From positions 11,434,199 through 11,498,198 of the forward strand of contig OZ036002.1 of the NCBI GenBank assembly GCA_964035015.1: 64,000 bases of DNA, in the 5' to 3' direction. This DNA is from Corallium rubrum. Lineage: Eukaryota; Cnidaria; Anthozoa; Scleralcyonacea; Coralliidae. The notes beneath the pieces are model-generated. The model did no database searches and was not told the origin of the DNA. It saw nothing but the letters and a program-made list of their open reading frames with translations. Below, piece by piece: positions 1-64,000 of the stretch. The translations under genes and the position numbers were made by a program. Each line of letters starts with the position of its first letter. Position 1 is the stretch's first letter.

Positions 1-228
1 TTACGTATTCTATACTTATTAAAAGGGTTTATACTAAGTAATTAAACCTTAATTTTCCTCAGCCCCATGCGATTACCTATGCTAAGTTTGATCATATAGT
101 CGCTAGAATTAAATTGCCTGAAATGCGGCTTGCATCCCTTTTCTGCACATGTTGGAACTTCATTTGCGTATGGAAATAATGATTGGTCTCGCTGTTGTTT
201 AGGTGCTATCCCTCAGACGCATACTCAC

Positions 229-469
229 CAAGTCTGACAATGTCCATTCTTAATGCTTTCCCCAGGAGCAACCTCCTTCGATCCAGAATGACACGAGCAT
301 TGTTTTCTTGCGATACATTTGCCTTGGTCATTGAGTAGTTGACCTTTAGGGCACTGACATTCCGCTATACATTCTTCGTCACAAGGCGCGGAACTTTCTA
401 AATCACGGCACGTCTTTACACACGATGAACCGCACTCAGTAAAGGCTTGTTGAGCCGGGCAGGTCTTGG
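229..469 (-). CDS. TIL-domain exon of the VWD-type gene
   Basis: The exon follows a pyrimidine-rich acceptor (CTGTAG) and ends at a GTGAGT donor; it enters in phase 1 and leaves in phase 2. It encodes about 80 residues with roughly 13 cysteines in the trypsin-inhibitor-like pattern. The order is KTCPAQQAFTECGSSC, then a central C-D-E-E-C segment, then CQCPKGQLLND and a final CSC motif. A short VWC-like tail with GHCQTC follows, whose last Cys codon is split by the intron. TIL modules follow C8 in VWF-family D assemblies, and here the exon lies immediately downstream of the C8 exon. The next exon is outside the window. Family assignment is secure; whether this module has protease-inhibitor activity cannot be said. 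Confidence 0.85.
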
Positions 470-592
470 CTACAGTAACAAAAACAAAAAGGCTACTTTT
501 CAACATATATATATACACTTCCTCATAAATTATTAATGAGTTTGTGAAGCTGTTCAAAACACTCACATGCAGCACGTGTTTTATCATGGTCA

Positions 593-873
593 ATCGAGAT
601 ATGGTCTGGAAACTCAGCTAAGTCTTTGGTCTATCTTTTTGTTCGCCTTTATGCATTTTTGTGCACGGTGTACGGTCACTGAACACATTGTATTTTAGTA
701 TAATGAGCGAATTGTCCAATAGAAACGTTTCAGCCCAATCACTCAACCGTGCTATTTAAATATTAATAAATCTAAAACAAAGGATGTGCACGGTGTAAGG
801 TACGGTTCAACATAGAATCACAGCTCATTATAGGCGCTTTGAAGTTTGCCGAGTTTCCAGACCATATCTCGAT
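593..873. mobile_element. MITE with 21-bp terminal inverted repeats
   Basis: Lies in the intron between the C8 and TIL exons. The ends ATCGAGATATGGTCTGGAAA and the matching inverted copy near 851-873 bracket about 280 bp with no ORF. A related GTGCACGGTGTA motif recurs inside. Superfamily is not clear. Confidence 0.6.
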
Positions 874-909
874 TATCTCAAGTAATTAATGTAAGAATGT
901 GTTCTGTAA

Positions 910-1278
910 GGCCCCGTTTACATGAAGGGGATTGACAGTCCAATCGGATCGAAAAACGCCAGTGAAGTCAATCCGGGCACGTTTACATGGAGAATCCGGT
1001 CTGCTTGGAACATTGTTCGGTTTTGGAACTTCACTCATGCGTATATCAAGTCATTTTCAAGTCAAACCGTGTTTAGATAGATGGATAAGATTGGAGACAT
1101 TCAAGTCGATCTTTGCTTGAATCTCAAGTCAATCCACTCCACTGCGTAAGTTTCCTTCTTCAGCCATGCATTCGTTTCGATCAGATCGAAAACTTTCAAT
1201 CTTCTTCATGTAAACACAAGGAGAAACAATATGGGAGATTTGACTTGAACACTCAATCCGCTTCATATAAACAGGGCC
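910..1278. mobile_element. Harbinger-type MITE
   Basis: Inverted ends GGCCCCGTTTACATGAAG and its complement with AAACAGGGCC. Flanks are TAA on the left and TAG on the right, a 3-bp target duplication with one mismatch as expected for PIF/Harbinger. No ORF. The termini resemble those of the coding Harbinger at 17.2 kb. Confidence 0.65.
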
Positions 1279-1363
1279 TAGGTCTACGCGTTATTCCTAT
1301 CGACTTGTCCAATTACATAACAATTCTGTAGCGGTAACTCTTGTCGATTAATTTACCATACTG

Positions 1364-2141
1364 CAGAGGCGTAGGAAGCGGGGGGGGGGGGGCGGGGCTG
1401 GCCGGGCGGAGCCCCCCCCCCAAAAAAAAAAAAGAAGGAAAAAAAAAGAAAGAAAGTCAGGACAAGCGTTGCTAAATTTAATGATTGTATTAGTAGGACT
1501 ATACAGAGGCTAGGAGAGCAGCTACTTACGGTAATCTACCTACGGGTTCATCTACACGACAACATGAGATTTCACAAACGGGCGTAGCGTGATTGCGTGA
1601 ATAAAAAAAAATATAGAAAGTAGCTTACCAGTCATAAACCACAAATTTGAGAATATGTCGGCGATTAATCGGAGTCTATAATCTTACCTTTTGATAAACT
1701 GGCGAGTATTCGGTGGAAAGTGTGTCGAGCATGCCGAGTGATGACGACAACAAAGTTAATTCTACGGAAGCCAAGTTGACGAAGAATTAGAAGCTATTGT
1801 GTAAGCCGGTGTTTAAACACAATTATTGAAAGATTATTAAAGCGACTTCAATGCATGCAATCCCTAAAAAGCGTTCCGTTCTGTGAAATGTCGTCTGTCG
1901 AGGCTTTAAGGTATATTGGTTTAATAATATCTTCTTTTTTATGTTAAAATTTGAACTATGCTTGCTGTAGAATTAGATGAAAAGTTTCCTCAAATTGCTG
2001 CAAATTGTGTTTCCGAGGTTCTAGATTTCAAAATTTTCCGGGAGCACCCCCGAACCCCGCTAAAAATGCGGTCACTGATTATCTGCATGTCGATTTCATC
2101 AACCCCCCACCTCCAACTTTGAATCCGTTCCTACACCTCTG
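1364..2141. mobile_element. Non-autonomous hAT-like element
   Basis: Terminal repeats CAGAGGCGTAGGAA and TTCCTACACCTCTG, with 8-bp flanks CCATACTG and CTATACGG (two mismatches). The left end carries long G and C runs. The right half shares the 'AAATTTTCCGGGGGAGCA'-like segment seen again near 22.5 kb and 34.0 kb. There is no transposase ORF. Confidence 0.6.
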
Positions 2142-2221
2142 CTATACGGCTTTGTTCTCAAGACCAAACTTAGTTCATAAAACATCAACAATTGGAGCCT
2201 CATTTCCTCGCATCGTTAAGT

Positions 2222-2640
2222 AATATATCAACAACGAGTTCGAGTGTTTCATCAGGGGATCCAAACACGAGAAAACATGATGAAAGCACGAGGCCGAAGG
2301 CCGAGTGGTTTTATTGTTTTCGAGTGTTTGGATTCCCCCGATGAAACACGATAAACGAGTACCAGTTGTTGATATGGAATCTCAATCGAGCGATTTCAAT
2401 TACAAAATACAATTAAAATAAACCCTCATGAGATTTTATTCTTGAGTGTGTGTAAAATTTATTCATACAGCAACTTGTTTATTTTGCATAGATAATTAAG
2501 ATCTTAAGAATTAGATGAACACCGGTTCTCATCTAATATCTTGGGCATTACTGGAGTATCCAACTTCAATCAGGTGATTGAATGAACTATTGTAATTGGC
2601 TGATTATCTCATGAATTATTAATGAGTTTGAGATATATAT
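2222..2640. repeat. Dispersed palindromic repeat, copy 1
   Basis: An imperfect hairpin (2225-2380, arms around CGAGTGTTTGGAT) is followed by about 260 bp of AT-rich sequence. The whole unit recurs in the same orientation at 10078-10455. The hairpin apex carries CGAGGCCGAAGGCCGAG. Confidence 0.7.
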
Positions 2641-2810
2641 GTCAAACACTATTCCTGACCGACATAAAATCTTCCTGTACTCTCATAATTTAAGGGTCAA
2701 CTAAACTTTTTGAAGTTATATTTTCCTCCGAAAGGGTTATCATCTAACTTAGCAAAAGTAAAGAAAAATATGAATTTCGAGGTAAAAAGAATTTATCAGC
2801 GAAGCGTTAA

Positions 2811-2949
2811 GCCGGATTTCCACTTTGCGAAAAATGTCACGCGAAGCGACATTTTCTTTTGTGTCGTAAGCTGTCAAGTGGAACTAATTAGCCAAGACAA
2901 AAGCAAAAGGTCGCTTCCCTCGAAAAATATCGCCAAGTGGAAAACAGCC
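2811..2949. mobile_element. TTAA-flanked palindromic MITE (GCCGG...TTTCCACT family)
   Basis: Starts GCCGGATTTCCACTT after TTAA and ends with GTGGAAAACAGCC next to TTTA. The arms contain the CGCGAAGCGAC motif. The same family occurs at 16.9, 23.8 and 31.4 kb. Confidence 0.6.
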
Positions 2950-3198
2950 TTTAGGTCCTCCTGAAGCATGACCGTGTTTCTAGAAGAATAGGTACTCCAT
3001 TGCCTTCGACATCATACCAGTGAAATCCACCAATCACCTTGTTGTTTGTTACCGGTATGACATCACAAGGTACTAGTACCAGTCTACATGGGGTGGGATT
3101 CTCTTGCAGGTTGGATTTACCGGCGTCAAACCTTGTTGGGGACCACATGTATTATTGTTTATTGTAATTTTTATACTAAATTTTTAAATAACTTCTCA

Positions 3199-3330
3199 TT
3201 ACGGTGAAATATCGTCAGACCGAGGTCTTGACAGTACAAACCAAGCCCGTAGAGCGAGGTTCGTACATAAAAGACCGAGGTCTGATATTTTCCGTATTGA
3301 CCAAGCAGTCGAGGTTAATAAGTTTATTAT
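3199..3330. repeat. Inverted repeat, TTATTGACC family, copy 1
   Basis: Hairpin arms around GGTGAAATATCGTCAGACC are followed by ATTGACCAAGC and a TTTATTATATGG end shared with 4305-4447. Confidence 0.5.
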
Positions 3331-3711
3331 ATGGCTTTTTGAAACGACATATACCTTACATACGTGTAGCATAACCTCAAGCGTGACAAAGACTCATTGT
3401 TTTCAATGTTGTTGCTCTTGTTGTTATCGCTTTTGGAATCCTAAAACTCATTTCCAGATTGCTCATCATCCGACTCATACATGATTTAGTGCTTAGGTTA
3501 CTGAATTAATAAAATTTTCTGCGGTATTCTTTCATTGTAGCTTTTGTAAACAAAATGTTTGACAAAACACGTAATCGACTGGTCGATTACGGAAAATAAT
3601 CAACCAGCACGTGACGCGTCTTACCCAATGAAAATATGTGATTGCACCGGAAGTAACTTGTGCCACATAGTTAAAAGTAATTAATATAGAATAAGCTTTT
3701 ACGTCACTCAC

Positions 3712-4173
3712 CACATTTGTTTAAAGGTTGGTAAGCATTATGTCCACTTCTCCAGCTCAAACCTTTACCGCTATCAGCGCAGTCTTTGCTGTAAGTTGCA
3801 AACGCCGAACACACACATTCCCAGGGATCGTCACAACGACATGCGTCAAATTTACAATCTTGTACACTCGTACTTGGGTTGATTACACCATTGCAGGTCT
3901 GGAAAGGAGCTGTTAACATCAGATCACATTTCTTCACAACGTCTTCGCGGCCTGGTTGGCAAAATCCTGACATAACCGGGTTCTCGTTACATTTCCCTTT
4001 AGCTCCACACATATTGTCATTGACGCCGTAGTTTGCACACAATCCACACGTCTTGGCCTTGTATCTTTCTAATAGGAACACTCTAATTGTCCTGTCACCG
4101 TTCCACTCTATCTCCAGCCCGAAGTCAGTGGTCAGAATAATCTTCTCAGAACTCTCACGACGAAGAACAAATC
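3712..4173 (-). CDS. VWD second half plus C8 domain exon
   Basis: This 462-bp exon has phase 1 at both ends, with a TTTTTAG acceptor and a GTGAGT donor. The first ~55 residues complete the VWD domain: an IILTTDFGLEIEWNGD strand run, then KAKTCGLCANYG, the CGLCGNF-type motif with an Ala in place of the second Gly. The remaining ~90 residues form a C8 domain with its spaced cysteines (KKCDLML, TCNGVIN, DACRCDDPWECVC, KDCADSG). CGLC-type motifs in VWF D domains are linked to disulphide exchange during multimer assembly; whether this copy is active is unknown. The upstream partner is the VWD first-half exon at 7.9 or 8.7 kb. The join needs no extra exon. Confidence 0.9.
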
Positions 4174-4304
4174 CTAAAAACAAACAGCTGTTATTCATAT
4201 ATTTTCTCAAGATAAATTGAACGATAAAAACATACTTAAAAGTAACAACGTGACGAACTTAACATCACTTTCAAGTCAAATAAACAAAGTGGTAAAAATA
4301 CTAA

Positions 4305-4447
4305 CTACTTATTGACCAAGCGTGAGGTCTGTACTAGTGAAATATCGGACCGATTTTTTTTAGTACAAAAAACATTTTTTTTAGTGCAAAAAACAGAAGT
4401 CCGATATTTCACTAATACAGACCGAACAAACGAGGTCAATAAGTAGT
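4305..4447. repeat. Inverted repeat, TTATTGACC family, copy 2
   Basis: Perfect outer arms ACTACTTATTGACC and GGTCAATAAGTAGT surround a second arm pair AGTGAAATATCGGAC. An A/T-rich spacer lies at the centre. Confidence 0.6.
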
Positions 4448-4687
4448 TTATTATATGGCCATAAATGTTGTGAACGTTCTGTGAAAACTCGATCTATCTT
4501 TCTTGCGAACTAAACGAAAATGGCAGACGTTTTCCCATTTTTAAAGTACTTTCCGTTGAGTTAGAATCCTGAACTTTCTGCCCCAAATAGTATTTTTCAA
4601 TTGCTTTTGTTTGACATATTGCTCAAGATCGTACGTTAAGGAGTTGAATAAAAAATCATCTGAAATTCTAATACTTGTGAGAAGTTT

Positions 4688-5075
4688 TACCCTCGAGGGT
4701 AAAACGCGGATATGAGGGTAAAACGCGGATATGAGGGTAAAACGCGGATACGAGGGTAAAACGCGGATATGAGGGTAAAACGCGGATAATGAGGGTAAAA
4801 CGCGGATATGAGGGTAAAAAGCTCATATCCGCGTTTTACCCTCATATCCGTCCGTCCGTCCGTCCGTCCGTCCGTCCGTCCGTCCGTCCGTCCGTCCGTC
4901 CGTCCGTATCCGCGTTTTACCCTCATAACCGCGTTTTACCCTCGAGGGTAAAACGCGGATTTGAGGGTAAAACGCGGATATGAGGGTAAAACGCGGATAT
5001 GAGGCTAAAACGCTCATATCCGCGTTTTACCCTCATATCCGTCCGTCCGTCCGTCCGTATCCGCGTTTTAACCTA
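4688..5075. repeat. Compound satellite: 18-bp unit in both orientations plus (TCCG)n
   Basis: The unit GAGGGTAAAACGCGGATA is repeated in direct array, then appears inverted after a (TCCG)n run at about 4847-4907. The pattern recurs at 4960-5060. Overlapping ORFs here are translations of the repeat. Confidence 0.9.
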
Positions 5076-5876
5076 ACCCCTCTACTGACTTTGGTAGTAA
5101 TAATGCCTGCCGCTGATCGGTAGACATTGCGTATACCGAAGATCATCGCCCACGAAATCCTAAGATCGAGTTTGTGAACGCATATAAACTCGGCCCAGAC
5201 CTCGTCAAGATTAGTGAGCTGCTCGCCTTACGGCTCGCAGCAATAACTCATAACTTACATGTAACTTGGCAGGAAAATGCAGCATTCGTCATCAAAACAA
5301 ACTTAGCTCCAAAGTATTGCCAAGAAAAGTATACAATTCCGTAAACAACAAACCAATAGTGATTTAGAATAACTGATAGGCTCCGATCAGTGGGCTAAAA
5401 TATATTGAAATCTCCATTTTACCCGCAAAATACACCACAATGCCCAATAAAATTATTATAATAGGGATTCGATTGTAGCTATTACAATAATTAGATGCAG
5501 AGTTAGCTCAGTTTATTAGCGATATACAATCCCGAGAGCATGAAGTTTGCACCTTTTCCGCTACTTGAGCGATTTCCTCCAGTGGTGCAAGAAGTCCTAC
5601 TTAGGAAATCATATCTTACTAAAGCAACAAAATGCAAGTTTATTCAAACTGACTCCTGTCCAGTCTTTCCGCTACTTTTCCAAAACATGTGAAATTAGTC
5701 TTTTTCAAAAAGCTAGGCGGTAAACCAGATTTCTGATTAGGATTTTTGTTGTGGTTAAGGTATCGAGAAGATGGCTAAAATCTTGAGACTCGCTGTAGCT
5801 TAGACGACAAATTTAGGAACATTTGACGACATATGTTGGAAATGAACTGAACGGGTCCCTTTGAGTTGTCTCTTAA

Positions 5877-6677
5877 AGCTACTGTCACTATGATGAAAAA
5901 ATCGTCAGTCTTTTTTTATCTTATCATAAAGTACATTTAAAATGAGGGTGAACGGCGTTTGTGGTTTGTCAATATCTCATCTCGTTCAGGAGATATTCAC
6001 GTTTTGGCAATATGCAAATTTATGGCTATGACGTCATTTTCTCCAAACGAGCGAAATGAAAATCGTATAATAAGGAATATCTCTGCAAATAAACAATAGA
6101 ATGTGCTTAAGCTTTGTATGCTTACAGTATCTAATAAAATACACTTCTCTGTGGAACTTTTGTGATTGCCATGGTAAGCGCATGCTCTCAGATTACTCTA
6201 AACCTCAAAAGGGAATTTTCATTTTTGCTTCATTGTTTAAAAATAGAAAGATTTAAACGTTTGAATTACAATGCCTACAAAATCCCTAATCGTCACATTT
6301 ATTCGCTGGAGTAAACGCTACTTGATTGCTGATAAATAAGAAAATTTAATTTTATCATTGGAGGGGGCCAGGAACCAGCAGTTTCTACGAAAACAACTAA
6401 AGTTCAGTGAAACGTATTTTATTTAATACTATAAGCATGCAAAATTTGAGCACTTTATATTGTTTATTTCTAGAGATATTCCTAATTTTACAATTTTCAT
6501 TTCGCTCGTTTGGAGAAAATGACGTCATCAGCCATATAATTTGCATATTTCAAAAACGTGAATATCTCTTGAACGAGATGAGTTATTTACAAACCACAAA
6601 CGCCGTTCCTCCTCATTTTTAATGTACTCTATGATTAGATCAAAAAAAGACTGACGATGTTTCATCTTAGTGACACT
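5877..6677. mobile_element. Long palindromic MITE with TTAA duplication
   Basis: Flanked by TTAA at 5873-5876 and 6678-6681. Inverted ends of about 210 bp contain GTCAGTCTTTTTTTATC-like, AACGGCGTTTGTGGTTTGT and GACGTCATTTTCTCCAAACG blocks. A TTAA target is typical of piggyBac-type transposition. No ORF is convincing. Confidence 0.75.
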
Positions 6678-7026
6678 TTAACCTCGACCTGTCAACCATC
6701 GCTAAGCTTCCCAGATCTGTACAGTAGATCCTGATTGGTCTAAAGCGCATGTGTTCATAATAGATCATTTGATTGATCGAGGTTAAAAGGAAGGACTCAA
6801 AAAGTGAGAAACATTAAACTACTATTAATAATGAATGTTTAAACAGGTGTTCTAAATCGGATAAAGCATTGATTAATAATAAAACATCAATGCTGATCAG
6901 ATTTACAGCATACTAATTAGGGCCCATTGGCTCAAATTGAGCATTTTGCTTGTTTAAATGATTTGTTTTTGGCTTTTCTACCACTGCTAAACAAAGTATT
7001 CATGATATAAACTCATCGTAGCTTAA

Positions 7027-7503
7027 AGTGTATATGAAACGAAAATTAAGTTGTCTTATTTGAAAGAACTCTTAAAATAATGGGGAATATCAATTTACAG
7101 CTTTTTCATATTTTACTTAGTTCTTGAGATATTTAGACTTATGTGATATTCAAATGAGATAACTTATGGTTCGTTTTTTTCTAATTAACATATTCGAAAA
7201 TTGTGAATAATTTTTAGATTATTGATCAAAATCACTCGTAACTTGTCTCTCATGTTTAGTTGCATGAACTGTAGCAATATGCAAAGTTTCAAGTGATTTT
7301 GTTCAATAATCTTAAAAATATGCACGATTTTCGAATATGTTAATTAGTGAAAAAACAAACCATATAAGTTCTCATTTGAATATCACATAAGTCTAAATAT
7401 CTCAAGAACTAAGTAAAATATGAAAAAGCTGTAAATTGATATTCCCCATTATTTTAAGAGTTCTTTCAAATAAGACAAACTTAATTTTAGATTCATATAC
7501 ACT
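7027..7503. mobile_element. Palindromic MITE with TTAA duplication
   Basis: TTAA at 7023-7026 and 7504-7507. Ends are AGTGTATATGAAACGAAA and the near-perfect inverse. Arms are about 175 bp and include a TCTTGAGATATTTAGACTTA block on both sides. Confidence 0.75.
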
Positions 7504-7511
7504 TTAAGTAA

Positions 7512-7610
7512 GATACAATATTCGCGTCCGGACTGTATGGGATTTACAATGGCACGCCTTCGGCTCGCCGTTGTAAATCCCATATAGTTCGGCCGCTCAT
7601 ATTGTATCTA
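7512..7610. repeat. Palindrome with apex GCCTTCGGCTCG
   Basis: Outer arms GATACAATATTCG / CATATTGTATC and inner arms ATGGGATTTACAATGG / CCGTTGTAAATCCCAT surround the apex. An asymmetric CGCGTCC/CGGCCGC pair separates the two stems. The same plan is seen at 40.7 kb with different arm sequence. Confidence 0.75.
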
Positions 7611-7942
7611 TTGCTTAAAAGATAAAAATTAAAAGAGAAGGCTTGTTAATAGCAAAGTACATCAAAGATGTACTTTAACACCTAGATGTTTTATATTAAG
7701 GACATCAAACCTTCGCTAAAGTGTAGGCTAAGAACCTTGGCTGACAAGCTATCTTGCAAGTTTTCGCAATACGACATGCTGTATATTCATGCTGTACGTA
7801 CAGACTAATCATAAGGAATGGTTCTTTAACGATGACAGGTTTTCTCGACCTTCCATGCAGGAATATGGGCTCGAAGAAAATTTTCGTGAAAATTCACCGT
7901 ATAGAAAAAATGACCTGGGTACGAGGTCACTGAAACACTCAC

Positions 7943-8221
7943 CTTTTCCGCACATGGGTCTAGTCAGAATGTACTTCTTCTGGTTTAAGGCAATCTCGGG
8001 TTTGTTACGATAGAAACGAATGATATTACCGTTGAACTGGATAAGAAGTTCAACGAGGCAGGTGACATCCTTTCGGTGGCCACAGTAGTCATTCAACATT
8101 CTCAATTTGAACGTCTTGTCGACACAGTCCTCAGAGAGAACAAATCTTCCTTTTCCCATGAAATCAAAGCGCTGCTTGTTGAAAGTGAAGTAGTGAGGGT
8201 CTCCATAAGTTACACATTCTC
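7943..8221 (-). CDS. VWD first-half exon, copy A
   Basis: A 279-bp, phase 1-1 exon between TTTTCAG and GTGAGT. It encodes the N-terminal half of a VWD domain: CVTYGDPHYFTFNKQRFDFM (the GDPHY/F-T-F-D signature), then GRFVLSEDCVDKTFKLRM, a CGHRKDVTC pair and a strand-rich stretch ending RPMCGKG. It splices in frame to the exon at 3712-4173. Its protein is identical to copy B at 8676-8954; the two DNAs differ at two synonymous positions that I could find. Both can be spliced in tandem or used alternatively without a frameshift. Tandem inclusion would give two half-domains and is structurally unlikely. Confidence 0.88.
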
Positions 8222-8349
8222 CTGAAAAATACATTCAGATAACGAAATTTGAAATGAGGTTATTCAACTACGGTTACGATTGTGTATAATCAACAACCGT
8301 TAGGAGGAGAGAAGGACACCTTTAATTTTATAGAATAGTGATATCTTAA

Positions 8350-8548
8350 AGTGTCACTAAGACGAAAAATCGTCAGTCTTTTTTTGACCTAATCATGAAG
8401 TACATTTAAAATGAGGAGGAACGGCGTTTGTGGTTTGTAAATAACCCATCTAGTTCAAGAGATATTCACGTTTTTGAGATATGCAAATTATTTGGCTGAT
8501 GACGTCATTTTCTCCAAACGAGCGAAATGAAAATCGTAAAATATAAGG
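8350..8548. mobile_element. One end of a TTAA-type MITE at the duplication junction
   Basis: Begins AGTGTCACTAAGACG right after TTAA (8346-8349) and matches the arm of the element at 5877-6677. In the second duplicate the same host site reads GATATCTTAATGT without the insert. Confidence 0.7.
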
Positions 8549-8675
8549 AATGGACCAGACGATGACAGGGCCATTCCCCTAGACCTTCCATGCAGAAAGG
8601 TCGACGAAATTGGCCCTGGCGTCCTTTCACCGTATAGGAAAAATGACCTGGGTACGAGGTTACTGAAACACTCAC

Positions 8676-8954
8676 CTTTTCCGCACATGGGTCTAGTCAG
8701 AATGTACTTCTTCTGGTTTAAGGCTATCTCGGGTTTGTTACGATAGAAACGAATGATATTACCGTTGAACTGGATAAGAAGTTCAACGAGGCAGGTGACA
8801 TCCTTTCTGTGGCCACAGTAGTCATTCAACATTCTCAATTTGAACGTCTTGTCGACACAGTCCTCAGAGAGAACAAATCTTCCTTTTCCCATGAAATCAA
8901 AGCGCTGCTTGTTGAAAGTGAAGTAGTGAGGGTCTCCATAAGTTACACATTCTC
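8676..8954 (-). CDS. VWD first-half exon, copy B
   Basis: Same length, phases and protein as copy A, with acceptor TCCTAG-type (TTTTTTAG) in place of TTTTCAG and the same GTGAGT donor. It lies upstream of copy A in the transcript. Conserved features are GDPHY, two disulphide Cys in SEDCVDK and DYCGHRKDVTC, and the terminal MCGKG. Near-zero divergence points to recent duplication or gene conversion. Mutually exclusive use would yield the same protein, so the copy is either redundant or a step toward divergence. An assembly artefact is unlikely because the copies differ in flanking sequence. Confidence 0.85.
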
Positions 8955-9084
8955 CTAAAAAATACATTCAGATAACGAAATTTGAAATGAGGTTATTACT
9001 ACGGTTACGATTGTGTATAATCAACAACCGTTAGGAGGAGAGAAGGACACCTTTAATTTTATAGAATAGTGATATCTTAATGTA

Positions 9085-9728
9085 CAAAATAAATGTTGTG
9101 CAAATTAGTGTATCCGAATTGTTCGATTGGCGTTAAACCACTGATCTCAAATGAAGACTGGAACGAGCAACTATTGTTTGGAAAATGAAGCCAGAATCCT
9201 CCATTACTAAGGCCGGTTTTCGACTAGGCGACTTTTTTCGCGCGGAGACACTCAGATTTTGTTGATCTGATCCTAAAGTTAAAAGTGAATGATTGTGGCA
9301 ATTGAAAATGGCTTTTGAAGTTATTTAGTAATCTAGGCCTTGAAAAATGTAGGCGAAAGCTTTCCGATGCACATAATCAAAGACCGTGACTTATTTCAAT
9401 ACATCAAAATCATTCCGGCTGCCATCCGTCCCGGTACACCGGGATCATATAAACAGGCCCCTAAGGGACCAACTGCGCGTCTGAAATGTTGCTGCGGAGT
9501 TTGTTCTTGTCCTGCTGCTCCTTTTATTTTTCTTTCCTATCTTCCTATATATAATATATTCCTGTTGATCTATCTACACAATTGCTCGATCGGCGCCATT
9601 ATTTAGCAGGGGACCAAATCGGCATTTCTCTAGCTTCGTTTTTCGACCCAGATGAGCAATGAGTTACTCGATCCAGTCTTCTTCAGAGATCAGTGCGTTC
9701 AAATTATTTTCTTAAACCGCACGAATAT
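9085..9728. other. Intron, no feature recognised
   Basis: Contains one half of a GCCGGTTTTCGACTAGGCGA MITE end at 9211-9240. Otherwise unique-looking AT-rich sequence without a supportable gene. Confidence 0.4.
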
Positions 9729-9842
9729 CTCTTTGATGCGTAAAAATTACACATCTTTTTTACGCAATTACACATTTTGAGCTAAGCTCAAAAAAATGTG
9801 TAATTGTGTAAAAAAGATGTGTAATTTTTACGCATCAAAGAG
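9729..9842. repeat. Near-perfect palindrome, ~55-bp arms
   Basis: TCTTTGATGCGTAAAAATTA on the left is matched by its complement on the right. The centre is AGCTAAGCT. It would form a long hairpin. Confidence 0.85.
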
Positions 9843-10077
9843 CTTAAGCTACGCCATTTTATACTCCCGGAAAATGCAATTTTGATATAAGAATTTGATA
9901 CGATGCGGGTTAGACGGCACATGCAACACCAAGTATTATAAAATAACCGGAAGTAAATGAACGACAACACGCATTCTGATTGGCTATTGAGTCAAACAAG
10001 CGTGCCATTATAACTCCATAACGGCACGGCACACGAGATACTTCGCGACGATTTTGTCGTTTTTGATGAATTTCATG

Positions 10078-10455
10078 TAATATATCAACAACGAGTTTGA
10101 GTGTTTCGTCAGGGGATCCAAACACGAGAAAACATTGATGAGTTTTTCGAGTGTTTGGATTCCCCTGATGAAACACGATAAACGAGTTGTTGATATGGCA
10201 TCTCAATCGAGTAAATTTCAATTGAAAAATGGAATTAAAATAAACCCTCATGAGATTTTATTCATGATGTGTGTAAAGTTTATTCATACATCAACTTGTT
10301 TGTTTTGCATCGATAATTAAGATCTTAAGAATTAGATGAACACCGATTTTCATCTAATATCTTGGGCTTTACTGGAGTATCCAACTTCAATCAGGTGATT
10401 GAATGAACTATTGTAATTGGCTGATTGTCTCATGAATTATTAATGAGTTTGAGAT
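10078..10455. repeat. Dispersed palindromic repeat, copy 2
   Basis: Same unit as 2222-2640, with a shorter hairpin loop (the GGCCGAAGGCC apex is lost) and a conserved downstream AT-rich segment ending in ATTAATGAGTTTGAGAT. Confidence 0.7.
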
Positions 10456-10691
10456 GATTAAATAATCATCAACGAAAGTCAAAAATTACTTGGATATATG
10501 TCTAATCACGTAATTAACACAGCAGAATGTTTTCAGTGCAACTTTAAGTGCATTTTCATCGCTACAATCGCCGACGTGTTGTGCGAGGCCACGCGTGGCG
10601 CTAAATGGTAACAAACTCGTCCTGCGACAGGTAATCTGTTTTTTTGTTTACTTTTCTTGGGTTTATTGACAATTTAAAGTCATTATATTAT

Positions 10692-10848
10692 AAAAGAAAT
10701 AAAAAACTTAGTCGCTGTGCGATTATCGAGTTATAATGCACTCGAGAAGCTAGTAAAACACTCGGCTATCGCCTCGTGCTTTACACGCATCTCTCGTGCA
10801 TTATAACTCGATAATCGCACGCGACACGTTTTTTTATTTCTTAACTAA
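10692..10848. repeat. Palindrome with apex CTCGGCTATCGCCTCG
   Basis: Arms contain GCGATTATCGAGTTATAATG and its complement. Outer flanks AAAGAAATAAAAAAC / GTTTTTTTATTTCTT also pair. Confidence 0.75.
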
Positions 10849-11097
10849 TTATACTTGCACGCTTGGAAGCAGTAAAACAAAGAAGACAGACAAATTTCCA
10901 TCTGCTACTTTCAATCGAACTCAATACGAAATATACTACTATATATCAATATTATAGCCCACCAGCCGGTTGCTAGCCATTAGCCAACAGCGATAAACTA
11001 GAATGAAGCTCGCAAAACTTTGTTATAGGGAAAACATAATTTCTCAAATCACCTCAACAAGACCGTAGTTATAGTTGTCTATTACTTAAACATATAC

Positions 11098-11220
11098 CTT
11101 TTTGTTCTTCACATTTAGCCCCGCCATATTGGACAGGACACTTGCAAGATAAGCTCGCTCCTTCGTTGACGCAACGCCCTCCATTTTTGCATGGGTTGGG
11201 TTGACACGACGAAATCGATT
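11098..11220 (-). CDS. EGF-like domain exon
   Basis: A 123-bp, phase 1-1 exon with a CTCTACAG acceptor and a GTATAT donor. It encodes one EGF module of about 38 residues: CQPNPCKNGGRCVNEG, then CKCPVQYGGAKC. All six cysteines and the C-x-N-G-G turn are present. There is no calcium-binding N-terminal D/N-x-D/E consensus, because SIS precedes the first Cys. Phase 1-1 EGF exons are classic shuffled modules. It is the most 5' recognised exon of the VWD gene. It could in principle belong to a neighbouring gene, but strand and phase fit. Confidence 0.85.
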
Positions 11221-11299
11221 CTGTAGAGGTCAAAAAACAAGAGGTATATAAACATAATTTAAGAGCATAAAAGTTAATATAATAGACCTTATTCATAAA

Positions 11300-12475
11300 T
11301 AGCCGCCAATTTTAAATTCTTTTATGTGCATATAAATTAGCCCTTATGACCTCGTTTTGAAGAAAAAATTCTTTGAAGAAACGTCGCTGTTGTCATAACG
11401 GCTGAAACACATTATCTGTTAACAGTCAAAATATTCATGACCACTTTCTGATGATGAGACTTGCATTTATTCAACTTTTTGAAGAAACAGTAGGGAGCCA
11501 CCTTAAGCGAACTATTTCCAGGCGTATTCAACAACGCTTCAAACACTCAGCACACTAAAATTACTAAGTAGTCTACTGCGTTTTGACTGAACTATCTAGT
11601 ACGTGATAAAACAAAAAATTATTTACATATGTTCTAACAAGCCCAAAATTATAACTAAACTTCAAATATACGACAATTTTCTTAATAATGTATGTTTCGT
11701 TTGAGAAGAATGAGTTGAGAATTTATGACGTCATAGACTCAACAAAAACAAAAGACATTGTTGTTGTCAACAAAAGGGTCATTGTTGTTATTGAGGCTAT
11801 GACGTCAAAAGCTTCCCCGATCGACTAATTCTTCTCCAGCTCAGCCACTTTAATGGCGGCGCTCCAAAATATAAACTTCACACTTTTCCTCAACGAATTT
11901 TGAAATGAAACTTTGCACGATTACTAACTACCATAACACCTTTAGGACTATGCAAAAACATTGCGAACAATATTTTCATCAGAGAACTAGTGTAATAATC
12001 TCACTCGTAAACTTGCTTCGCTCACTCGTGAAAGATATCGTATCCCAACACAGTCATGCTCAGTCGCGGATCAAGGGGAGGGCACTTTGGGCAAGTGCCA
12101 GGGGCCCCGCGCTTTCTGGGGCCCCGTCGATTTTTGGCGTAAGAAACTGTCTTGTAAATTAATTCTAAACTTTGAAATCATTGTTTGAAAACATCTGAAA
12201 AATAGAACCATAGTTCCAGAAATCTAGGTTGAGTACCATAGAAATCTAGGTTGTTGTACCATAGATAATGGAAAGGGAACTGGATAGGAAACTTACGAAA
12301 CTGGAAACGATGTTTGCACAACTTGCCATGGTAATTATACATTTATAAACAGCTAATGCACACAACGGGTGGTCCCACATGATCAGGATCAGCTATTGCC
12401 TGCAAAAATAGAAAATAGAATGTCGTTATATTTTCACCAACCTTGCATTGTTACCTCCTAGCTGTTTTAAGCTCG
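11300..12475. other. No gene recognised; one weak hairpin
   Basis: A GAGAAGAATGAGTTG / TTAATTCTTCTC imperfect inverted repeat with TGACGTCA-like cores lies at 11703-11836. A single hAT-like end (CAGTCGCGGATCAAGG) lies near 12061. The rest is unassigned intergenic or intronic sequence. Confidence 0.4.
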
Positions 12476-13332
12476 TTTGTTGTTGTTGTTGTTTGTTTGT
12501 TTGTTTGTTTGTTTGTTTGTTTGTTTGTTTGTTTGTTTGTTTGTTTGTTTGTTTGTTTGTTTGTTTGTTTGTTTGTTTGTTTGTTTGTTTGTTTGTTTGT
12601 TTGTTTGTTTGTTTGTTTGTTTGTTTGTTTGTTTGTTTGTTTGTTTGTTTGTTTGTTTGTTTGTTTGTTTGTTTGTTTGTTTGTTTGTTTGTTTGTTTGT
12701 TTGTTTGTTTGTTTGTTTGTTTGTTTGTTTGTTTGTTTGTTTGTTTGTTTGTTTGTTTGTTTGTTTGTTTGTTTGTTTGTTTGTTTGTTTGTTTGTTTGT
12801 TTGTTTGTTTGTTTGTTTGTTTGTTTGTTTGTTTGTTTGTTTGTTTGTTTGTTTGTTTGTTTGTTTGTTTGTTTGTTTGTTTGTTTGTTTGTTTGTTTGT
12901 TTGTTTGTTTGTTTGTTTGTTTGTTTGTTTGTTTGTTTGTTTGTTTGTTTGTTTGTTTGTTTGTTTGTTTGTTTGTTTGTTTGTTTGTTTGTTTGTTTGT
13001 TTGTTTGTTTGTTTGTTTGTTTGTTTGTTTGTTTGTTTGTTTGTTTGTTTGTTTGTTTGTTTGTTTGTTTGTTTGTTTGTTTGTTTGTTTGTTTGTTTGT
13101 TTGTTTGTTTGTTTGTTTGTTTGTTTGTTTGTTTGTTTGTTTGTTTGTTTGTTTGTTTGTTTGTTTGTTTGTTTGTTTGTTTGTTTGTTTGTTTGTTTGT
13201 TTGTTTGTTTGTTTGTTTGTTTGTTTGTTTGTTTGTTTGTTTGTTTGTTTGTTTGTTTGTTTGTTTGTTTGTTTGTTTGTTTGTTTGTTTGTTTGTTTGT
13301 TTGTTTGTTTGTTTGTCTGTCTGTCTGTTTGT
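12476..13332. repeat. Very long (TTTG)n microsatellite
   Basis: About 825 bp of nearly uninterrupted TTTG units (roughly 206) between a TTG-rich start and a short TCTG run at the right end. Long ORFs in all frames are translations of this repeat only. Confidence 0.98.
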
Positions 13333-13545
13333 CGCCAGGAAATTTGATCGTAGACCAAAGACCAAGTCATTAATTTTTTCTTGAATTTGATTGAGATTTG
13401 GATGACAAATCAATAGAAGAAATCGGAGTTTCGACTGTGCAAACAATCTGAGTCGGGATAAAACGTAGTTCATTTATAACAGGAGGCTGAAGCAGCCGTA
13501 GTAAACATAACAATTTCTGATTTCAGAAACTTTAATGTTTAGGTA

Positions 13546-13844
13546 CCCTGCGAGTCAGAGCCCCTTTCCGACCTACGCAAGCTTCGGGGGAAAGTGGGCT
13601 CTGCCAACAAACTCGATATTTCTTTTTGAACATGCGTGAACGGTTGCCAAGATGCTATTTTGGACCCAGGCTCCAACGTGTCACTTCCTATTTTCCTGCT
13701 TACGCGTGTTCGTAAACTAGAACTTGTTTGACCTGTTTAAAATATGACTGACTCACCCAAACTTGGGGCGAAGACCGAGTTTGTTGGCAGAGCCCACTTT
13801 TCCCCGAAGCTTGCGCAGGTCGGAAAGGGGCTCTGATCGCAGGG
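13546..13844. mobile_element. Palindromic MITE, TA duplication
   Basis: CCCTGCGAGTCAGAGCCCC on the left and GGGGCTCTGATCGCAGGG on the right, flanked by TA. Inner arms include GGTCGGAAAGGGG and AGTGGGCTCTGCCAACAAAC. A shorter relative sits at 53.2 kb. Confidence 0.75.
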
Positions 13845-13849
13845 TAATG

Positions 13850-14324
13850 TTTACTAGGTATTCTATAAGGATAAGCTTTGCTTATATACCGATTATCCTT
13901 GACAATAATCGTAAACGTAGTGTCTAAAAATAATGAACTCAAAACATGAGCCAGCCTATGTTATCTTCCCGTTATGCTTTAATAGACACGATGTAATTTG
14001 CATAGGGGCCCAAATTGAATAGGAAACTAATTTGCACGTGGACCTAAATGAAACTACGATTTGGTGTATAGGAATCTGACCACAAGATTCTCCGTGTAGA
14101 AGAAATGCCAAATTGCGCTTATTACCTTCATTTTATGCAAATATTTTTGCATAATTCAGGTACGAGTGCAGTCACTCGAGGAACATTTACACTCCACTTT
14201 CGTATACGAGCTAGCATTAAACATCTCTTCTCTTAACAAGGATTCCGACGTTAACATATATCATTATACTTGCACACAGCAGTGTATTGTCATACATCAA
14301 ACTCAACCTATGCTAAAATCATCT
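13850..14324. other. No gene; SINE tail fragment
   Basis: The stretch 14165-14240 matches the tail of the tRNA SINE family (GGAACATTTACACTC...GAGCTAGCAT). Nothing else is recognised. Confidence 0.4.
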
Positions 14325-14520
14325 AAGTCCCAGTAGTTCAATGGTTAGAAGACAATGAATCAAAAGGTTATAAGTTCGAGTCTCACTTGGAAACCCAGAA
14401 ATTTTTCTGAGTAAAAATATAGCTAAAAACATTTAAACTCAATTTTCACATCCGAGTTAGTATAAACGTGCACGCCTTAATTCTCTTAAAAACATGTATT
14501 ATGATATCAACATATCGACT
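14325..14520 (+). mobile_element. tRNA-derived SINE, family 1, copy 1
   Basis: An A box (TAGTTCAATGG) and B box (GTTCGAGTC) at tRNA spacing are followed by a conserved tail (AAATTTTTCTGAGTAAAAAT, then ACATTTAAACTCAATTTT). The acceptor ends do not pair, and the sequence continues well beyond a tRNA, so this is a SINE and not a tRNA gene. Confidence 0.7.
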
Positions 14521-14542
14521 TACACATAGCAGAGTATATAAA

Positions 14543-14857
14543 GGCCTGGCCAAACGCTTTCAACAATAGGCGAGTTTCAGGGTGTTGCGCGCGCATCATT
14601 TTTCAAAAATACTGGCAAGCTTCCTCTCAAAGTAAACGTACTATTAAAATCAACAAAGTATAGACACAGTTTCCGGATATTTAACACTGTTATTCTGCTG
14701 TTGCTGGCTCGCTAGCAAGTCTGTTTGCCATTGCTTATTTTGTAGAGAGCCCGCCAATTCCTTTCAAAAACGATGCGCACGCAACACCCTGAAACTCGCC
14801 TATTCATTCAACATCGTTCAAATTGTTGAATTCAACATGTTGAAAGCGTTTGGCCAC
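14543..14857. mobile_element. MITE interrupted by a second MITE
   Basis: Outer ends TGGCCAAACGCTTTCAACA and TGTTGAAAGCGTTTGGCCA. The interior is split by the element at 14567-14802. Confidence 0.7.
14567..14802. mobile_element. Inner MITE nested in 14543-14857
   Basis: Inverted ends TAGGCGAGTTTCAGGGTGTT and the complement, each followed by GCGCGCATC or GATGCGCACGC. No ORF. Confidence 0.7.
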
Positions 14858-15309
14858 CTCTGTTGAATGGTGTTGAACGAAATTTGAACGTGTTCAAACC
14901 GGCCCAGTCATTTTGATTAATGTCTAAGCCACATTTCTATGGTGGTTACCTGTTACTATAACAGTTGGCTGCTTGTTGTGGCTGTTCTTCGAAGTGTTAT
15001 ATATAGGTGAGAATTTGCGCCATGTTTCTTGTTTGTTTATGATTGTGAGTTATGCGAATTAGGATAATCAGAACCTCAGCCACGCTGATTATGGATAGCA
15101 TTCTGAATTTAGCCAATCCAAATAAAACACAACGTATTAGGCAGCACTTTACAGATATCCCATTCACCACATTGTGCTTCCAAAAACCTCCAAATTTTAG
15201 AATATAAATCAATAATTACGACTGGTAACCTCCCTTACCTTCAAAGTATATACTATCCGATAGGATTTATCATGGTTACCTTCTTGTAACAAAAAATGCC
15301 ATCAAAAGT

Positions 15310-15670
15310 AATATTTTGAAGCCTTGGCCGGTCGTCTACATAGCACAGGCAACCAGAAGGTTGCGAGTTCCTGTCCCGCTTTGGAAACTCAGAAAGTTTT
15401 CTAAGTATAGCATAGCTCGAAAAATATTTACACCGTCAATTCTCGTATGCAAGCTGGGATATACATACCGCTCTGTGTGTTCTATACATACCGCTTCGAA
15501 TTCTTCTCATATATTCAACATATTACGACATTGGCATATACTGCCATATAGTTGCAAATAGAAGAATATACATGCAATGTTACAGGAACCCCTAATATTT
15601 TTCTAAATAAAATAAGTCAAGGAACATTTACACTCAATTCTCGCATTTGAGCTAGCATATGTACACATCT
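15310..15670 (+). mobile_element. Degraded tRNA-SINE copies
   Basis: A degenerate B box (GCGAGTTCCTGTCCCG) at about 15366 is followed by the family-1 tail. A second tail-only copy lies at 15590-15670. Confidence 0.45.
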
Positions 15671-15678
15671 TCTCTTAA

Positions 15679-16411
15679 AGTGCCTATGCAACAAAATTTC
15701 CAAGTTAGAGATAATAACATTAAAGTAATGTTTGATATCGCTTCTTTTGACTGTGAAAGTTCTAGGACGAACAATTAAATGGAAGTATGTTTATTTAGCG
15801 TTTGAAGACCATGCTTTTCCCCCTAAAAATTGAGACATTAAAACAGTTGGCATAGTTGGACAACTAATGACATCACTTGATCCAGACCCCAAATTCTGAT
15901 TGATTCTAAACTCTGGCCGCAATGGCGTATACATAACGAGAAAATAAAGGGATTTTTTCGTTCATTTTGTCGTTAGAAACTTCAAATTTCACAAGTGAAC
16001 TACTCACGAACTGTTTTAGTTGTCTAAAATCGACAGTATATTCTTAATTACTCATAAGACGATTAAGTTGGATACGGCTTCGCGACTATGAATATTTTAA
16101 AACAAATAACTCGGTATGAATAAATTTTACACACCTTTGTGAACACTTTCCCCACGTGAGTTTAGTTTTCTAAAGAGTGTTCTGAACAGTCTGTTCGATA
16201 ACAATAAGAATTCATATTGATCCTAGTATGTCATTAGTTGTGGAATAAAATATGTTTCAACTTTTTGGGCCAAAAGCCCGTTTTTCAAACGCTAAACAAA
16301 CATACTTTCCTTTAATTATTCGCCCTGAAACTTTCACAATCGAAAGAAGTGATCTCAAACTTTACTTTAATGTTATTTTCTCCAACTTGAAAACGTCGTT
16401 GTATAGGCACT
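15679..16411. mobile_element. Palindromic MITE with TTAA duplication
   Basis: TTAA flanks at 15675-15678 and 16412-16415. Ends AGTGCCTATGCAACAAAA and the inverse TTGTATAGGCACT; arms of about 140 bp. Shares the AGTG terminus with the elements at 5.9, 7.0 and 8.3 kb. Confidence 0.75.
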
Positions 16412-16451
16412 TTAAGAACATGCATAGCAAATAGCATACGTTCAAATGATC

Positions 16452-16610
16452 GGAGTCTCATTAGCTCAATGGTTAAAGCACCGGCAACTAGAACGTTGTG
16501 CCTTGTGGGTTCGAGTCCCGCTTGGCAACTCCGACATTTTTTCTAAGTAAAATAGCTCGAATAACATTTACACTCAGTAAACGTTATTGCCATATCAACT
16601 CACACTGGAA
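16452..16610 (+). mobile_element. tRNA-derived SINE, family 1, copy 2
   Basis: The best-preserved promoter boxes of the family: A box TTAGCTCAATGG and B box GGTTCGAGTCCCG. The same tail (TTTTTTCTAAGTAAAATAGC) follows. Confidence 0.75.
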
Positions 16611-16935
16611 TCTAAACCTGAATGTACACGTTCCTTCCGGCCCACAATTAGGCAAATTCAGTTCAGTCGCTTCGTTCTTTATACAACGCCACTTAGAGCA
16701 TTTTCAAGTCTTCATTAGAACGACGTCAACTCAGCAAACTGAGAACTTTCGCTTATAGGATTAATTGACTTCAATACAGACACTATAAATCGTTTTAGCA
16801 GTACTCATGAAGCGTGTTGGAAGTTATTAAGCTAGATTTAAATATCAAATATAATAGTCAGTTAACCGTGACTTCTTTAATTCGCAAAATAGTTATGTTG
16901 TTTTCCAACCGCCGGTCGTCGTTCTAGCATCTTAA

Positions 16936-17082
16936 GGCGGATTTCCACTCAGGATCGGAACGGACAGGGAAGTTTTCTAATTGTCTTGTGAGCTCTTGGT
17001 TGGAACTAATGACTTTGACACAAAAGAAACTTTCCTGTCCGGTCCTATCCTGCGGAAGATTTTCCTGAGTGGAAACTAGCCT
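16936..17082. mobile_element. TTAA-flanked palindromic MITE (TTTCCACTCAGG subfamily)
   Basis: Ends GGCGGATTTCCACTCAGGA and CCTGAGTGGAAACTAGCC, with TTAA on both sides. About 147 bp and nearly a perfect hairpin. Confidence 0.75.
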
Positions 17083-17428
17083 TTAAAGTCTCTATTACTA
17101 ATAGACAACGCATCGTAAAAAATTGTTATCTGTAACTAGGTGTTCCCTCAAGAAACCAGTTGCCTTTGCAAGTAATTTAACCTAGTTTTGAGGACGACGG
17201 TCGCGCGACGGAGTTCAGAGAAGGCTAAATCATAGGCCCCGTTCACACTAAGATCGATCTCAGATCGATCTCTTTGGATCGATCTGAAACCGAGCTGAGA
17301 TCGATCTGAGACTGGTGAACGTGAGTGTTCACACTGCCGCGAACTTTTTAATAAAAAGCCTGAAGCTGAGTCTTGGAGAGTGGAGACTGGTAACGAAATT
17401 AAATATCGACTTCAAGATTTGCTTCAAG

Positions 17429-17968
17429 ATGGCGGATGCCGTTTTATCAGTGATAAACGAGTATCGAAAAAAAATAAAAACGCGACAACAGGCCTGGTTA
17501 ATAAACGCTCTAAAGCAAATTAACCTCATGCTAAAGAGAAAGAGAAAGAAGAATTTCGCACTTGTTTGCATGAATAATCTGTTTGCAAGTCAACCTGACA
17601 TTGAGCGAAGGTTTTGGGTTCAACCAACTAAGGATATCGGTTTATTTTTGGAAAGAACCGTTCAGCTTTGGACGGATCAAAGACTTTGGTTAGAGAACTT
17701 TCGAATGTCCAAGGGTACCTTCAATTTCGTGTGTCAGGAACTATCTCCTTATCTTTGCCGACGAGACACCAATTTTAGAAAGGCCATAAAACTGGAGAAG
17801 CGAGTGGCGATGTGCATTTGGCACTTAGCAACAGGAGAAGATCTTCGTTCTCTTGGATGGCGCTTTGGTGTCGGGAAAAGTACAGCCTGTCAGATTATCA
17901 ACGAGGTTTGCCAGGCAATTGTTGATATTCTGTTGCCACAAATAATGGAAGATTTGATCAATCCATAA
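17429..17968 (+). pseudogene. Harbinger transposase N-terminal part, DDE domain deleted
   Basis: A 179-residue ORF starting at the ATG in AAGATGGCGG. It has a basic region near residue 45 (KRKRKK), then the HARBI1-like N-terminal segment with FRMSKGTFNFVCQELSPYL, then a helix-turn-helix (LEKRVAMCIWHLATGEDLRS, followed by GWRFGVGKSTACQIINEVC). Family members continue for about 200 further residues through a DDE_Tnp_4 nuclease domain with D-D-E residues. Here the reading frame stops after IMEDLINP, and the next 200 bp before the convergent Myb gene hold no DDE sequence. Compare the complete domain at 53.8 kb. The ORF could bind DNA but cannot cut it. Confidence 0.85.
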
Positions 17969-18166
17969 TATGTACATAAATTGAACTAACTTTTTCATTC
18001 TGTGAGTGTTTGTAATTCATGTGGATTTTTATTCACAAACTAGACGAATGGGGCTAATTTATGTGCCTGTTTAAATTGGACCTAGCTCTGCACTACCATC
18101 TGACTGGGCTTAAAAATTTGACAGACTGAAATGATCGATGTGTACTAAGGCTGTGTGAAAATATTT

Positions 18167-18377
18167 TACCCATCAACTTTTGAATAAATTTGTTTTATAC
18201 CTTCTTCAGTATAATTACAGTTGGGACACACAAGTGTCTCATCGTCACTGTATACTGCAATGCAGTTGTTTTCACCAAAGTGAACACCTGCTGTTCGCAC
18301 TTCTACTTTTTCATTGCACTTGGGACACTGTTTTTCAACACGGATTCCACTTCCATACTTTTCAACAAGGCTAGTAT
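18167..18377 (-). CDS. Myb-like protein, last exon with C4 zinc ribbon
   Basis: Minus-strand exon reached by splicing from 18452 (AG acceptor in TATTGAG, phase match G plus AT giving Asp). It encodes KQCPKCNEKVEV, a spacer of about 28 residues, and LVCPNCNYTEEG, i.e. two C-x2-C knuckles of a zinc ribbon, then a stop at 18167-18169. The opposite-strand ORFs here are shadows. This tail is part of the accessory Myb/SANT protein of the Harbinger element and may help target DNA. Confidence 0.7.
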
Positions 18378-18451
18378 CTCAATAGAATAAAAATAGCTAT
18401 CAGATAGTAATGATGCCTACATACATATTTAGTGGTTTAAAATAAACTTAC

Positions 18452-18844
18452 CTGAATCAGAATCAATGCTTGCAATAGTACTATCTTCTTCTGGTGCTGT
18501 ACTTGTGTCAACGCTTTTTTCCAGGCCAAGGGCTTCAGGTTTATCACCCAGAAAATAATCCATTTACCCAAAAAACTTTGGTTCTTTTCCCCTACCAGCT
18601 CCAGACCGGAGTCTTTGTGCTTCTTATATTCTGTTTTCAAATGCTTTATCTTTGTTCTACATTGCTTCCAGTCACGATCGAAGTCGCCGGATTCTTTCAT
18701 CATTCTGCTTATTTTTTTGTACACATCAGCATTCTTGTGGGTTCCACTAAGTTTTCTCTGTATCTCTTCGTCTCCCCACGCATAGATAAGAGCGAGACAC
18801 TCTTCTTCTGACCAAATCTCCCCCCTTTTTAGACATTTTATCAT
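18452..18844 (-). pseudogene. Harbinger accessory Myb/SANT-like protein, first exon, frameshifted
   Basis: Start chosen at MIKCLKRGEIWSEEE. A Myb/SANT-like (MADF/trihelix type) DNA-binding domain covers about residues 8-95. It has the three Trp-type helix landmarks: GEIWSEEECLALIYAWGD, KISRMMKESGDFDRDWKQCR and KIKHLKTEYKKHKD. After FLGKW the frame shifts by one base. The other frame continues with DYFLGDKPEALGLEKS, the linker expected after this domain, and runs to a CAG/GTAAGT donor at 18452. In PIF/Harbinger elements this protein helps carry the transposase to the nucleus and to the element ends. The frameshift suggests this copy is dead. Confidence 0.8.
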
Positions 18845-19144
18845 GCAATATACTATATAAACTGAAAATACCACACCACAAAAAAAATATGCCTTCGATT
18901 TTCGAATGGCGCAAAACAAAGCCTGGTAGCTAAGCGCAGAGGTGGAGATCGCTCCCAAGTACGCTTTGTGTTCACACTCTGCACCGATCTGACTCAGATC
19001 GATCCGAGACCACCTCTGGAAGTGGACTGCTTCAGATCGATCTGAGATCGATCTCAAATTTTATTCGACCGTTCACATTAAGCTCACTTCGTCTCAGATC
19101 GGTCTCGGATCGATCTCAAAGTGCAGTGTGAACGGGGCCATAAC

Positions 19145-19800
19145 TGTGTGTAGAAACCGGACTGGCCCGACCGGGAATTGATCCGAAAGTCTCCGCTCTA
19201 ACAGAAGTAAGATGTTAACCTATATATATACAATGCATCAAGGCAATTTGTTCATGTTATTGCTTTAAGGAATTTTGCCTCGTCAAGTAACACATGTATA
19301 GTGTTGAAGAATATTGAACTAACACGGACTGACCCAACTGGGAATCGAGCAGAAGGACTCCACCTTAATAGCTTAAGCAAGCTGTTAACTTATACACTGA
19401 TAAAGAACCATAATGTAAAACCCATCGTCGTAACTTGTTCAAAAAACTGCATGTTTCTTTGAGGAACTTCGCCTTCGCATTACCCACAGGCCGAATCTGT
19501 GTATAGAAGCCCAACTGACCCGACTGATAGTCAAACCGAAGGACTCCGCCCTAATAGAAGCAAGCTAGCTGTTAAGAATATATCCGTAATGGAAACAAAT
19601 TGTAATAATTCGTTCGTGTTACTACACGTTTGTGTGAAGAACTTTGCCCTCGCATGTAATTTAACGTAGTCTTCATGAAGACTGTATATACAGGAAACCG
19701 AATCACAGCTGAGTATAGAAACCGGACTGGCCCACCCGGGAATCGAACTAAAGATCTCCACCCAAACAAAACCGTTGATGTAAACTTACAAATACCAACA
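19145..19800 (-). mobile_element. Cluster of degraded tRNA-derived SINE copies (family 2)
   Basis: Four spaced copies at about 19148, 19325, 19500 and 19700 share CCGGACTGGCCCGACCGGGA followed by ATTGATCCGAAAG and a TTAACCT-type end. Read on the minus strand, each has a B box of the GATCAATTC or GTTCGATTC kind near the start of the shared block. The regular spacing of about 180-200 bp suggests tandem amplification. Confidence 0.5.
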
Positions 19801-20815
19801 TCAATGTAGTTCAAACTTTACTTAAGGCAAAATATTGCTTTCCCAAGATGGTTGTGGAGCTGTGTATGGTTGATATTATATAGTACATAGGCGTGTTTGT
19901 AGTATACTCTATATAATTCAAAGGTCAAACATGTAGAAATCTAATACGGTTAACTGTCTTTTTACTTACGTGTGGTTAATGCTCAAAATTCCTTAAGTCC
20001 TGCTTCGCTCAGCAATTCACCGTGATGCTTCTTCGTTCGATGCTTCTCTCTTCGCAAGCAAACAGAACTGACTGATTTCTCAGCCGAGGGTCTCTTCTTG
20101 AATGCTTTGGTGATTAGGTGTGGCAAAAGTATTTACCATGATTGGCATTACTCAGCGGTATAGAACAGCATAAACTTCTAGTGTCTATGACTGAACAGTG
20201 TGACGAGAGTGTAATTGTAATGCGTAACCAATTAAGTGATTTGGCTTAAGCAAGTTATTAAAATCGCTGAAGGATAAATAATGATACGCTTTCTGTTCTT
20301 GCAGTCAATTATGGCAACCATGCATGTTAATTGATTACTCATGCAGGGTCAAATAATGCATTCATATATGAAGGGCCTTACGCGAGCGATGAGATTGATG
20401 TAAGGGATTCATGGGCTATACTGGTTGCTGAGCTGTCACGCAAATCATATTGTGACTATTTCAGAAATGCGAAATGACATAACAAAGTAAAATTAAGCAA
20501 TAGTTATTTATCTGAATTCAATATAGTACTTTTCAAACAACCGCTCCTGACCCCACTTCCTCAACTCCTCCCCTTCCCACTTGGCAATATTAAAAACAAG
20601 AACATTATAATCTTTATTTTTCACATGCCTCGGTTTCCTTTGTTCTTTTAGGGGAATATATTCAATAGCCCCTGGCAAAACAATAGATTAATATTCCCCT
20701 CTAATATTCCCCTCCAAGGCTCTAATATTCCCCTCTACCATTCCTCACTATAATATTCTCCTCTAACCTTCCCGTCTTATGAAATCCTGTCAACCTCGCC
20801 ATGTGAAAAATAAGT
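19800..20815. other. No gene recognised
   Basis: A run of AATATTCCCCTC-type short repeats lies at 20650-20770. The rest is AT-rich with no supportable coding or element structure. Confidence 0.4.
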
Positions 20816-20816
20816 A

Positions 20817-20902
20817 CGTTATTTTGAGACCCCTCGGGGATATGTCGGTTTATTCACCTCGGTGAGTAAATCACATATCCCCTCGTGGCCTCAAAATAAC
20901 CT
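20817..20902. repeat. Palindrome
   Basis: GTTATTTTGAGACCCCTCGG pairs with CCTCGTGGCCTCAAAATAAC; inner arms GGATATGT / ACATATCC and an ATTCACCTCGGTGAGTAAAT apex. Confidence 0.7.
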
Positions 20903-21295
20903 ATGCTTATCTCATGATTCAGTCTGTTTCTTTGTTATTCATAGGTATTTATTTCTAATAGACACTCAAAGCTATTAAAAATTTAAGGGCAGTAGCGTAA
21001 CAGACTATAGTCAGGGTTAGAGCAACTCCTATAGGCTAAGGGCTCAACCTGAAGGGACCGCTAATAATTTATTGGGTTAACTAGTGACTAAAGTATGAGG
21101 TTAAGGGGGTAGCGGCGGCTCCCAAACACAAATTTCCTATGGGCTCTGGCATTGTCGCATCAGAGTTGGACTGGCCCTATGTGCCGTTGTGCCAATGGCA
21201 CATGCACCCCCTTAGGATGCCGTTACTGCGCCCCTTTCTCGTTGTATAATATTATATTTGATATGTAGTGCAATTCCTATTTAAAAACCCGATTT

Positions 21296-21612
21296 GGGAT
21301 TTATAGTCACGGGTGGCGTGTGCTGTTAGGGCGCTGCCTCTCACCGCTGTAGTTAAGCCCAGTTGGACGGGGTTAGTACTTGGATGGGTGACCGTCTGGG
21401 AATAGCTCCGTTTTCGAACTTGAATTTCATGTGAGTAGAGTTTAGTTGGTCTCTCCTGTGCTTCGAGGGTTTTTCGCAGGGTTCTGCGGTTTTCCTCCCT
21501 CCGTAAAATCAACACTTAGGTCTTAGCTTAGTGTCGTGCACTTTTAACATGAGCCTCTGGCTCGGATGATTGGGCGACCACATCCTGTGTTTACGACGTT
21601 AAATAAATCATT
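21296..21612 (+). mobile_element. 5S rRNA-derived SINE
   Basis: Positions 21350-21410 match the internal and 3' part of metazoan 5S rRNA: AGTTAAGC, then GGTTAGTACTTGGATGGGTG, then ACCGTCTGGGAATA. This includes the internal control region. A 3' body of about 200 bp unrelated to 5S follows, ending AAATAAATCATTAC. The 5S part lacks a clean 5' end and the body continues, so it is a SINE3-type element and not a 5S gene. Confidence 0.8.
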
Positions 21613-21832
21613 ACTCATAGTCGTTTTACGTTTTAATCAGTATGGTACAGCTAATAGTATATTACGATTAAATAATATTTTAGTACGCTTCACGCAGCTG
21701 ACAGCCTGACGTGAAGTAGTCACCTAATTAATGGTACACATAATGTGAGTTGATTTGTCCTCATGATGTATGCCTTGCATGTTATGGTGTATTCCTATAT
21801 AAAATGAGTATATTTGAGTATTTTGTTTGTAC

Positions 21833-21936
21833 TATTTACAGAATGAGTGACCGTTCTGTATCGGGGTATACAGACACGAGGCGAAGCCGAGTGCCTGTAT
21901 CCCGATACAGAACGGACACGAATTCTGTAAATGACT
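21833..21936. repeat. Palindrome with apex CGAGGCGAAGCCGAG
   Basis: TTTACAGAAT / ATTCTGTAAA and CCGTTCTGTATCGGG / CCCGATACAGAACGG arms around the apex at 21875-21893. Confidence 0.8.
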
Positions 21937-22247
21937 TCTAAAACGCCTATTAAGGTAACTAAACAAAAATAAATCATGTTAACAGCTGATAAACCTTCCA
22001 GGTAAGGTTTAATAGGCTACGAATATTAAATTAGTGATACGAGCATGCGCTTTAATTTAATATTAGTCCCACATTTTCTATTCTACGTGACGTGGCATAA
22101 ATGGCCATACTGATCGTCATTTGTTATTCAACAAATGTTGTTGGGCAACAAATGTTTGCATCTTCATCTTGTATGAGGACGCTACCAGCGTACCTCACTC
22201 AAGATAGTTGAATGCAAGGTGTCTGTACACTTGCTACAGAACTGATA

Positions 22248-22346
22248 TGATCAGTGTCTGTAAATGTGATACAGAACTGATGTTTTATTAAACAGTTCTG
22301 TATCACATTTACAGACACTGATATCAGTTCTGTACCGGGGTAAACA
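22248..22346. repeat. Palindrome sharing arm sequence with 21833-21936
   Basis: CAGTGTCTGTAAATGTGATA and its complement; the right side ends GTTCTGTACCGGGGTA like the neighbour 400 bp away. Confidence 0.7.
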
Positions 22347-22436
22347 GACATTGATTAAACATTAATTTCTTTTGAATTTTCCTCATGAATTATTAATGAG
22401 TTTTAGAAGGTATTTTATATCCTTCAAAACTCTTTC

Positions 22437-22720
22437 ACCCCCCCCCCCCCCCCCCCCACCCCCCACCCCGCCAAAAAAAAAAATGCATGAAATGCTATTT
22501 CATTCAGAGACTCTAAAATTCTAAATTTTCCGGGGGAGCATGCCCCTGGACCCCCTAGAAGTTCGTCGTGCCTTCGGTGCTCCACTCCCCACTCGTAGTA
22601 TTGCCTGTTTTGCCCCCTTGTTAAATATTCTGAAAGAAACCCTGACGGCGCCCCTCTCCCTAATGGCACCACCCCTAATACGAAGCCAGTCCGACTCTGT
22701 GTCGCATTGAAAATAGCAGC
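22437..22720. mobile_element. hAT-family fragment with long C run
   Basis: A C-run of over 20 bases is followed by AAATGCTATTTCATTCAGAG and TTTTCCGGGGGAGCATGCCC. The same block occurs inside the hAT at 33.9 kb and near 49.9 kb. No ORF. Confidence 0.5.
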
Positions 22721-23240
22721 GATGTTTTGGACGCGAAAAATTTTGACGATCTTCGTGAAGCAAAGCGTTCGGCAGGTAAACACAATTGAACAAAATAGCA
22801 GTGTCTTGACAAGTTAGTGGTTGGATCGTTAGGTAGCTTTATACTACGGTGCCCTGACAAGCCAGTCACTGCCCTGGCGACTTGTTAGGTAGCTTTAATA
22901 TATTCTGGGTGCCAGTTTGATGGAATCGTTACGTTTTTTGTGCCACCCGTGAGCCACGCACACATGCAGAAACGTGGGCTCTGGGAACGAAAATGCAATG
23001 ATTTGATTTGATTTGAGATTTTGAGTTTGTTAACGGTGTTGACAAAAATTCTTCGAATTCCTACGTGTTATTGATTAAAATTTTGGTCAGTTCAGCCCAG
23101 GTTGAAATTGCTCATGTAATCGCAATAAAAACCCAGCCCTCCTAACTGGGCTGATTCAGCCTGGACTGAAAATCTCCATGTAATCGGCCCTTAAATCATG
23201 AACAAAGTCAGTAAGTAACGGTCAGTATCTGGCGAAGATC

Positions 23241-23748
23241 CAACCTCGTCCCCAGGGCATTTTGCCTCCACGTTGGGAATCGGCGAAAATGGCCCGGCAT
23301 CGGCTGGTCACGTGACACCCAGAATTTTGGGGTGTTTTGGCAAGAAAATTTATGCGGTCTTTGTGTTTCGTTTTTGTATAATACGTATACATGAATAATA
23401 AATAATAAATATTTAACGCTCTGCCGAATCACTCATGTGAACCTTTATCATAAATGCAACTGGCTAGCATTATTCATCATGATACTCCCCACGATTATCC
23501 AGGATACATTTAAATGTCGGGAAGAAACATATATCTAATGTTGTTCTTGACTTTAACCAAAGCTATCGTTATAATTCTTTGGATGAACTTCGCAGAGTGG
23601 ATTTATTGCAATCCATATTTTGATGAATAAATTACACTGTATCTGAATTAATCAAGTTTTTAAACCGGCCAATCCGATTATAGAATCGACCAGCCGATGC
23701 CAGGGCCATTTTCGCCGACCTCCCAACGTGAAGATCCTCATTTCTCGT
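23241..23748. mobile_element. MITE, CCTCGTACCCAG family, copy 1
   Basis: ACCTCGTCCCCAGGGCATTT and, on the right, CAGGGCCATTTTCGCCGACC inverted. The interior TGACACCCAGAATTTTGGGG block is shared with the copy at 43453-43841. Confidence 0.65.
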
Positions 23749-23765
23749 GGTAGATCTAATTTTAA

Positions 23766-24028
23766 GCCGGCTTTCCACTGCGAATTTTGTCGCGCGAAGC
23801 GACCTTTTCTTTTGTCTTAAGCCGGTTTTCCACTAGGCGACTTTTTTCGCGCGAAGCGACTTTTTCTTTTGTCTCATGCGCTCTGAGCTGGAACTAATCA
23901 GAAATCTATTGAATTCGAACAAAAGAAAGTCGCTTCGCGCGAAAAAAATTGCCTAGTGGAAAACCGGCTTAACGACCTCTCGACTGGAAATTATGAATCT
24001 ATATTCTATTCGCCAGTGGAAAACCGGC
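23766..24028. mobile_element. TTAA MITE interrupted by a second member of its own family
   Basis: GCCGGCTTTCCACTGCG on the left and CGCCAGTGGAAAACCGGC on the right, each bounded by TTAA. The 148-bp element at 23821-23968 is inserted at a TTAA inside it. Confidence 0.7.
23821..23968. mobile_element. Inner TTAA MITE, intact
   Basis: GCCGGTTTTCCACTAGGC and its exact inverse, flanked by TTAA at 23817-23820 and 23969-23972. The 5' arm contains CGCGCGAAGCGAC. Confidence 0.8.
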
Positions 24029-24033
24029 TTAAA

Positions 24034-24390
24034 ATTATTAAGGAACTATTGCTCAAGCCTCCTTTATGTAAGACCCATGTTACACTTGGGGACCGTACGT
24101 GCCTTCATGACATCCGCTCCAAAGCTGTGGAACGCTCTCCCTGCAGACATTCGTAACGCAAAGACTGTTGACGGTTTTAAGAGGCTTCTTAAGTCTCATT
24201 TTTTTAGATTAGCTTACGATAACTTCACTTAGTTTAGTTTTATATTCTTGTTATTACTAATATTATTTTATGTATTGTAATAGCTGTAAATAACTAAATA
24301 TATTATTTTATTGTACACTATAATGCGCATTCGATCATCTCGTCATGTAGAATGGGCAATATAAGTCATTAAAGTTATTATAAAATTAAT
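24034..24390 (+). pseudogene. 5'-truncated LINE (non-LTR reverse transcriptase C-terminus)
   Basis: The ORF to the stop at 24232 ends with VRAFMTSAPKLWNALPADIR, then TVDGFKRLLKSHFFRLAY. This is the conserved C-terminal tail of CR1/L2-like non-LTR retrotransposon ORF2 (the 'R-x-F-x-x-x-A-P-x-L-W-N-x-L-P' block). Only about 65 residues remain; reverse transcriptase and endonuclease domains are absent. An AT-rich 3' UTR ends near TTAAAGTTATTAT. Insertion abuts the right end of the TTAA MITE. Confidence 0.75.
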
Positions 24391-24460
24391 TCTTTGAACG
24401 TTTTCATGGCGATAAAGTAATATAAATAAGTTTTGTGGAAACACCACGTAAAGTATTTCT

Positions 24461-24504
24461 TTGCTAAGCTTTCGGCCTGTTGACTCAGGCCTTCATCAGA
24501 GCAA
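24461..24504 (-). ncRNA. Hammerhead-like motif (minus arm)
   Basis: On the minus strand: UUGCU, CUGAUGA, an extra A, GGCCUG-loop-CAGGCC, GAAA, AGCU, U, AGCAA. Helix I (UUGCU/AGCAA) and helix II form. The extra A between the core and helix II, and the zero-loop helix III, depart from the consensus, so activity is doubtful. Confidence 0.45.
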
Positions 24505-24524
24505 TGAACAACAACTTGTTGTCA

Positions 24525-24568
24525 TTGCTCTGATGAAGGCCTGAGTCAACAGGCCGAAAGCTTAGCAA
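24525..24568 (+). ncRNA. Hammerhead-like motif (plus arm)
   Basis: Mirror copy of the motif at 24461-24504: CUGAUGA at 24530-24536, bulged A at 24537, helix II 24538-24543/24550-24555, GAAA 24556-24559, and helix I closing with AGCAA at 24564-24568. Confidence 0.45.
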
Positions 24569-24776
24569 AAAAATACTTTACGTGGTGTTTCCACAAAACT
24601 TATTTATATTATAAAATTATTATCTATTCAATTTTAACAATAGAAATGTCGCCTCGCACGAAAAAATTTTCCAGTGGAAAATCGGCTTTACATTGCGGCA
24701 TCCTTGACAACGACGTCCTTAAAACAAAAGAATGCTTTTGACAAAACAAAGAGAATGTGTAATTTTTAGTCTCCTA

Positions 24777-25525
24777 TTAGTGAACCTGCACAATCCAACG
24801 AGAATGGACGAACATGCAGTTATGCTAATTATATGGCAAGCAAAATCTTAGATGTTCATTGACTGACTGTTGCCGGAATGTAATCAATAGTCGTCAACAT
24901 TCAGTATATAAGAACGACCAAAACGCGTATAGCCGCAAACCTTCACGCTGGAACCCGATCGAGAAACCATACATATCATGCTATTCGTAAGACCATTTGT
25001 CTGAATCATACCGGCACAGAAATCACCTGCGGTATTGCTGGTGTGCATCTTACGTCATTGCCGCCATGTTGATTGACGTTTTCAAAAGATTTTCATCATT
25101 TGCAATTATAATATCATCCAACATGGCGAAAATATCTTTGTCCTTCGAATCTCAAGGGATTGGTTGCACACCACCTATAGTGTTATGAAAATGTTCTCTT
25201 ACTTGCCACAGCCACCGCTTCACAATTTATGTCATCTCCAAATTGTCATTAACCCATTGGTAGCTCTCCCCTTGACCACCTTGACAAGTATATATAAAAT
25301 CGTCTGGCGTTAGCCAAAGTAAAATACTAAAGTCTGAATCAGAAGACTGATTCAACCAGCCGGTTGGAACGACAAGTTATTATCACCTGCCTCAGTACTG
25401 ACGAATATCATAATAATTTGTCGTCTCAACCAATAGGAAAGCGAGTCCGTACGAGTCTGGACGACTGAGTCGTTCAGTTAATAAGGTTATTCGTTCATTC
25501 TCGTTGGATTGTGCAGGTTCACTAA
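24777..25525. mobile_element. Non-autonomous TIR element, TA duplication
   Basis: TTAGTGAACCTGCACAATCC and its complement form ~30-bp ends, flanked by TA on both sides (24775-24776, 25526-25527). Length 749 bp, no transposase ORF. TA suggests Tc1/mariner-type mobilisation. Confidence 0.7.
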
Positions 25526-25849
25526 TACCGCCTTCGTTCTTAATACATGCAGTCTCACAATCACTTTAGCAGTATACAGAAGCGTGTTAGAAGTTACAAA
25601 ACTAGCCTCAAATATCAAATATAACAGTCAGTTTATCGTGACTTACGCAAAACAGTTTATATGTTGCTTTTTAACTGGGGTTAAAAACATGGTGTAATGA
25701 ACGCACAAGTAATTAAGTAAAGTGTTTAACGAAACTGACAAGTTATGAGAATCAGTGAAGGATAGGCAATAAAACAGTAATGACAGTTAATTGTCTCTTG
25801 TTCTTGGGCAATCAATTAAGGCGGCCATGTTAAAATTGTTTACTCGGAG

Positions 25850-26185
25850 CAAAGAATGTATTTTATATATAGGGTGAAGGAAAATTCGAGTGTAGAATAT
25901 ATACATTTTAAGACAAAACCGGGAGCAGTTGCGAAAAATGCAACTACACAGGCCCTCCGGCAGGAATTGAACCCACGACCTTGCGATGCTAGTGCAATGC
26001 TCTGACCACTGAGCCACGGAGGCCGTTGCCGAGAGCTTGATCGCGAGTTCTGTATATATAATAAGGTGGCAATGCCAGGAGAGAATTGGGTATATTATAA
26101 ATGATATTGGGCATTTCACTCGATTTCATAGCATGTTCTAAGGATTTAGGGTGAAGGAAAATTCGAGTGTATGCTATGAAATCGA
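25850..26185 (-). mobile_element. tRNA-Ala-like SINE (family 3), copy 1
   Basis: On the minus strand: A box TGGCTCAGTGG, anticodon arm TTGCA-CTAGCAT-CGCAA (anticodon AGC, Ala-like), B box GGTTCAATTCC and tRNA-like ends GGCCTCC/GGAGGGCC. The head sits inside a longer conserved body with GAACTCGCGATCAAGCTCTC upstream and ACACTCGAATTTTCCTTCAC downstream. The same body flanks the copies at 42.2-42.8 kb, so it is a SINE. Confidence 0.75.
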
Positions 26186-26205
26186 GTGAAATGCCCAATA
26201 TCATT

Positions 26206-26336
<131 letters not shown>

Positions 26337-26375
26337 CACAAAAAGACAAGCTTGAGTTACTTCATTTGAACTTAT

Positions 26376-26430
26376 TCACGACAAATTTGTTTCGTATGGC
26401 AAGACTAAGCTCACCACACTCTTCAGGTGA
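26376..26430 (-). ncRNA. Hammerhead ribozyme, minus strand
   Basis: Read 5' to 3' on the minus strand: UCAC (helix I), CUGAAGA (core C3-A9, with the variable position 7 = A), GUGUGG / CCAUAC (helix II with a 14-nt loop), GAAA, ACAA-AU-UUGU (helix III), C17, then GUGA closing helix I. All invariant core bases are present and cleavage is predicted between 26380 and 26379. Helix III is a perfect palindrome, as in hammerheads that work as dimers. Confidence 0.8.
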
Positions 26431-26442
26431 CTATCGCAATTG

Positions 26443-26499
26443 TCACCTGAAGAGTGTGGTGAGCTTAGTCGCTTGCCATACGAAACAAATTTGTCCTGA
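26443..26499 (+). ncRNA. Hammerhead ribozyme, plus strand, helix I weakened
   Basis: Mirror of 26376-26430: CUGAAGA 26447-26453, helix II 26454-26459/26476-26481, GAAA 26482-26485, helix III ACAAAUUUGU 26485-26494, C17 at 26495. The first base after the cleavage site is C where the mirror copy has G, so the pair next to the catalytic core is C-C. Confidence 0.65.
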
Positions 26500-26543
26500 A
26501 TAAAGTTCAAATGAAGTAACTCAAATGAAGTAAACAAGTCTCA

Positions 26544-26718
26544 GACCCCGTTTACACGATGCCGGTACAATTTGAAAACGGAACAAAATCATGCCGGTAT
26601 GCAAATACAGCATATAACATTTCATGTTATTTTTGTGCCGGTATCGTGTAAACGCAAGGCCTAAACGGCATGATTTTGTTCCGTTTTCAAATTGTACCGG
26701 CATCGTGTAAACGGGGTC
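26544..26718. mobile_element. Palindromic Harbinger-type MITE
   Basis: GACCCCGTTTACACGATGCC and its inverse, flanked by TCA on both sides. Inner arms GGAACAAAATCATGCCG / CGGCATGATTTTGTTCC and a second GTGTAAACG block near the centre. Confidence 0.75.
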
Positions 26719-26756
26719 TCAGACTGATTTATAGACGGGTGTCAACGCTTCCATAA

Positions 26757-27790
26757 AGTCTGATTTACATAAGATCGTCCCATTGAACTTAAGTAAACTG
26801 GAACGATAACTCGATGGCGTATCATGAAGCCAAAAATGGCGGACATGGGGGCCGCCATGCACGTCAATCCCAGTCCCTTTTACTTTATAGCCGAGAAAAA
26901 ATGAAGCTGAATTTGGACTTATTTAGTGAAATGGGTTGAAAAAAACCTGAACTTGTTGACCACTTTCAGGCTTAGATTAAATTCCAATATACTATAGAGT
27001 AGGTGAACACTGACACGACGAGTAAAAACAAGAAAAACAGTAAAAATATAAGGTCTCAAATGAAAGTCAACAATACCCAGTCAAAATTGGCATGGTTTGA
27101 ACAAATATAAAGAAAATACATAAGCATCCCATGTTTAAAATGAAGAGTTTGTTTATAAAGACAGTTGGCTTTTAAATTTCTCAATTTTCAATAGAAAAAC
27201 CCCAACAAAATTCACTTTACCGGGTGTTATTACAGCTCTGGAGTTACTCTTTGTGTCGAAAAACGTCAGATTTAGCATTTCCACAACTGAAACTTGAGTT
27301 AAAGCTATACTTTAACCTCAATCTTTTACTAATTCTTGGCATGCCAACTTTCAAACTTTGAGATAACAAAGAAAAATAAGAAAAACCTGGCAGATATTTC
27401 GTCGTTCAATCCATTTTCGTGGCCAGAAATAGTTCAGGTACAAGGCCGATAAGCCCAATACGTACTAGCTTCTTCGGTATCATCTCTAAAAACCTTTAGG
27501 CATAAAAAATTATGAGTTTTCTGGTTGATTTTTGCAGCGAGTTTTCAGATTTTCATTGTGCCACTTCATAACGTTCTGGTGACGTGTGACGTGCATGGCT
27601 GCCCCCAGCGGCCGGAAGTTTGACTTCACCCAATCATAGGGCCAGTCTTGTGGAGTTATCGTTCCAGTTTACTTAGAGTTCAATGGATCGTCCCAATTGC
27701 CGAAATCTCTCCAATCACACTAGAGATATCTCAAATCGCCCAATCGGATTAGATATAGAATCAGGCGATCGGGGCGATCTAGACGATCTT
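26757..27790. mobile_element. Non-autonomous element with long inverted ends
   Basis: AACTGGAACGATAACTC (26806) is inverted at 27656. CCATTGAACTTAAGTAAAC matches 27668-27690 inverted with small gaps. CGTCCCA and GACGATCTTATG extend the match to about 27790. A second internal pair GCCATGCACGTCA / TGACGTGCATGGC is also present. No ORF. Confidence 0.5.
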
Positions 27791-28171
27791 ATGAAAACAA
27801 GGCTTAATTAAACGGAACCTGGATTAAATCTCTCTTTGTAGTTCTAAAGAGTAGATATGCAATAACCACTTAAGTTTGGCAAAAACAAGATATGAAAACC
27901 AATGACGGATAGACAATAAAACATTCCGACACTATACTGTCCCCTTGTTCTTGGGGCAGTCAATATTGAAAGCAGCTGAGCCACTGATTAAAGCCTGATT
28001 CACACTTGTGAAATAAGCACAAGACGACGACGCATAGGCAAGCGCAGTTGGCACTTCATGGTAGGTTACACCTTTTGTACTTGCAAAGTACAGTTTAGTT
28101 GATATCAAAGTTCTCACTGCAGACTTTCGTACGGTGTTGCGTATATTTCACAAATTTTAATCAGGCTTTAG

Positions 28172-28508
28172 GCCAAAGAAAACAAGGCACATGTGACGGT
28201 GACGCGGTTTGTTTTTTTGTTTTTTCCCTAAGGCAAACCTTGATTGAACAGACATCTGAAACATGTTGAGTATTCTTATAATATACTTGTCACATGGGAT
28301 ACTGAACATGTAGCATGAACACATGTATGATTGAAATATGAAGCCTTCAATCAGTGCCCACAAACATACCAGCGGTATTCATAAGAAACATTGGTTGAGA
28401 ATAGACCGATCAAATATTTAATATCCGCTGGTGTCATTTGTAGTCAATTAATATTAAAAATGTTAAAAAAAAGTATCGACGCGCAAGAAAAATGATGACG
28501 CGAGCGCT
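28172..28508. repeat. Direct repeat, copy 1
   Basis: GGCAAACCTTGATTGAACAG through to GTCGACGCGCAAG-type sequence (about 280 bp from 28232) recurs at 30615-30920, on the far side of the minisatellite. No ORF. Confidence 0.75.
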
Positions 28509-29120
28509 GGTTTTGATTTTACTGTGGTTACATGGACCGGGTTGGACCGGTTAACCGAACTAGCTAGGTTAACTGGACTAGCACGCCTTATATATAAAAC
28601 GCAAGTTGTTTTAACTTTTCGAATACATGGCAAGCGGGAAAGCCTGGTTTGCCGGGCTAGCCCGGATGAAAATGTCGATGTAATCGTTTTCATCCGCTTC
28701 GATACGCGTTCATTTACTTGACTGTATGAATGAATAGTGCTGAAAGGAACTGAAATAGAACATCAACGTTTTTTGTGTGTTTCGTGATCAAAGCGAAGAT
28801 TAGTCTTCATGAAGACGCTTTCTTGGGTTAGTTTACAGAATAAATAATAGACTAATTAGTGTAAAACTGAAGTAAAACTAACGTAACTTTGCCCTGCGAA
28901 ATTTGCACAATACTTCCCGTCAGCCTTTGCGAAACTGTGAAGCATGTAATGTAGCCATTGTAAGCGTCGTCAAATTCCGAGTTCTTTCTTTTGAGCAGCT
29001 TTACCTTTGCATGAAGTGTTTTCGAATTGATCTCGAACGGTGTTGGATGCAAGGGAACGAGTTATAGTTGATCAGTAACACGCCTGGCAATCGTCTCCAT
29101 CATAAATAGGCTTACAAAAG

Positions 29121-30521
29121 GCCCTGTTACACAGTCCAATTTTTCATGCAACTTGTCTCGCAACGCCGTTGTGAGACAAGTTGCATGAACCATTGCACCG
29201 TGTAACATGCTGTGCAATGGTCAAAATCGTTGTGAGACAAGTTGCATGAACCATTGCACCGTGTAACATGCTGTGTAATGGTCAAAATCATTGTGAGACA
29301 AGTTGCATGAACCATTGCACCATGTAACATGCTGTACAATGGTCAAAATTGTTGCGAGACAAGTTGCATGAACCATTGCACCGTGTAACATGCTGTGCAA
29401 TGGTCAAAATCGTTGTGAGACAAGTTGCATGAACAATTGCACCGTGTAACATGCTGTACAATGGTCAAAATCGTTGTGAGACAAGTTGCATGAACCATTG
29501 CACCGTGTAACATGCTGTGCAATGGTCAAAATCGTTGTGAGACAAGTTGTATGAACCATTGCACCGTGTAACATGCTGTGTAATGGTCAAAATCATTGTG
29601 AGACAAGTTGCATGAACCATTGCACCGTGTAACATGCTGTGCAATGGTCAAAATCATTGTGAGACAAGTTGCATGAACCATTGCACCGTGTAACATGCTG
29701 TGCAATGGTCAAAATCATTGTGAGACAAGTTACATGAACCATTGCACCGTGTAACATGCTGTACAATGGTCAAAATCGTTGCGAGATAAGTTACATGAAC
29801 AATTGCACCGTGTAACATGCTGTACAATGGTCAAAATCGTTGTGAGACAAGTTGCATGAACAATTGCACCGTGTAACATGCTGTACAATGGTCAAAATCG
29901 TTGTGAGACAAGTTGCATGAACAATTGCACCGTGTAACATGCTGTACAATGGTCAAAATCGTTGTGAGACAAGTTGCATGAACCATTGCACCGTGTAACA
30001 TGCTGTGCAATGGTCAAAATCATTGTGAGACAAGTTGCATGAACCATTGCACCGTGTAACATGCTGTGTAATGGTCAAAATCGTTGTGAGACAAGTTGCA
30101 TGGACCATTGCACCGTGTAACATGCTGTGCAATGGTCAAAATCGTTGTGAGACAAGTTGCATGAACCATTGCACCGTGTAACATGCTGTGCAATGGTCAA
30201 AATGGTTGTGAGACAAGTTGCAACAATCGTTGCACAAAGTAGAATCAGGTTCTACTTTCTGCAACGATTGCAGCAATTTGTTTCAGTGTTGCACCGTGTA
30301 ACACACCTCCAGCAACTTGTCTCACAATATTTTGTTATGATTTGGCTCTCAATCGAGCCTCTCCCCAGTCTACGCGCTTTTATCAAAATCCAAATCATTG
30401 GAAAATTGCATAAACGCGTTGCAGCTAGCGTGTAACACCCCCTGTCTTGCAACTGCAATGCTACATGAGTCACCAATTTGCGAGACGAGTTGCATGAAAA
30501 ATTGCACCGAGCAACAGGGCG
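29121..30521. mobile_element. MITE whose interior has expanded into a minisatellite
   Basis: Left end GGCCCTGTTACACAGTCCAA followed by TTTTTCATGCAACTTGTCTC. The right end, read inverted, is CGCCCTGTTGCTCGGTGCAA followed by TTTTTCATGCAACTCGTCTC. These are clear inverted termini. The array at 29169-30230 lies between them and its unit contains the same GAGACAAGTTGCATGAA motif. Confidence 0.8.
29169..30230. repeat. 61-bp minisatellite, about 17 units
   Basis: The period is exactly 61 bp where measured (29169, 29230, 29291 ... 30206). The unit contains TTGTGAGACAAGTTGCATGA and CCGTGTAACATGCTG, with few substitutions (GTGCAATGG/GTACAATGG). Each unit also contains a CCATTGCAC...GTGCAATGG inverted pair. 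Confidence 0.97.
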
Positions 30522-30611
30522 TTTATATAAGGAAAGAAAAAAAGTATTCTGTTTCTGGTCAGGGCACATATCCAAAATCGACGCGGTGACGCGTCCCCCC
30601 CCCCCCCCCCC

Positions 30612-30925
30612 CCCAGGCAAACCTTGATTGAACAGACACCTGAAACATGGTGAGTATTCTTATAATATACTTGTCACATGGTATACTGAACATGTAGCAT
30701 GGTATATGTATCAACATGCATGCTTCCTGCATGAACACATGATTGAAATATGAAGCCTTTAATCAGTGCCCGCAAACATACCAGCGGTTTTCATAGGAAA
30801 CATTTGTTGAGAATAGAACGATCAAATATTTAATATCCGCTGGTGTCATTTGTAGTCAATTAATATTAAAAATGTTAAAAAAAAGTACCGACGCGCAAGG
30901 AAAAAGATGACGCGCGCGCTGATCA
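30612..30925. repeat. Direct repeat, copy 2
   Basis: Copy of 28232-28508, preceded by a C run of about 22 bases. It contains a short insertion (GTATATGTATCAACATGCAT) not present in copy 1. Confidence 0.75.
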
Positions 30926-31390
30926 GAAACAGAAGACTTTTTTTTTGCCTAAAGCTTACAATGTTTACAACTGCAAACGAATCGCGGTAGGCCTAGTACG
31001 TAAAAGATGATGAGTTATTTCGGAACAGGTTAGCTCTGGCCTTACTGCTTAGTCCAACAACTACAAAATGCAAGTATAAAATAACTAAATAAGCACCGAA
31101 CAGAGCAAATAAGTTATCAATATGTTGAACTGTTTGCATGTCTAGGTATCGTGTGGGTCTCCGTGTCGTATTACATTTGGAAACGTGTTTTAAAACAATG
31201 TTTAAATATTTTCTGTTTGTCCGAATTTAAATAAATTCTATATCAAAATGATCGCTTGAATCTGCCGAATCCGACAGACTATAGATCATTTTCACTCACG
31301 TGATCGGTGGCTCCATTGGGGCAGTGAAACAATACAAAATATTTGAATAAGAATAGAGCTAAATTCCCAGGATAAAGATGGTACATTTAA

Positions 31391-31552
31391 GGCTAGTTTC
31401 CACTCAGGAAAATCTTCCGCAGGACAGACAGGAATGGACAGGAAAGTTTCCTTTGTGTTAAAGTCATTAGTTCCGACCGAGAGCTCACAAGACAAAGAAA
31501 ACTTTTCTGTCCGTTCCGGTCTTGCGAAGATTTTCCTGAGTGGAAACTAGCC
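31391..31552. mobile_element. TTAA MITE (TTTCCACTCAGG subfamily)
   Basis: GGCTAGTTTCCACTCAGGAA and its complement between TTAA tetramers. Very close to the copy at 16936-17082. Confidence 0.75.
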
Positions 31553-31556
31553 TTAA

Positions 31557-31684
31557 GGCCCATTTCCACTCAGGAGAATTTTCCTCGGACAGGAAATTTC
31601 CCTTTGTCTTGTGAACGCTTGGGCAGAACTAATGAGTTTGAGACAAAAGAAAATGTCCTGTCCGAGGAAAATTTTCCTGAGTCC
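31557..31684. mobile_element. Second TTAA MITE, directly adjacent
   Basis: Starts GGCCCATTTCCACTCAGGA at the TTAA that ends the previous element. The inverse end AATTTTCCTGAGT lies at about 31670-31682; the terminal GGAAA...GCC is missing. Confidence 0.6.
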
Positions 31685-31794
31685 TTCGTCAGGAGAAATT
31701 AGTTTACATTTACAGTTGTTTACATTTACAGTAATAAAAGTAAAATATTAGCAAACCTTCGGCGCTTCCTGCACCGCTGCAGTTCATATAAGAC

Positions 31795-32507
31795 CATTAG
31801 GGACAGTTTATTAGTGTCAGAGGGGGGGGGGGGGGGGGGGATGGGTGAGAAAATGGGGGACCTGAAATTTTTGCTACTTCTTTTGGGGGGACCCTGAAAT
31901 AATTTATAAATTCTTAAGGGGGGCATGAAGTTTTTATATTAAACAAGGATAAGAGTCTTTGATAATCAACATTATTATACAAAAAGCCTTTAATTCGAAT
32001 TATTTTGTGTTGTTTTGTAAAATGTAAAATAAAAGTAAACCATAAGGCTCCGGTATTTAGTTCCTGATTGTGACTTACCATCCTTGGTATTGTGTTGGTT
32101 GAATAGTAGTGGCGAATGGTTTATAATTTGAGGTTTAAGGTGTTAGGGTAATAATTATGATTGAGATTAAGGAGAAGGTTAAGGTGACAATTGGTTTAAT
32201 GTGCGGGTCGGGTGGGAATTAAGGTTGGGGTTAAGGTTATTTTTAGGGTTAAGGTTATATTTAGGGTTAGGTTTAGGGTTAATGGGGTTGAATTTTGAGG
32301 TTTTATAGGTAGGGTGAGTGGGGTTAGGTTTTAAGATTAATGTCAGGATTTGAAGGGTTGGGGGGGGGGGGGGGCACTGAAATTATGTCAAATAAAAACG
32401 GGGGGGCTACCAAATTTTTGAACTTTGCTTGGGGGGTACCTGAAAAAAAAGAGAAAGTTTGGCAATTTCTCACCCATCCCCCCCCCCGAATGGTCCCTTA
32501 TTGGGGG
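31795..32507. mobile_element. G-rich TIR element with TTAGGG-like core
   Basis: GGGGGGGATGGGTGAGAAA on the left pairs with TTTCTCACCCATCCCCCCCC on the right. Outer ends AGGGACAG / GGTCCCT also pair. The interior holds a purine-rich GGTTAAGGTTA stretch (32130-32330). No transposase ORF. Confidence 0.5.
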
Positions 32508-32509
32508 GA

Positions 32510-33640
32510 AATCAAGACTGACAGATCAAGAAAAAGCCGTAATGCCTTCTTGGTCAGCTCTCATATAAACAAATAAACACAAGATGAAAATTAACAAGAA
32601 ATATTACAAGCACAAGCACGATCTCGGGCCCTAGGCAAAGTGGGCTAGCTTGGGTAACCCTCTCCTCCATATTAACACCCCCTACAGCGCTCGAAATCTT
32701 TCACGATTTGACCCCCCAAAATCCCGCTCAAATTGACCGCTCAGGTTTTAACGAAATAAGGTTTATGTCATCACTTTTCCTGCACTCTTTTATAGTTCAA
32801 ACACAGGGGGTAACATAAACCATTCCAGCTGAAATCTTCAAATGCATTTAGGACTCAAGGTTGGTTTTAAGCCAATTTACTAATGCTTGCGTAAAGTTTG
32901 CTGAACTTGTGCGGTGCCGCTTTGTCGCTTGTCGAAAAACAGAGATATAGACCTGACCGTATAGCGATATGTGTATTTTCCGCAAGTTTATAAAGTGACG
33001 ACACCTGTATAATGTATGTGTCTACGATTGAGATTCTCTGCCTGTATTAAAGCTAAGTGGAAAATTAAACTTCATTTACATTTCACAGTGCTAACTAGTT
33101 ACTACGCATTTAAGGCCGTCATACGGTTCGACTTCCCCCAAATCTCACCAAAAAAGCGTTCAAATATTTTTTGTTTCACTTTCTGTGTAAATCAAGAAAT
33201 GAACGCTTTTGTGTATAATGTACAAATTAAGAGGGGAAAATGGTTGAACCTCCCAAATTGTGTATCTGACCTCCCAAGTTCACGCTTGAGCGGTGACAGA
33301 CCCCCCAACTTCCCAGCGTTATTTCAAGCGCTGCCCATATTAACGCCAGACGATTTTATTCGTCAACGGGAGACCGTCTTGCCACAAAGAATGTAATAGA
33401 ATAAGCTTCACATATTTTCGTTTAGTGCTTTCCATAAAACACTCAGTACTGTTTGTGTCTTAAACTAACATTATTTGAAGCTCTCCTTAAACGCGTTCTT
33501 TCTTACCTTGCATTCTTTACTTTTATTAAGAAATGGCTTTTGGCAAGCTCCATACTTTCTTCCATACATCGTAATTTTATTCTCATTTATACGATGAAAT
33601 AAATATTACACATAAAAAGCCCAGTCGTTGTAGCACAATT
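32510..33640. other. No gene recognised
   Basis: Contains two GACCCCCCAA-type blocks (about 32710 and 33300) and an AACGCCAGACGATTTTATTC repeat end at 33346, a motif also at 44928. The 126-codon open frame at 33016-33396 overlaps these and is not convincing. Confidence 0.4.
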
Positions 33641-33699
33641 GGTTTACAATTTCAAAGGCGTACAGACTTTTAATAATTGTAATTTGTCTTCAGAGTGCT

Positions 33700-33922
33700 C
33701 GATAACATATAGTTAGAGCAAATATAGGTGAAGATTCTGAAGATTCTTTTTTAGATGAAACAGCCTGTTGCAGACTTTTGAGGTAAGCGAAAATATATAT
33801 ATATATATATATATATACGTGTGGGTTTTTGGTCTACGAAACGCAAAGAGTGCTCGATAACATATAGTTAGAGCAAATATAGATTTTCGCTTACCTCAAA
33901 AGTCTGCTACAGGCTGTTTCAT
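33700..33922 (-). mobile_element. PLE terminal sequence, inverted around a (TA)n
   Basis: TTTTGAGGTAAGCGAAAAT (33777) and its inverse (33882) flank a TA run. TAGATGAAACAGCCTGTTGC is the same end found at 36807 in the plus-strand PLE. The right side is cut by the hAT insertion at 33923. Confidence 0.65.
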
Positions 33923-35141
33923 CAGGGCCGTAGCTAGCATATGAAAGTTGGGGGGGTGTAAGTCCAAAATTTCCGAATTTCAGATGGTTTTTCCGAATAT
34001 GAATCGGCACGCGCCGTAAGGCGGGTCAATCTAGGGGGATCCGGGGGCATGCTCACCCCGGAAAATTTTTAGTTCTAGGGTCTCGGAAAATGCATTGCAT
34101 TTCCAGAATTCTGGGAGCAGTTCTGAGAGATTTCCTAGGACAGTTTACAGATCTGGGAATTTAGTTTTCAACAATAAAAAAGAAGCCAAAAATAAACAAT
34201 TAAATTCTATGATAAGGTATCATAATTTATTTGCACTAATCAGGGATTGTTGCACAAAATACAGCTATAATATCCCAACAAGAAAGACGTTTCTCATATT
34301 TACATGGTTACTTATGCAGTTCAGTCGTCATCACAAGCTTTGCAATTTAGAAGTTTATTCGTCTGCTGGTTTCCTTGGACCAGTTGTCAACCAAGTGGTC
34401 TACAATCAGTGACAAAATACCTTGGGACACTTCGTGTTTGTAGGTTAACTTAATACATTTTATAGTTTTTTTTCTCTTGATAGAGTTTATCCCTCCCTCC
34501 CCCTCCCTTTACAATGTTGACTTGGAAATAAGGGACGCTGTGAACGTGAAAATGAGTGCTTAAATAGTCACCAACATTGAACATGGGGGCCGGGGAACAT
34601 AAAACGGAAAATGTTGCTTTTTAAGTTGAAGTGTCCCAACACTTTTGTCACTGATTGTAAGTCTATACCGTCTGTAATATCTTTTAATTTCGCAATTAAG
34701 CAAAATTAAGTTGCGCAATCTATTATCTGTCATAGAATTGCGCAAAGCGGTTTTCACTGTCTTTAACTTGCTGAAAGTTCTCTCGTTCTCAGCCACAGTC
34801 ACAGGAGCAGTCAACGCAAGTCTGTAAACTCGACTGCCGACTGGTCAAAATCCGGAAATGAGAAATCTTATTATGTATCCGTGTATGCAAAGCAAAAGGT
34901 GTCATGTATCTAATGTGTGCAGTAAATCGACAAAAAAGATTTATTATGCATGTGAATATTATTGTTTTGTAAGTTCTATAAACTCAACATGAGTTTTTTT
35001 GCTGTTCACTGACTGAAATCTCGCTTAACCTATGTTGCCGTAGTTTTCCGAACGAGTAATTCGATTTTCCGAATATCTCAGTTTCGAAAAAGTTGGGGGG
35101 GTGAAACACCCCCCCCAATACCCCCCCTCGCTACGGCCCTG
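33923..35141. mobile_element. hAT element with perfect 8-bp duplication
   Basis: CAGGGCCGTAGCTAGC and the inverse GCTACGGCCCTG, flanked by TGTTTCAT at 33915-33922 and 35142-35149. Length 1219 bp. It retains one transposase fragment on the minus strand and G/C-rich subterminal runs. Inserted in a PLE end. Confidence 0.92.
34560..34814 (-). pseudogene. hAT transposase C-terminal (hATC dimerisation) fragment
   Basis: Residues 1-45 read PVTVAENERTFSKLKTVKTA, then LRNSMTDNRLRNLILL. This is the hATC dimerisation motif (P-x-T-x-A-x-x-E-R-x-F-S-x-L-K ... R-L-x-x-L). The catalytic DDE region and BED zinc finger are absent. The tail after about residue 50 runs into the terminal repeat and is probably not protein. 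A remnant in a non-autonomous element. Confidence 0.8.
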
Positions 35142-35251
35142 TGTTTCATCTAAAAAAGAATCTTCAGGCAGATGACAATTTTCGAAAACAGGTGGTGCTT
35201 ATATCCTTCTTGTCGGGACGTGGGAGTGTGGGGGCGAAACAATACATGCAT

Positions 35252-36187
35252 TCATGGCTTTGTTGCGCTGTTTGCGCGGAATTTGTGTCGATGACGACAT
35301 TGACTGATAATTTCTGCTCTTTTGTTGAGTAAACAATTCTTGTTTTTATCTTTCAAAATATAAAATTTTTCTTCTAAACATAAATTACATCGTTTTGAAC
35401 CTCCCGTGTACGAAATAAAATGTTTTAAAATTTGCCAATTAATACTAAAATCCTTATTGTTTTCTTTCAATGCCCAAATATATTTCGAAAGTTCGGTGTC
35501 GTTTGCATGCTTTTTATGCTGAAATGATTTAGTGTGGTTGGCCAATCGCTCTTTGAATGTGGTTGAAGTCATGCCAATGTAATTCTTGATCGTGTTTGTG
35601 TTGTTTACTGTGACTGTTGCTTTGTATACTATGTCCCTAGTCATGCATTGTTTTCTAAGTGGACAATTCGTGTTTTTCTTACAATTGCAACTGCTAGTGT
35701 CCTTATCCTGTGGCATGTTATTCCTAGATATGTGTGCATTGTGTTTAGTGATTATTGACTTAACATTGTTCATGCAGCTGTAACTTACTTTGACTGTGTT
35801 TCTGTTAAAAATCTTATGGAGCTTGTGGTGTGGTGGGAAGTGCTTGTCAATTAGGTTTAGGAAATTACGTCCTATATTTGTGCTTACACTCTTGCTAAAA
35901 GGTGGGTTGAACCAAGTGATGTTGCGTTGCCTATTCCTGCGTGGTTGCTGTCCTGTGTGTTGAGTGTAGCTAAGGTCATGATCAAAGTTGCTGTGCCTAA
36001 GTGCGTTCTGATATATGGGTGCAGATTCCTGAAAAACTTGTTCATCTGACGAGAGAAGTGCAATGCGCTTGTTGATTGATGCAGGTAACTCTCTTGTGAT
36101 GCTTGGTGGGTGGTTAGAGTGCTTATTTATGTAAAGCGGATCGTCATTGGGCTTCCTATAGGGCCTATAATTTCCATTGTTAAGGTA
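35252..36187 (-). pseudogene. PLE reverse transcriptase C-terminus plus GIY-YIG endonuclease
   Basis: A continuous minus-strand frame of about 310 residues, open at the 5' side (36187) with no start. The first half is the linker after the PLE reverse transcriptase (ITWFNPPFSKSVSTNIGRNF, then HKIFNRNTVKVSYSCMNN). The second half is a GIY-YIG domain: CNCKKNTNCPLRKQC zinc-knuckle-like pair, IVYKATVTV, NYIGMTSTTFKERLANH, then RCNLCLEEKFYIL and LLNKRAEIISQCRH. YIG, the Arg of the ERLANH helix and the Glu/Asn region are present. Reverse transcriptase itself is missing. Stop at 35252. The C-terminal ~154 codons are repeated inverted at 36243-36707. Confidence 0.85.
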
Positions 36188-36242
36188 TTATAATTTCCAT
36201 TGTTAAGGTATTCCTAGATATGCACACATATCTAGGAATAAC

Positions 36243-36707
36243 ATGCCACAGGATAAGGACACTAGCAGTTGCAATTGTAAGAAAAACACGAATTGTCCAC
36301 TTAGAAAACAATGCATGACTAGGGACATAGTATACAAAGCAACAGTCACAGTAAACAACACAAACACGATCAAGAATTACATTGGCATGACTTCAACCAC
36401 ATTCAAAGAGCGATTGGCCAACCACACTAAATCTTTTCAGCATAAAAAGCATGCAAACGACACCGAACTTTCGAAATATATTTGGGCATTGAAAGAAAAC
36501 AATAAGGATTTTAGTATTAATTGGCAAATTTTAAAACATTCTATTTCGTACACGGGAGGTTCAAAACGATGTAATTTATGTTTAGAAGAAAAATTTTATA
36601 TTTTGAAAGATAAAAACAAGAATTGTTTACTCAACAAAAGAGCAGAAATTATCAGTCAATGTCGTCATCGACACAAATTCCGCGCAAACAGCGCAACAAA
36701 GCCATGA
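36243..36707 (+). pseudogene. GIY-YIG domain ORF of the inverted PLE copy
   Basis: A 154-residue ORF nearly identical to the C-terminus of 35252-36187; one clear difference is HFISYTGG versus HSISYTGG. It contains the CNCKKN...CPLRKQC pair, IKNYIGMTSTTFKERLANH and the RCNLC and CRHRH motifs. The start at MPQDKD is the first Met after the palindrome and lies inside what is normally a longer protein, so this is a truncated copy. Confidence 0.8.
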
Positions 36708-36789
36708 ATGCATGTATTGTTTCGCCCCCACACTCCCACGTCCCGACAAGAAGGATATAAGCACCACCTGTTTTCGAAAATTGTCATCT

Positions 36790-36835
36790 GCCTGAAGATT
36801 CTTTTTTAGATGAAACAGCCTGTAGCAGACTTTTG
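36790..36835 (+). ncRNA. Hammerhead-like motif at PLE end, degraded helix II
   Basis: UCUGC, CUGAAGA, UUCU-loop-AGAU, GAAA, ACAGCCUGU, A, GCAGA. Helix I (UCUGC/GCAGA, 5 bp) and helix III form. Helix II is only 3 bp with a U-U pair at its base. The mirrored copy at the other end of this PLE is cut by the hAT target site. Confidence 0.4.
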
Positions 36836-36953
36836 AGGTAAGCGAAAATCTATATATATATATATACACATATATATGGAACACTACAGTACACAATCTG
36901 TTTTTCATGTTTTAAAACAATGCAAGAATTACACTTATTTAGCATTACTTTCA

Positions 36954-37440
36954 GGGCTGAAAATAACGTTTCATGTTACGCCGGTCATGGTGACTGGTCA
37001 GTTCCAGTTGTGACTGGTCAAAGGCAATTTTTGACTGGTCAAATTTCACGATGCTCCCCCCCACAAAAAAAACAACCAAACAAACCCCCAACAAAAAACA
37101 ACCAAACACAACACAACACAACACAACACAACACAACACAACACAACACAACACAACAAACACAACACAACACAACACAACACAACAAAAAACATGTAAA
37201 GTATATTCTACGCTATACTAGTACTGATATGAACGTTGGTCATAAAGAGGAAATGCATGCGTACTTCACTTCAATATATATCAGACATTATGAAACAGGT
37301 CTACAACAGCACAACAACAATCATTTTAAGTTCCTTCAAATGGAAGTTAATAAAAATAATTGCAAGTAATATGACCAGTCAAAATGACCAGCGTTATACA
37401 AATTTGACCGGTCACATTAAAAATTTGGCTGGTCATTGAC
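36954..37440. repeat. Repeat with GACTGGTCA motifs and (ACAAC)n
   Basis: TGACTGGTCA-type motifs at both ends (about 36991-37040 and 37372-37440) flank a C-run and an (ACACA)n tract at 37096-37192. It begins with CAGGGCTGAAAATAACG, resembling a hAT terminus. Confidence 0.5.
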
Positions 37441-37477
37441 CAGAAAATATTTTTTTATAATTATTATATTATAACAG

Positions 37478-37608
37478 CTACTAAATGCTGATGATGGACA
37501 ACATGGTGACATACTCATGGATGACAGGATTTTTCCAATCCTGGAAGACATTGGCTACCATGGAGTTCCTCAACGTGAAACAAAGCAGTCTACTGCCAAT
37601 CTTATAAG
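37478..37608 (+). CDS. HECT-like gene, first visible exon
   Basis: Exon between TATAACAG and AAG/GTCAGT. It encodes about 43 residues starting LLNADDGQHGDILMDDRIFP and ending STANLI plus a split Arg codon that the next exon completes. The segment has no catalytic motif of its own, but it is in frame with the two following exons. Upstream exons are not recognised; a repeat and a PLE occupy the 5' side, so the gene is probably 5'-truncated or has distant exons. Confidence 0.6.
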
Positions 37609-37797
37609 GTCAGTTGGTTAATAAAATCTAGATGTATTAATTCAATGAACTCAGTATCATACATTTTATATATTGAAATAATATATAATAACAATGATTT
37701 GAAATGCACTAACTTTAGGCCAATCTGTTGTGATTATAGTGTACCACATTCTTGTATGTATTAACTAGTATAATTATTGTGTGTTTAATTTCTGTAG

Positions 37798-38069
37798 ATC
37801 AATATGTATGAAGGAGCAGTTGGAAAATGTTCTTCCACAACTAGGGCATATTGAGGAAGGTCTAAATATTTATGGCTTGATTGATTCTATTAAGGATTCT
37901 AAAGATTTATGGGAGCCTGTGCTTGTTCCAGAGAAGGGAAGCTGTGTAAATGCAACTATGCTTATGGACAGTATTGTGGCAGTTTACAGTTTGAGCCAGC
38001 AGAAAAGAGAAATCGAAGGCGATGTCTATACATACTTTTGTGACTTTTTACACAGCATTGATGGAAACA
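37798..38069 (+). CDS. HECT-like gene, middle exon
   Basis: Acceptor TTCTGTAG, donor ACA/GTAAGT. The split codons on both sides fit (AG+A and A+GA). Encodes SICMKEQLENVLPQLGHIEE and, near the end, GDVYTYFCDFLHSIDGN. This resembles the helical stretch before the C-terminal lobe in the divergent HECT-like proteins ('G2/M phase-specific E3 ligase-like') that are numerous in cnidarian and fish genomes. Confidence 0.6.
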
Positions 38070-38154
38070 GTAAGTGCATTACGTTCATAAATTCAAATTC
38101 TCCACATTCAAAAATTACATCATTTTTCTTCATATGCTTTGACTGTATGAGAAA

Positions 38155-39500
38155 GCACAATACATGGGTGTTGGAAGTGGGGGGCACTCCCCCCAATAAT
38201 TTTGTTGGGGGGGAGGCCCAATAATATTTGTCTTATTTCAAAAAGTGTTCTATTTTAATTTCCGAGGTATTGTATGTCCAAACAAATGAATTAAAGGAAT
38301 ATATTTGTACACCCCCCCCCCCCCCCCACACACACACATTACCTCTGCACCGTCTAAAACTCCCACCAAACAACCCTGAAAATAACTTTTCCAAGGGTGC
38401 CTGACCAACTGGTTGGTGCCTGACACTGGACACTTTGTGCCTGACATGAGAATTACCATAATATTAATAAATAATAATATATAATTTATATTAATATTTA
38501 ATAATTAATATACTTATATACGACTACATCATTACAGTACTCATATACATGATTACATCACAATATCACATACAATCAAGAGTTACAGCAATTCCTAGAA
38601 AGTGAAACCATAAAAATCTTCCGAATCTGAATCAGAAGAAATTCCATTGTCATTAGCCATTGGTAACTGCAAGTGTAATTCTGGGATCCAATGATCCAGG
38701 CATTAGAGAAATCTTTCATGGTGCATAGTTGCTGCTTGTACTTTTGGCATAACTTGCAGAACAGCTTCTCAACATGTTCCTGCTTTATAGCTTCGTAATG
38801 TAGCCAAATACTAGCATTATCTTTTGCCAGATCTTCGTTGATCCACTTCTCGACAGTCGCTACTTTCAATACACGTTTCTTCTTGCTCATGTCATCCTGA
38901 TCTGGTATGGCGGCAGAACTACTAGATGGTCCAGGACCAGAACTTAGAGAGTTATCATTCTTCTTGAAAAAGTCAGTGATGCGGGAAGCCATTACTCAAA
39001 ATTTCCATGTGGTCAGGCGCGGACAAACATGGAAGGACTGGGACGAATTTTGAACATCCTCATTTCCGGAAAGGCGGAAAGTTTTCGGACGAAATCACGA
39101 AACATGTCCTACGCCGGTAGGACCTCTGGGACCAGGGTACGAAACATGCGGATCTAGTTGCGAACTTACCGAAGCATGCAGCTTTGATTTCGTTGATTTC
39201 GTTCTAGTAAATTTGTTTACCAATAATATTCAAATGTTCTTGCAAATGTCAGTTTCGTTTATATGCATATTACACTGCCGGACAAACTGTGTGTCCGACA
39301 CAAAAGCAGTTGTGCTGGACAGTCACCCTTTTCGTGCCGGACAATGTCCGTGTCCGGCCGCTTATTTTCAGGCTTGCCACCAAAGGTACTCAGGAAGACC
39401 CACTTTGCCATACGTAAATGCCCCCCCCCCCCCCCCCCCAATAATTTCTAGCTTCCCCTGCCCTTTAAAAACGCGAGCATCGGTAGTACCTGACCATGCA
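38155..39500. mobile_element. hAT-like insertion in the HECT-like intron (limits approximate)
   Basis: Long C runs at both sides (38311, 39421). Imperfect inverted segments ACCCTGAAAATAA (38370) and TTATTTTCAGG (39361), with CACCAAACAA / GCCACCAAAG beside them, frame the transposase remnant. Exact ends and target duplication were not resolved. Confidence 0.45.
38576..38992 (-). pseudogene. hAT-derived transposase N-terminus (ZNF862/KIAA1586-like)
   Basis: Starts MASRITDFFKKNDN, then a Ser-rich linker, then VEKWINEDLAKDNASIWLHY and LFCKLCQKYKQQL. This has the C-x2-C of the N-terminal zinc finger of hAT-derived proteins, followed by FSNAWIIGSQNYT, matching the 'F-x-x-A-W/F-I-x-G-S-x-N' motif. 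After about residue 108 the frame continues into non-homologous sequence. The second zinc-finger His pair and the catalytic domain are missing. It lies in an intron of the HECT-like gene, opposite strand. Confidence 0.65.
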
Positions 39501-39601
39501 TAGATCTGAGTAGGCCTGTGCCTACCCTAGACGATAATGCTGATAGTTAGTTGAAATATCTATGGTAACTAATAACTACTCTGTTGCATTTTTTTAACCA
39601 G

Positions 39602-39852
39602 GAATTGAAGGTATTTGTATTCAAGACTTTTTGCAGTGGCTAACTGGCTCAAGGAATATGCCTCCTTTGGGTTTTTCACGCAAAATAAAATGCCAGTTTT
39701 TACATGGTTGTAAGGAAAAATGCCAATGTAGACCAACAACCTCTACATGTGATTTGGTTATCACCTTACCTGTTCATCTGGAAAACCATGAGCATATGCA
39801 AGAAATCATGATTTCTGCTCTAAATGACTGCATAGGCTTTGGCTTAATTTAA
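39602..39852 (+). CDS. HECT-like gene, last exon with putative active-site Cys
   Basis: Acceptor TTTTAACCAG; stop TAA at 39850-39852. Encodes about 82 residues: ICIQDFLQWLTGSRNMPPLG, then FLHGCKEKCQCRPTTSTCDL, then VITLPVHLENHEHMQ and ALNDCIGFGLI. It aligns by eye with the C-terminal lobe of HECT ubiquitin ligases: F-x-x-W/F-x-T-G, P-P-x-G-F, then S-T-C-x-x-x-x-x-L-P, with Cys as the thioester residue, and the terminal G-F-G. The extra CKEKCQC cluster is unusual. An E3 role is inferred; HECT-like copies spread with transposons are also possible. Confidence 0.65.
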
Positions 39853-40416
39853 ACAAACTTACTGTAAAAAGATTTTTTGCTGTTCAATAGTTTTGTTTTA
39901 TTGTGTTGATCCTCCTATAACTCACTGTGCAAGAAAGCACATAGTGGTTTTCATACATGTTACTATTCTATGTTAAGATAATATAATATATCTCAAGTTG
40001 TTTTTAAGTGCTGAGCAGTTCTGTGTGTGTTCATTGATGACAGATTAATAAACCAGCACTAATGTACATGTATTCAGTGGGTTAAAGGTTGAGTGTGATA
40101 AACAAGTTAAGATTGAGAGTAGAGATGCTTAAACTTAACAAATTGACTTAATAAATTGACAATCAACATTGCAATGTTGCGGTGCAATACTGCAAAGTGG
40201 CATGCAAGAGAACATCCAGTTTGACTGTGGAAGACACTGATTTACGTAGATATGATGTCATGACATGGGGGGGGGGGAGGGGGTAATGGGCCAGGGAGAA
40301 AAAGGCATTTTGGGTATAAACAGTTCCAAAAAGGGTGGAAAACACTGTTGTAGAGTATATTCTTAATTAATTTATCTTAAAATCTATAAGCTACAGAATG
40401 TATAGAGCTTGAAAAA

Positions 40417-40448
<32 letters not shown>

Positions 40449-40665
40449 TTGTGAAATTCATTAATAATTCATGAGTTTTGCAGCCAATCCAATTTCAGAA
40501 ATTACGTCACATGTATACCCCTGTAAACCCCATACAAACTAAAACCAAAGATGCTAATTAGTTACAACCACTAGTGGATGTATACTCTTCTGATACAACC
40601 ACTAGTGCTTGTAACTAATTAGCGTCTTAATATCCCAAAGGGATTTTTACTATTCATTCATTTCA
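39853..40665. other. 3' flank, no gene recognised
   Basis: AT-rich sequence with a G-run at 40268 and a TA run at 40425. An inverted TTAGTTACAACCACTAGTG / CACTAGTGCTTGTAACTAA pair lies at 40556-40622. Confidence 0.4.
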
Positions 40666-40670
40666 CAAGT

Positions 40671-40770
40671 TGTTTACAACACTCGCGTCCTTGTTGTATT
40701 GAATATACAATCACTCGCCTTCGGCTCGTGATTGTATATTCAATACAACACGGCCGCTCGTGTTGTAAAC
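40671..40770. repeat. Palindrome with apex CACTCGCCTTCGGCTCGTG
   Basis: Outer arms GTTTACAACACTCG / CGTGTTGTAAAC and inner arms TTGTATTGAATATACAAT and complement. CGCGTCC faces CGGCCGC between the stems, as at 7.5 kb. Confidence 0.85.
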
Positions 40771-40774
40771 ATTA

Positions 40775-40778
40775 CATA

Positions 40779-40819
<41 letters not shown>

Positions 40820-40846
40820 TATATATATACAGTATATATATATACA

Positions 40847-40945
<99 letters not shown>

Positions 40946-41016
40946 TATATTATATTATATTATATTATATTATATTATATTATATTATATTATATTATAT
41001 TATATTATATTATATA
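40775..41016. repeat. (TA)n with TACAG interruptions and (TATAT)n tail
   Basis: About 165 bp of TA units followed by TATTA pentamers at 40940-41016. ORFs across it are repeat translations. Confidence 0.97.
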
Positions 41017-41019
41017 ATT

Positions 41020-41640
41020 TTATAGGACGTAAGGATTCTAGACTAGTGTAGTTTACAGTATGTTTACTCTTAGAAAAAGCCTGATTATCCAGCTCTGGCA
41101 ACTGCAACAAGGTTACAATTCAGTCTAGTCTTTTCGGATTGTTTTTCTCGTTCGCGGTTTCTTACTTTTTTCGTTGTTGACACATAAATACGACAAGGCA
41201 TCATTCAGTTCTCTTCATGATCTTCATCGTTCCCTCTCGAGTTATGTAGAATATACCAGAGCAAAATTCTTTACCGGCTTTGAACAGTTTCAGGACACAT
41301 CCTTCTTCTGTCAGTTACATTTCGGTCGGCATCGTTTTTGGTCTTTGTCGTATTAATTTTTAGGCTTTTTCCAGTGGTTTTGAGTCGTATTTATTGTTGT
41401 CTTTTTCTCGCTGCCACATCTCTTGTTAGCCTTCTTTCTTTGGTCTTTTTTCATAGTAATATTAATGTACATTTTAGCTCAAACCATTTTTTCTGACAAA
41501 GATTGCTTTCGTCATGATCGTTGAAAAACTATTTCGTAATCCAACCGAACTTATAAATCATAATTTGCTGACGTAAATTTAAATGATTTGAATAATTTAA
41601 CAGGTTAGTTACCAGTACCCTGCTATTCGAACCGCGCAAG
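41020..41640. other. No gene recognised
   Basis: No ORF, promoter box or repeat end that I can support. Confidence 0.4.
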
Positions 41641-41656
41641 TTATGGATTTGATAAC

Positions 41657-41659
<3 letters not shown>

Positions 41660-41715
<56 letters not shown>
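41660..41715. repeat. (TA)n microsatellite
   Basis: Pure TA run that abuts the first hammerhead unit. Confidence 0.95.
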
Positions 41716-41719
<4 letters not shown>

Positions 41720-41722
41720 AAT

Positions 41723-41764
41723 CTACAGACACGTGTTTCGCTGTTCCACAGCTCATCAGTGTAG
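41723..41764 (-). ncRNA. Hammerhead ribozyme 1 of tandem pair
   Basis: Minus strand, 5' to 3': CUACA, CUGAUGA (41759-41753), GCUGU-GGA-ACAGC, GAAA (41739-41736), ACA-CG-UGU, C, UGUAG. Helix I and helix II have five perfect pairs each; helix III has three pairs and a 2-nt loop. All invariant core bases are present. Predicted cleavage between 41728 and 41727. Confidence 0.88.
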
Positions 41765-41972
41765 CAACTTATTTATACCCAAGCGACTGTCAGTGACAAC
41801 CGCTTGTGGGACAACAGCTGTCATGCGCACATCCAGAGTGCGTAAAGCGATATGGGGCCAGAGTGCTCAAACTACCACAAGGGTAGTGGGCTTTGCATTA
41901 TTGCTAAAGGACACCCACACCAACCTCACAGAGTGCTCAACAACACCGAATGAAGGAGCGTAATAGTACAAT

Positions 41973-42014
41973 CTACAGACACGTGTTTCGCTGTTCCACA
42001 GCTCATCAGTGTAG
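41973..42014 (-). ncRNA. Hammerhead ribozyme 2 of tandem pair
   Basis: Identical to the motif at 41723-41764 and exactly 250 bp away in the same orientation. Cleavage is predicted between 41978 and 41977, so double cleavage would release a 250-nt RNA (41977 to 41728). Confidence 0.88.
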
Positions 42015-42172
42015 CTTGGTACAATCTGGATATGGCATGGCAACTTATTTATACCCAAGCGACTGTCAGTGACAACCGCTTGTGGGACAACAGCTGTCAT
42101 GCGCACATCCAGAGTGCCTAAAGCGATATGGGGCCAGAGTGCTCAAACTACCACAAGGGTAGTGGGCTTTGC

Positions 42173-42173
<1 letters not shown>

Positions 42174-42246
<73 letters not shown>
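42174..42246. repeat. (TA)n microsatellite
   Basis: Pure TA run between hammerhead unit 2 and a SINE. Confidence 0.95.
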
Positions 42247-42248
<2 letters not shown>

Positions 42249-42515
42249 GTAATATTGGGCATTTCACTCGATTACATAGCATGTTCTAGGGATTTTAGGT
42301 GAAGGAAAATTCGAGTTTAGAATATATACATTTTAAGACCAAACCGGGACCAGTTGCGAAAAATGCAACTAAACAGGCCTTCCGGCAGGAATTGAACCCA
42401 CGACCTTGCGATTCTAGTGGCCTCCGTGGCTCAGTGGTCAGAGCATTGCGTTGCCGAGAGCTTGATCGCGAGTTCTGTATACATTAAGGTGGTAATGCCA
42501 GGAGAGAATTGGGTT
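42247..42515 (-). mobile_element. tRNA-like SINE (family 3), copy 2, rearranged
   Basis: Body as in the copy at 25.85 kb on the minus strand, but the tRNA head is broken. The B-box half lies on the minus strand (GGAATTGAACCCACGACC at about 42387) and is joined to an A-box half on the plus strand (TCCGTGGCTCAGTGGTCAGA). Confidence 0.65.
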
Positions 42516-42540
42516 TATTAGAAGTAATAAGTAATATATA

Positions 42541-42800
42541 TTATATATTATAAGTAATATACCCAATTCTCTCCTGGCATTACCACCTTATTATATATAC
42601 AGAACTCACGATCAAGCTCTCGGCAACGCCCTCCGTGGCTCAGTGGTCAGAGCATTGCACTAGAATCGCAAGGTCGTGGGTTCAATTCCTGCCGGAAGGC
42701 CCGTGTAGTTCCATTTTTCGCAACTGGTCCCGGTTTGGTCTCAAAATGTATATATTCTACACTCGAATTTTCCTTCACCTAAAATCCCTAGAACATGCTA
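42541..42800 (+). mobile_element. tRNA-like SINE (family 3), copy 3
   Basis: Plus-strand copy, inverted to copy 2. A box TGGCTCAGTGG, B box GGTTCAATTCC, loop CTAGAAT (anticodon position AGA). The upstream body GAACTCACGATCAAGCTCTC and downstream body CACTCGAATTTTCCTTCACC are conserved. Confidence 0.75.
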
Positions 42801-42948
42801 TATATATATGAGCCATTGCTGCTTACGCATTGTGCGCACGCTAGCTCACTGCTTGCAATTTGAGCGCTGGCATGGTTTTGATGTCCCACAATTTGTGAGG
42901 CACCAAAGGTGACTGTAAATAGCAGTTACCTTCATCCTGCTCATCAGC

Positions 42949-42993
42949 ACTACACTGATGAGGCCCAAAAGGCCGAAACGGTACCGTCTGTAG

Positions 42994-42994
<1 letters not shown>
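42949..42994 (+). ncRNA. Hammerhead ribozyme, plus strand
   Basis: ACUACA (42949-42954), CUGAUGA (42955-42961), GGCC-CAAAA-type loop-GGCC (helix II), GAAA (42975-42978), ACGG-UA-CCGU (helix III), C at 42988, UGUAGU (42989-42994). Helix I has six perfect pairs and all core bases are invariant. Cleavage predicted after 42988. A (TA)n run follows at once, as for the other hammerhead units here. Confidence 0.9.
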
Positions 42995-43024
<30 letters not shown>

Positions 43025-43026
<2 letters not shown>

Positions 43027-43135
43027 AACAGGTTTCAGAATTACTTTCAGCTTTTCATCTCGCGTGTAAAGTGGACTCCACGCACGTCGGGATTAGCACC
43101 CTCACCGGGCCTTCGGCCCTCCGCTTGTATATGCT
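43025..43135. repeat. Dispersed repeat with CACCCTCACCGGGC block, copy 1
   Basis: TTTCTCGCGTGTAAAGTGGA-type sequence and GATTAGCACCCTCACCGGGC recur at 52970-53040. Both copies follow a TA run, suggesting a common retroelement end. Confidence 0.6.
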
Positions 43136-43452
43136 GTTAGAAATTGAAAGTGCCATTCTATTACTAAATTCGGTAGCATATAGCAGCGTAATATGTTTTA
43201 CAACTGTCTTTCTCCGGGCGTTAGGTTTCTTCAGTTAAATGGTTAATGCACCAACTCAGTCAAGCCCTATCGAGTATTTCAACGCTCTATATTCCATAGT
43301 GTTTTGATTCATCAAGACTAGTGAGCTCCAGAGTCCACTACAAAGATCTTTTGTTTTCTTTTGTCATAGCACGTGTCCGGACACTTGGATAATACGGACA
43401 TTTCTGCGTCTCCCTTGGCTTTGGTATCTGTGTCAACCGGGTTTCACTATAC

Positions 43453-43841
43453 AACCTCGTACCCAGCGCATTTTGCCTTCACGTTGGGATGTCGGCGAAA
43501 ATGGCCCTGGCATCGACTGGTCACGTGGCATCTACTGGTCACGTGACACCCAGAATTTTGGGGTGTTTTGACAAGAAAATTCATGTGGTCTTTGTGTTTT
43601 GGTTTTGTATAATACGTATACATGAATAATCAATGACCAAAGCTATCCCTTCCATTCTTTGGGTAAACTTTGCAGAGTGGAACTATTGTAGTTCAATTTT
43701 TTATGAATAAATTATACTCTATCTGAACTAATCGGGTTTTTAAACCGGCCAATCAGATTATAGAATCAACCAGCTGATGCCAGGGCCATTTTCGCCGACC
43801 TCCCAACGTCGAGGCAAAATGTCCTGGGTACGAGGTTGTCC
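43453..43841. mobile_element. MITE, CCTCGTACCCAG family, copy 2
   Basis: ACCTCGTACCCAGCGCATTT and the inverse AAATGTCCTGGGTACGAGGT. Inner arms CGGCGAAAATGGCCCTGGCA and complement. The same end fragments occur at 7900 and 8640 beside the duplicated VWD exons. Confidence 0.75.
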
Positions 43842-43849
43842 ACCTCTTG

Positions 43850-44450
43850 AGGTCACATGTGCATAAGTTTAGGCTTCACGTTCGTACGCCGAACAACAAA
43901 CGGAATGCAGGCGAAGGCAAAGGGCTTATTTAAAACAGTCACTCACAGGAAAAGACATCGCACGTTAAACTATAACGCAAAATCACTATCATGACGAAGA
44001 AATTCAAAACGTAAAGTGGCGAAAGCCAGTAGGATCTATACTAACAAAATCAATCCCACCGTTTGCCGGAGCTCTCAAACGCCATGCTTAAACTCTTTAT
44101 TGAAAAAAATTTCATATCTTTGCAATTATTGAACGGAATCACTTAAAACATTGTACGCTTCGTGTTGTGGGAGATAACTCGGACAAGATTAAGTTTCAAG
44201 ACATCAAGTAGTTTCGTTTGATAATTGTAAAAATATAACAATTCTCATACGTCATTACGCACGTGTGACGTCAAGGGATTAAATTTGCATTCTAAAAAAA
44301 ATCTCAACATCTCTTGAAGGAACAGAAGAACTGTCAATTAATATTCTTCATTATTTTAAGAATTCTTTGAGTAAGACCAAGTATATTCTCGCTTCATATG
44401 CCCAACATCATGAATATAGAAAATGTCCAAACATGAGATAAGCACATAGC
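43850..44450. other. No gene recognised
   Basis: Fragments at 44285-44400 resemble part of the TTAA MITE at 7027-7503 (CATTATTTTAAGAATTCTTT). Otherwise unassigned. Confidence 0.35.
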
Positions 44451-44455
44451 TTTAA

Positions 44456-44858
44456 GGGGGTGTTTATATGGAGGGCCAGCTCCCTTGGTAGGGCTACAGC
44501 CCTAGTAAGAGGTCAGCTATCCCACGACACCCGAAATCATGTTTTCGCAAACCCGATTTGAATTTATAACAAACACATGAACAAACGCAACTTTTAAAAT
44601 AAAAAGTTGACCAAAAATATTAGTAAAGGCAAGCTTTACTGTGTATACGCTGAGCTTCGATTTGCTTACATGGGAAATTTTCAGCCCTCCTAGGCGAGAT
44701 CTCGGGTTGTCAATAGCGATATCTCGCCTAGGGGGGCTGGTCCTCTTGTCATATGAATACAAACACATTTTTTACAAGGAATTACGCTGAGAGGCGGGAT
44801 CTCGGCAGAGGGCTAGGCCTATCAAGAGGGCCGGTCCTCCTCGACGTAAACACCCCCC
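44456..44858. mobile_element. Harbinger-type MITE, TAA duplication
   Basis: GGGGGTGTTTATATGGAGGG and the inverse CCTCGACGTAAACACCCCCC, flanked by TAA at 44453-44455 and 44859-44861. Inner arms contain CTAGGCGAGATCTCG and its complement. A related end lies at 59.28 kb. Confidence 0.75.
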
Positions 44859-45497
44859 TAACTCTTTGCGTACGGTATGGTTCGTTTTCGAACGAAGCAG
44901 ATTTTACTATTTTACTCTAACGCCAGACGATTTTACTTGTCAAGTGGGGAGCCCTTGGTCGTGAAAGAGTTAGCCACGATGCACTGACCGAAGGTATCAA
45001 TTGAAAATAACAACTTTATTGAACTATTGTAATTTAATTGCAATTCGTTACAACTTACATATTCATTCAAATCTAACTTACTTACAAACTTGTGAAAAGA
45101 ATTAACCATAGAACTTGCATGTCAGAGAAAACACAATAGATTAAAAATCTAATACAAGCAAGAATTTGTGAAAACATGCATCATGTTTATGATTTATTGC
45201 CAGAGGGGGCGGGCAGAGGGGCTACATCCCCCCTGTCGAGGAACCCTACCCCCCTCATCGGGGAAAATTTACAGATATGTCGGGAATGATCTGGAACAAA
45301 AATTGTATGTTTAACAATTGCAAAGAACTTTTCAACTGATTAAGCCACACAAGTCAGTAATTAATGCTTTAATAGTGAAATGAAACTCCTTTAGAAACAG
45401 GATACGCGGTGTATATCGTGTAGAAGCCAACAGTAATAATTACAACACACAAAATTCCATTTTCTGTCTGCAATATTGGACGAAAATGGCAAAGGTT

Positions 45498-45683
45498 AAT
45501 GGGTCATTCCAGAAAAGATCCATACCTCCCCCACAGAGGAAATTTGTACCATCCGGGGAGGGGAGGGGGGTAAATCTACTTCTGATAATAGTAAAATGTA
45601 CTAGGACGTCCGAAGGGGGGAGGGGGTCAACTTCACATTTCCTCCGTGGGGGAGGTGTGGATGTTTTCTGGAATGACCCAATG
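45498..45683. mobile_element. Palindromic MITE
   Basis: ATGGGTCATTCCAGAAAAGA and the inverse TTTCTGGAATGACCCAAT. Inner CCTCCCCCAC / GTGGGGGAGG arms. About 185 bp. Confidence 0.7.
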
Positions 45684-45689
45684 GCCACA

Positions 45690-46585
45690 CTAGGTATTCA
45701 ACAGATTTTTCTTATTGATTATACTTTGAAAATAAATGTTGTAACTTGTCGGTTATTGCGATAATTTCACGCCGAAAAGATGTGAAAAGCTGTTCTAGAC
45801 GTTCTAATTTTGAACATTTTCTGGGCCGCTGGACCCCCCTACTAGCCCCCCTGTCGGGGACCTTAGCCCCTGCATGACGGGGAATTCTTGGCGCCACCCA
45901 TGTTTATTGCTGAGCTTTCGACCGATTGAAACGTGGAACTTCTCATGTGCCGAACCTAATGCATTTTACCTTAAAATTCGGGCCGAACAAGAACTGAGCA
46001 TGTGCAGAGGTACGAGAATGCGGTAGAATCATACAGTAGGACAAACGCTTTATACGAAATTTCTAACAACACGCATACACGATATCTTTAAATAATACGT
46101 TTAAGAAGTTATTAGCCATCTTCTTCCATGCCTGTCTGACAAGTAGAATACATGGCGGACTTGAAATTGAAACTTGACTCAAAATCTCAAATCGAAAGAT
46201 GCAGCGTCGTGTATAAATTATCGGCAGTGTGTCGTCAAAGTAAAATCAAACTAATTTTATTAAATTCGAGCAATTTGTGCTTCAAATGCGTTCGATGTAG
46301 TGTGGATTAAAGTCTATTGGGGCGATATAAACATTATTACGCGCTTAAAATAGAATTGACGTTTGTTTATGAAAAACAATTAAGAGCGACTCTGGAGGCT
46401 GGAGCGACGTTTGAATCACACGTCGCGCTTCAGTCGCTCCAGGTTCGGCGCATGAGAAGAGCGACGTTTGAACCGGGCCTCAAATAAATTATAAACGTGG
46501 TGTTATCACAAATTCTCGCTTGTATTACAAGTTGTTGCCTTGCAAACAATAAAGGAATAATCAGATTAAACTGAACCTGTTCTAG
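45690..46585. other. No gene recognised
   Basis: Short GAGCGACGTTTGAA repeats at 46400-46470 (AGCGACGTTTGAATC, AGTCGCTCCAG, AGCGACGTTTGAACC) form a small hairpin. No ORF is supported. Confidence 0.35.
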
Positions 46586-46590
46586 TCTTA

Positions 46591-46810
46591 CCAGACTGTA
46601 AAGTTGGCCAACGGCGGGAGAATTTTCGATCGTCATTGCCGTTTTTGCGCGGACAGATCGCCAAAATTGCGTAAAATGCGCAGGAAAATGGAAAAAAATG
46701 GCGAAAAAGACATGTTTTCAGTCAATTTTTGGCAAAATGCGCGGTTTCGCCAAATTTGCGAAAAATTGCGGGGGGAATATATTCCGCGCAGGCAAAACTT
46801 TACAGTCTGG
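46591..46810. mobile_element. Short hAT-like MITE
   Basis: CCAGACTGTAAAGTT and AACTTTACAGTCTGG, with 8-bp flanks TAGTCTTA and AAGTCTTA (one mismatch). The interior has GGCAAAATGCGC-type repeats. No transposase. Confidence 0.65.
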
Positions 46811-47639
46811 AAGTCTTATATTCAATTTCAAAAAGTATGCATGATGACGTTTCACAATAAGTTGTTCGAACGCATCTGGTCCAGCGCTTTTATCACAGGA
46901 AACCCTAACGTTCATTAGTAAATATCGATCTATCTGTTTATTAGTAAAATAAGTCTATTTTAAATGTGAGACAAAATCTTCCTGATTCACATCAACTTTT
47001 CGTTTATTTTTTTTTCCATGCAGCTGAATTCCTACATGCGTGCGTATTTATATTGATTCGCGTCTTAAAAATAGTCGAGAAGAAATTGCTACCTTTGTAA
47101 CAACACCGGGAAAATAAGAAGACCTTCGAATCCCCAATTTCTATTCCATTCTCGAAGAAATTTTCAAAAACTCAAGAAATTAATGAGGAAAACCTGACAA
47201 AGAAAATCAGTATTACCATGTCCATTGTTATATAAAGAAATAAGTCCTGTGATTTACATAAACTTTAGCTTCAATTTTCTTGGCTTAGACAACGTTATTT
47301 TTCAAAATTACAACGCCAATGAAGTAATGAACTCACCAAATGGGTACTTTTTTTAAGGCTATTCAAAACATACGCAATATACTCGGCTATCGCCTCGTGT
47401 TTTATATGTGATAAAACTCTCCTGCTCGTTTATTAAACAGTACATAAACAAACGTCAAAATAGTCAGATTTGTCTTTAATACTAATAAACATCCTCACTG
47501 TCACTGAGCGTCAGGAATGCACAAGGACACGTACAAGATTAAATGCAAAACGTCATCATCCAAGCTAGGGTTAACAGAATAGAAGCAGAATGATCGACAT
47601 TCAAATCGAAATTCTCACTCCAATTTAATTTATTGATTT
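46811..47639. other. No gene; half palindrome with CTCGGCTATCGCCTCG
   Basis: The apex motif at 47381-47399 matches that at 10760-10778, but the right arm is truncated. Confidence 0.4.
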
Positions 47640-47793
47640 ACATATTTTTGGAGAAATAAAAGAAACGTTCTTTGACCAAACGATTTTATTACGAGCTTTC
47701 GGCTACCAGTCTGTAGCCTTCGACGGGTGAAATAAAAGTGGGAAAGTGACAAAACAGCGCGAACATATATACATATGATGACGTAATAGCAGC
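47640..47793 (-). mobile_element. PLE 3' end, left part of a split element
   Basis: Inverse of 56635-56800: GAAACGTTCTTTGACCAAAC, CGAGCTTTCGGCTACCAGTC, then ATGATGACGTAATAGC. It continues, after the 8.1-kb insertion, at 55928. It contains a degraded hammerhead-like relic at about 47693-47735. Confidence 0.8.
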
Positions 47794-47795
47794 TA

Positions 47796-48138
47796 CAATC
47801 ATAGAATAATTAATTGGGACATTTTCCGCGCGAGCGCGATTTCTGACGGCATCGTAAACTCTCTGAAAAAAAAATCCGTCGCCTGCTCCAAACCACCATC
47901 ACAGGTCTTCCTCTACCCTCACAAGTCTACCCTCCCCCCTTCCCCCCACCATGCAATGTTGGTCCCTGGGGGTAGGCTTTACCCGCACCTCATACCATGT
48001 TTCTGAACCAACATTGTATGGTGGGGGAGGGGGGGGGGGGGGGGGGGGGGAGGAGGAGGATAACTTAACTGTGCAAAATGCATCTTTGCTTAGAAGTGAC
48101 ATTGTTGCAATTGTCCCAATGTAATTATTCCATGATTG
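47796..48138. mobile_element. MITE copy L of composite
   Basis: Ends CAATCATAGAATAATTAATT and the inverse AATGTAATTATTCCATGATTG. TA precedes it at 47794-47795; TC follows it. It contains TTCCGCGCGAGCGCGATTTC and a long G run. Nearly identical to copy R at 55589-55925, same orientation. Confidence 0.85.
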
Positions 48139-49086
48139 TCTGAAAATGTACGTGACGCATTTTTCGTTATTTTTATTATTTAAATTACACAACTTTCCTT
48201 AGAATATTATCGAAAATCTTTAAAAGTATCACTGCCGCACTAAATCGTTTGGTTCATTGAGTTACGAATTCATGCGGTGATAAACGGAAACGATTCTGGA
48301 ACAAAGTGTTAGCAACGTAACAATAGTTAATATCTGTATTAATACATAACGCACTTCACTATATGTTATTCTAATGAGCTTTGAACCTTGACACTTCAAC
48401 ATAAACATAAACAAAGACGGTACTCCATGTATTTTAGTTATTTCCTACAAATTAAACATAAAATGAACGATTGTTGTCGCAGTCTCTTTTACAGCACATA
48501 AAACTTTATCTATATTTGTCACATTTGAGACAGAATCTCCCTCTAAATCTTAGTTTTCAGCGGTACTCCATCTGCGGTATAATAAAGTATTTTAATATGC
48601 CCTGTTATTGTTAATAGTACTTTCCTGGAGCACCGTTTATAACTCAAGAACAACACATCGGGAAGCAATAAACATTCGCGAGCATTAGTGTACGAATGGG
48701 GAGTTATCAATAGTTAACACTATAGGGAAATCCCAATTTGATGAAATGAGAAATCCCGGTATTTTAGGCCCGGTTTATACGCCGTGCTTTTCATGAGCCG
48801 TGCCTAATTCAGCGAATTAAGCACATGTGAAGCACGGCGTCTAAATCAAAAAGGCACTGTGCTTTTATTAAGCACGGCTAAATCTAAAAGCACGCCCGGC
48901 TTAGGCGTGTTGTACGGCTGAAGCACATGTTCATTCAGACGGCCGTGCTTCACATGAGCCGCACCAAATGCATACATTATGAAAATGTATAATATTAAAT
49001 ATTTCTATTGTCCTCAGTCCTCTCCGCGCAAACTTCGCGCGGGGAATTGAGCGGGAAATGCCGCGAATTTGCTATCGTTCGACAAA

Positions 49087-49352
49087 ATGGTGGCTACATG
49101 TACCAACTGCGATAGGCAGACCAAATATGAATGCATTAAATGTCAAACGAAAATTTGCAACATATGTGCAGTTGCAGAAAATAATGAAGCAAAACCTGGT
49201 TGGGTTGCAGGGAAAGCTGTTGGATATTGTTTTTTTTGTGGCGATAAAGAATGTGAATCCAGTTCTGACGAACGAGAACCTGAACCAGCTTTTGTAAACG
49301 ATTCATCAGAATCAGAGGCAGATGGATATCAAAGATCACCAAGATTGAAAAG
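49087..49352 (+). CDS. Harbinger accessory protein, exon 1 (zinc-binding)
   Basis: Start at the ATG of MVATCTNCDRQTKYE. Eighty-eight codons with paired cysteines: CTNCDRQTKYECIKCQTKIC, then CAVAENN, then YCFFCGDKEC. These fit a cross-brace or PHD/B-box-like zinc module. An acidic Ser-rich stretch and SPRLKR follow. The donor AAAAG/GTAGAT leaves two bases of an Arg codon, which exon 2 completes. Zinc-finger N-termini are known on Harbinger accessory proteins in invertebrates; exact family unknown. Confidence 0.7.
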
Positions 49353-49829
49353 GTAGATTTTTAGACTTGACATAATAGAATCATAGTAAACAACTATCTG
49401 GTGTTTTGAAGTAATGCAAAAACAAGAAATTTGGTACAGAGGAAGACCATGCCTTATTGACAATTGACACATTTGTACATGTAAATGCATAGCTAGCCTG
49501 GCTGAGTAAACAGCCGCCACTTCTCGCTCGCTTGGGTGTTTACTCAGACTAATGCATAGCATACTGTACTTATTATTCAATAAGTATACTATGTTATATA
49601 TTTCAATTGCCAGGAATACGATTTTTTAGGAAGAACCACTGAACCAGCACTTGCGTGGCATGTGTGCCAACCAAATGAGGGGGGGTATTTAAAAGGGCTT
49701 ATTAAATTTTCCAAGTAAAAATAGATAGACTGAAGCCGTGTTAAGATTAGCCTGTGGTGCCTCAAATGATGTTATATTTGAAAACCTACATGTAAAAGAG
49801 GAAAGAGGCTTATTAAATACAGTCAGTGT

Positions 49830-50000
49830 CGTCGTGTCGTCGGAGTGACACAAAGTGGGGGGCCCCAAAATTTTTAGGGGCTTTCCCCCCCCCCCCCCCC
49901 CCCCCCCCAGGAAATTTAGAGTCTCTGAAATGCCATTTCCTGCATTTTAGGCCAAGGATTTACAGAATTCTAAAGGTCCAAAAATGTCACAAAATACTCA
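49830..50000. mobile_element. hAT fragment in intron 1 of the accessory gene
   Basis: A C-run of about 23 bases is followed by AGGAAATTTAGAGTCTCTGA and AATGCCATTTCCTGCATTTT, matching the fragment at 22437-22720. Confidence 0.55.
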
Positions 50001-50108
50001 AAAGACAACACTTTTCCAGACATTGAATATCTGCATTCAAATTTCTTTATTATATCTTTATTCAAGTACACAGTTAATAATATTGAAACTTTTTCTGCTG
50101 TATTTTAG

Positions 50109-50526
50109 AGTGAAGTTCGATTCAAATATACATAAAGAAAATATAGAAGTGGAAGGTAGTACATCATGTGAAGGAACCACAAAGCCAGAATACAAAGAAT
50201 CGATAGGTAAAAAGGTTGGGAGAAGAGGTAAATGGAGCTCTGCCACTTTGGATGACTTCATTGATATAGTTGTAAATAATGAGAATTACATAGAGAAACT
50301 GATATTCAGAAATACCAAGTACCAGCAAAATGGAATTATATATGAGAAGATTCTTAATGAATTGGAAATAAGATGTTCTGCAAGGGGAGAGAAGATTGAA
50401 TTCAATGTGAGCCAACTACGAAACAAATTCAAAAAATGTGTGTCAGACTGTAAAAAAGCTGCATTAATAATAAAAACTGCAACTGGAGTACAAAGATTCC
50501 AGGAGGAAAAGGGATACGGAGCATGG
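50109..50526 (+). pseudogene. Harbinger accessory protein, exon 2 (Myb/SANT), interrupted
   Basis: Acceptor TATTTTAG; phase fits exon 1. A Myb/SANT-like domain occupies about residues 37-140 of the exon: GKWSSATLDDFIDIVVNNEN, KYQQNGIIYEKILNELEIRC, FNVSQLRNKFKKCVSDCKKA, then QRFQEEKGYGAW. The expected continuation (WFNQLFALIRTRDS) is found 614 bp downstream, so the frame is split by an insertion. In the intact protein this domain would bind element ends and escort the transposase. Confidence 0.75.
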
Positions 50527-51137
50527 CGAGAAATAATGGTCACGCATGCGCGTAATGCATGCCCACTTACACAAATTTTGACTAGAAAAGTTCTGCAAGA
50601 TTAATAGGACTTACATAGAGGATGAGTGAAACAATCGTCGTAGCAGTGTCAATTTTTAAATTATTTCAAATGTTTCCATCTGAATCGTATAGTGCAACAC
50701 ATCTGCGATATAAATATCATGAGCGATATGCCACAGATATTAAATCCGTTGCGGTTTTTGATATACTATTTTGAGCACAAGTCTAACATAAGCCAATATG
50801 GCGAATACGCAAATTGTACCAACCTTGCTGCTCACGTTATCGAAAATCAAACAGAGGTATACTATTTCCATACAAGTTTCGATCTGATTCGGCTACTATA
50901 AAGATCCGTCTTTTCGATGATATTCTTCATTTCTAGCCTGTATTTGTCGTTGTTGCGGTTTTCAATCTCAAAACTTCAGTATTTTCTGATCATCGAATGA
51001 AGATTTCATCCAACATTGCATAAATTAGTTGTTCTCTTTTCTTCTGAACCGCGGAACTGTGACGACCGCACGACATAGGTACTAGTTTAATAGGGCTTTA
51101 ACTCCGCCTCTCTATGTCCACCATTTCTCGCCATGTG
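50524..51137. mobile_element. 614-bp insertion in the Myb/SANT exon
   Basis: Left border CATGGCGAGAAATAATGG and right border CCACCATTTCTCGCCATG are inverted repeats. TGG codons flank both sides, so the exact junction and duplication length are ambiguous. No ORF of its own. Confidence 0.6.
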
Positions 51138-51650
51138 TGGTTCAATCAGCTTTTTGCTCTGATCAGGACAAGAGACTCGTGTAAACCAGAAAAAGCTACA
51201 GAGCCCTCAGCAAGCAACAAGGATGCAGAAGATAATGCTCCAGAGAAAGTTTATGTTCCAGTTAGATCAAGAATAAAAGACAAAAAGAAGGATCAAGAAA
51301 AAACAATATCAGAGGTTGTTGATGTGGTTAAAAGTATGATTGACAAGGATCCTATGAAAGATCTTGTCAATTTGATGCGAGAAGAAATGAGACAAAGTAG
51401 GGAGCATGAGTTAATGATGTTACAGCTTATGTTAAATGGCAGTACCAGTACAAGCAATTTCCAGGCACAAGGGCAGATTCCTGATACACCCCAATCTTTT
51501 CAGCAAAATTTATACTACCAAAGTAATGTTTCTCCCAGTGGCTTCATGAATGGAGGGAATCAACTTACTGCAGTTTCAAGACCAGAATCTTTGCATAGCC
51601 TGAGCAGTTCTGGGTCATCAGAGAGGCCAAAAAAGTATCAACAATTGTGA
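51138..51650 (+). pseudogene. Harbinger accessory protein, C-terminal part
   Basis: Resumes with WFNQLFALIRTRDSCKPEKA, then a basic segment SRIKDKKKDQEKT, an amphipathic stretch DLVNLMREEMRQSREHELMM that may be a coiled coil, and a Gln/Ser-rich tail ending at TGA 51648-51650. The upstream open frame that includes insertion sequence (from 51114) is not the native start. The region ends 2.2 kb before the convergent transposase. Confidence 0.7.
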
Positions 51651-53816
51651 AACAATAAACTTCATCAAACAACTTACAAGCAAAATTTTGGCAATACTTT
51701 CAGTCTTTCACAAACTGTTCATAATTGATACCCATAACCGTTACAAGAGTTGTGTTCTAGGTTGAATTTTTTATGCAAAATACTATAAATTCAGTACGTC
51801 CTACTACTATGGTACTGTAATAAGAAACTGCTAGTATATAAGACTATACTAGAAATACATGAATGCAACAACCCCTCGCCTGCTTTATATGCATTTTTTA
51901 ACCCCCCCCCCCCCCCCCCCCCCTCCCCTAATTTCTGTTTTTGTTGTATTAATGACACACAGATCATCTTTAAATTTTATATGTATTTTTGAAACACACA
52001 CCCCCTGATTAAAATATTAAAGCCCTCCTGATATGCATTTATAGGGTGACTAACTGTTTACTTTCAGATTTCTGATTTGAAAATTGAACATTTGAAAGCA
52101 AAACTTAGGTTTCATTAATTGAACTATAGCTGTAAAACATATATTCATTGTTTATAGGTTTCCAAGGGAATTATTTTTAGCAAGTCTTTAAATGGCTTCC
52201 CTCTGCTGTTCTGCATACATGTTTTGCAAAGGCAGAATTAAAAGTTAACAGCTCCAAAACTACATTTATAATATAAAGTCTGAGATAAAAACAATTCAGT
52301 AGAATCGGATTCCAGAAAGAAATATTAAACAGACAACGTTTCTGGCGGAAATTTGGAAATACTGCCTAGAAAATCGGCAAAGTTGGCCCATGAGTATTAT
52401 AAATAATAAGAAGTGCATATACACAGTCAATGAAAAACACCACGTCCAGATAAGTTTTACAAGTTTTTAAAATGGTAAGCACGAATATAAGTGGAGCTGT
52501 ATATCATTTAGGTTTAAGCGAAAACATGAAAACAACACACAATGTATTAAACTTTATATAATAGATGCTAGATTAAGTTTAACGGACGAGTGACTATGAA
52601 AGGGCTTTTATTTAAACGTATTGCCGGTCTTGGCACTTAATACAATGAATCCAATCAGCAAAATAAATATACAAATCCCCTACCTGAGTTACCACAAACA
52701 TTGCCAATTCAGATCGACTTTTTGTTTACCATAAAGCGTTTAGTGTCTTTAGTATCTTCAGGTTTTCTGGTTTCTCTTCAAGACATATTAAACCGCCGTT
52801 TGTTGTTTTAGTAGAGCGGGCTCCATTTCGTTTCTTTCGTTTCGCAAAATATAGCCATAGATTTAGTTTAAAATGTTGTGGTGCTTCTTTGTCAGTCACC
52901 AGTACAACAATTCTTACCGCACGACACCCTACGACGTATATATATATATAAACAGCTTCCAGATTTTCGTCTGCCTTGCTTTTTCTACACGCGTGTAAAA
53001 TGAACTCCACGCGTGTCGAGATTAGCACCCTCACCGGGCTCCGGGCCTTCGGCCCGTCGCCCGGCTCGGGGATTAAAGTACGGTGTACATGGAACTATTC
53101 AGCACAGTTTTAAAGTTCAACAACACAACAAATTTATTTGGCAATAACAAATTTTTCTACTGGGCAGTTAGTCTTCACAAAAGTTTTAGACTTTTTTTTG
53201 GTCTTTTAGTACTGTAATTACCCTGCTGGCAGAGCCTACATTCCTTGCGGCTGCAGGGTCAGAGTTGTGAGGAAAGTTAGTAGGCTCTGTCAGCAGGGTA
53301 TACTGTAATGTATTCAGCAGATAAACTAATTAGGATGATTGGATGCCAATATTCAAAAAACTTTCTAAAGAACTTAAACATTTTAGGGACACCTTTTTGT
53401 TATTAAATAAATGGATTTTTTGTTTTGTTTTATCAAACTGTCAGACAATACAATCATGTAGATAGTATCCATTTTTTTAGGGAAACCAAAGTTTGATGTA
53501 CTGTGGACAGTAGTTGATTTAAGTTGCTATTACTGTTGAGTTCTATTATTATCAAGGCCATCGAGATAATATTATGGAAAGCCTAGTAAGGGCAACTGGT
53601 ACAATTCTCCTTGGAGCCCTAAATGCCTAATTGTTGTACCAGTGTACCAGTGTATTCCCTGTCCCCTTCTCGGTGGCCTTGATTACAGTACGTTTACATG
53701 GACTGTTTGATGTACTGATTTTTTCTTGTTAATATATAAGTTTGAACTACAGTATGATACTATATGTTAAAATTTCAGGTTTTGATGATAAAAGAATGTC
53801 AGTGAAGAAAAGAGGC
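51651..53816. other. Harbinger interior between convergent genes
   Basis: A C run lies at 51902-51923. A TA run with the CACCCTCACCGGGC repeat (copy 2) lies at 52938-53065. A palindromic MITE ACCCTGCTGGCAGAGCCTAC / GTAGGCTCTGTCAGCAGGGT lies at 53220-53301. No gene. Confidence 0.55.
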
Positions 53817-53822
53817 TGTCTT

Positions 53823-55131
53823 TTATTCATTAAGTGACTCTTTTTCCTGCCAAAACTTATCTGCCAGTAGATTGCGGATTCTGTTTGCTCCATTATCATT
53901 ATCCCATGCTTTTGTAGGATTCATCATGTGGAGAATGTCTCGGATCTCTGAACTTTCTCTCCTTTGGTTTGTGTTTGGATCAATTGTGATATCTAGAGTT
54001 CTTGGCATAACATCCCCTCTAGAGATACAGATGTTGTGCAATACCATACATGCCAATGTAACTGTTTTAACTTCATCAGGAAAACTGTCACATTTGCGCA
54101 TGAGTAATCGCCAACGTCCCTTGAGTTGCCCATAGGCACCTTCGGTAACCATCCTAGCCCGATTTAGCCGGTAATTAAAGTATCTTTGCTTTGGGTTTAG
54201 TTTTGCATTAGTGTAAGGCTTCATCAACCAGGGTTTAAGTTGAAAAGCAGAGTCTGCAAGTATAAGAGGAGGGACTTCAACACCATTTAGATTTCTAACA
54301 ATGTTTGGGATGTACCCCCCTCCTTGTATTTGTTCCCATAAATCTGTTGACTGGAAAATCACAGAATCGTGGGAATTTCCTGGGAAACCACAACTCCCCC
54401 ATGTAAATCTGTATTTTGAATCAACCATTGCCATTAATACAATTGAATAAAAGTTCTTGAAGTTATGATATTCCTTGCAAGATTCTAATCCTCCTGGTGG
54501 GCATTTGATTGGTATATGGCAACCATCAATGGCACCCCAACAACAAGGAAATTGCCACGTTTGTTCCATTTCACTTATCTTTTGTAAAAAATCAGTTTCT
54601 GATTTTGGCATATATGTTGTCACCTCAGAAACCCAAAGCACTTCCACAATAGCTTTGGAGACTTCACAAACGATGCAGCAAACAGTGGAAACTCCTAATC
54701 CTGTCATTTCAGCAATTGTATAGTGATAATCACCTCGTCCACACCTGTAAAGGAATACAGCTAACCTCTGTTCAGGGGAGACTGGCAACTCAGTAACAAT
54801 TTCCTTTTCAAGCTTGTGTCGAATTTTTTCAGTCTAATAAATATATAAAGGTTGCACGAGACATTCTGAAGGTTTTTTTAAATCTAACGTCATCGTAGTT
54901 GTTCCACACAAGGTCCCACCAACCACTGTTTCGCACTAATCGACGACAAGATCGAACAACTGTCTTGTTCCCCTTCAAGTTCAGGCATAAAAGCAACATA
55001 AGTATGCATGTTTTGAAAATCATTCTTCTTGCCACCGCGAACGTCAAGATAGTTTGCAATGTCTTTCTTTGCTTTTTGTTCTTTGCAATCAATTTCCTTA
55101 TCAACGTAATCCTGTTTCTTCCAGGTGCCAT
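53823..55131 (-). pseudogene. Harbinger transposase with intact DDE domain, one frameshift
   Basis: The start is the ATG at 55131 (MAPGRNRITLIRKLIAKNKK). The N-terminus contains WWDLVWNNYDDVRFKKTFRM and SRATFIYLLD. There the frame hits GAC-TGA; a one-base shift continues with EKIRHKLEKEIV and PVSPEQRLAVFLYR. Next come an HTH (TIAEMTGLGVSTVCCIVCEV) and a DDE_Tnp_4 domain with CCWGAIDGCHIPIKCP (first Asp), GFPGNSHDSVIFQ, ILADSAFQLKPWLM (second Asp) and RARMVTEGAYGQLKGRWR (Glu). All three catalytic acids are present. Stop at 53823. Homologous to HARBI1 and to the DDE-less copy at 17.4 kb. Confidence 0.88.
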
Positions 55132-55588
55132 GTTCGCTTTGTATAGTTTATAAAAAAACTGTTCAAAAATATGAATCCAACCATAACAATTACAAATGCA
55201 AAATTCAATCTGAGCGCCATTTTTTGCCACGTTGCCATGGCTACTTGACTCGTCCCAGACTTCCAACAAAAGTAAGAGCACTAAATATGTTCGGCTCATG
55301 AAAAGCACGCCCGTATGAATCAAATATTAAATACGCCTATTTTGGTCGACTAAAATATGAATTAAGTACGGCTCATGAAAAGAACGGCGTATAAACTGGG
55401 CCTTAGTGGAGTACCGTAGTGGAGAACCGTGTCTAACTAATCAAACAGGCCTTAGCCATGACGTCGTGACATATAATATGACCAAACAGCGATATCATGT
55501 TGAGAGCATTACCACTGGTCGTTTCGCGGAGCATAAATTATAAATTACTCACTTGATCATTAATATTTTCCGCCTGACCTATTTCAGA

Positions 55589-55925
55589 CAATCATAGAAT
55601 AATTAATTGGGACATTTTCCGCGCGAGCGCGATTTCTGACGGCATCGTAAACCCTCTGAAAAAAAAATCCGTCGCCTGCTCCAAACCACCATCACAGGTC
55701 TTCCTCTACCCTCACAAGTCTACCCTCCCCCCTTCCCCCCACCATGCAATGTTGGTCCCTGGGGGTAGGCTTTACTCGCACCTCATACCATGTTTCTGAA
55801 CCAACATTGTATGGTGGGGGAGGGGGGGGGGGGGGGGAGGAGGAGGATAACTTAACTGTGCAAAATACATCTTTGCTTAGAAGTGACATTGTTGCAATTG
55901 TCCCAATGTAATTATTCCATGATTG
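55589..55925. mobile_element. MITE copy R of composite
   Basis: Near-identical to 47796-48138, with a few substitutions and a shorter G run. Preceded by GA and followed by TA then PLE sequence. Confidence 0.85.
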
Positions 55926-55927
55926 TA

Positions 55928-56108
55928 GCTGGCATGTATTATAATTACTTCCGCAGGAGATGCGAGTATTGTTTTGGTAATTGCTTAGAATTATTGTCAG
56001 CTCCATCAATTGCGGCAGCGTGCCAAGATTCTAATGTTTTTCTGGTACGGTTACGTCCTTTGTCGATTATTTGTGCGTTGCTAAAGTCAATTTTGTGCGA
56101 GTTTGGAA
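55928..56108 (-). mobile_element. PLE GIY-YIG 3' fragment, minus strand
   Basis: Inverse of 56473-56655 (TTGGTAATTGCTTAGAATTA, GCTCCATCAATTGCGGCAGC). It is the continuation of 47640-47793 across the composite and lies head to head with the plus-strand PLE at 56110. Confidence 0.8.
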
Positions 56109-56109
56109 T

Positions 56110-56640
56110 CTAATTCAGCACCCGCGCCCGAAGAACTAGTAAAGATGTTTTTTGACTTGGTGGAGCCATCCAACACACGTCAGAGCTTTGCTACACTACC
56201 ATACATAAAGGGTATCACGGAACCTTTGACGAGAATTTTACGAAAACAAGACATAAAAGTCACCAATACGGACACTTCAACAACATTTTCCATCGCCGAA
56301 ATACTGAGTTCCTGTTGAAAAAGAAACCAATGTCGTGTATAAGATTCCTTGCGCGGACTGCTCGTGGTGTTATATTGGGGAAACAGGAAGATCATTTGAA
56401 ACTAGGAAAAAGGAACACGTTAGAAACGTCAAAAACTTTGCCGAAAATTCAAACATCGCCAACCATGCTTGGACAAACTCGCACAAAATTGACTTTAGCA
56501 ACGTACAAATAATCGACAAAGGACGTAACCGTACCAGAAACACATTAGAATCTTGGCACACTGCTGCAATTGATGGAGCTGACAATAATTCTAAGCAATT
56601 ACCAAAACAATACTCGCTTCTCCTGCGCAAGTAATTAATA
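56110..56640 (+). pseudogene. PLE C-terminal region with GIY-YIG, disrupted
   Basis: First frame (56160-56318): SFATLPYIKGITEPLTRILR, the conserved post-RT segment of Penelope-like elements, ending in a stop. After a frameshift the second frame (56335-56634) gives YKIPCADCSWCYIGETGRSF, then TRKKEHVRNVKN, NIANHAWTNSHKID, TLESWHTAAIDGADNNSKQL and the terminus. It has YIG, the catalytic-helix Arg (GETGRSFETRKKEH) and a CADC pair. The family differs from the PLE at 35-36.8 kb. Reverse transcriptase is absent. Dead copy. Confidence 0.85.
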
Positions 56641-56815
56641 CATGCCAGATAGCTGCTATTACGTCATCATATGTATATATATTCGCGCTGTTTTGTCACT
56701 TTCCCACTTTTATTTCACCCGTCGAAGGCTACAGACTGATAGCCGAAAGCTCGTAATAAAATCGTTTGGTCAGAGAACGTTTCTTTTATTTCATTATGTC
56801 TTTACCTGGCCGCGC
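56641..56815 (+). mobile_element. PLE 3' untranslated end
   Basis: TGACGTCATCATATG-like stretch, then CCCGTCGAAGGCTACAGACT and AGCCGAAAGCTCGTAATAAA. Same sequence as 47640-47793 inverted. It resembles a hammerhead core in which CTGATGA has become CGTCGA. Confidence 0.7.
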
Positions 56816-57017
56816 CTCCTCTATATATTTTTGGAGGTTCACAAAATAGGCGTCGGTCAGAATAAACGTAAAGATTATATACAATAGAACACTGTAGCTC
56901 AACAGGCGTTTTTTTTTTCAATTATGCATATACGCCGCAAACGTAGCTAAAATAGATATGTTTTCGTCTACTCGAGTGGTTAAAGATTTTATTATTATTA
57001 TTATTATACAGTATTAT

Positions 57018-57128
<111 letters not shown>

Positions 57129-57419
57129 AAATTAAAAATTGTTCAAATTGAAAATTTGGCAAAATCTCGTTGCTGCATCGGTAAATCAATAAATTAATTT
57201 GGAAAGGCCCAAATTTAAAAAACAGAAAACTTACATCCTATGCATTAGTGAGAACGTTTTAGCTTGTCCAACAATATATAGTATTTCGAAAAACCTTAAC
57301 GTTACTGAAATTGTTAAAATGTTTGTTGTCTACATTATATACTAGTTCGAAGAATATTAAAATGCACTCCAAAACTGCCGATTAAATTTCCAACTTCAAT
57401 CCATTGATACTGTCGACAA

Positions 57420-58260
57420 TGACTAGTGATTATATGACTAATTAGACACAAATTACTACAGAGGCATATCAAAAATGACTACAAATTATACGACTAGTGT
57501 AACTATACATGGCTACAACTGTATGACTATTGGCTATTTAAGAAATGGCTCATGGTTTAGCGTGCTCCATCGAGTTATGGATGCACGCGGGAAATTGGGA
57601 GAGCACAAAAAAATCGTAAGAGTTGGTCGAGGCGTAGCCGAGACCAACTCTAGATTTTTGAGTGCTCTCCAAATTTCCCAAGTGCATCCATAACTCGATG
57701 GAGCACACTAAACCATGAGCCATTTCTTTTATAATATAGCATTAAATCCTTTCACAAGCCGGCGAATCGTTTTGGTTGTTGTGTTTTTCCACTTTCGTAG
57801 CCAAGTCTTTTTTGTTTACTAAAATCCAACCAAAAGGACAGTTTAAACTCGGTTACCCAGACCCAGTTTATATCTTCTGGGTCGTTGTTCTTTATTACTC
57901 AATAAAATTAAATGACTTGGTATTTTGATAATAGAAAAGGCCGTAAAAAGTCAATTTAAAACTCAGTTTTGCTTTGAAATTTTCCCCCGCGCTTTTTTGC
58001 CGTGCTCCATCGAGTTATGGAGCACGCACGACAGCCAATCAAAAACGTTGCTATATCAAAGCTATGTTATAAAACTGTATACTACAACTAAGGAATGTAT
58101 GACTGACTACTACAGTATATAACTGTAAACTATGATAACTACGTAACCGCTAATTTTATGACAACTTACTAAATTACAATAATGACTGCTATTTGGATTA
58201 TATGACTATACTAACGATATGACTATACTATATATACAACCATATGTCATGCATGGTTAC
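57420..58260. repeat. Degenerate ATGACTATA-type repeat interrupted by a palindrome
   Basis: Imperfect GACTATA/GACTACA motifs at 57420-57540 and again at 58070-58250. Confidence 0.5.
57541..57727. repeat. Palindrome with apex CGAGGCGTAGCCGAG
   Basis: AAATGGCTCATGGTTTAGCG / complement arms and GTGCTCCATCGAGTTATGGA inside. A shorter GTGCTCCATCGAGTTATGGA hairpin lies alone at 58001-58025. Confidence 0.8.
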
Positions 58261-58439
58261 ATATGGCAAAACAAGAAAACTAGAAAAATTAGGGAGAAAC
58301 TGCATGGATTCCATCATGGTGTCTTGATGTCCGCCAAAAGAAAGGCTTGCGCTTGGTAATGTAACCATACAAAATGTCGGAATTTTTTAAACGAATTCGT
58401 TTCTAAACAGAAGCTGTCAGAAATGAACTAATTAATTCA

Positions 58440-58855
58440 CTATGTGTAATCACTGTGCAAAAAATGTGTAATCACTAAGCAAAAAAATGTTTAATCACTA
58501 TGCAAAAATGTTTAATCACTATGCGAAAAATTCTTTAATCACTGTGCAAAAAATGTTTAACTACTGCGCAAAAAAAGTTTAATTACCGCGCAAAAATGTT
58601 TAATTACTGTGCAAAAATGTTTAATCACTGTGCAAAAAAATGTTTAATCACTGTTCAAAAAATGTTTAATCACTGTGCAAAAAATGTTTAATTACTGTGC
58701 AAAAAAATGTTTAATCACGGTTCAAAAAATGTTTAATCACTGTTCAAAAACTGTTTAATCACTGTGCCAAAACTGTTTAATCACTGTGCCAAAAATGTTT
58801 AATCACTATGCAAAAAATGTTTAATCACTGTGCGAAAAATTTTTAATCACTACTT
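58440..58855. repeat. ~21-bp minisatellite
   Basis: About 20 imperfect copies of ATGTTTAATCACTGTGCAAA with variable A runs. Confidence 0.95.
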
Positions 58856-58975
58856 TACTTTATTTACTATAGTTCGGGTTTGTGTGGAGGGCTCGCGTCT
58901 ATCGAAAAAAATGCCAAAGATAAGCAAAACATATGAGAATGTCATGCACGCAGTCCACTGAAGACTATGACTACG

Positions 58976-59101
58976 TGCACACGGTAACGTTTCCAAGCGT
59001 TTTCGTATTGTTTACTGTTCTCAGGGGAATCGAGAACAATCAGCTCGTTACTTGAAACAATACGAAAACGCTCAGAAACGTTACCGTGTACACATAGTTT
59101 A
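58976..59101. repeat. Palindrome / MITE
   Basis: ACACGGTAACGTTTCCAAGC and GTTTTCGTATTGTTT with the inverse on the right; centre TTCTCAGGGGAATCGAGAA. Confidence 0.75.
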
Positions 59102-60680
59102 CATGCGTAGTCCCGAATGCAAGGCAGTTGAAACCTGGGCAAAAGGAAATAAACAACAAGTCCTACAGCAGGCTACTAAAGATCACAATAAAAAAACATG
59201 CTTGCCTACGTCTGTTTATATCTGATAAAAAAAATTCTTGTTGTTTACATATTAACTTTAGCTTTGATTTTCTTGGTTTAGGGGGTGTTTACATGAGGCC
59301 AGTCCTCGGGCCGAGCTAGCCTGCGATCAGGCTCTTGTGGAGGGAGAGAGGGAGGGGAATGCAGACAAGAGAAAAATAGAGCTTGGACGGATGCTAAGAA
59401 TTTTAGATATCAGCGTTAAATCATGACGCAAAATTCTAATTGGTCGGTTTGCCTTATAACGTCAATCATAAATGCAAGGGGGATGTTGTGTACTGAAGTC
59501 TCACTAAAGGCAAAAGGTCGGATTTTGAAGTGAACTCGAAAATGCGATAAAGTATACAATCAAACCAGCATCTAGACTTGGAGTGAAACGAAAAAAAAAA
59601 CAGTGTACTTACTGCAATAGATTCAAGAAGGAAGATAGAATCGTCAAGAATACCAGTATGCAAACCATATTAAGAGTAACAATGCCAAAATATTCCATGC
59701 ACCTAAGATGGAAGGCTTTCGATCGATCAGTTTCTCGCAGTCTACAAAAAAGAAATGCTATTTGATTTGATTGTCTGACATGTATTTATGAGTTGATTAG
59801 TTTTATCTCAAATGGGGGCGGATGTTCAAAATTGTATAGAGTCCGTGCACTTTCTTCCATCTTGCAAGAGCCTGGAAGCAGGCTGTACTCACGTTGGACT
59901 GACTTTAGGTCGGTTGTATTTTACTGTAGATCGTTCTCATGAGTCCGGCCTGAGATTCTGTTCACGCCAGGCTAATCTCAGGTCGCCTGCTAGACAGAAC
60001 TAAAATTCTGAGGCTGGCAGTAGCTTATCCTAGACATACAGGGTCGGACGTCAGGGTCGGGTGCGCACACCTGTGACGTCAGCCTGTGCACACAAAGAAT
60101 GCTGACGTGATAAAAATTATGCGGTGTATATCATTAACGTATCGCGGGCTACTTTTCGACAGCTATTTCGGAACGCACTCGGGTTTCCTTCGGTCATCAT
60201 CGTATTATTTCAAGATGGGTGAAGATCGATAAATAAAAACAGTATTGGAACAGTTTGGCTTGCTTTTTTTCCCTTTCTTTTTTAGTGAATATGAGGAAAA
60301 AGATGGATTTGAGACAGCGTTCAGGTTTTTCTGATTACCAAGCCATTTTAAATTTATATCTTTCTTTTTGGATTAATGATCACAGTGACAATGTGCATTA
60401 GACACTTTTATAAGTTTATGTACACTGAATTACTTAAACCGATGTTTTATAAGTTTATGTACACTGAATTATTTAGAGTGATGTTTTATAAGTCTACGTG
60501 AGAATTTTCTACCATAACTAAACACTTAATAAGTATACTGTTCAGGTTTTTACGTTGTTTGTTTATGTAAATGGTTACACGAGAAAGAAACGTCATGTGG
60601 TTATTTTCAATGGGTACCTGAACCAGCAAAGTCGTCCCGCGTTGAAGAGCCGTTCATTTTTGTGAGATGAGAAGATGAGC
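59102..60680. other. No gene; one Harbinger-MITE end
   Basis: GGGGGTGTTTACATGAGGCC at 59280 matches the end of the MITE at 44456. A 60-bp direct repeat (GTTTTATAAGTTTATGTACA) occurs at 60395-60480. No coding region is supported. Confidence 0.45.
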
Positions 60681-60683
60681 ACA

Positions 60684-60815
60684 TGCTCATAAGTGCTCTG
60701 AGCACTTGCTCATTGGCTCATAAGTGCTCTGAGCACTTGCTCATTGGCTCATAAGTGCTATGAGCACTTGCTCATTGGCTCATAAGTGCTCTGAGCACTT
60801 GCTCATTGGCTCAAA
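60684..60815. repeat. 35-bp tandem repeat of an element terminus
   Basis: Four copies of GCTCATAAGTGCTCTGAGCA followed by CTTGCTCATTG. Each unit holds the AGTGCTCTGAGCACTT palindrome. It marks the left terminus of the rearranged ORF element. Confidence 0.85.
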
Positions 60816-60983
60816 AGGGAGATAAAGGGGGTCAGGCGAATGCGAAAATGTATACATTGTTAGAGCAAAATATTGTTGCTAGGATACTGCTTTGCTTGGA
60901 TGCATGCATAAAGTAAAACACAGATTAACGTTTTAAACAATTTAGTCCTCGTAGTATAACAATTTTACACAAATATACAGTTC

Positions 60984-61193
60984 TTAAACATATTGTCCAG
61001 CTTTTACAGTATTTTCCAGCTTTGATCGCTTGACTTTGTAAACTGTTCCGTCTTCCGCTAGTAGGAGTTTACGTTTTTGTCCCTTGTGTTCCACAGACTT
61101 GACATCCAAAACTTTGACTACACTTCGTTTCTTTTCTGCAGGCAATAGAGGAATTTTTTCGTAATTGAGTACACCAATTAAAATATTAACCAT
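60984..61193 (-). CDS. ORF2, left palindrome arm
   Basis: A 69-residue basic protein on the minus strand. It starts at the ATG directly after the ORF1 stop (TAAATG). Motifs: MVNILIGVLNYEKIPLLPAE, then KRSVVKVLDVKSVEHKGQKR, then LLAEDGTVYKVKRSKLENTV. Three strand-like Val/Leu patches alternate with Lys-rich turns, as in a small beta-barrel fold, but I do not recognise the family. It differs from the right-arm copy by Asn for Asp at residue 10. A polyadenylation signal follows the stop. Confidence 0.7.
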   Translation of the reverse strand: MVNILIGVLNYEKIPLLPAEKKRSVVKVLDVKSVEHKGQKRKLLLAEDGTVYKVKRSKLENTVKAGQYV

Positions 61194-61523
61194 TTATTTT
61201 TTGTCTTTCTTCATTTCCCCAGAGTTAGAACGTTTTCGTTTACTGGTCTGTCCATGTTTTAATTTGGCGGCTCGTAAGTAAACATTAAATTTTCTTTCCA
61301 TCTCTTCTTGCCGCTTTAATAAATTTTCCAGACTTTCCTCCATACTGAATTCCTTTGGTTCTTCACTCTGTCGAGGTACACATATTCCTATCTTACTCCA
61401 CTTTAGCCACTTCTTGCGTTCTTCCGTGTCCATGCCATGTACTTGATCGAGATGATTAGCTAGTCTAGCAAGATTTGTACTACCGCAACCAAAAACAGGA
61501 CAGTTCCTACGCGTACGACCCAT
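61194..61523 (-). CDS. ORF1, C2H2 zinc-finger protein, left palindrome arm
   Basis: 109 residues starting MGRTRRNCPVFGCGS. The zinc finger spans CPVFGC...HLDQVH (C-x4-C-x10-H-x4-H) at residues 8-29. It is followed by ERKKWLKWSKIGICV, an acidic helix EESLENLLKRQEEMERKFNV that could form a coiled coil, and a Lys/Arg-rich tail ending KKDKK. Protein identical to the right-arm copy. The open frame extends upstream without a Met. Function is unknown; nucleic-acid binding is inferred from the finger and basic tail. Confidence 0.75.
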   Translation of the reverse strand: MGRTRRNCPVFGCGSTNLARLANHLDQVHGMDTEERKKWLKWSKIGICVPRQSEEPKEFSMEESLENLLKRQEEMERKFNVYLRAAKLKHGQTSKRKRSNSGEMKKDKK

Positions 61524-61749
61524 TTTTAGATGTTTGCTCAATGAGTTCCTAATAATAATTGACTCATTTTTTACGTGTGTTAGATATTTTATTTGGCCCG
61601 TTTACACCCAGGTTAGGACGTCTAGTCAGCAAACGGGCCATCGGACCGTATAGTGCCTTATAGGGCCAAAACGGGTCTGATCGGGCCCATATGAGCAAAT
61701 GAGCAAGTGCTCATGAGCAGTTATGAGCAAATGAGCAAGTGCTCATGAG

Positions 61750-61906
61750 CAAATGAGCACTTGCTCATTTGCTCATAACTGCTCATGAGCACTTGCTCAT
61801 TTGCTCATATGGGCCCGATCAGGCCCGTTTTGGCCCTATAAGGCACTATACGGTCCGATGGCCCGTTTGCTGACTAGACGTCCTAACCTGGGTGTAAACG
61901 GGTCAA
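61750..61906. repeat. Left inverted terminal repeat of the ORF1-ORF3 element (fused to its mirror)
   Basis: TGAGCACTTGCTCATTTGC units, then CCGATCAGGCCCGTTTTGGC, CACTATACGGTCCGATGGCC and GACGTCCTAACCTGGG. The same order occurs inverted at 63885-64000, and in mirror image left of 61750. Confidence 0.85.
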
Positions 61907-61930
61907 ATAAAATATCTAACACACGTAAAA

Positions 61931-61960
61931 ATGAGTCAATTATTATTAGGAACTCATTGA
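61931..61960 (+). promoter_or_regulatory. Possible 9-codon upstream ORF before ORF1
   Basis: ATGAGTCAATTATTATTAGG continues to a TGA 15 bases before the ORF1 ATG, in both palindrome arms. It could dampen ORF1 translation. Only sequence support. Confidence 0.35.
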
Positions 61961-61974
61961 GCAAACATCTAAAA

Positions 61975-62304
61975 ATGGGTCGTACGCGTAGGAACTGTCC
62001 TGTTTTTGGTTGCGGTAGTACAAATCTTGCTAGACTAGCTAATCATCTCGATCAAGTACATGGCATGGACACGGAAGAACGCAAGAAGTGGCTAAAGTGG
62101 AGTAAGATAGGAATATGTGTACCTCGACAGAGTGAAGAACCAAAGGAATTCAGTATGGAGGAAAGTCTGGAAAATTTATTAAAGCGGCAAGAAGAGATGG
62201 AAAGAAAATTTAATGTTTACTTACGAGCAGCCAAATTAAAACATGGACAGACCAGTAAACGAAAACGTTCTAACTCTGGGGAAATGAAGAAAGACAAAAA
62301 ATAA
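61975..62304 (+). CDS. ORF1, C2H2 zinc-finger protein, right palindrome arm
   Basis: Protein-identical to the left-arm copy. The start at ATG 61975 (AAAAATGGG) is chosen because it is the first Met and the longer open frame upstream crosses the terminal repeat. Zinc finger, coiled-coil-like acidic helix and basic tail as described for 61194-61523. The stop codon is immediately followed by the ORF2 start, an arrangement that needs reinitiation or a polycistronic transcript in a eukaryote. Confidence 0.75.
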   Translation: MGRTRRNCPVFGCGSTNLARLANHLDQVHGMDTEERKKWLKWSKIGICVPRQSEEPKEFSMEESLENLLKRQEEMERKFNVYLRAAKLKHGQTSKRKRSNSGEMKKDKK

Positions 62305-62514
62305 ATGGTTAATATTTTAATTGGTGTACTCGATTACGAAAAAATTCCTCTATTGCCTGCAGAAAAGAAACGAAGTGTAGTCAAAGTTTTGGATGTCAAG
62401 TCTGTGGAACACAAGGGACAAAAACGTAAACTCCTACTAGCGGAAGACGGAACAGTTTACAAAGTCAAGCGATCAAAGCTGGAAAATACTGTAAAAGCTG
62501 GACAATATGTTTAA
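62305..62514 (+). CDS. ORF2, right palindrome arm
   Basis: 69 residues, starting in TAAATGG with no spacer after ORF1. Sequence as the left copy, with Asp at residue 10. An AATAAA at 62552-62557 suggests a Pol II transcript ending after ORF2, so ORF1 and ORF2 would share one mRNA. No known family recognised. Confidence 0.72.
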   Translation: MVNILIGVLDYEKIPLLPAEKKRSVVKVLDVKSVEHKGQKRKLLLAEDGTVYKVKRSKLENTVKAGQYV

Positions 62515-62703
62515 GAACTGTATATTTGTGTAAAATTGTTATACTACGAGGAATAAATTGTTTAAAACGTTAATTTGTGTGTTACTTTATGCATGCATCC
62601 AAGCAAAGCAGTATCCTAGCAACAATATTTTGCTCTAACAATGTATACATTTTCGCATTCGCCTGACCCCCTTTATCTCCGTTTTGAAGAAAGACAAAAA
62701 TAA

Positions 62704-62913
62704 ATGGTTAACATTTTAATTGGTGTACTCGATTACGAAAAAATTCCTCTATTGCCTGCAGAAAAGAAACGAAGTGTAGTCAAAGTTTTGGATGTCAAGT
62801 CTGTGGAACACAAGGGACAAAAACGTAAACTCCTACTAGCGGAAGACGGAACAGTTTACAAAGTCAAGCGATCAAAGCTGGAAAAGACTGTAAAAGCTGG
62901 ACAATATGTTTAA
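62704..62913 (+). CDS. ORF2, extra tandem copy
   Basis: Third copy of ORF2, preceded by the last 15 or so bases of ORF1 with one A fewer in the A run, so the breakpoint lies in that run. The protein differs at one residue (LEKTV for LENTV). Its own AATAAA lies at 62951-62956. It could be translated from its own ATG if transcribed from the ORF1 promoter, but the duplication may be inert. Confidence 0.65.
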   Translation: MVNILIGVLDYEKIPLLPAEKKRSVVKVLDVKSVEHKGQKRKLLLAEDGTVYKVKRSKLEKTVKAGQYV

Positions 62914-63114
62914 GTACTGTATATTTGTGTAAAATTGTTATACTACGAGGAATAAATTGTTTAAAACGTTAATCTGTGTGTTAATTTATGCATGCATCCA
63001 AGCAAAGCAGTATCCTAGCAACAACATTTTGCTCTAAAAATGTATATATTTTCGCATTCGCCTAACCCCCTTTATCTCCCTTTTGATAAATTTTTATTTC
63101 ACACAAGCATTACA

Positions 63115-63672
63115 TCACTGATCATCATCACTATCTGAAAAACGTCCTTGATCTTCTAAAAGCTGTTTCAAAAGAAACTTTCTTTTGTCAACCGCTGCAG
63201 ATAAAGCTTCATCAGGATCAAACGAGTCTTCGTTCACAAGTGTCTGCTTCGTTTCCATGATCTTTCCATGCACAGGATCCTTTTTAAGTGCTTTCATCCA
63301 ACGTAAATTATCCACGTAAACGTCAGCGAATTCTTTCTGAAGTTCAGGGAGAATTTTTTCAAAGGCTTTCTGCTTAGCTACACTTTCTTCTTGCCCTTCC
63401 ATTTGCAACGTTTTTAATAGTTCATCATATTCTGGCCGAACCGTCACTTTTGCATCGTCAATCATGGTTGCCCAAGGATCAATCTCTTCCTTTATTTCAC
63501 CATCATCTTCGGAACTCTGACTGTTTTCATCATACGACGAGCTTGACATTTCTTCATCAGATTCCATATCAGGCTCCTCAGTGTCAGTGTATTCCCTTGA
63601 CGGACAATCGTTTTCGTGCCGTCTTAGATTATAGCCTTTATTAAACATTTTCCCACAATATTGGCAGTTCAT
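63115..63672 (-). CDS. ORF3, C2HC zinc-finger acidic protein
   Basis: 185 residues from the ATG at 63672. It begins MNCQYCGKMFNKGYNLRRHE-NDC, a single C-x2-C-x12-H-x3-C finger at residues 3-23. A very acidic Ser/Glu/Asp region follows (residues 30-65, ESDEEMSSSSYDENSQSSED). Then come DPWATMIDDAKVTVRPEYDE, a helical Lys/Glu-rich stretch with VDNLRWMKALKKDPVHGKIM, and an acidic tail DSDDDQ. Convergent with ORF2. AATAAA on its strand at 63098-63093. No family recognised. The combination of one finger and an acidic domain suggests a DNA-binding activator, by inference only. Confidence 0.75.
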   Translation of the reverse strand: MNCQYCGKMFNKGYNLRRHENDCPSREYTDTEEPDMESDEEMSSSSYDENSQSSEDDGEIKEEIDPWATMIDDAKVTVRPEYDELLKTLQMEGQEESVAKQKAFEKILPELQKEFADVYVDNLRWMKALKKDPVHGKIMETKQTLVNEDSFDPDEALSAAVDKRKFLLKQLLEDQGRFSDSDDDQ

Positions 63673-63751
63673 TCTTTGAGCTCAGACAACCTGTAAATGA
63701 CGAGTATGGACGGAAAGTCCTTATTAATAAACACCACTTGATTTTTGGACT

Positions 63752-63818
63752 AGGAATTTCAGATAGTGATGATGATCAGTGATGTAATGCTTATGTGAAA
63801 TAAAAATTTATCAAAATT
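63752..63818 (+). repeat. Inverted scrap of the ORF3 3' end
   Basis: AGATAGTGATGATGATCAGT and GTAATGCTTATGTGAAATAA reproduce the last codons and 3' flank of ORF3 (63080-63140) in the opposite sense. Another trace of fold-back rearrangement. Confidence 0.8.
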
Positions 63819-63884
63819 GTATTGTGTCTTGTTTCATTTTTTAAGCAATAATAAGTCCTGGAGCATGACAAGCCTGGGCTTGCC

Positions 63885-64000
63885 CAGGTTAGGACGTCTA
63901 GTCAGCAAACGGGCCATCGGGCCGTATAGTGCCTCATCGGGCCTGATCGGGCCATATGAGCAAGTGCTCAGAGCAGTTATGAGCCAATGAGCAAGTGCTC
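63885..64000. repeat. Right inverted terminal repeat, truncated by the window
   Basis: Inverse of 61752-61895: CCAGGTTAGGACGTCTAGTC, GGGCCGTATAGTGCCTCATC, then TGAGCAAGTGCTCAGAGCAG. Confidence 0.85.

What the first reader, a model, noticed from the sequence alone, without database searches (positions are those of the whole stretch)
60684..64000. Unclassified ambisense element with head-to-head fused terminal repeats
Seen: ORF1 (C2H2 finger) and ORF2 rightward, ORF3 (C2HC finger, acidic) leftward, enclosed by inverted terminal repeats built from GAGCACTTGCTCAT units. At 61750 two such termini are fused into a 1.9-kb palindrome with near-identical arms. A deletion derivative lacking ORF3 makes up the left side. 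Known: fused termini arise when linear genomes with hairpin ends replicate (rolling hairpin, concatemers), and from aberrant transposition. Inferred: this may be an integrated small DNA virus, a virus satellite or a new transposon group whose enzyme is supplied in trans. I recognise none of the three proteins.
Basis: partly seen in the sequence, partly recalled or inferred. Interest (0 to 1): 0.88.

Follow-up and report, generated by a model that had tools for sequence, protein, structure and literature searches.

The report
Polinton-dependent foldback transposon with own genes
The window ends in one copy of a jumping element that has the ends and insertion mark of the virus-like transposons called Polintons but not their polymerase or integrase, and instead carries small zinc-finger genes of its own, so it looks like a gene-bearing parasite of those elements.

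Summary
The sequence features are real; their reading changes. The three ORFs, the GAGCACTTGCTCAT arrays and the 1.9-kb palindrome lie inside ONE insertion, window 60019 to 64943 (943 bp past the window end), 4,925 bp, flanked by a 6-bp target duplication, GCTGGC. Its ends are 5'-AGTAGCTTA..TAAGCTACT-3', about 650 bp outside the left array, so 61750 is not a fusion of termini but the centre of an internal ORF1-ORF2 palindrome. The same 140-nt centre occurs on another contig, which argues against an assembly artefact.

Of 24 distinct insertions picked by their end motif, 18 have exact 6-bp duplications (control 0 of 552). Two 16-kb elements with such ends and exact 6-bp duplications encode a B-family DNA polymerase and an rve integrase with chromodomain, i.e. 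Polintons. The window element lacks these enzymes; it carries ORF1, ORF2 and ORF3. ORF3 has 150 scored matching stretches in the genome and relatives in other assemblies.

Best reading: a non-autonomous, foldback-type Polinton, replicated and integrated in trans, with private genes. Whether those genes make it a true satellite is open.

The parts
60013..60018 (.). left copy of the 6-bp target site duplication GCTGGC (right copy at window-equivalent 64944-64949, outside the window)
   Evidence: L036
60019..60667 (+). left terminus AGTAGCTTATCCTAGACATACAG and outer domain of the terminal inverted repeat; outer-domain sequence shared with other short elements and in part with a 16-kb Polinton (L051 1645-1858, 98.6% over 214 bp)
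60668..60816 (+). tandem array of 31-bp units (TGAGCACTTGCTCATTGGCTCATAAGTGCTC), a subterminal domain of the TIR
60984..61193 (-). ORF2, copy in palindrome arm A (69 aa)
61194..61523 (-). ORF1, copy in palindrome arm A (109 aa, C2H2-type finger by its spacing)
61635..61687 (-). GGCCC array at 10-bp steps, arm A (one unit reads GACCC)
61690..61808 (.). centre of the ORF1-ORF2 palindrome: GAGCA/TGCTC repeats with a 6-nt spacer GAGCAA (61747-61752); identical centre at C20 (L032)
61812..61864 (+). GGCCC array, six units at steps of 10,10,10,10,8 bp (up to one mismatch each), arm B
61975..62304 (+). ORF1, arm B1
62305..62514 (+). ORF2, arm B1
62704..62913 (+). ORF2, second copy B2; shares K61 with the copies in L033 and L034
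63081..63140 (+). 60-bp inner end of the TIR, left copy (overlaps the 3' end of ORF3)
63115..63672 (-). ORF3 (185 aa; zinc finger, acidic linker, helical domain), the core gene of the ORF3-type elements
63673..63756 (.). 84-bp part of the core next to the ORF3 start, present in all 15 ORF3-bearing loci mapped
63757..64000 (-). right TIR, inner part: 60-bp end, spacer, GGCCC array (63911-63953), first 31-bp unit; continues outside the window to the right terminus at 64943

Best explanation
The feature is one insertion of a non-autonomous Polinton (Maverick) of foldback build. Shown: long terminal inverted repeats; 5'-AG..CT-3' ends and 6-bp target duplications of the same kind as those of two polymerase- and integrase-bearing Polintons of the same genome; no polymerase or integrase ORF of its own; own small genes (ORF1 and ORF2 divergent from the centre of a palindrome, ORF3 in the core). 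Inferred: a Polinton's protein-primed polymerase copies it as linear DNA from its ends and the Polinton integrase inserts it. Inferred: the 31-bp repeats and the 10-bp-phased GGCCC array are binding sites, most likely for the element's own finger proteins ORF1/ORF3, which bring helper proteins to the ends or favour the small element over the helper. The palindrome most likely arose by fold-back copying at the inverted repeats of the array (6-nt loop) and was then inherited as part of the element; recombination with an ORF3-type element gave the mosaic seen here.
For: Termini and TSD: 18 of 24 distinct insertions with both ends read (picked by the end motif) have exact 6-bp TSDs, window copy included; none matches over 7 bp; control with ends of different insertions 0 of 552 (in one search, where eight insertions were present twice, 8 of 992). 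Terminus pattern: 142 matches in the genome against 0 for the reversed pattern. Helper: two elements of 15,876 and 16,763 bp with termini at 3 mismatches from the pattern, TSDs TTCATT and GTCCTA, rve 3e-13 and 1.9e-13 plus Chromo 1.6e-11 and 4.8e-12, DNA_pol_B_2 1.9e-21 and 4.8e-24. Shared outer TIR stretches at 98.6% (214 bp) and 98.7% (79 bp), and 40 of 40 bp of the GAGCA array. TIRs up to 1,730 bp at 99.3% and 1,369 bp at 99.85% within a copy. ORFs: 156, 149 and 81 related proteins for ORF1, ORF3 and ORF2; ORF3 open in 23 of 31 full-length copies; distinct changes 43 nonsynonymous to 21 synonymous, pN/pS 0.47. Phased array: no further chain of four or more in the window, 0 in 60 simulated windows. 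Published: rve integrases typically make 6-bp TSDs; PolB, rve integrase and TIRs define the class (PMC12220804, passages).
Against: No mobilisation was observed; trans-mobilisation is inferred from shared ends. ORF1-3 have no relatives of known function or fold beyond a zinc finger, so their role is guesswork. ORF3's within-genome constraint is moderate, counted against one reference copy without correction for transition bias. Six of 24 insertions lack an exact TSD: two have 5 of 6 matches, two are displaced by ACT, one has none, one has reverse-complementary flanks. Only about 11 kb of each 16-kb Polinton was read, so an ORF1-3 gene in the unread part is not excluded. In the outer 350 bp an end is closest to its own partner in only 15 of 24 insertions, and the two ends of the window copy are only 64% alike there, so that copy is a recombinant.
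Confidence: 0.85

Rival explanations
1. Plain deletion derivatives: the small elements are decayed Polintons whose ORFs are left-over Polinton accessory genes, without any role of their own.
For: Same kind of ends and shared outer domains with Polintons. The Polinton pieces also carry zinc-finger ORFs near their ends (GRF and C2H2 fingers). pN/pS of 0.47 shows only moderate constraint.
Against: No tblastn match (E up to 1) of ORF1-3 in the eight Polinton pieces L049-L054, L057, L058, about 11 kb of each 16-kb element; blastp against nine of their ORFs gave only chance-level hits, best E 0.49, ORF3's finger against a C2H2 finger. By reading two capped lists by eye, 1 of 150 listed ORF3 stretches lies within 20 kb of a listed polymerase place (C23, about 17 kb apart). 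ORF3 relatives of 42-81% identity keep a similar small size, though the search admitted only 0.55-1.75 times its length.
Confidence: 0.3
2. Integrated small DNA virus with hairpin ends (parvovirus- or bidnavirus-like); the palindrome is a replication dimer junction.
For: Palindrome with a 6-nt loop-like centre and strong folding of that strand (-77.4 against a shuffle mean of -11.2 kcal/mol); ambisense genes.
Against: True ends are elsewhere and carry Polinton-type termini and TSDs. No Rep or capsid family among the ORFs. No relative in viral contigs in three protein and two DNA scans.
Confidence: 0.03
3. A foldback element of an ordinary cut-and-paste superfamily (P/Galileo, Mutator, CACTA) mobilised by that transposase.
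For: Long TIRs with internal tandem repeats as in Galileo and Tetris (PMC3573991 and PMC4079207, passages); subterminal arrays as in CACTA (PMC2613891, passages).
Against: TSD is 6 bp (18 of 24) rather than 7 bp (Galileo), 8-10 bp (Tetris) or 3 bp (the CACTA element of PMC2613891). The same kind of ends is found on elements with polymerase and rve integrase.
Confidence: 0.05
4. Assembly artefact: the palindrome is a folded read or misjoined repeats.
For: Palindromes are a known assembly hazard; another palindrome in the window has arms reported as 100% complementary. L041 has reverse-complementary flanks.
Against: Arms differ at 7 of 924 positions with 3 gap columns. The same 140-nt centre occurs on another contig (C20). 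A TSD pair brackets the whole unit.
Confidence: 0.03

Closest known systems
Polinton/Maverick elements (polintoviruses)
   Same: 6-bp TSDs, long TIRs, the same kind of termini and partly shared outer TIR with two polymerase- and integrase-bearing elements of the same genome
   Different: the 35 shorter elements paired here measure 0.9-9.5 kb against about 16 kb; the window copy has no polymerase or integrase; ORF1-3 were not seen in the Polinton pieces read; TIRs filled with 31-bp and 10-bp-phased arrays and, in some copies, whole genes
Foldback elements (FB, Galileo, Tetris)
   Same: long TIRs with internal tandem repeats of variable number, chimeric copies, enzyme lost (PMC3573991, PMC4079207; passages)
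   Different: 6-bp TSD; helper is a Polinton; the middle keeps an open gene with relatives elsewhere, whereas Tetris lacks conserved ORFs
Satellites and virophages of large DNA viruses (general notion, recalled)
   Same: small element with some genes of its own depending on a larger virus-like element
   Different: no capsid gene seen, no particle or helper inhibition shown; dependence inferred from shared ends only
CACTA/Spm subterminal arrays with the binding protein TNPA
   Same: repeated subterminal motifs and an element-encoded DNA-binding protein as working model (PMC2613891, passages)
   Different: not CACTA ends, different TSD; an analogy only

Membership tests
Polinton/Maverick | 6-bp target site duplication | tested here: met
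   window copy GCTGGC/GCTGGC; 18 of 24 distinct insertions exact, control 0 of 552
Polinton/Maverick | terminal inverted repeats of hundreds of bp or more | tested here: met
   up to 1,730 bp within copies; window copy 677 columns at 98.5%
Polinton/Maverick | 5'-AG..CT-3' terminal bases (defining role recalled) | tested here: met
   AGTAG..CTACT at the window copy and at the 24 insertions, which were picked by this motif; the TSDs beside it confirm the position
Polinton/Maverick | protein-primed B-family DNA polymerase | tested here: not met
   no such ORF in the window copy (no ATG ORF of 60 aa or more in the part beyond the window); DNA_pol_B_2 present in both 16-kb elements
Polinton/Maverick | rve integrase (with chromodomain) | tested here: not met
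   absent in the window copy; present in both 16-kb elements; hence called non-autonomous, not a full Polinton
Polinton/Maverick | capsid and packaging genes | not tested
   no Pfam capsid match among the ORFs of the window copy; not looked for specifically in the 16-kb elements
Foldback elements | long TIRs with internal tandem repeats | tested here: met
   31-bp and 10-bp arrays inside the TIR
Foldback elements of the Mutator or P superfamily | TSD of 7-10 bp | tested here: not met
   exact TSDs are 6 bp; none of 24 matches over 7 bp
CACTA | CACTA termini | tested here: not met
   termini are AGTAG..
Parvoviruses/bidnaviruses | Rep/NS1 or polymerase gene within an ITR-bounded genome | tested here: not met
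   no such ORF or Pfam family; the array ends are not the ends of the element

The most novel reading that the evidence does not exclude
An animal genome houses gene-bearing satellites of Polintons. They are small linear elements that use the polymerase and integrase of an endogenous virus-like element and keep private zinc-finger proteins that bind phased arrays at their ends, to capture the helper's replication and insertion machinery or to compete with it. They form new, larger elements by copying genes into both terminal repeats.
Probability: 0.4. Interest if true: 0.85.

Novelty: new variant of a known kind. Interest (0 to 1): 0.7.

Why it matters
Polintons sit between transposons and viruses. 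A family of small, many-copy, gene-carrying elements with Polinton ends suggests they have parasites of their own, as phages and giant viruses do. It gives a clear set to study: the same kind of ends with and without the enzymes, three orphan protein families with relatives in many assemblies, and terminal repeats that take up whole genes. It also explains some orphan 'hypothetical proteins' of such genomes as mobile-element genes. None of six phrases for non-autonomous Polintons or Mavericks, mini-Polintons or Polinton satellites occurs in the open-access library searched; subscription papers and repeat databases were not searched.
Full report
1. Check of the observation. The palindrome is real: self-alignment over 1,878 columns is 98.8% identical, and the arms differ at 7 of 924 aligned positions with 3 gap columns, more than I would expect of a folded read of one molecule (inference). 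The exact unit GAGCAAGTGCTC/GAGCACTTGCTC occurs only in this region of the 64-kb window. Left of the palindrome lies an array of 31-bp units (60668-60816). Besides arm B and the right TIR, no chain of four or more such units at exact 10-bp steps exists in the window (arm A falls short because one unit reads GACCC), and none appeared in 60 simulated windows. Leader peptides of two database relatives (P0037, P0058) can be encoded by GGCC chains of five and four units at 10-bp steps, reached in 0 of 2,000 shuffles each; with the stricter motifs GGCCC and GGGCC the chains are only two long (shuffle fractions 0.0045-0.024), and a third relative (P0066) shows no chain.

2. The genome. After many unanswered tries, the whole assembly (474 Mb, 312 contigs, unnamed) could be searched; the window is C18:11434199-11498198. 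The query region gave 625 matches. Mapping the modules on 20 fetched loci shows that ORF3 sits in the core of a long-TIR element. From the outside inwards the TIR holds an outer domain, the 31-bp array, the GGCCC array, a spacer and a 60-bp inner end. The TIRs reach 1,730 bp (99.3% identical) and 1,369 bp (99.85%) within single copies. In the outer 350 bp an end is closest to its own partner in 15 of 24 insertions and to another insertion in 9, the window copy among them.

3. Ends and target duplications. The ends are AGTAGCTTA..TAAGCTACT, with variants. Among the fetched loci, 24 distinct insertions have both ends, picked by this motif; eight further rows were the same insertions fetched twice and were dropped. 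18 of 24 have an exact 6-bp TSD, none a 7-bp match, and pairs of ends from different insertions give 0 of 552 (in one search, with the repeats left in, 8 of 992). Of the other six, L031 and L039 have 5 of 6 matches, L045 and L048 have the TSD displaced by the three bases ACT, L030 has none, and L041 has flanks that are reverse complements of each other. Loci where only one end, or neither, was seen were not counted (for example L003/L032, L005, L011, L028, L033-L035, L037, L042, L047). The window copy starts at 60019, ends at window-equivalent 64943 and has the TSD GCTGGC.

4. The helper. A search for the 23-bp terminus with up to three mismatches gave 142 places (69 forward, 73 reverse) and none for the reversed pattern. 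The two long ones have exact 6-bp TSDs, TTCATT and GTCCTA. Both encode an rve integrase with a C-terminal chromodomain and DNA_pol_B_2, the latter in two open stretches in each. They share outer TIR stretches with the window element (214 bp at 98.6% in one, 79 bp at 98.7% in the other), and one holds 40 bp of the GAGCA array without a mismatch. Together these are marks of Polintons: PMC12220804 (passages) names PolB, rve integrase and TIRs as defining and says that rve integrases typically make 6-bp TSDs; PMC8547959 (passages) gives 5-6 bp for mavirus and Maverick/Polinton elements. The genome holds many more polymerase stretches: 199 matches from the 76 of 1,079 candidates that were scored.

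5. The private genes. ORF1, ORF3 and ORF2 gave 156, 149 and 81 related proteins in the large protein set. In the alignments used here ORF3 relatives fall to 42% identity and ORF1 relatives to 46%. Neither Pfam nor structure comparison places them beyond a sub-threshold C2H2 finger in ORF3. In the own genome ORF3 has 150 matching stretches from 150 scored of 217 candidates; by my count of the list 20 of them have stops inside, and some are pieces of one copy. Of 31 full-length copies among the fetched loci, window copy included, 23 keep the frame. Against the window copy the 17 gap-free copies (itself included) show 43 distinct nonsynonymous and 21 synonymous changes, pN/pS 0.47; a simple binomial test against the site proportions gives p 0.005, with no correction for transition bias. 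ORF1-3 gave no tblastn match (E up to 1) in the eight Polinton pieces. L055 and L056 belong to the 9.5-kb C8 element and do hold ORF3 and an ORF1-like stretch (37% over 46 aa). Reading the two capped lists side by side by eye, one of the 150 ORF3 stretches (C23) lies within 20 kb of a listed polymerase place.

6. The palindrome. In L029 the ORF1-ORF2 unit stands in both TIR arms around an ORF3 core, likewise in L030; in the 9.5-kb C8 element ORF3 stands in both arms. Genes thus move into the TIRs. In the window, arms A and B1 share a one-base insertion at the end of ORF1 (their ORF1 ends KKDKK) that the copies in L029, L030, L033, L034 and L035 lack (theirs end NKWLTF or NKWLIF); B2 has five As at this place where B1 has six. 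Arm A shares N10 of ORF2 with L031 and L032, and B2 shares K61 with L033 and L034. The element is therefore a mosaic of a palindromic ORF1-ORF2 module and an ORF3-type element with an ORF2 unit of another lineage. The 140-nt palindrome centre, with its 6-nt spacer GAGCAA, is identical on C20 (L032), so it was inherited rather than made by assembly (inference). Fold-back copying at short inverted repeats makes palindromes in yeast, for example at an 11-bp imperfect repeat with a 6-bp spacer, mainly in cells lacking Sae2 or Mre11 nuclease (PMC10622511, passages), and inverted duplications in people, where the spacers are 766-70,466 bp (PMC3907307, passages). Protein-primed linear replication, in which single strands are displaced, would offer the chance for it; this step is inference.

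7. Mechanism, likelihoods and limits. Non-autonomous Polinton with helper in trans: about 0.85. Private genes acting on the helper (satellite): about 0.4. The arrays as binding sites for ORF1/ORF3: plausible, untested.

8. Comparison. By what it works like, it is a foldback-type dependent element such as Galileo or Tetris, with Polintons as helper. By membership it carries the cis features of Polintons but not their enzymes, so I file it as a non-autonomous Polinton-derived family with private genes: a new variant of a known kind.

Noticed in passing
window 35142-36817: Another palindrome: 598-nt arms reported as 100% complementary, 480 nt apart, each carrying the same ORF stretch (no Pfam match; resembles the GIY-YIG end of Penelope-like retroelements by recall).
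   Followed up: no
window 53823-54833: Harbinger-type DDE transposase ORF (DDE_Tnp_4, 1.5e-30); a Myb/SANT-like ORF lies at 18437-19060 and a weak HTH_Tnp_4-like piece at 17288-17968.
   Followed up: partly
window 3704-8967: Exons with von Willebrand D and C8 domains on the minus strand (3704-4258 and 7809-8234); an almost identical D-domain stretch is repeated at 8488-8967.
   Followed up: partly
window 12412-13473: About 1 kb of a short tandem repeat that is open in several frames (CLFV / QTNK repeats).
   Followed up: no
window 58439-58877: Minisatellite of about 22 bp (TGTTTAATCACTGTGCAAAAAA type) left of the element.
   Followed up: no
window 63675-63761: Plus-strand frame FELRQPVNDEYGRKVLINKHHLIFGLG beside ORF3 weakly resembles NMN adenylyltransferase (PDB 5z9r, E 0.088); part of the core of all 15 ORF3-bearing loci mapped.
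   Followed up: partly
L041 (C247:14200-19200): An ORF3-type element whose two host flanks are reverse complements of each other, so it sits at the centre of a larger palindrome or of an assembly fold.
   Followed up: no
L045 and L048, right end: The target duplication is displaced from the right end by an extra ACT in both insertions.
   Followed up: no
L055, L056, L059 (C8:15998267-16007746): A 9.5-kb relative with ORF3 in both TIR arms, an ORF1-like stretch (37% over 46 aa) and a Harbinger DDE fragment in its middle.
   Followed up: partly
G000, ORF3 list: Many ORF3 stretches match only from residue 21 on, so a second ORF3 subfamily may have a different N-terminal end; some database relatives begin MASYQCDRCLKRF.
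   Followed up: no
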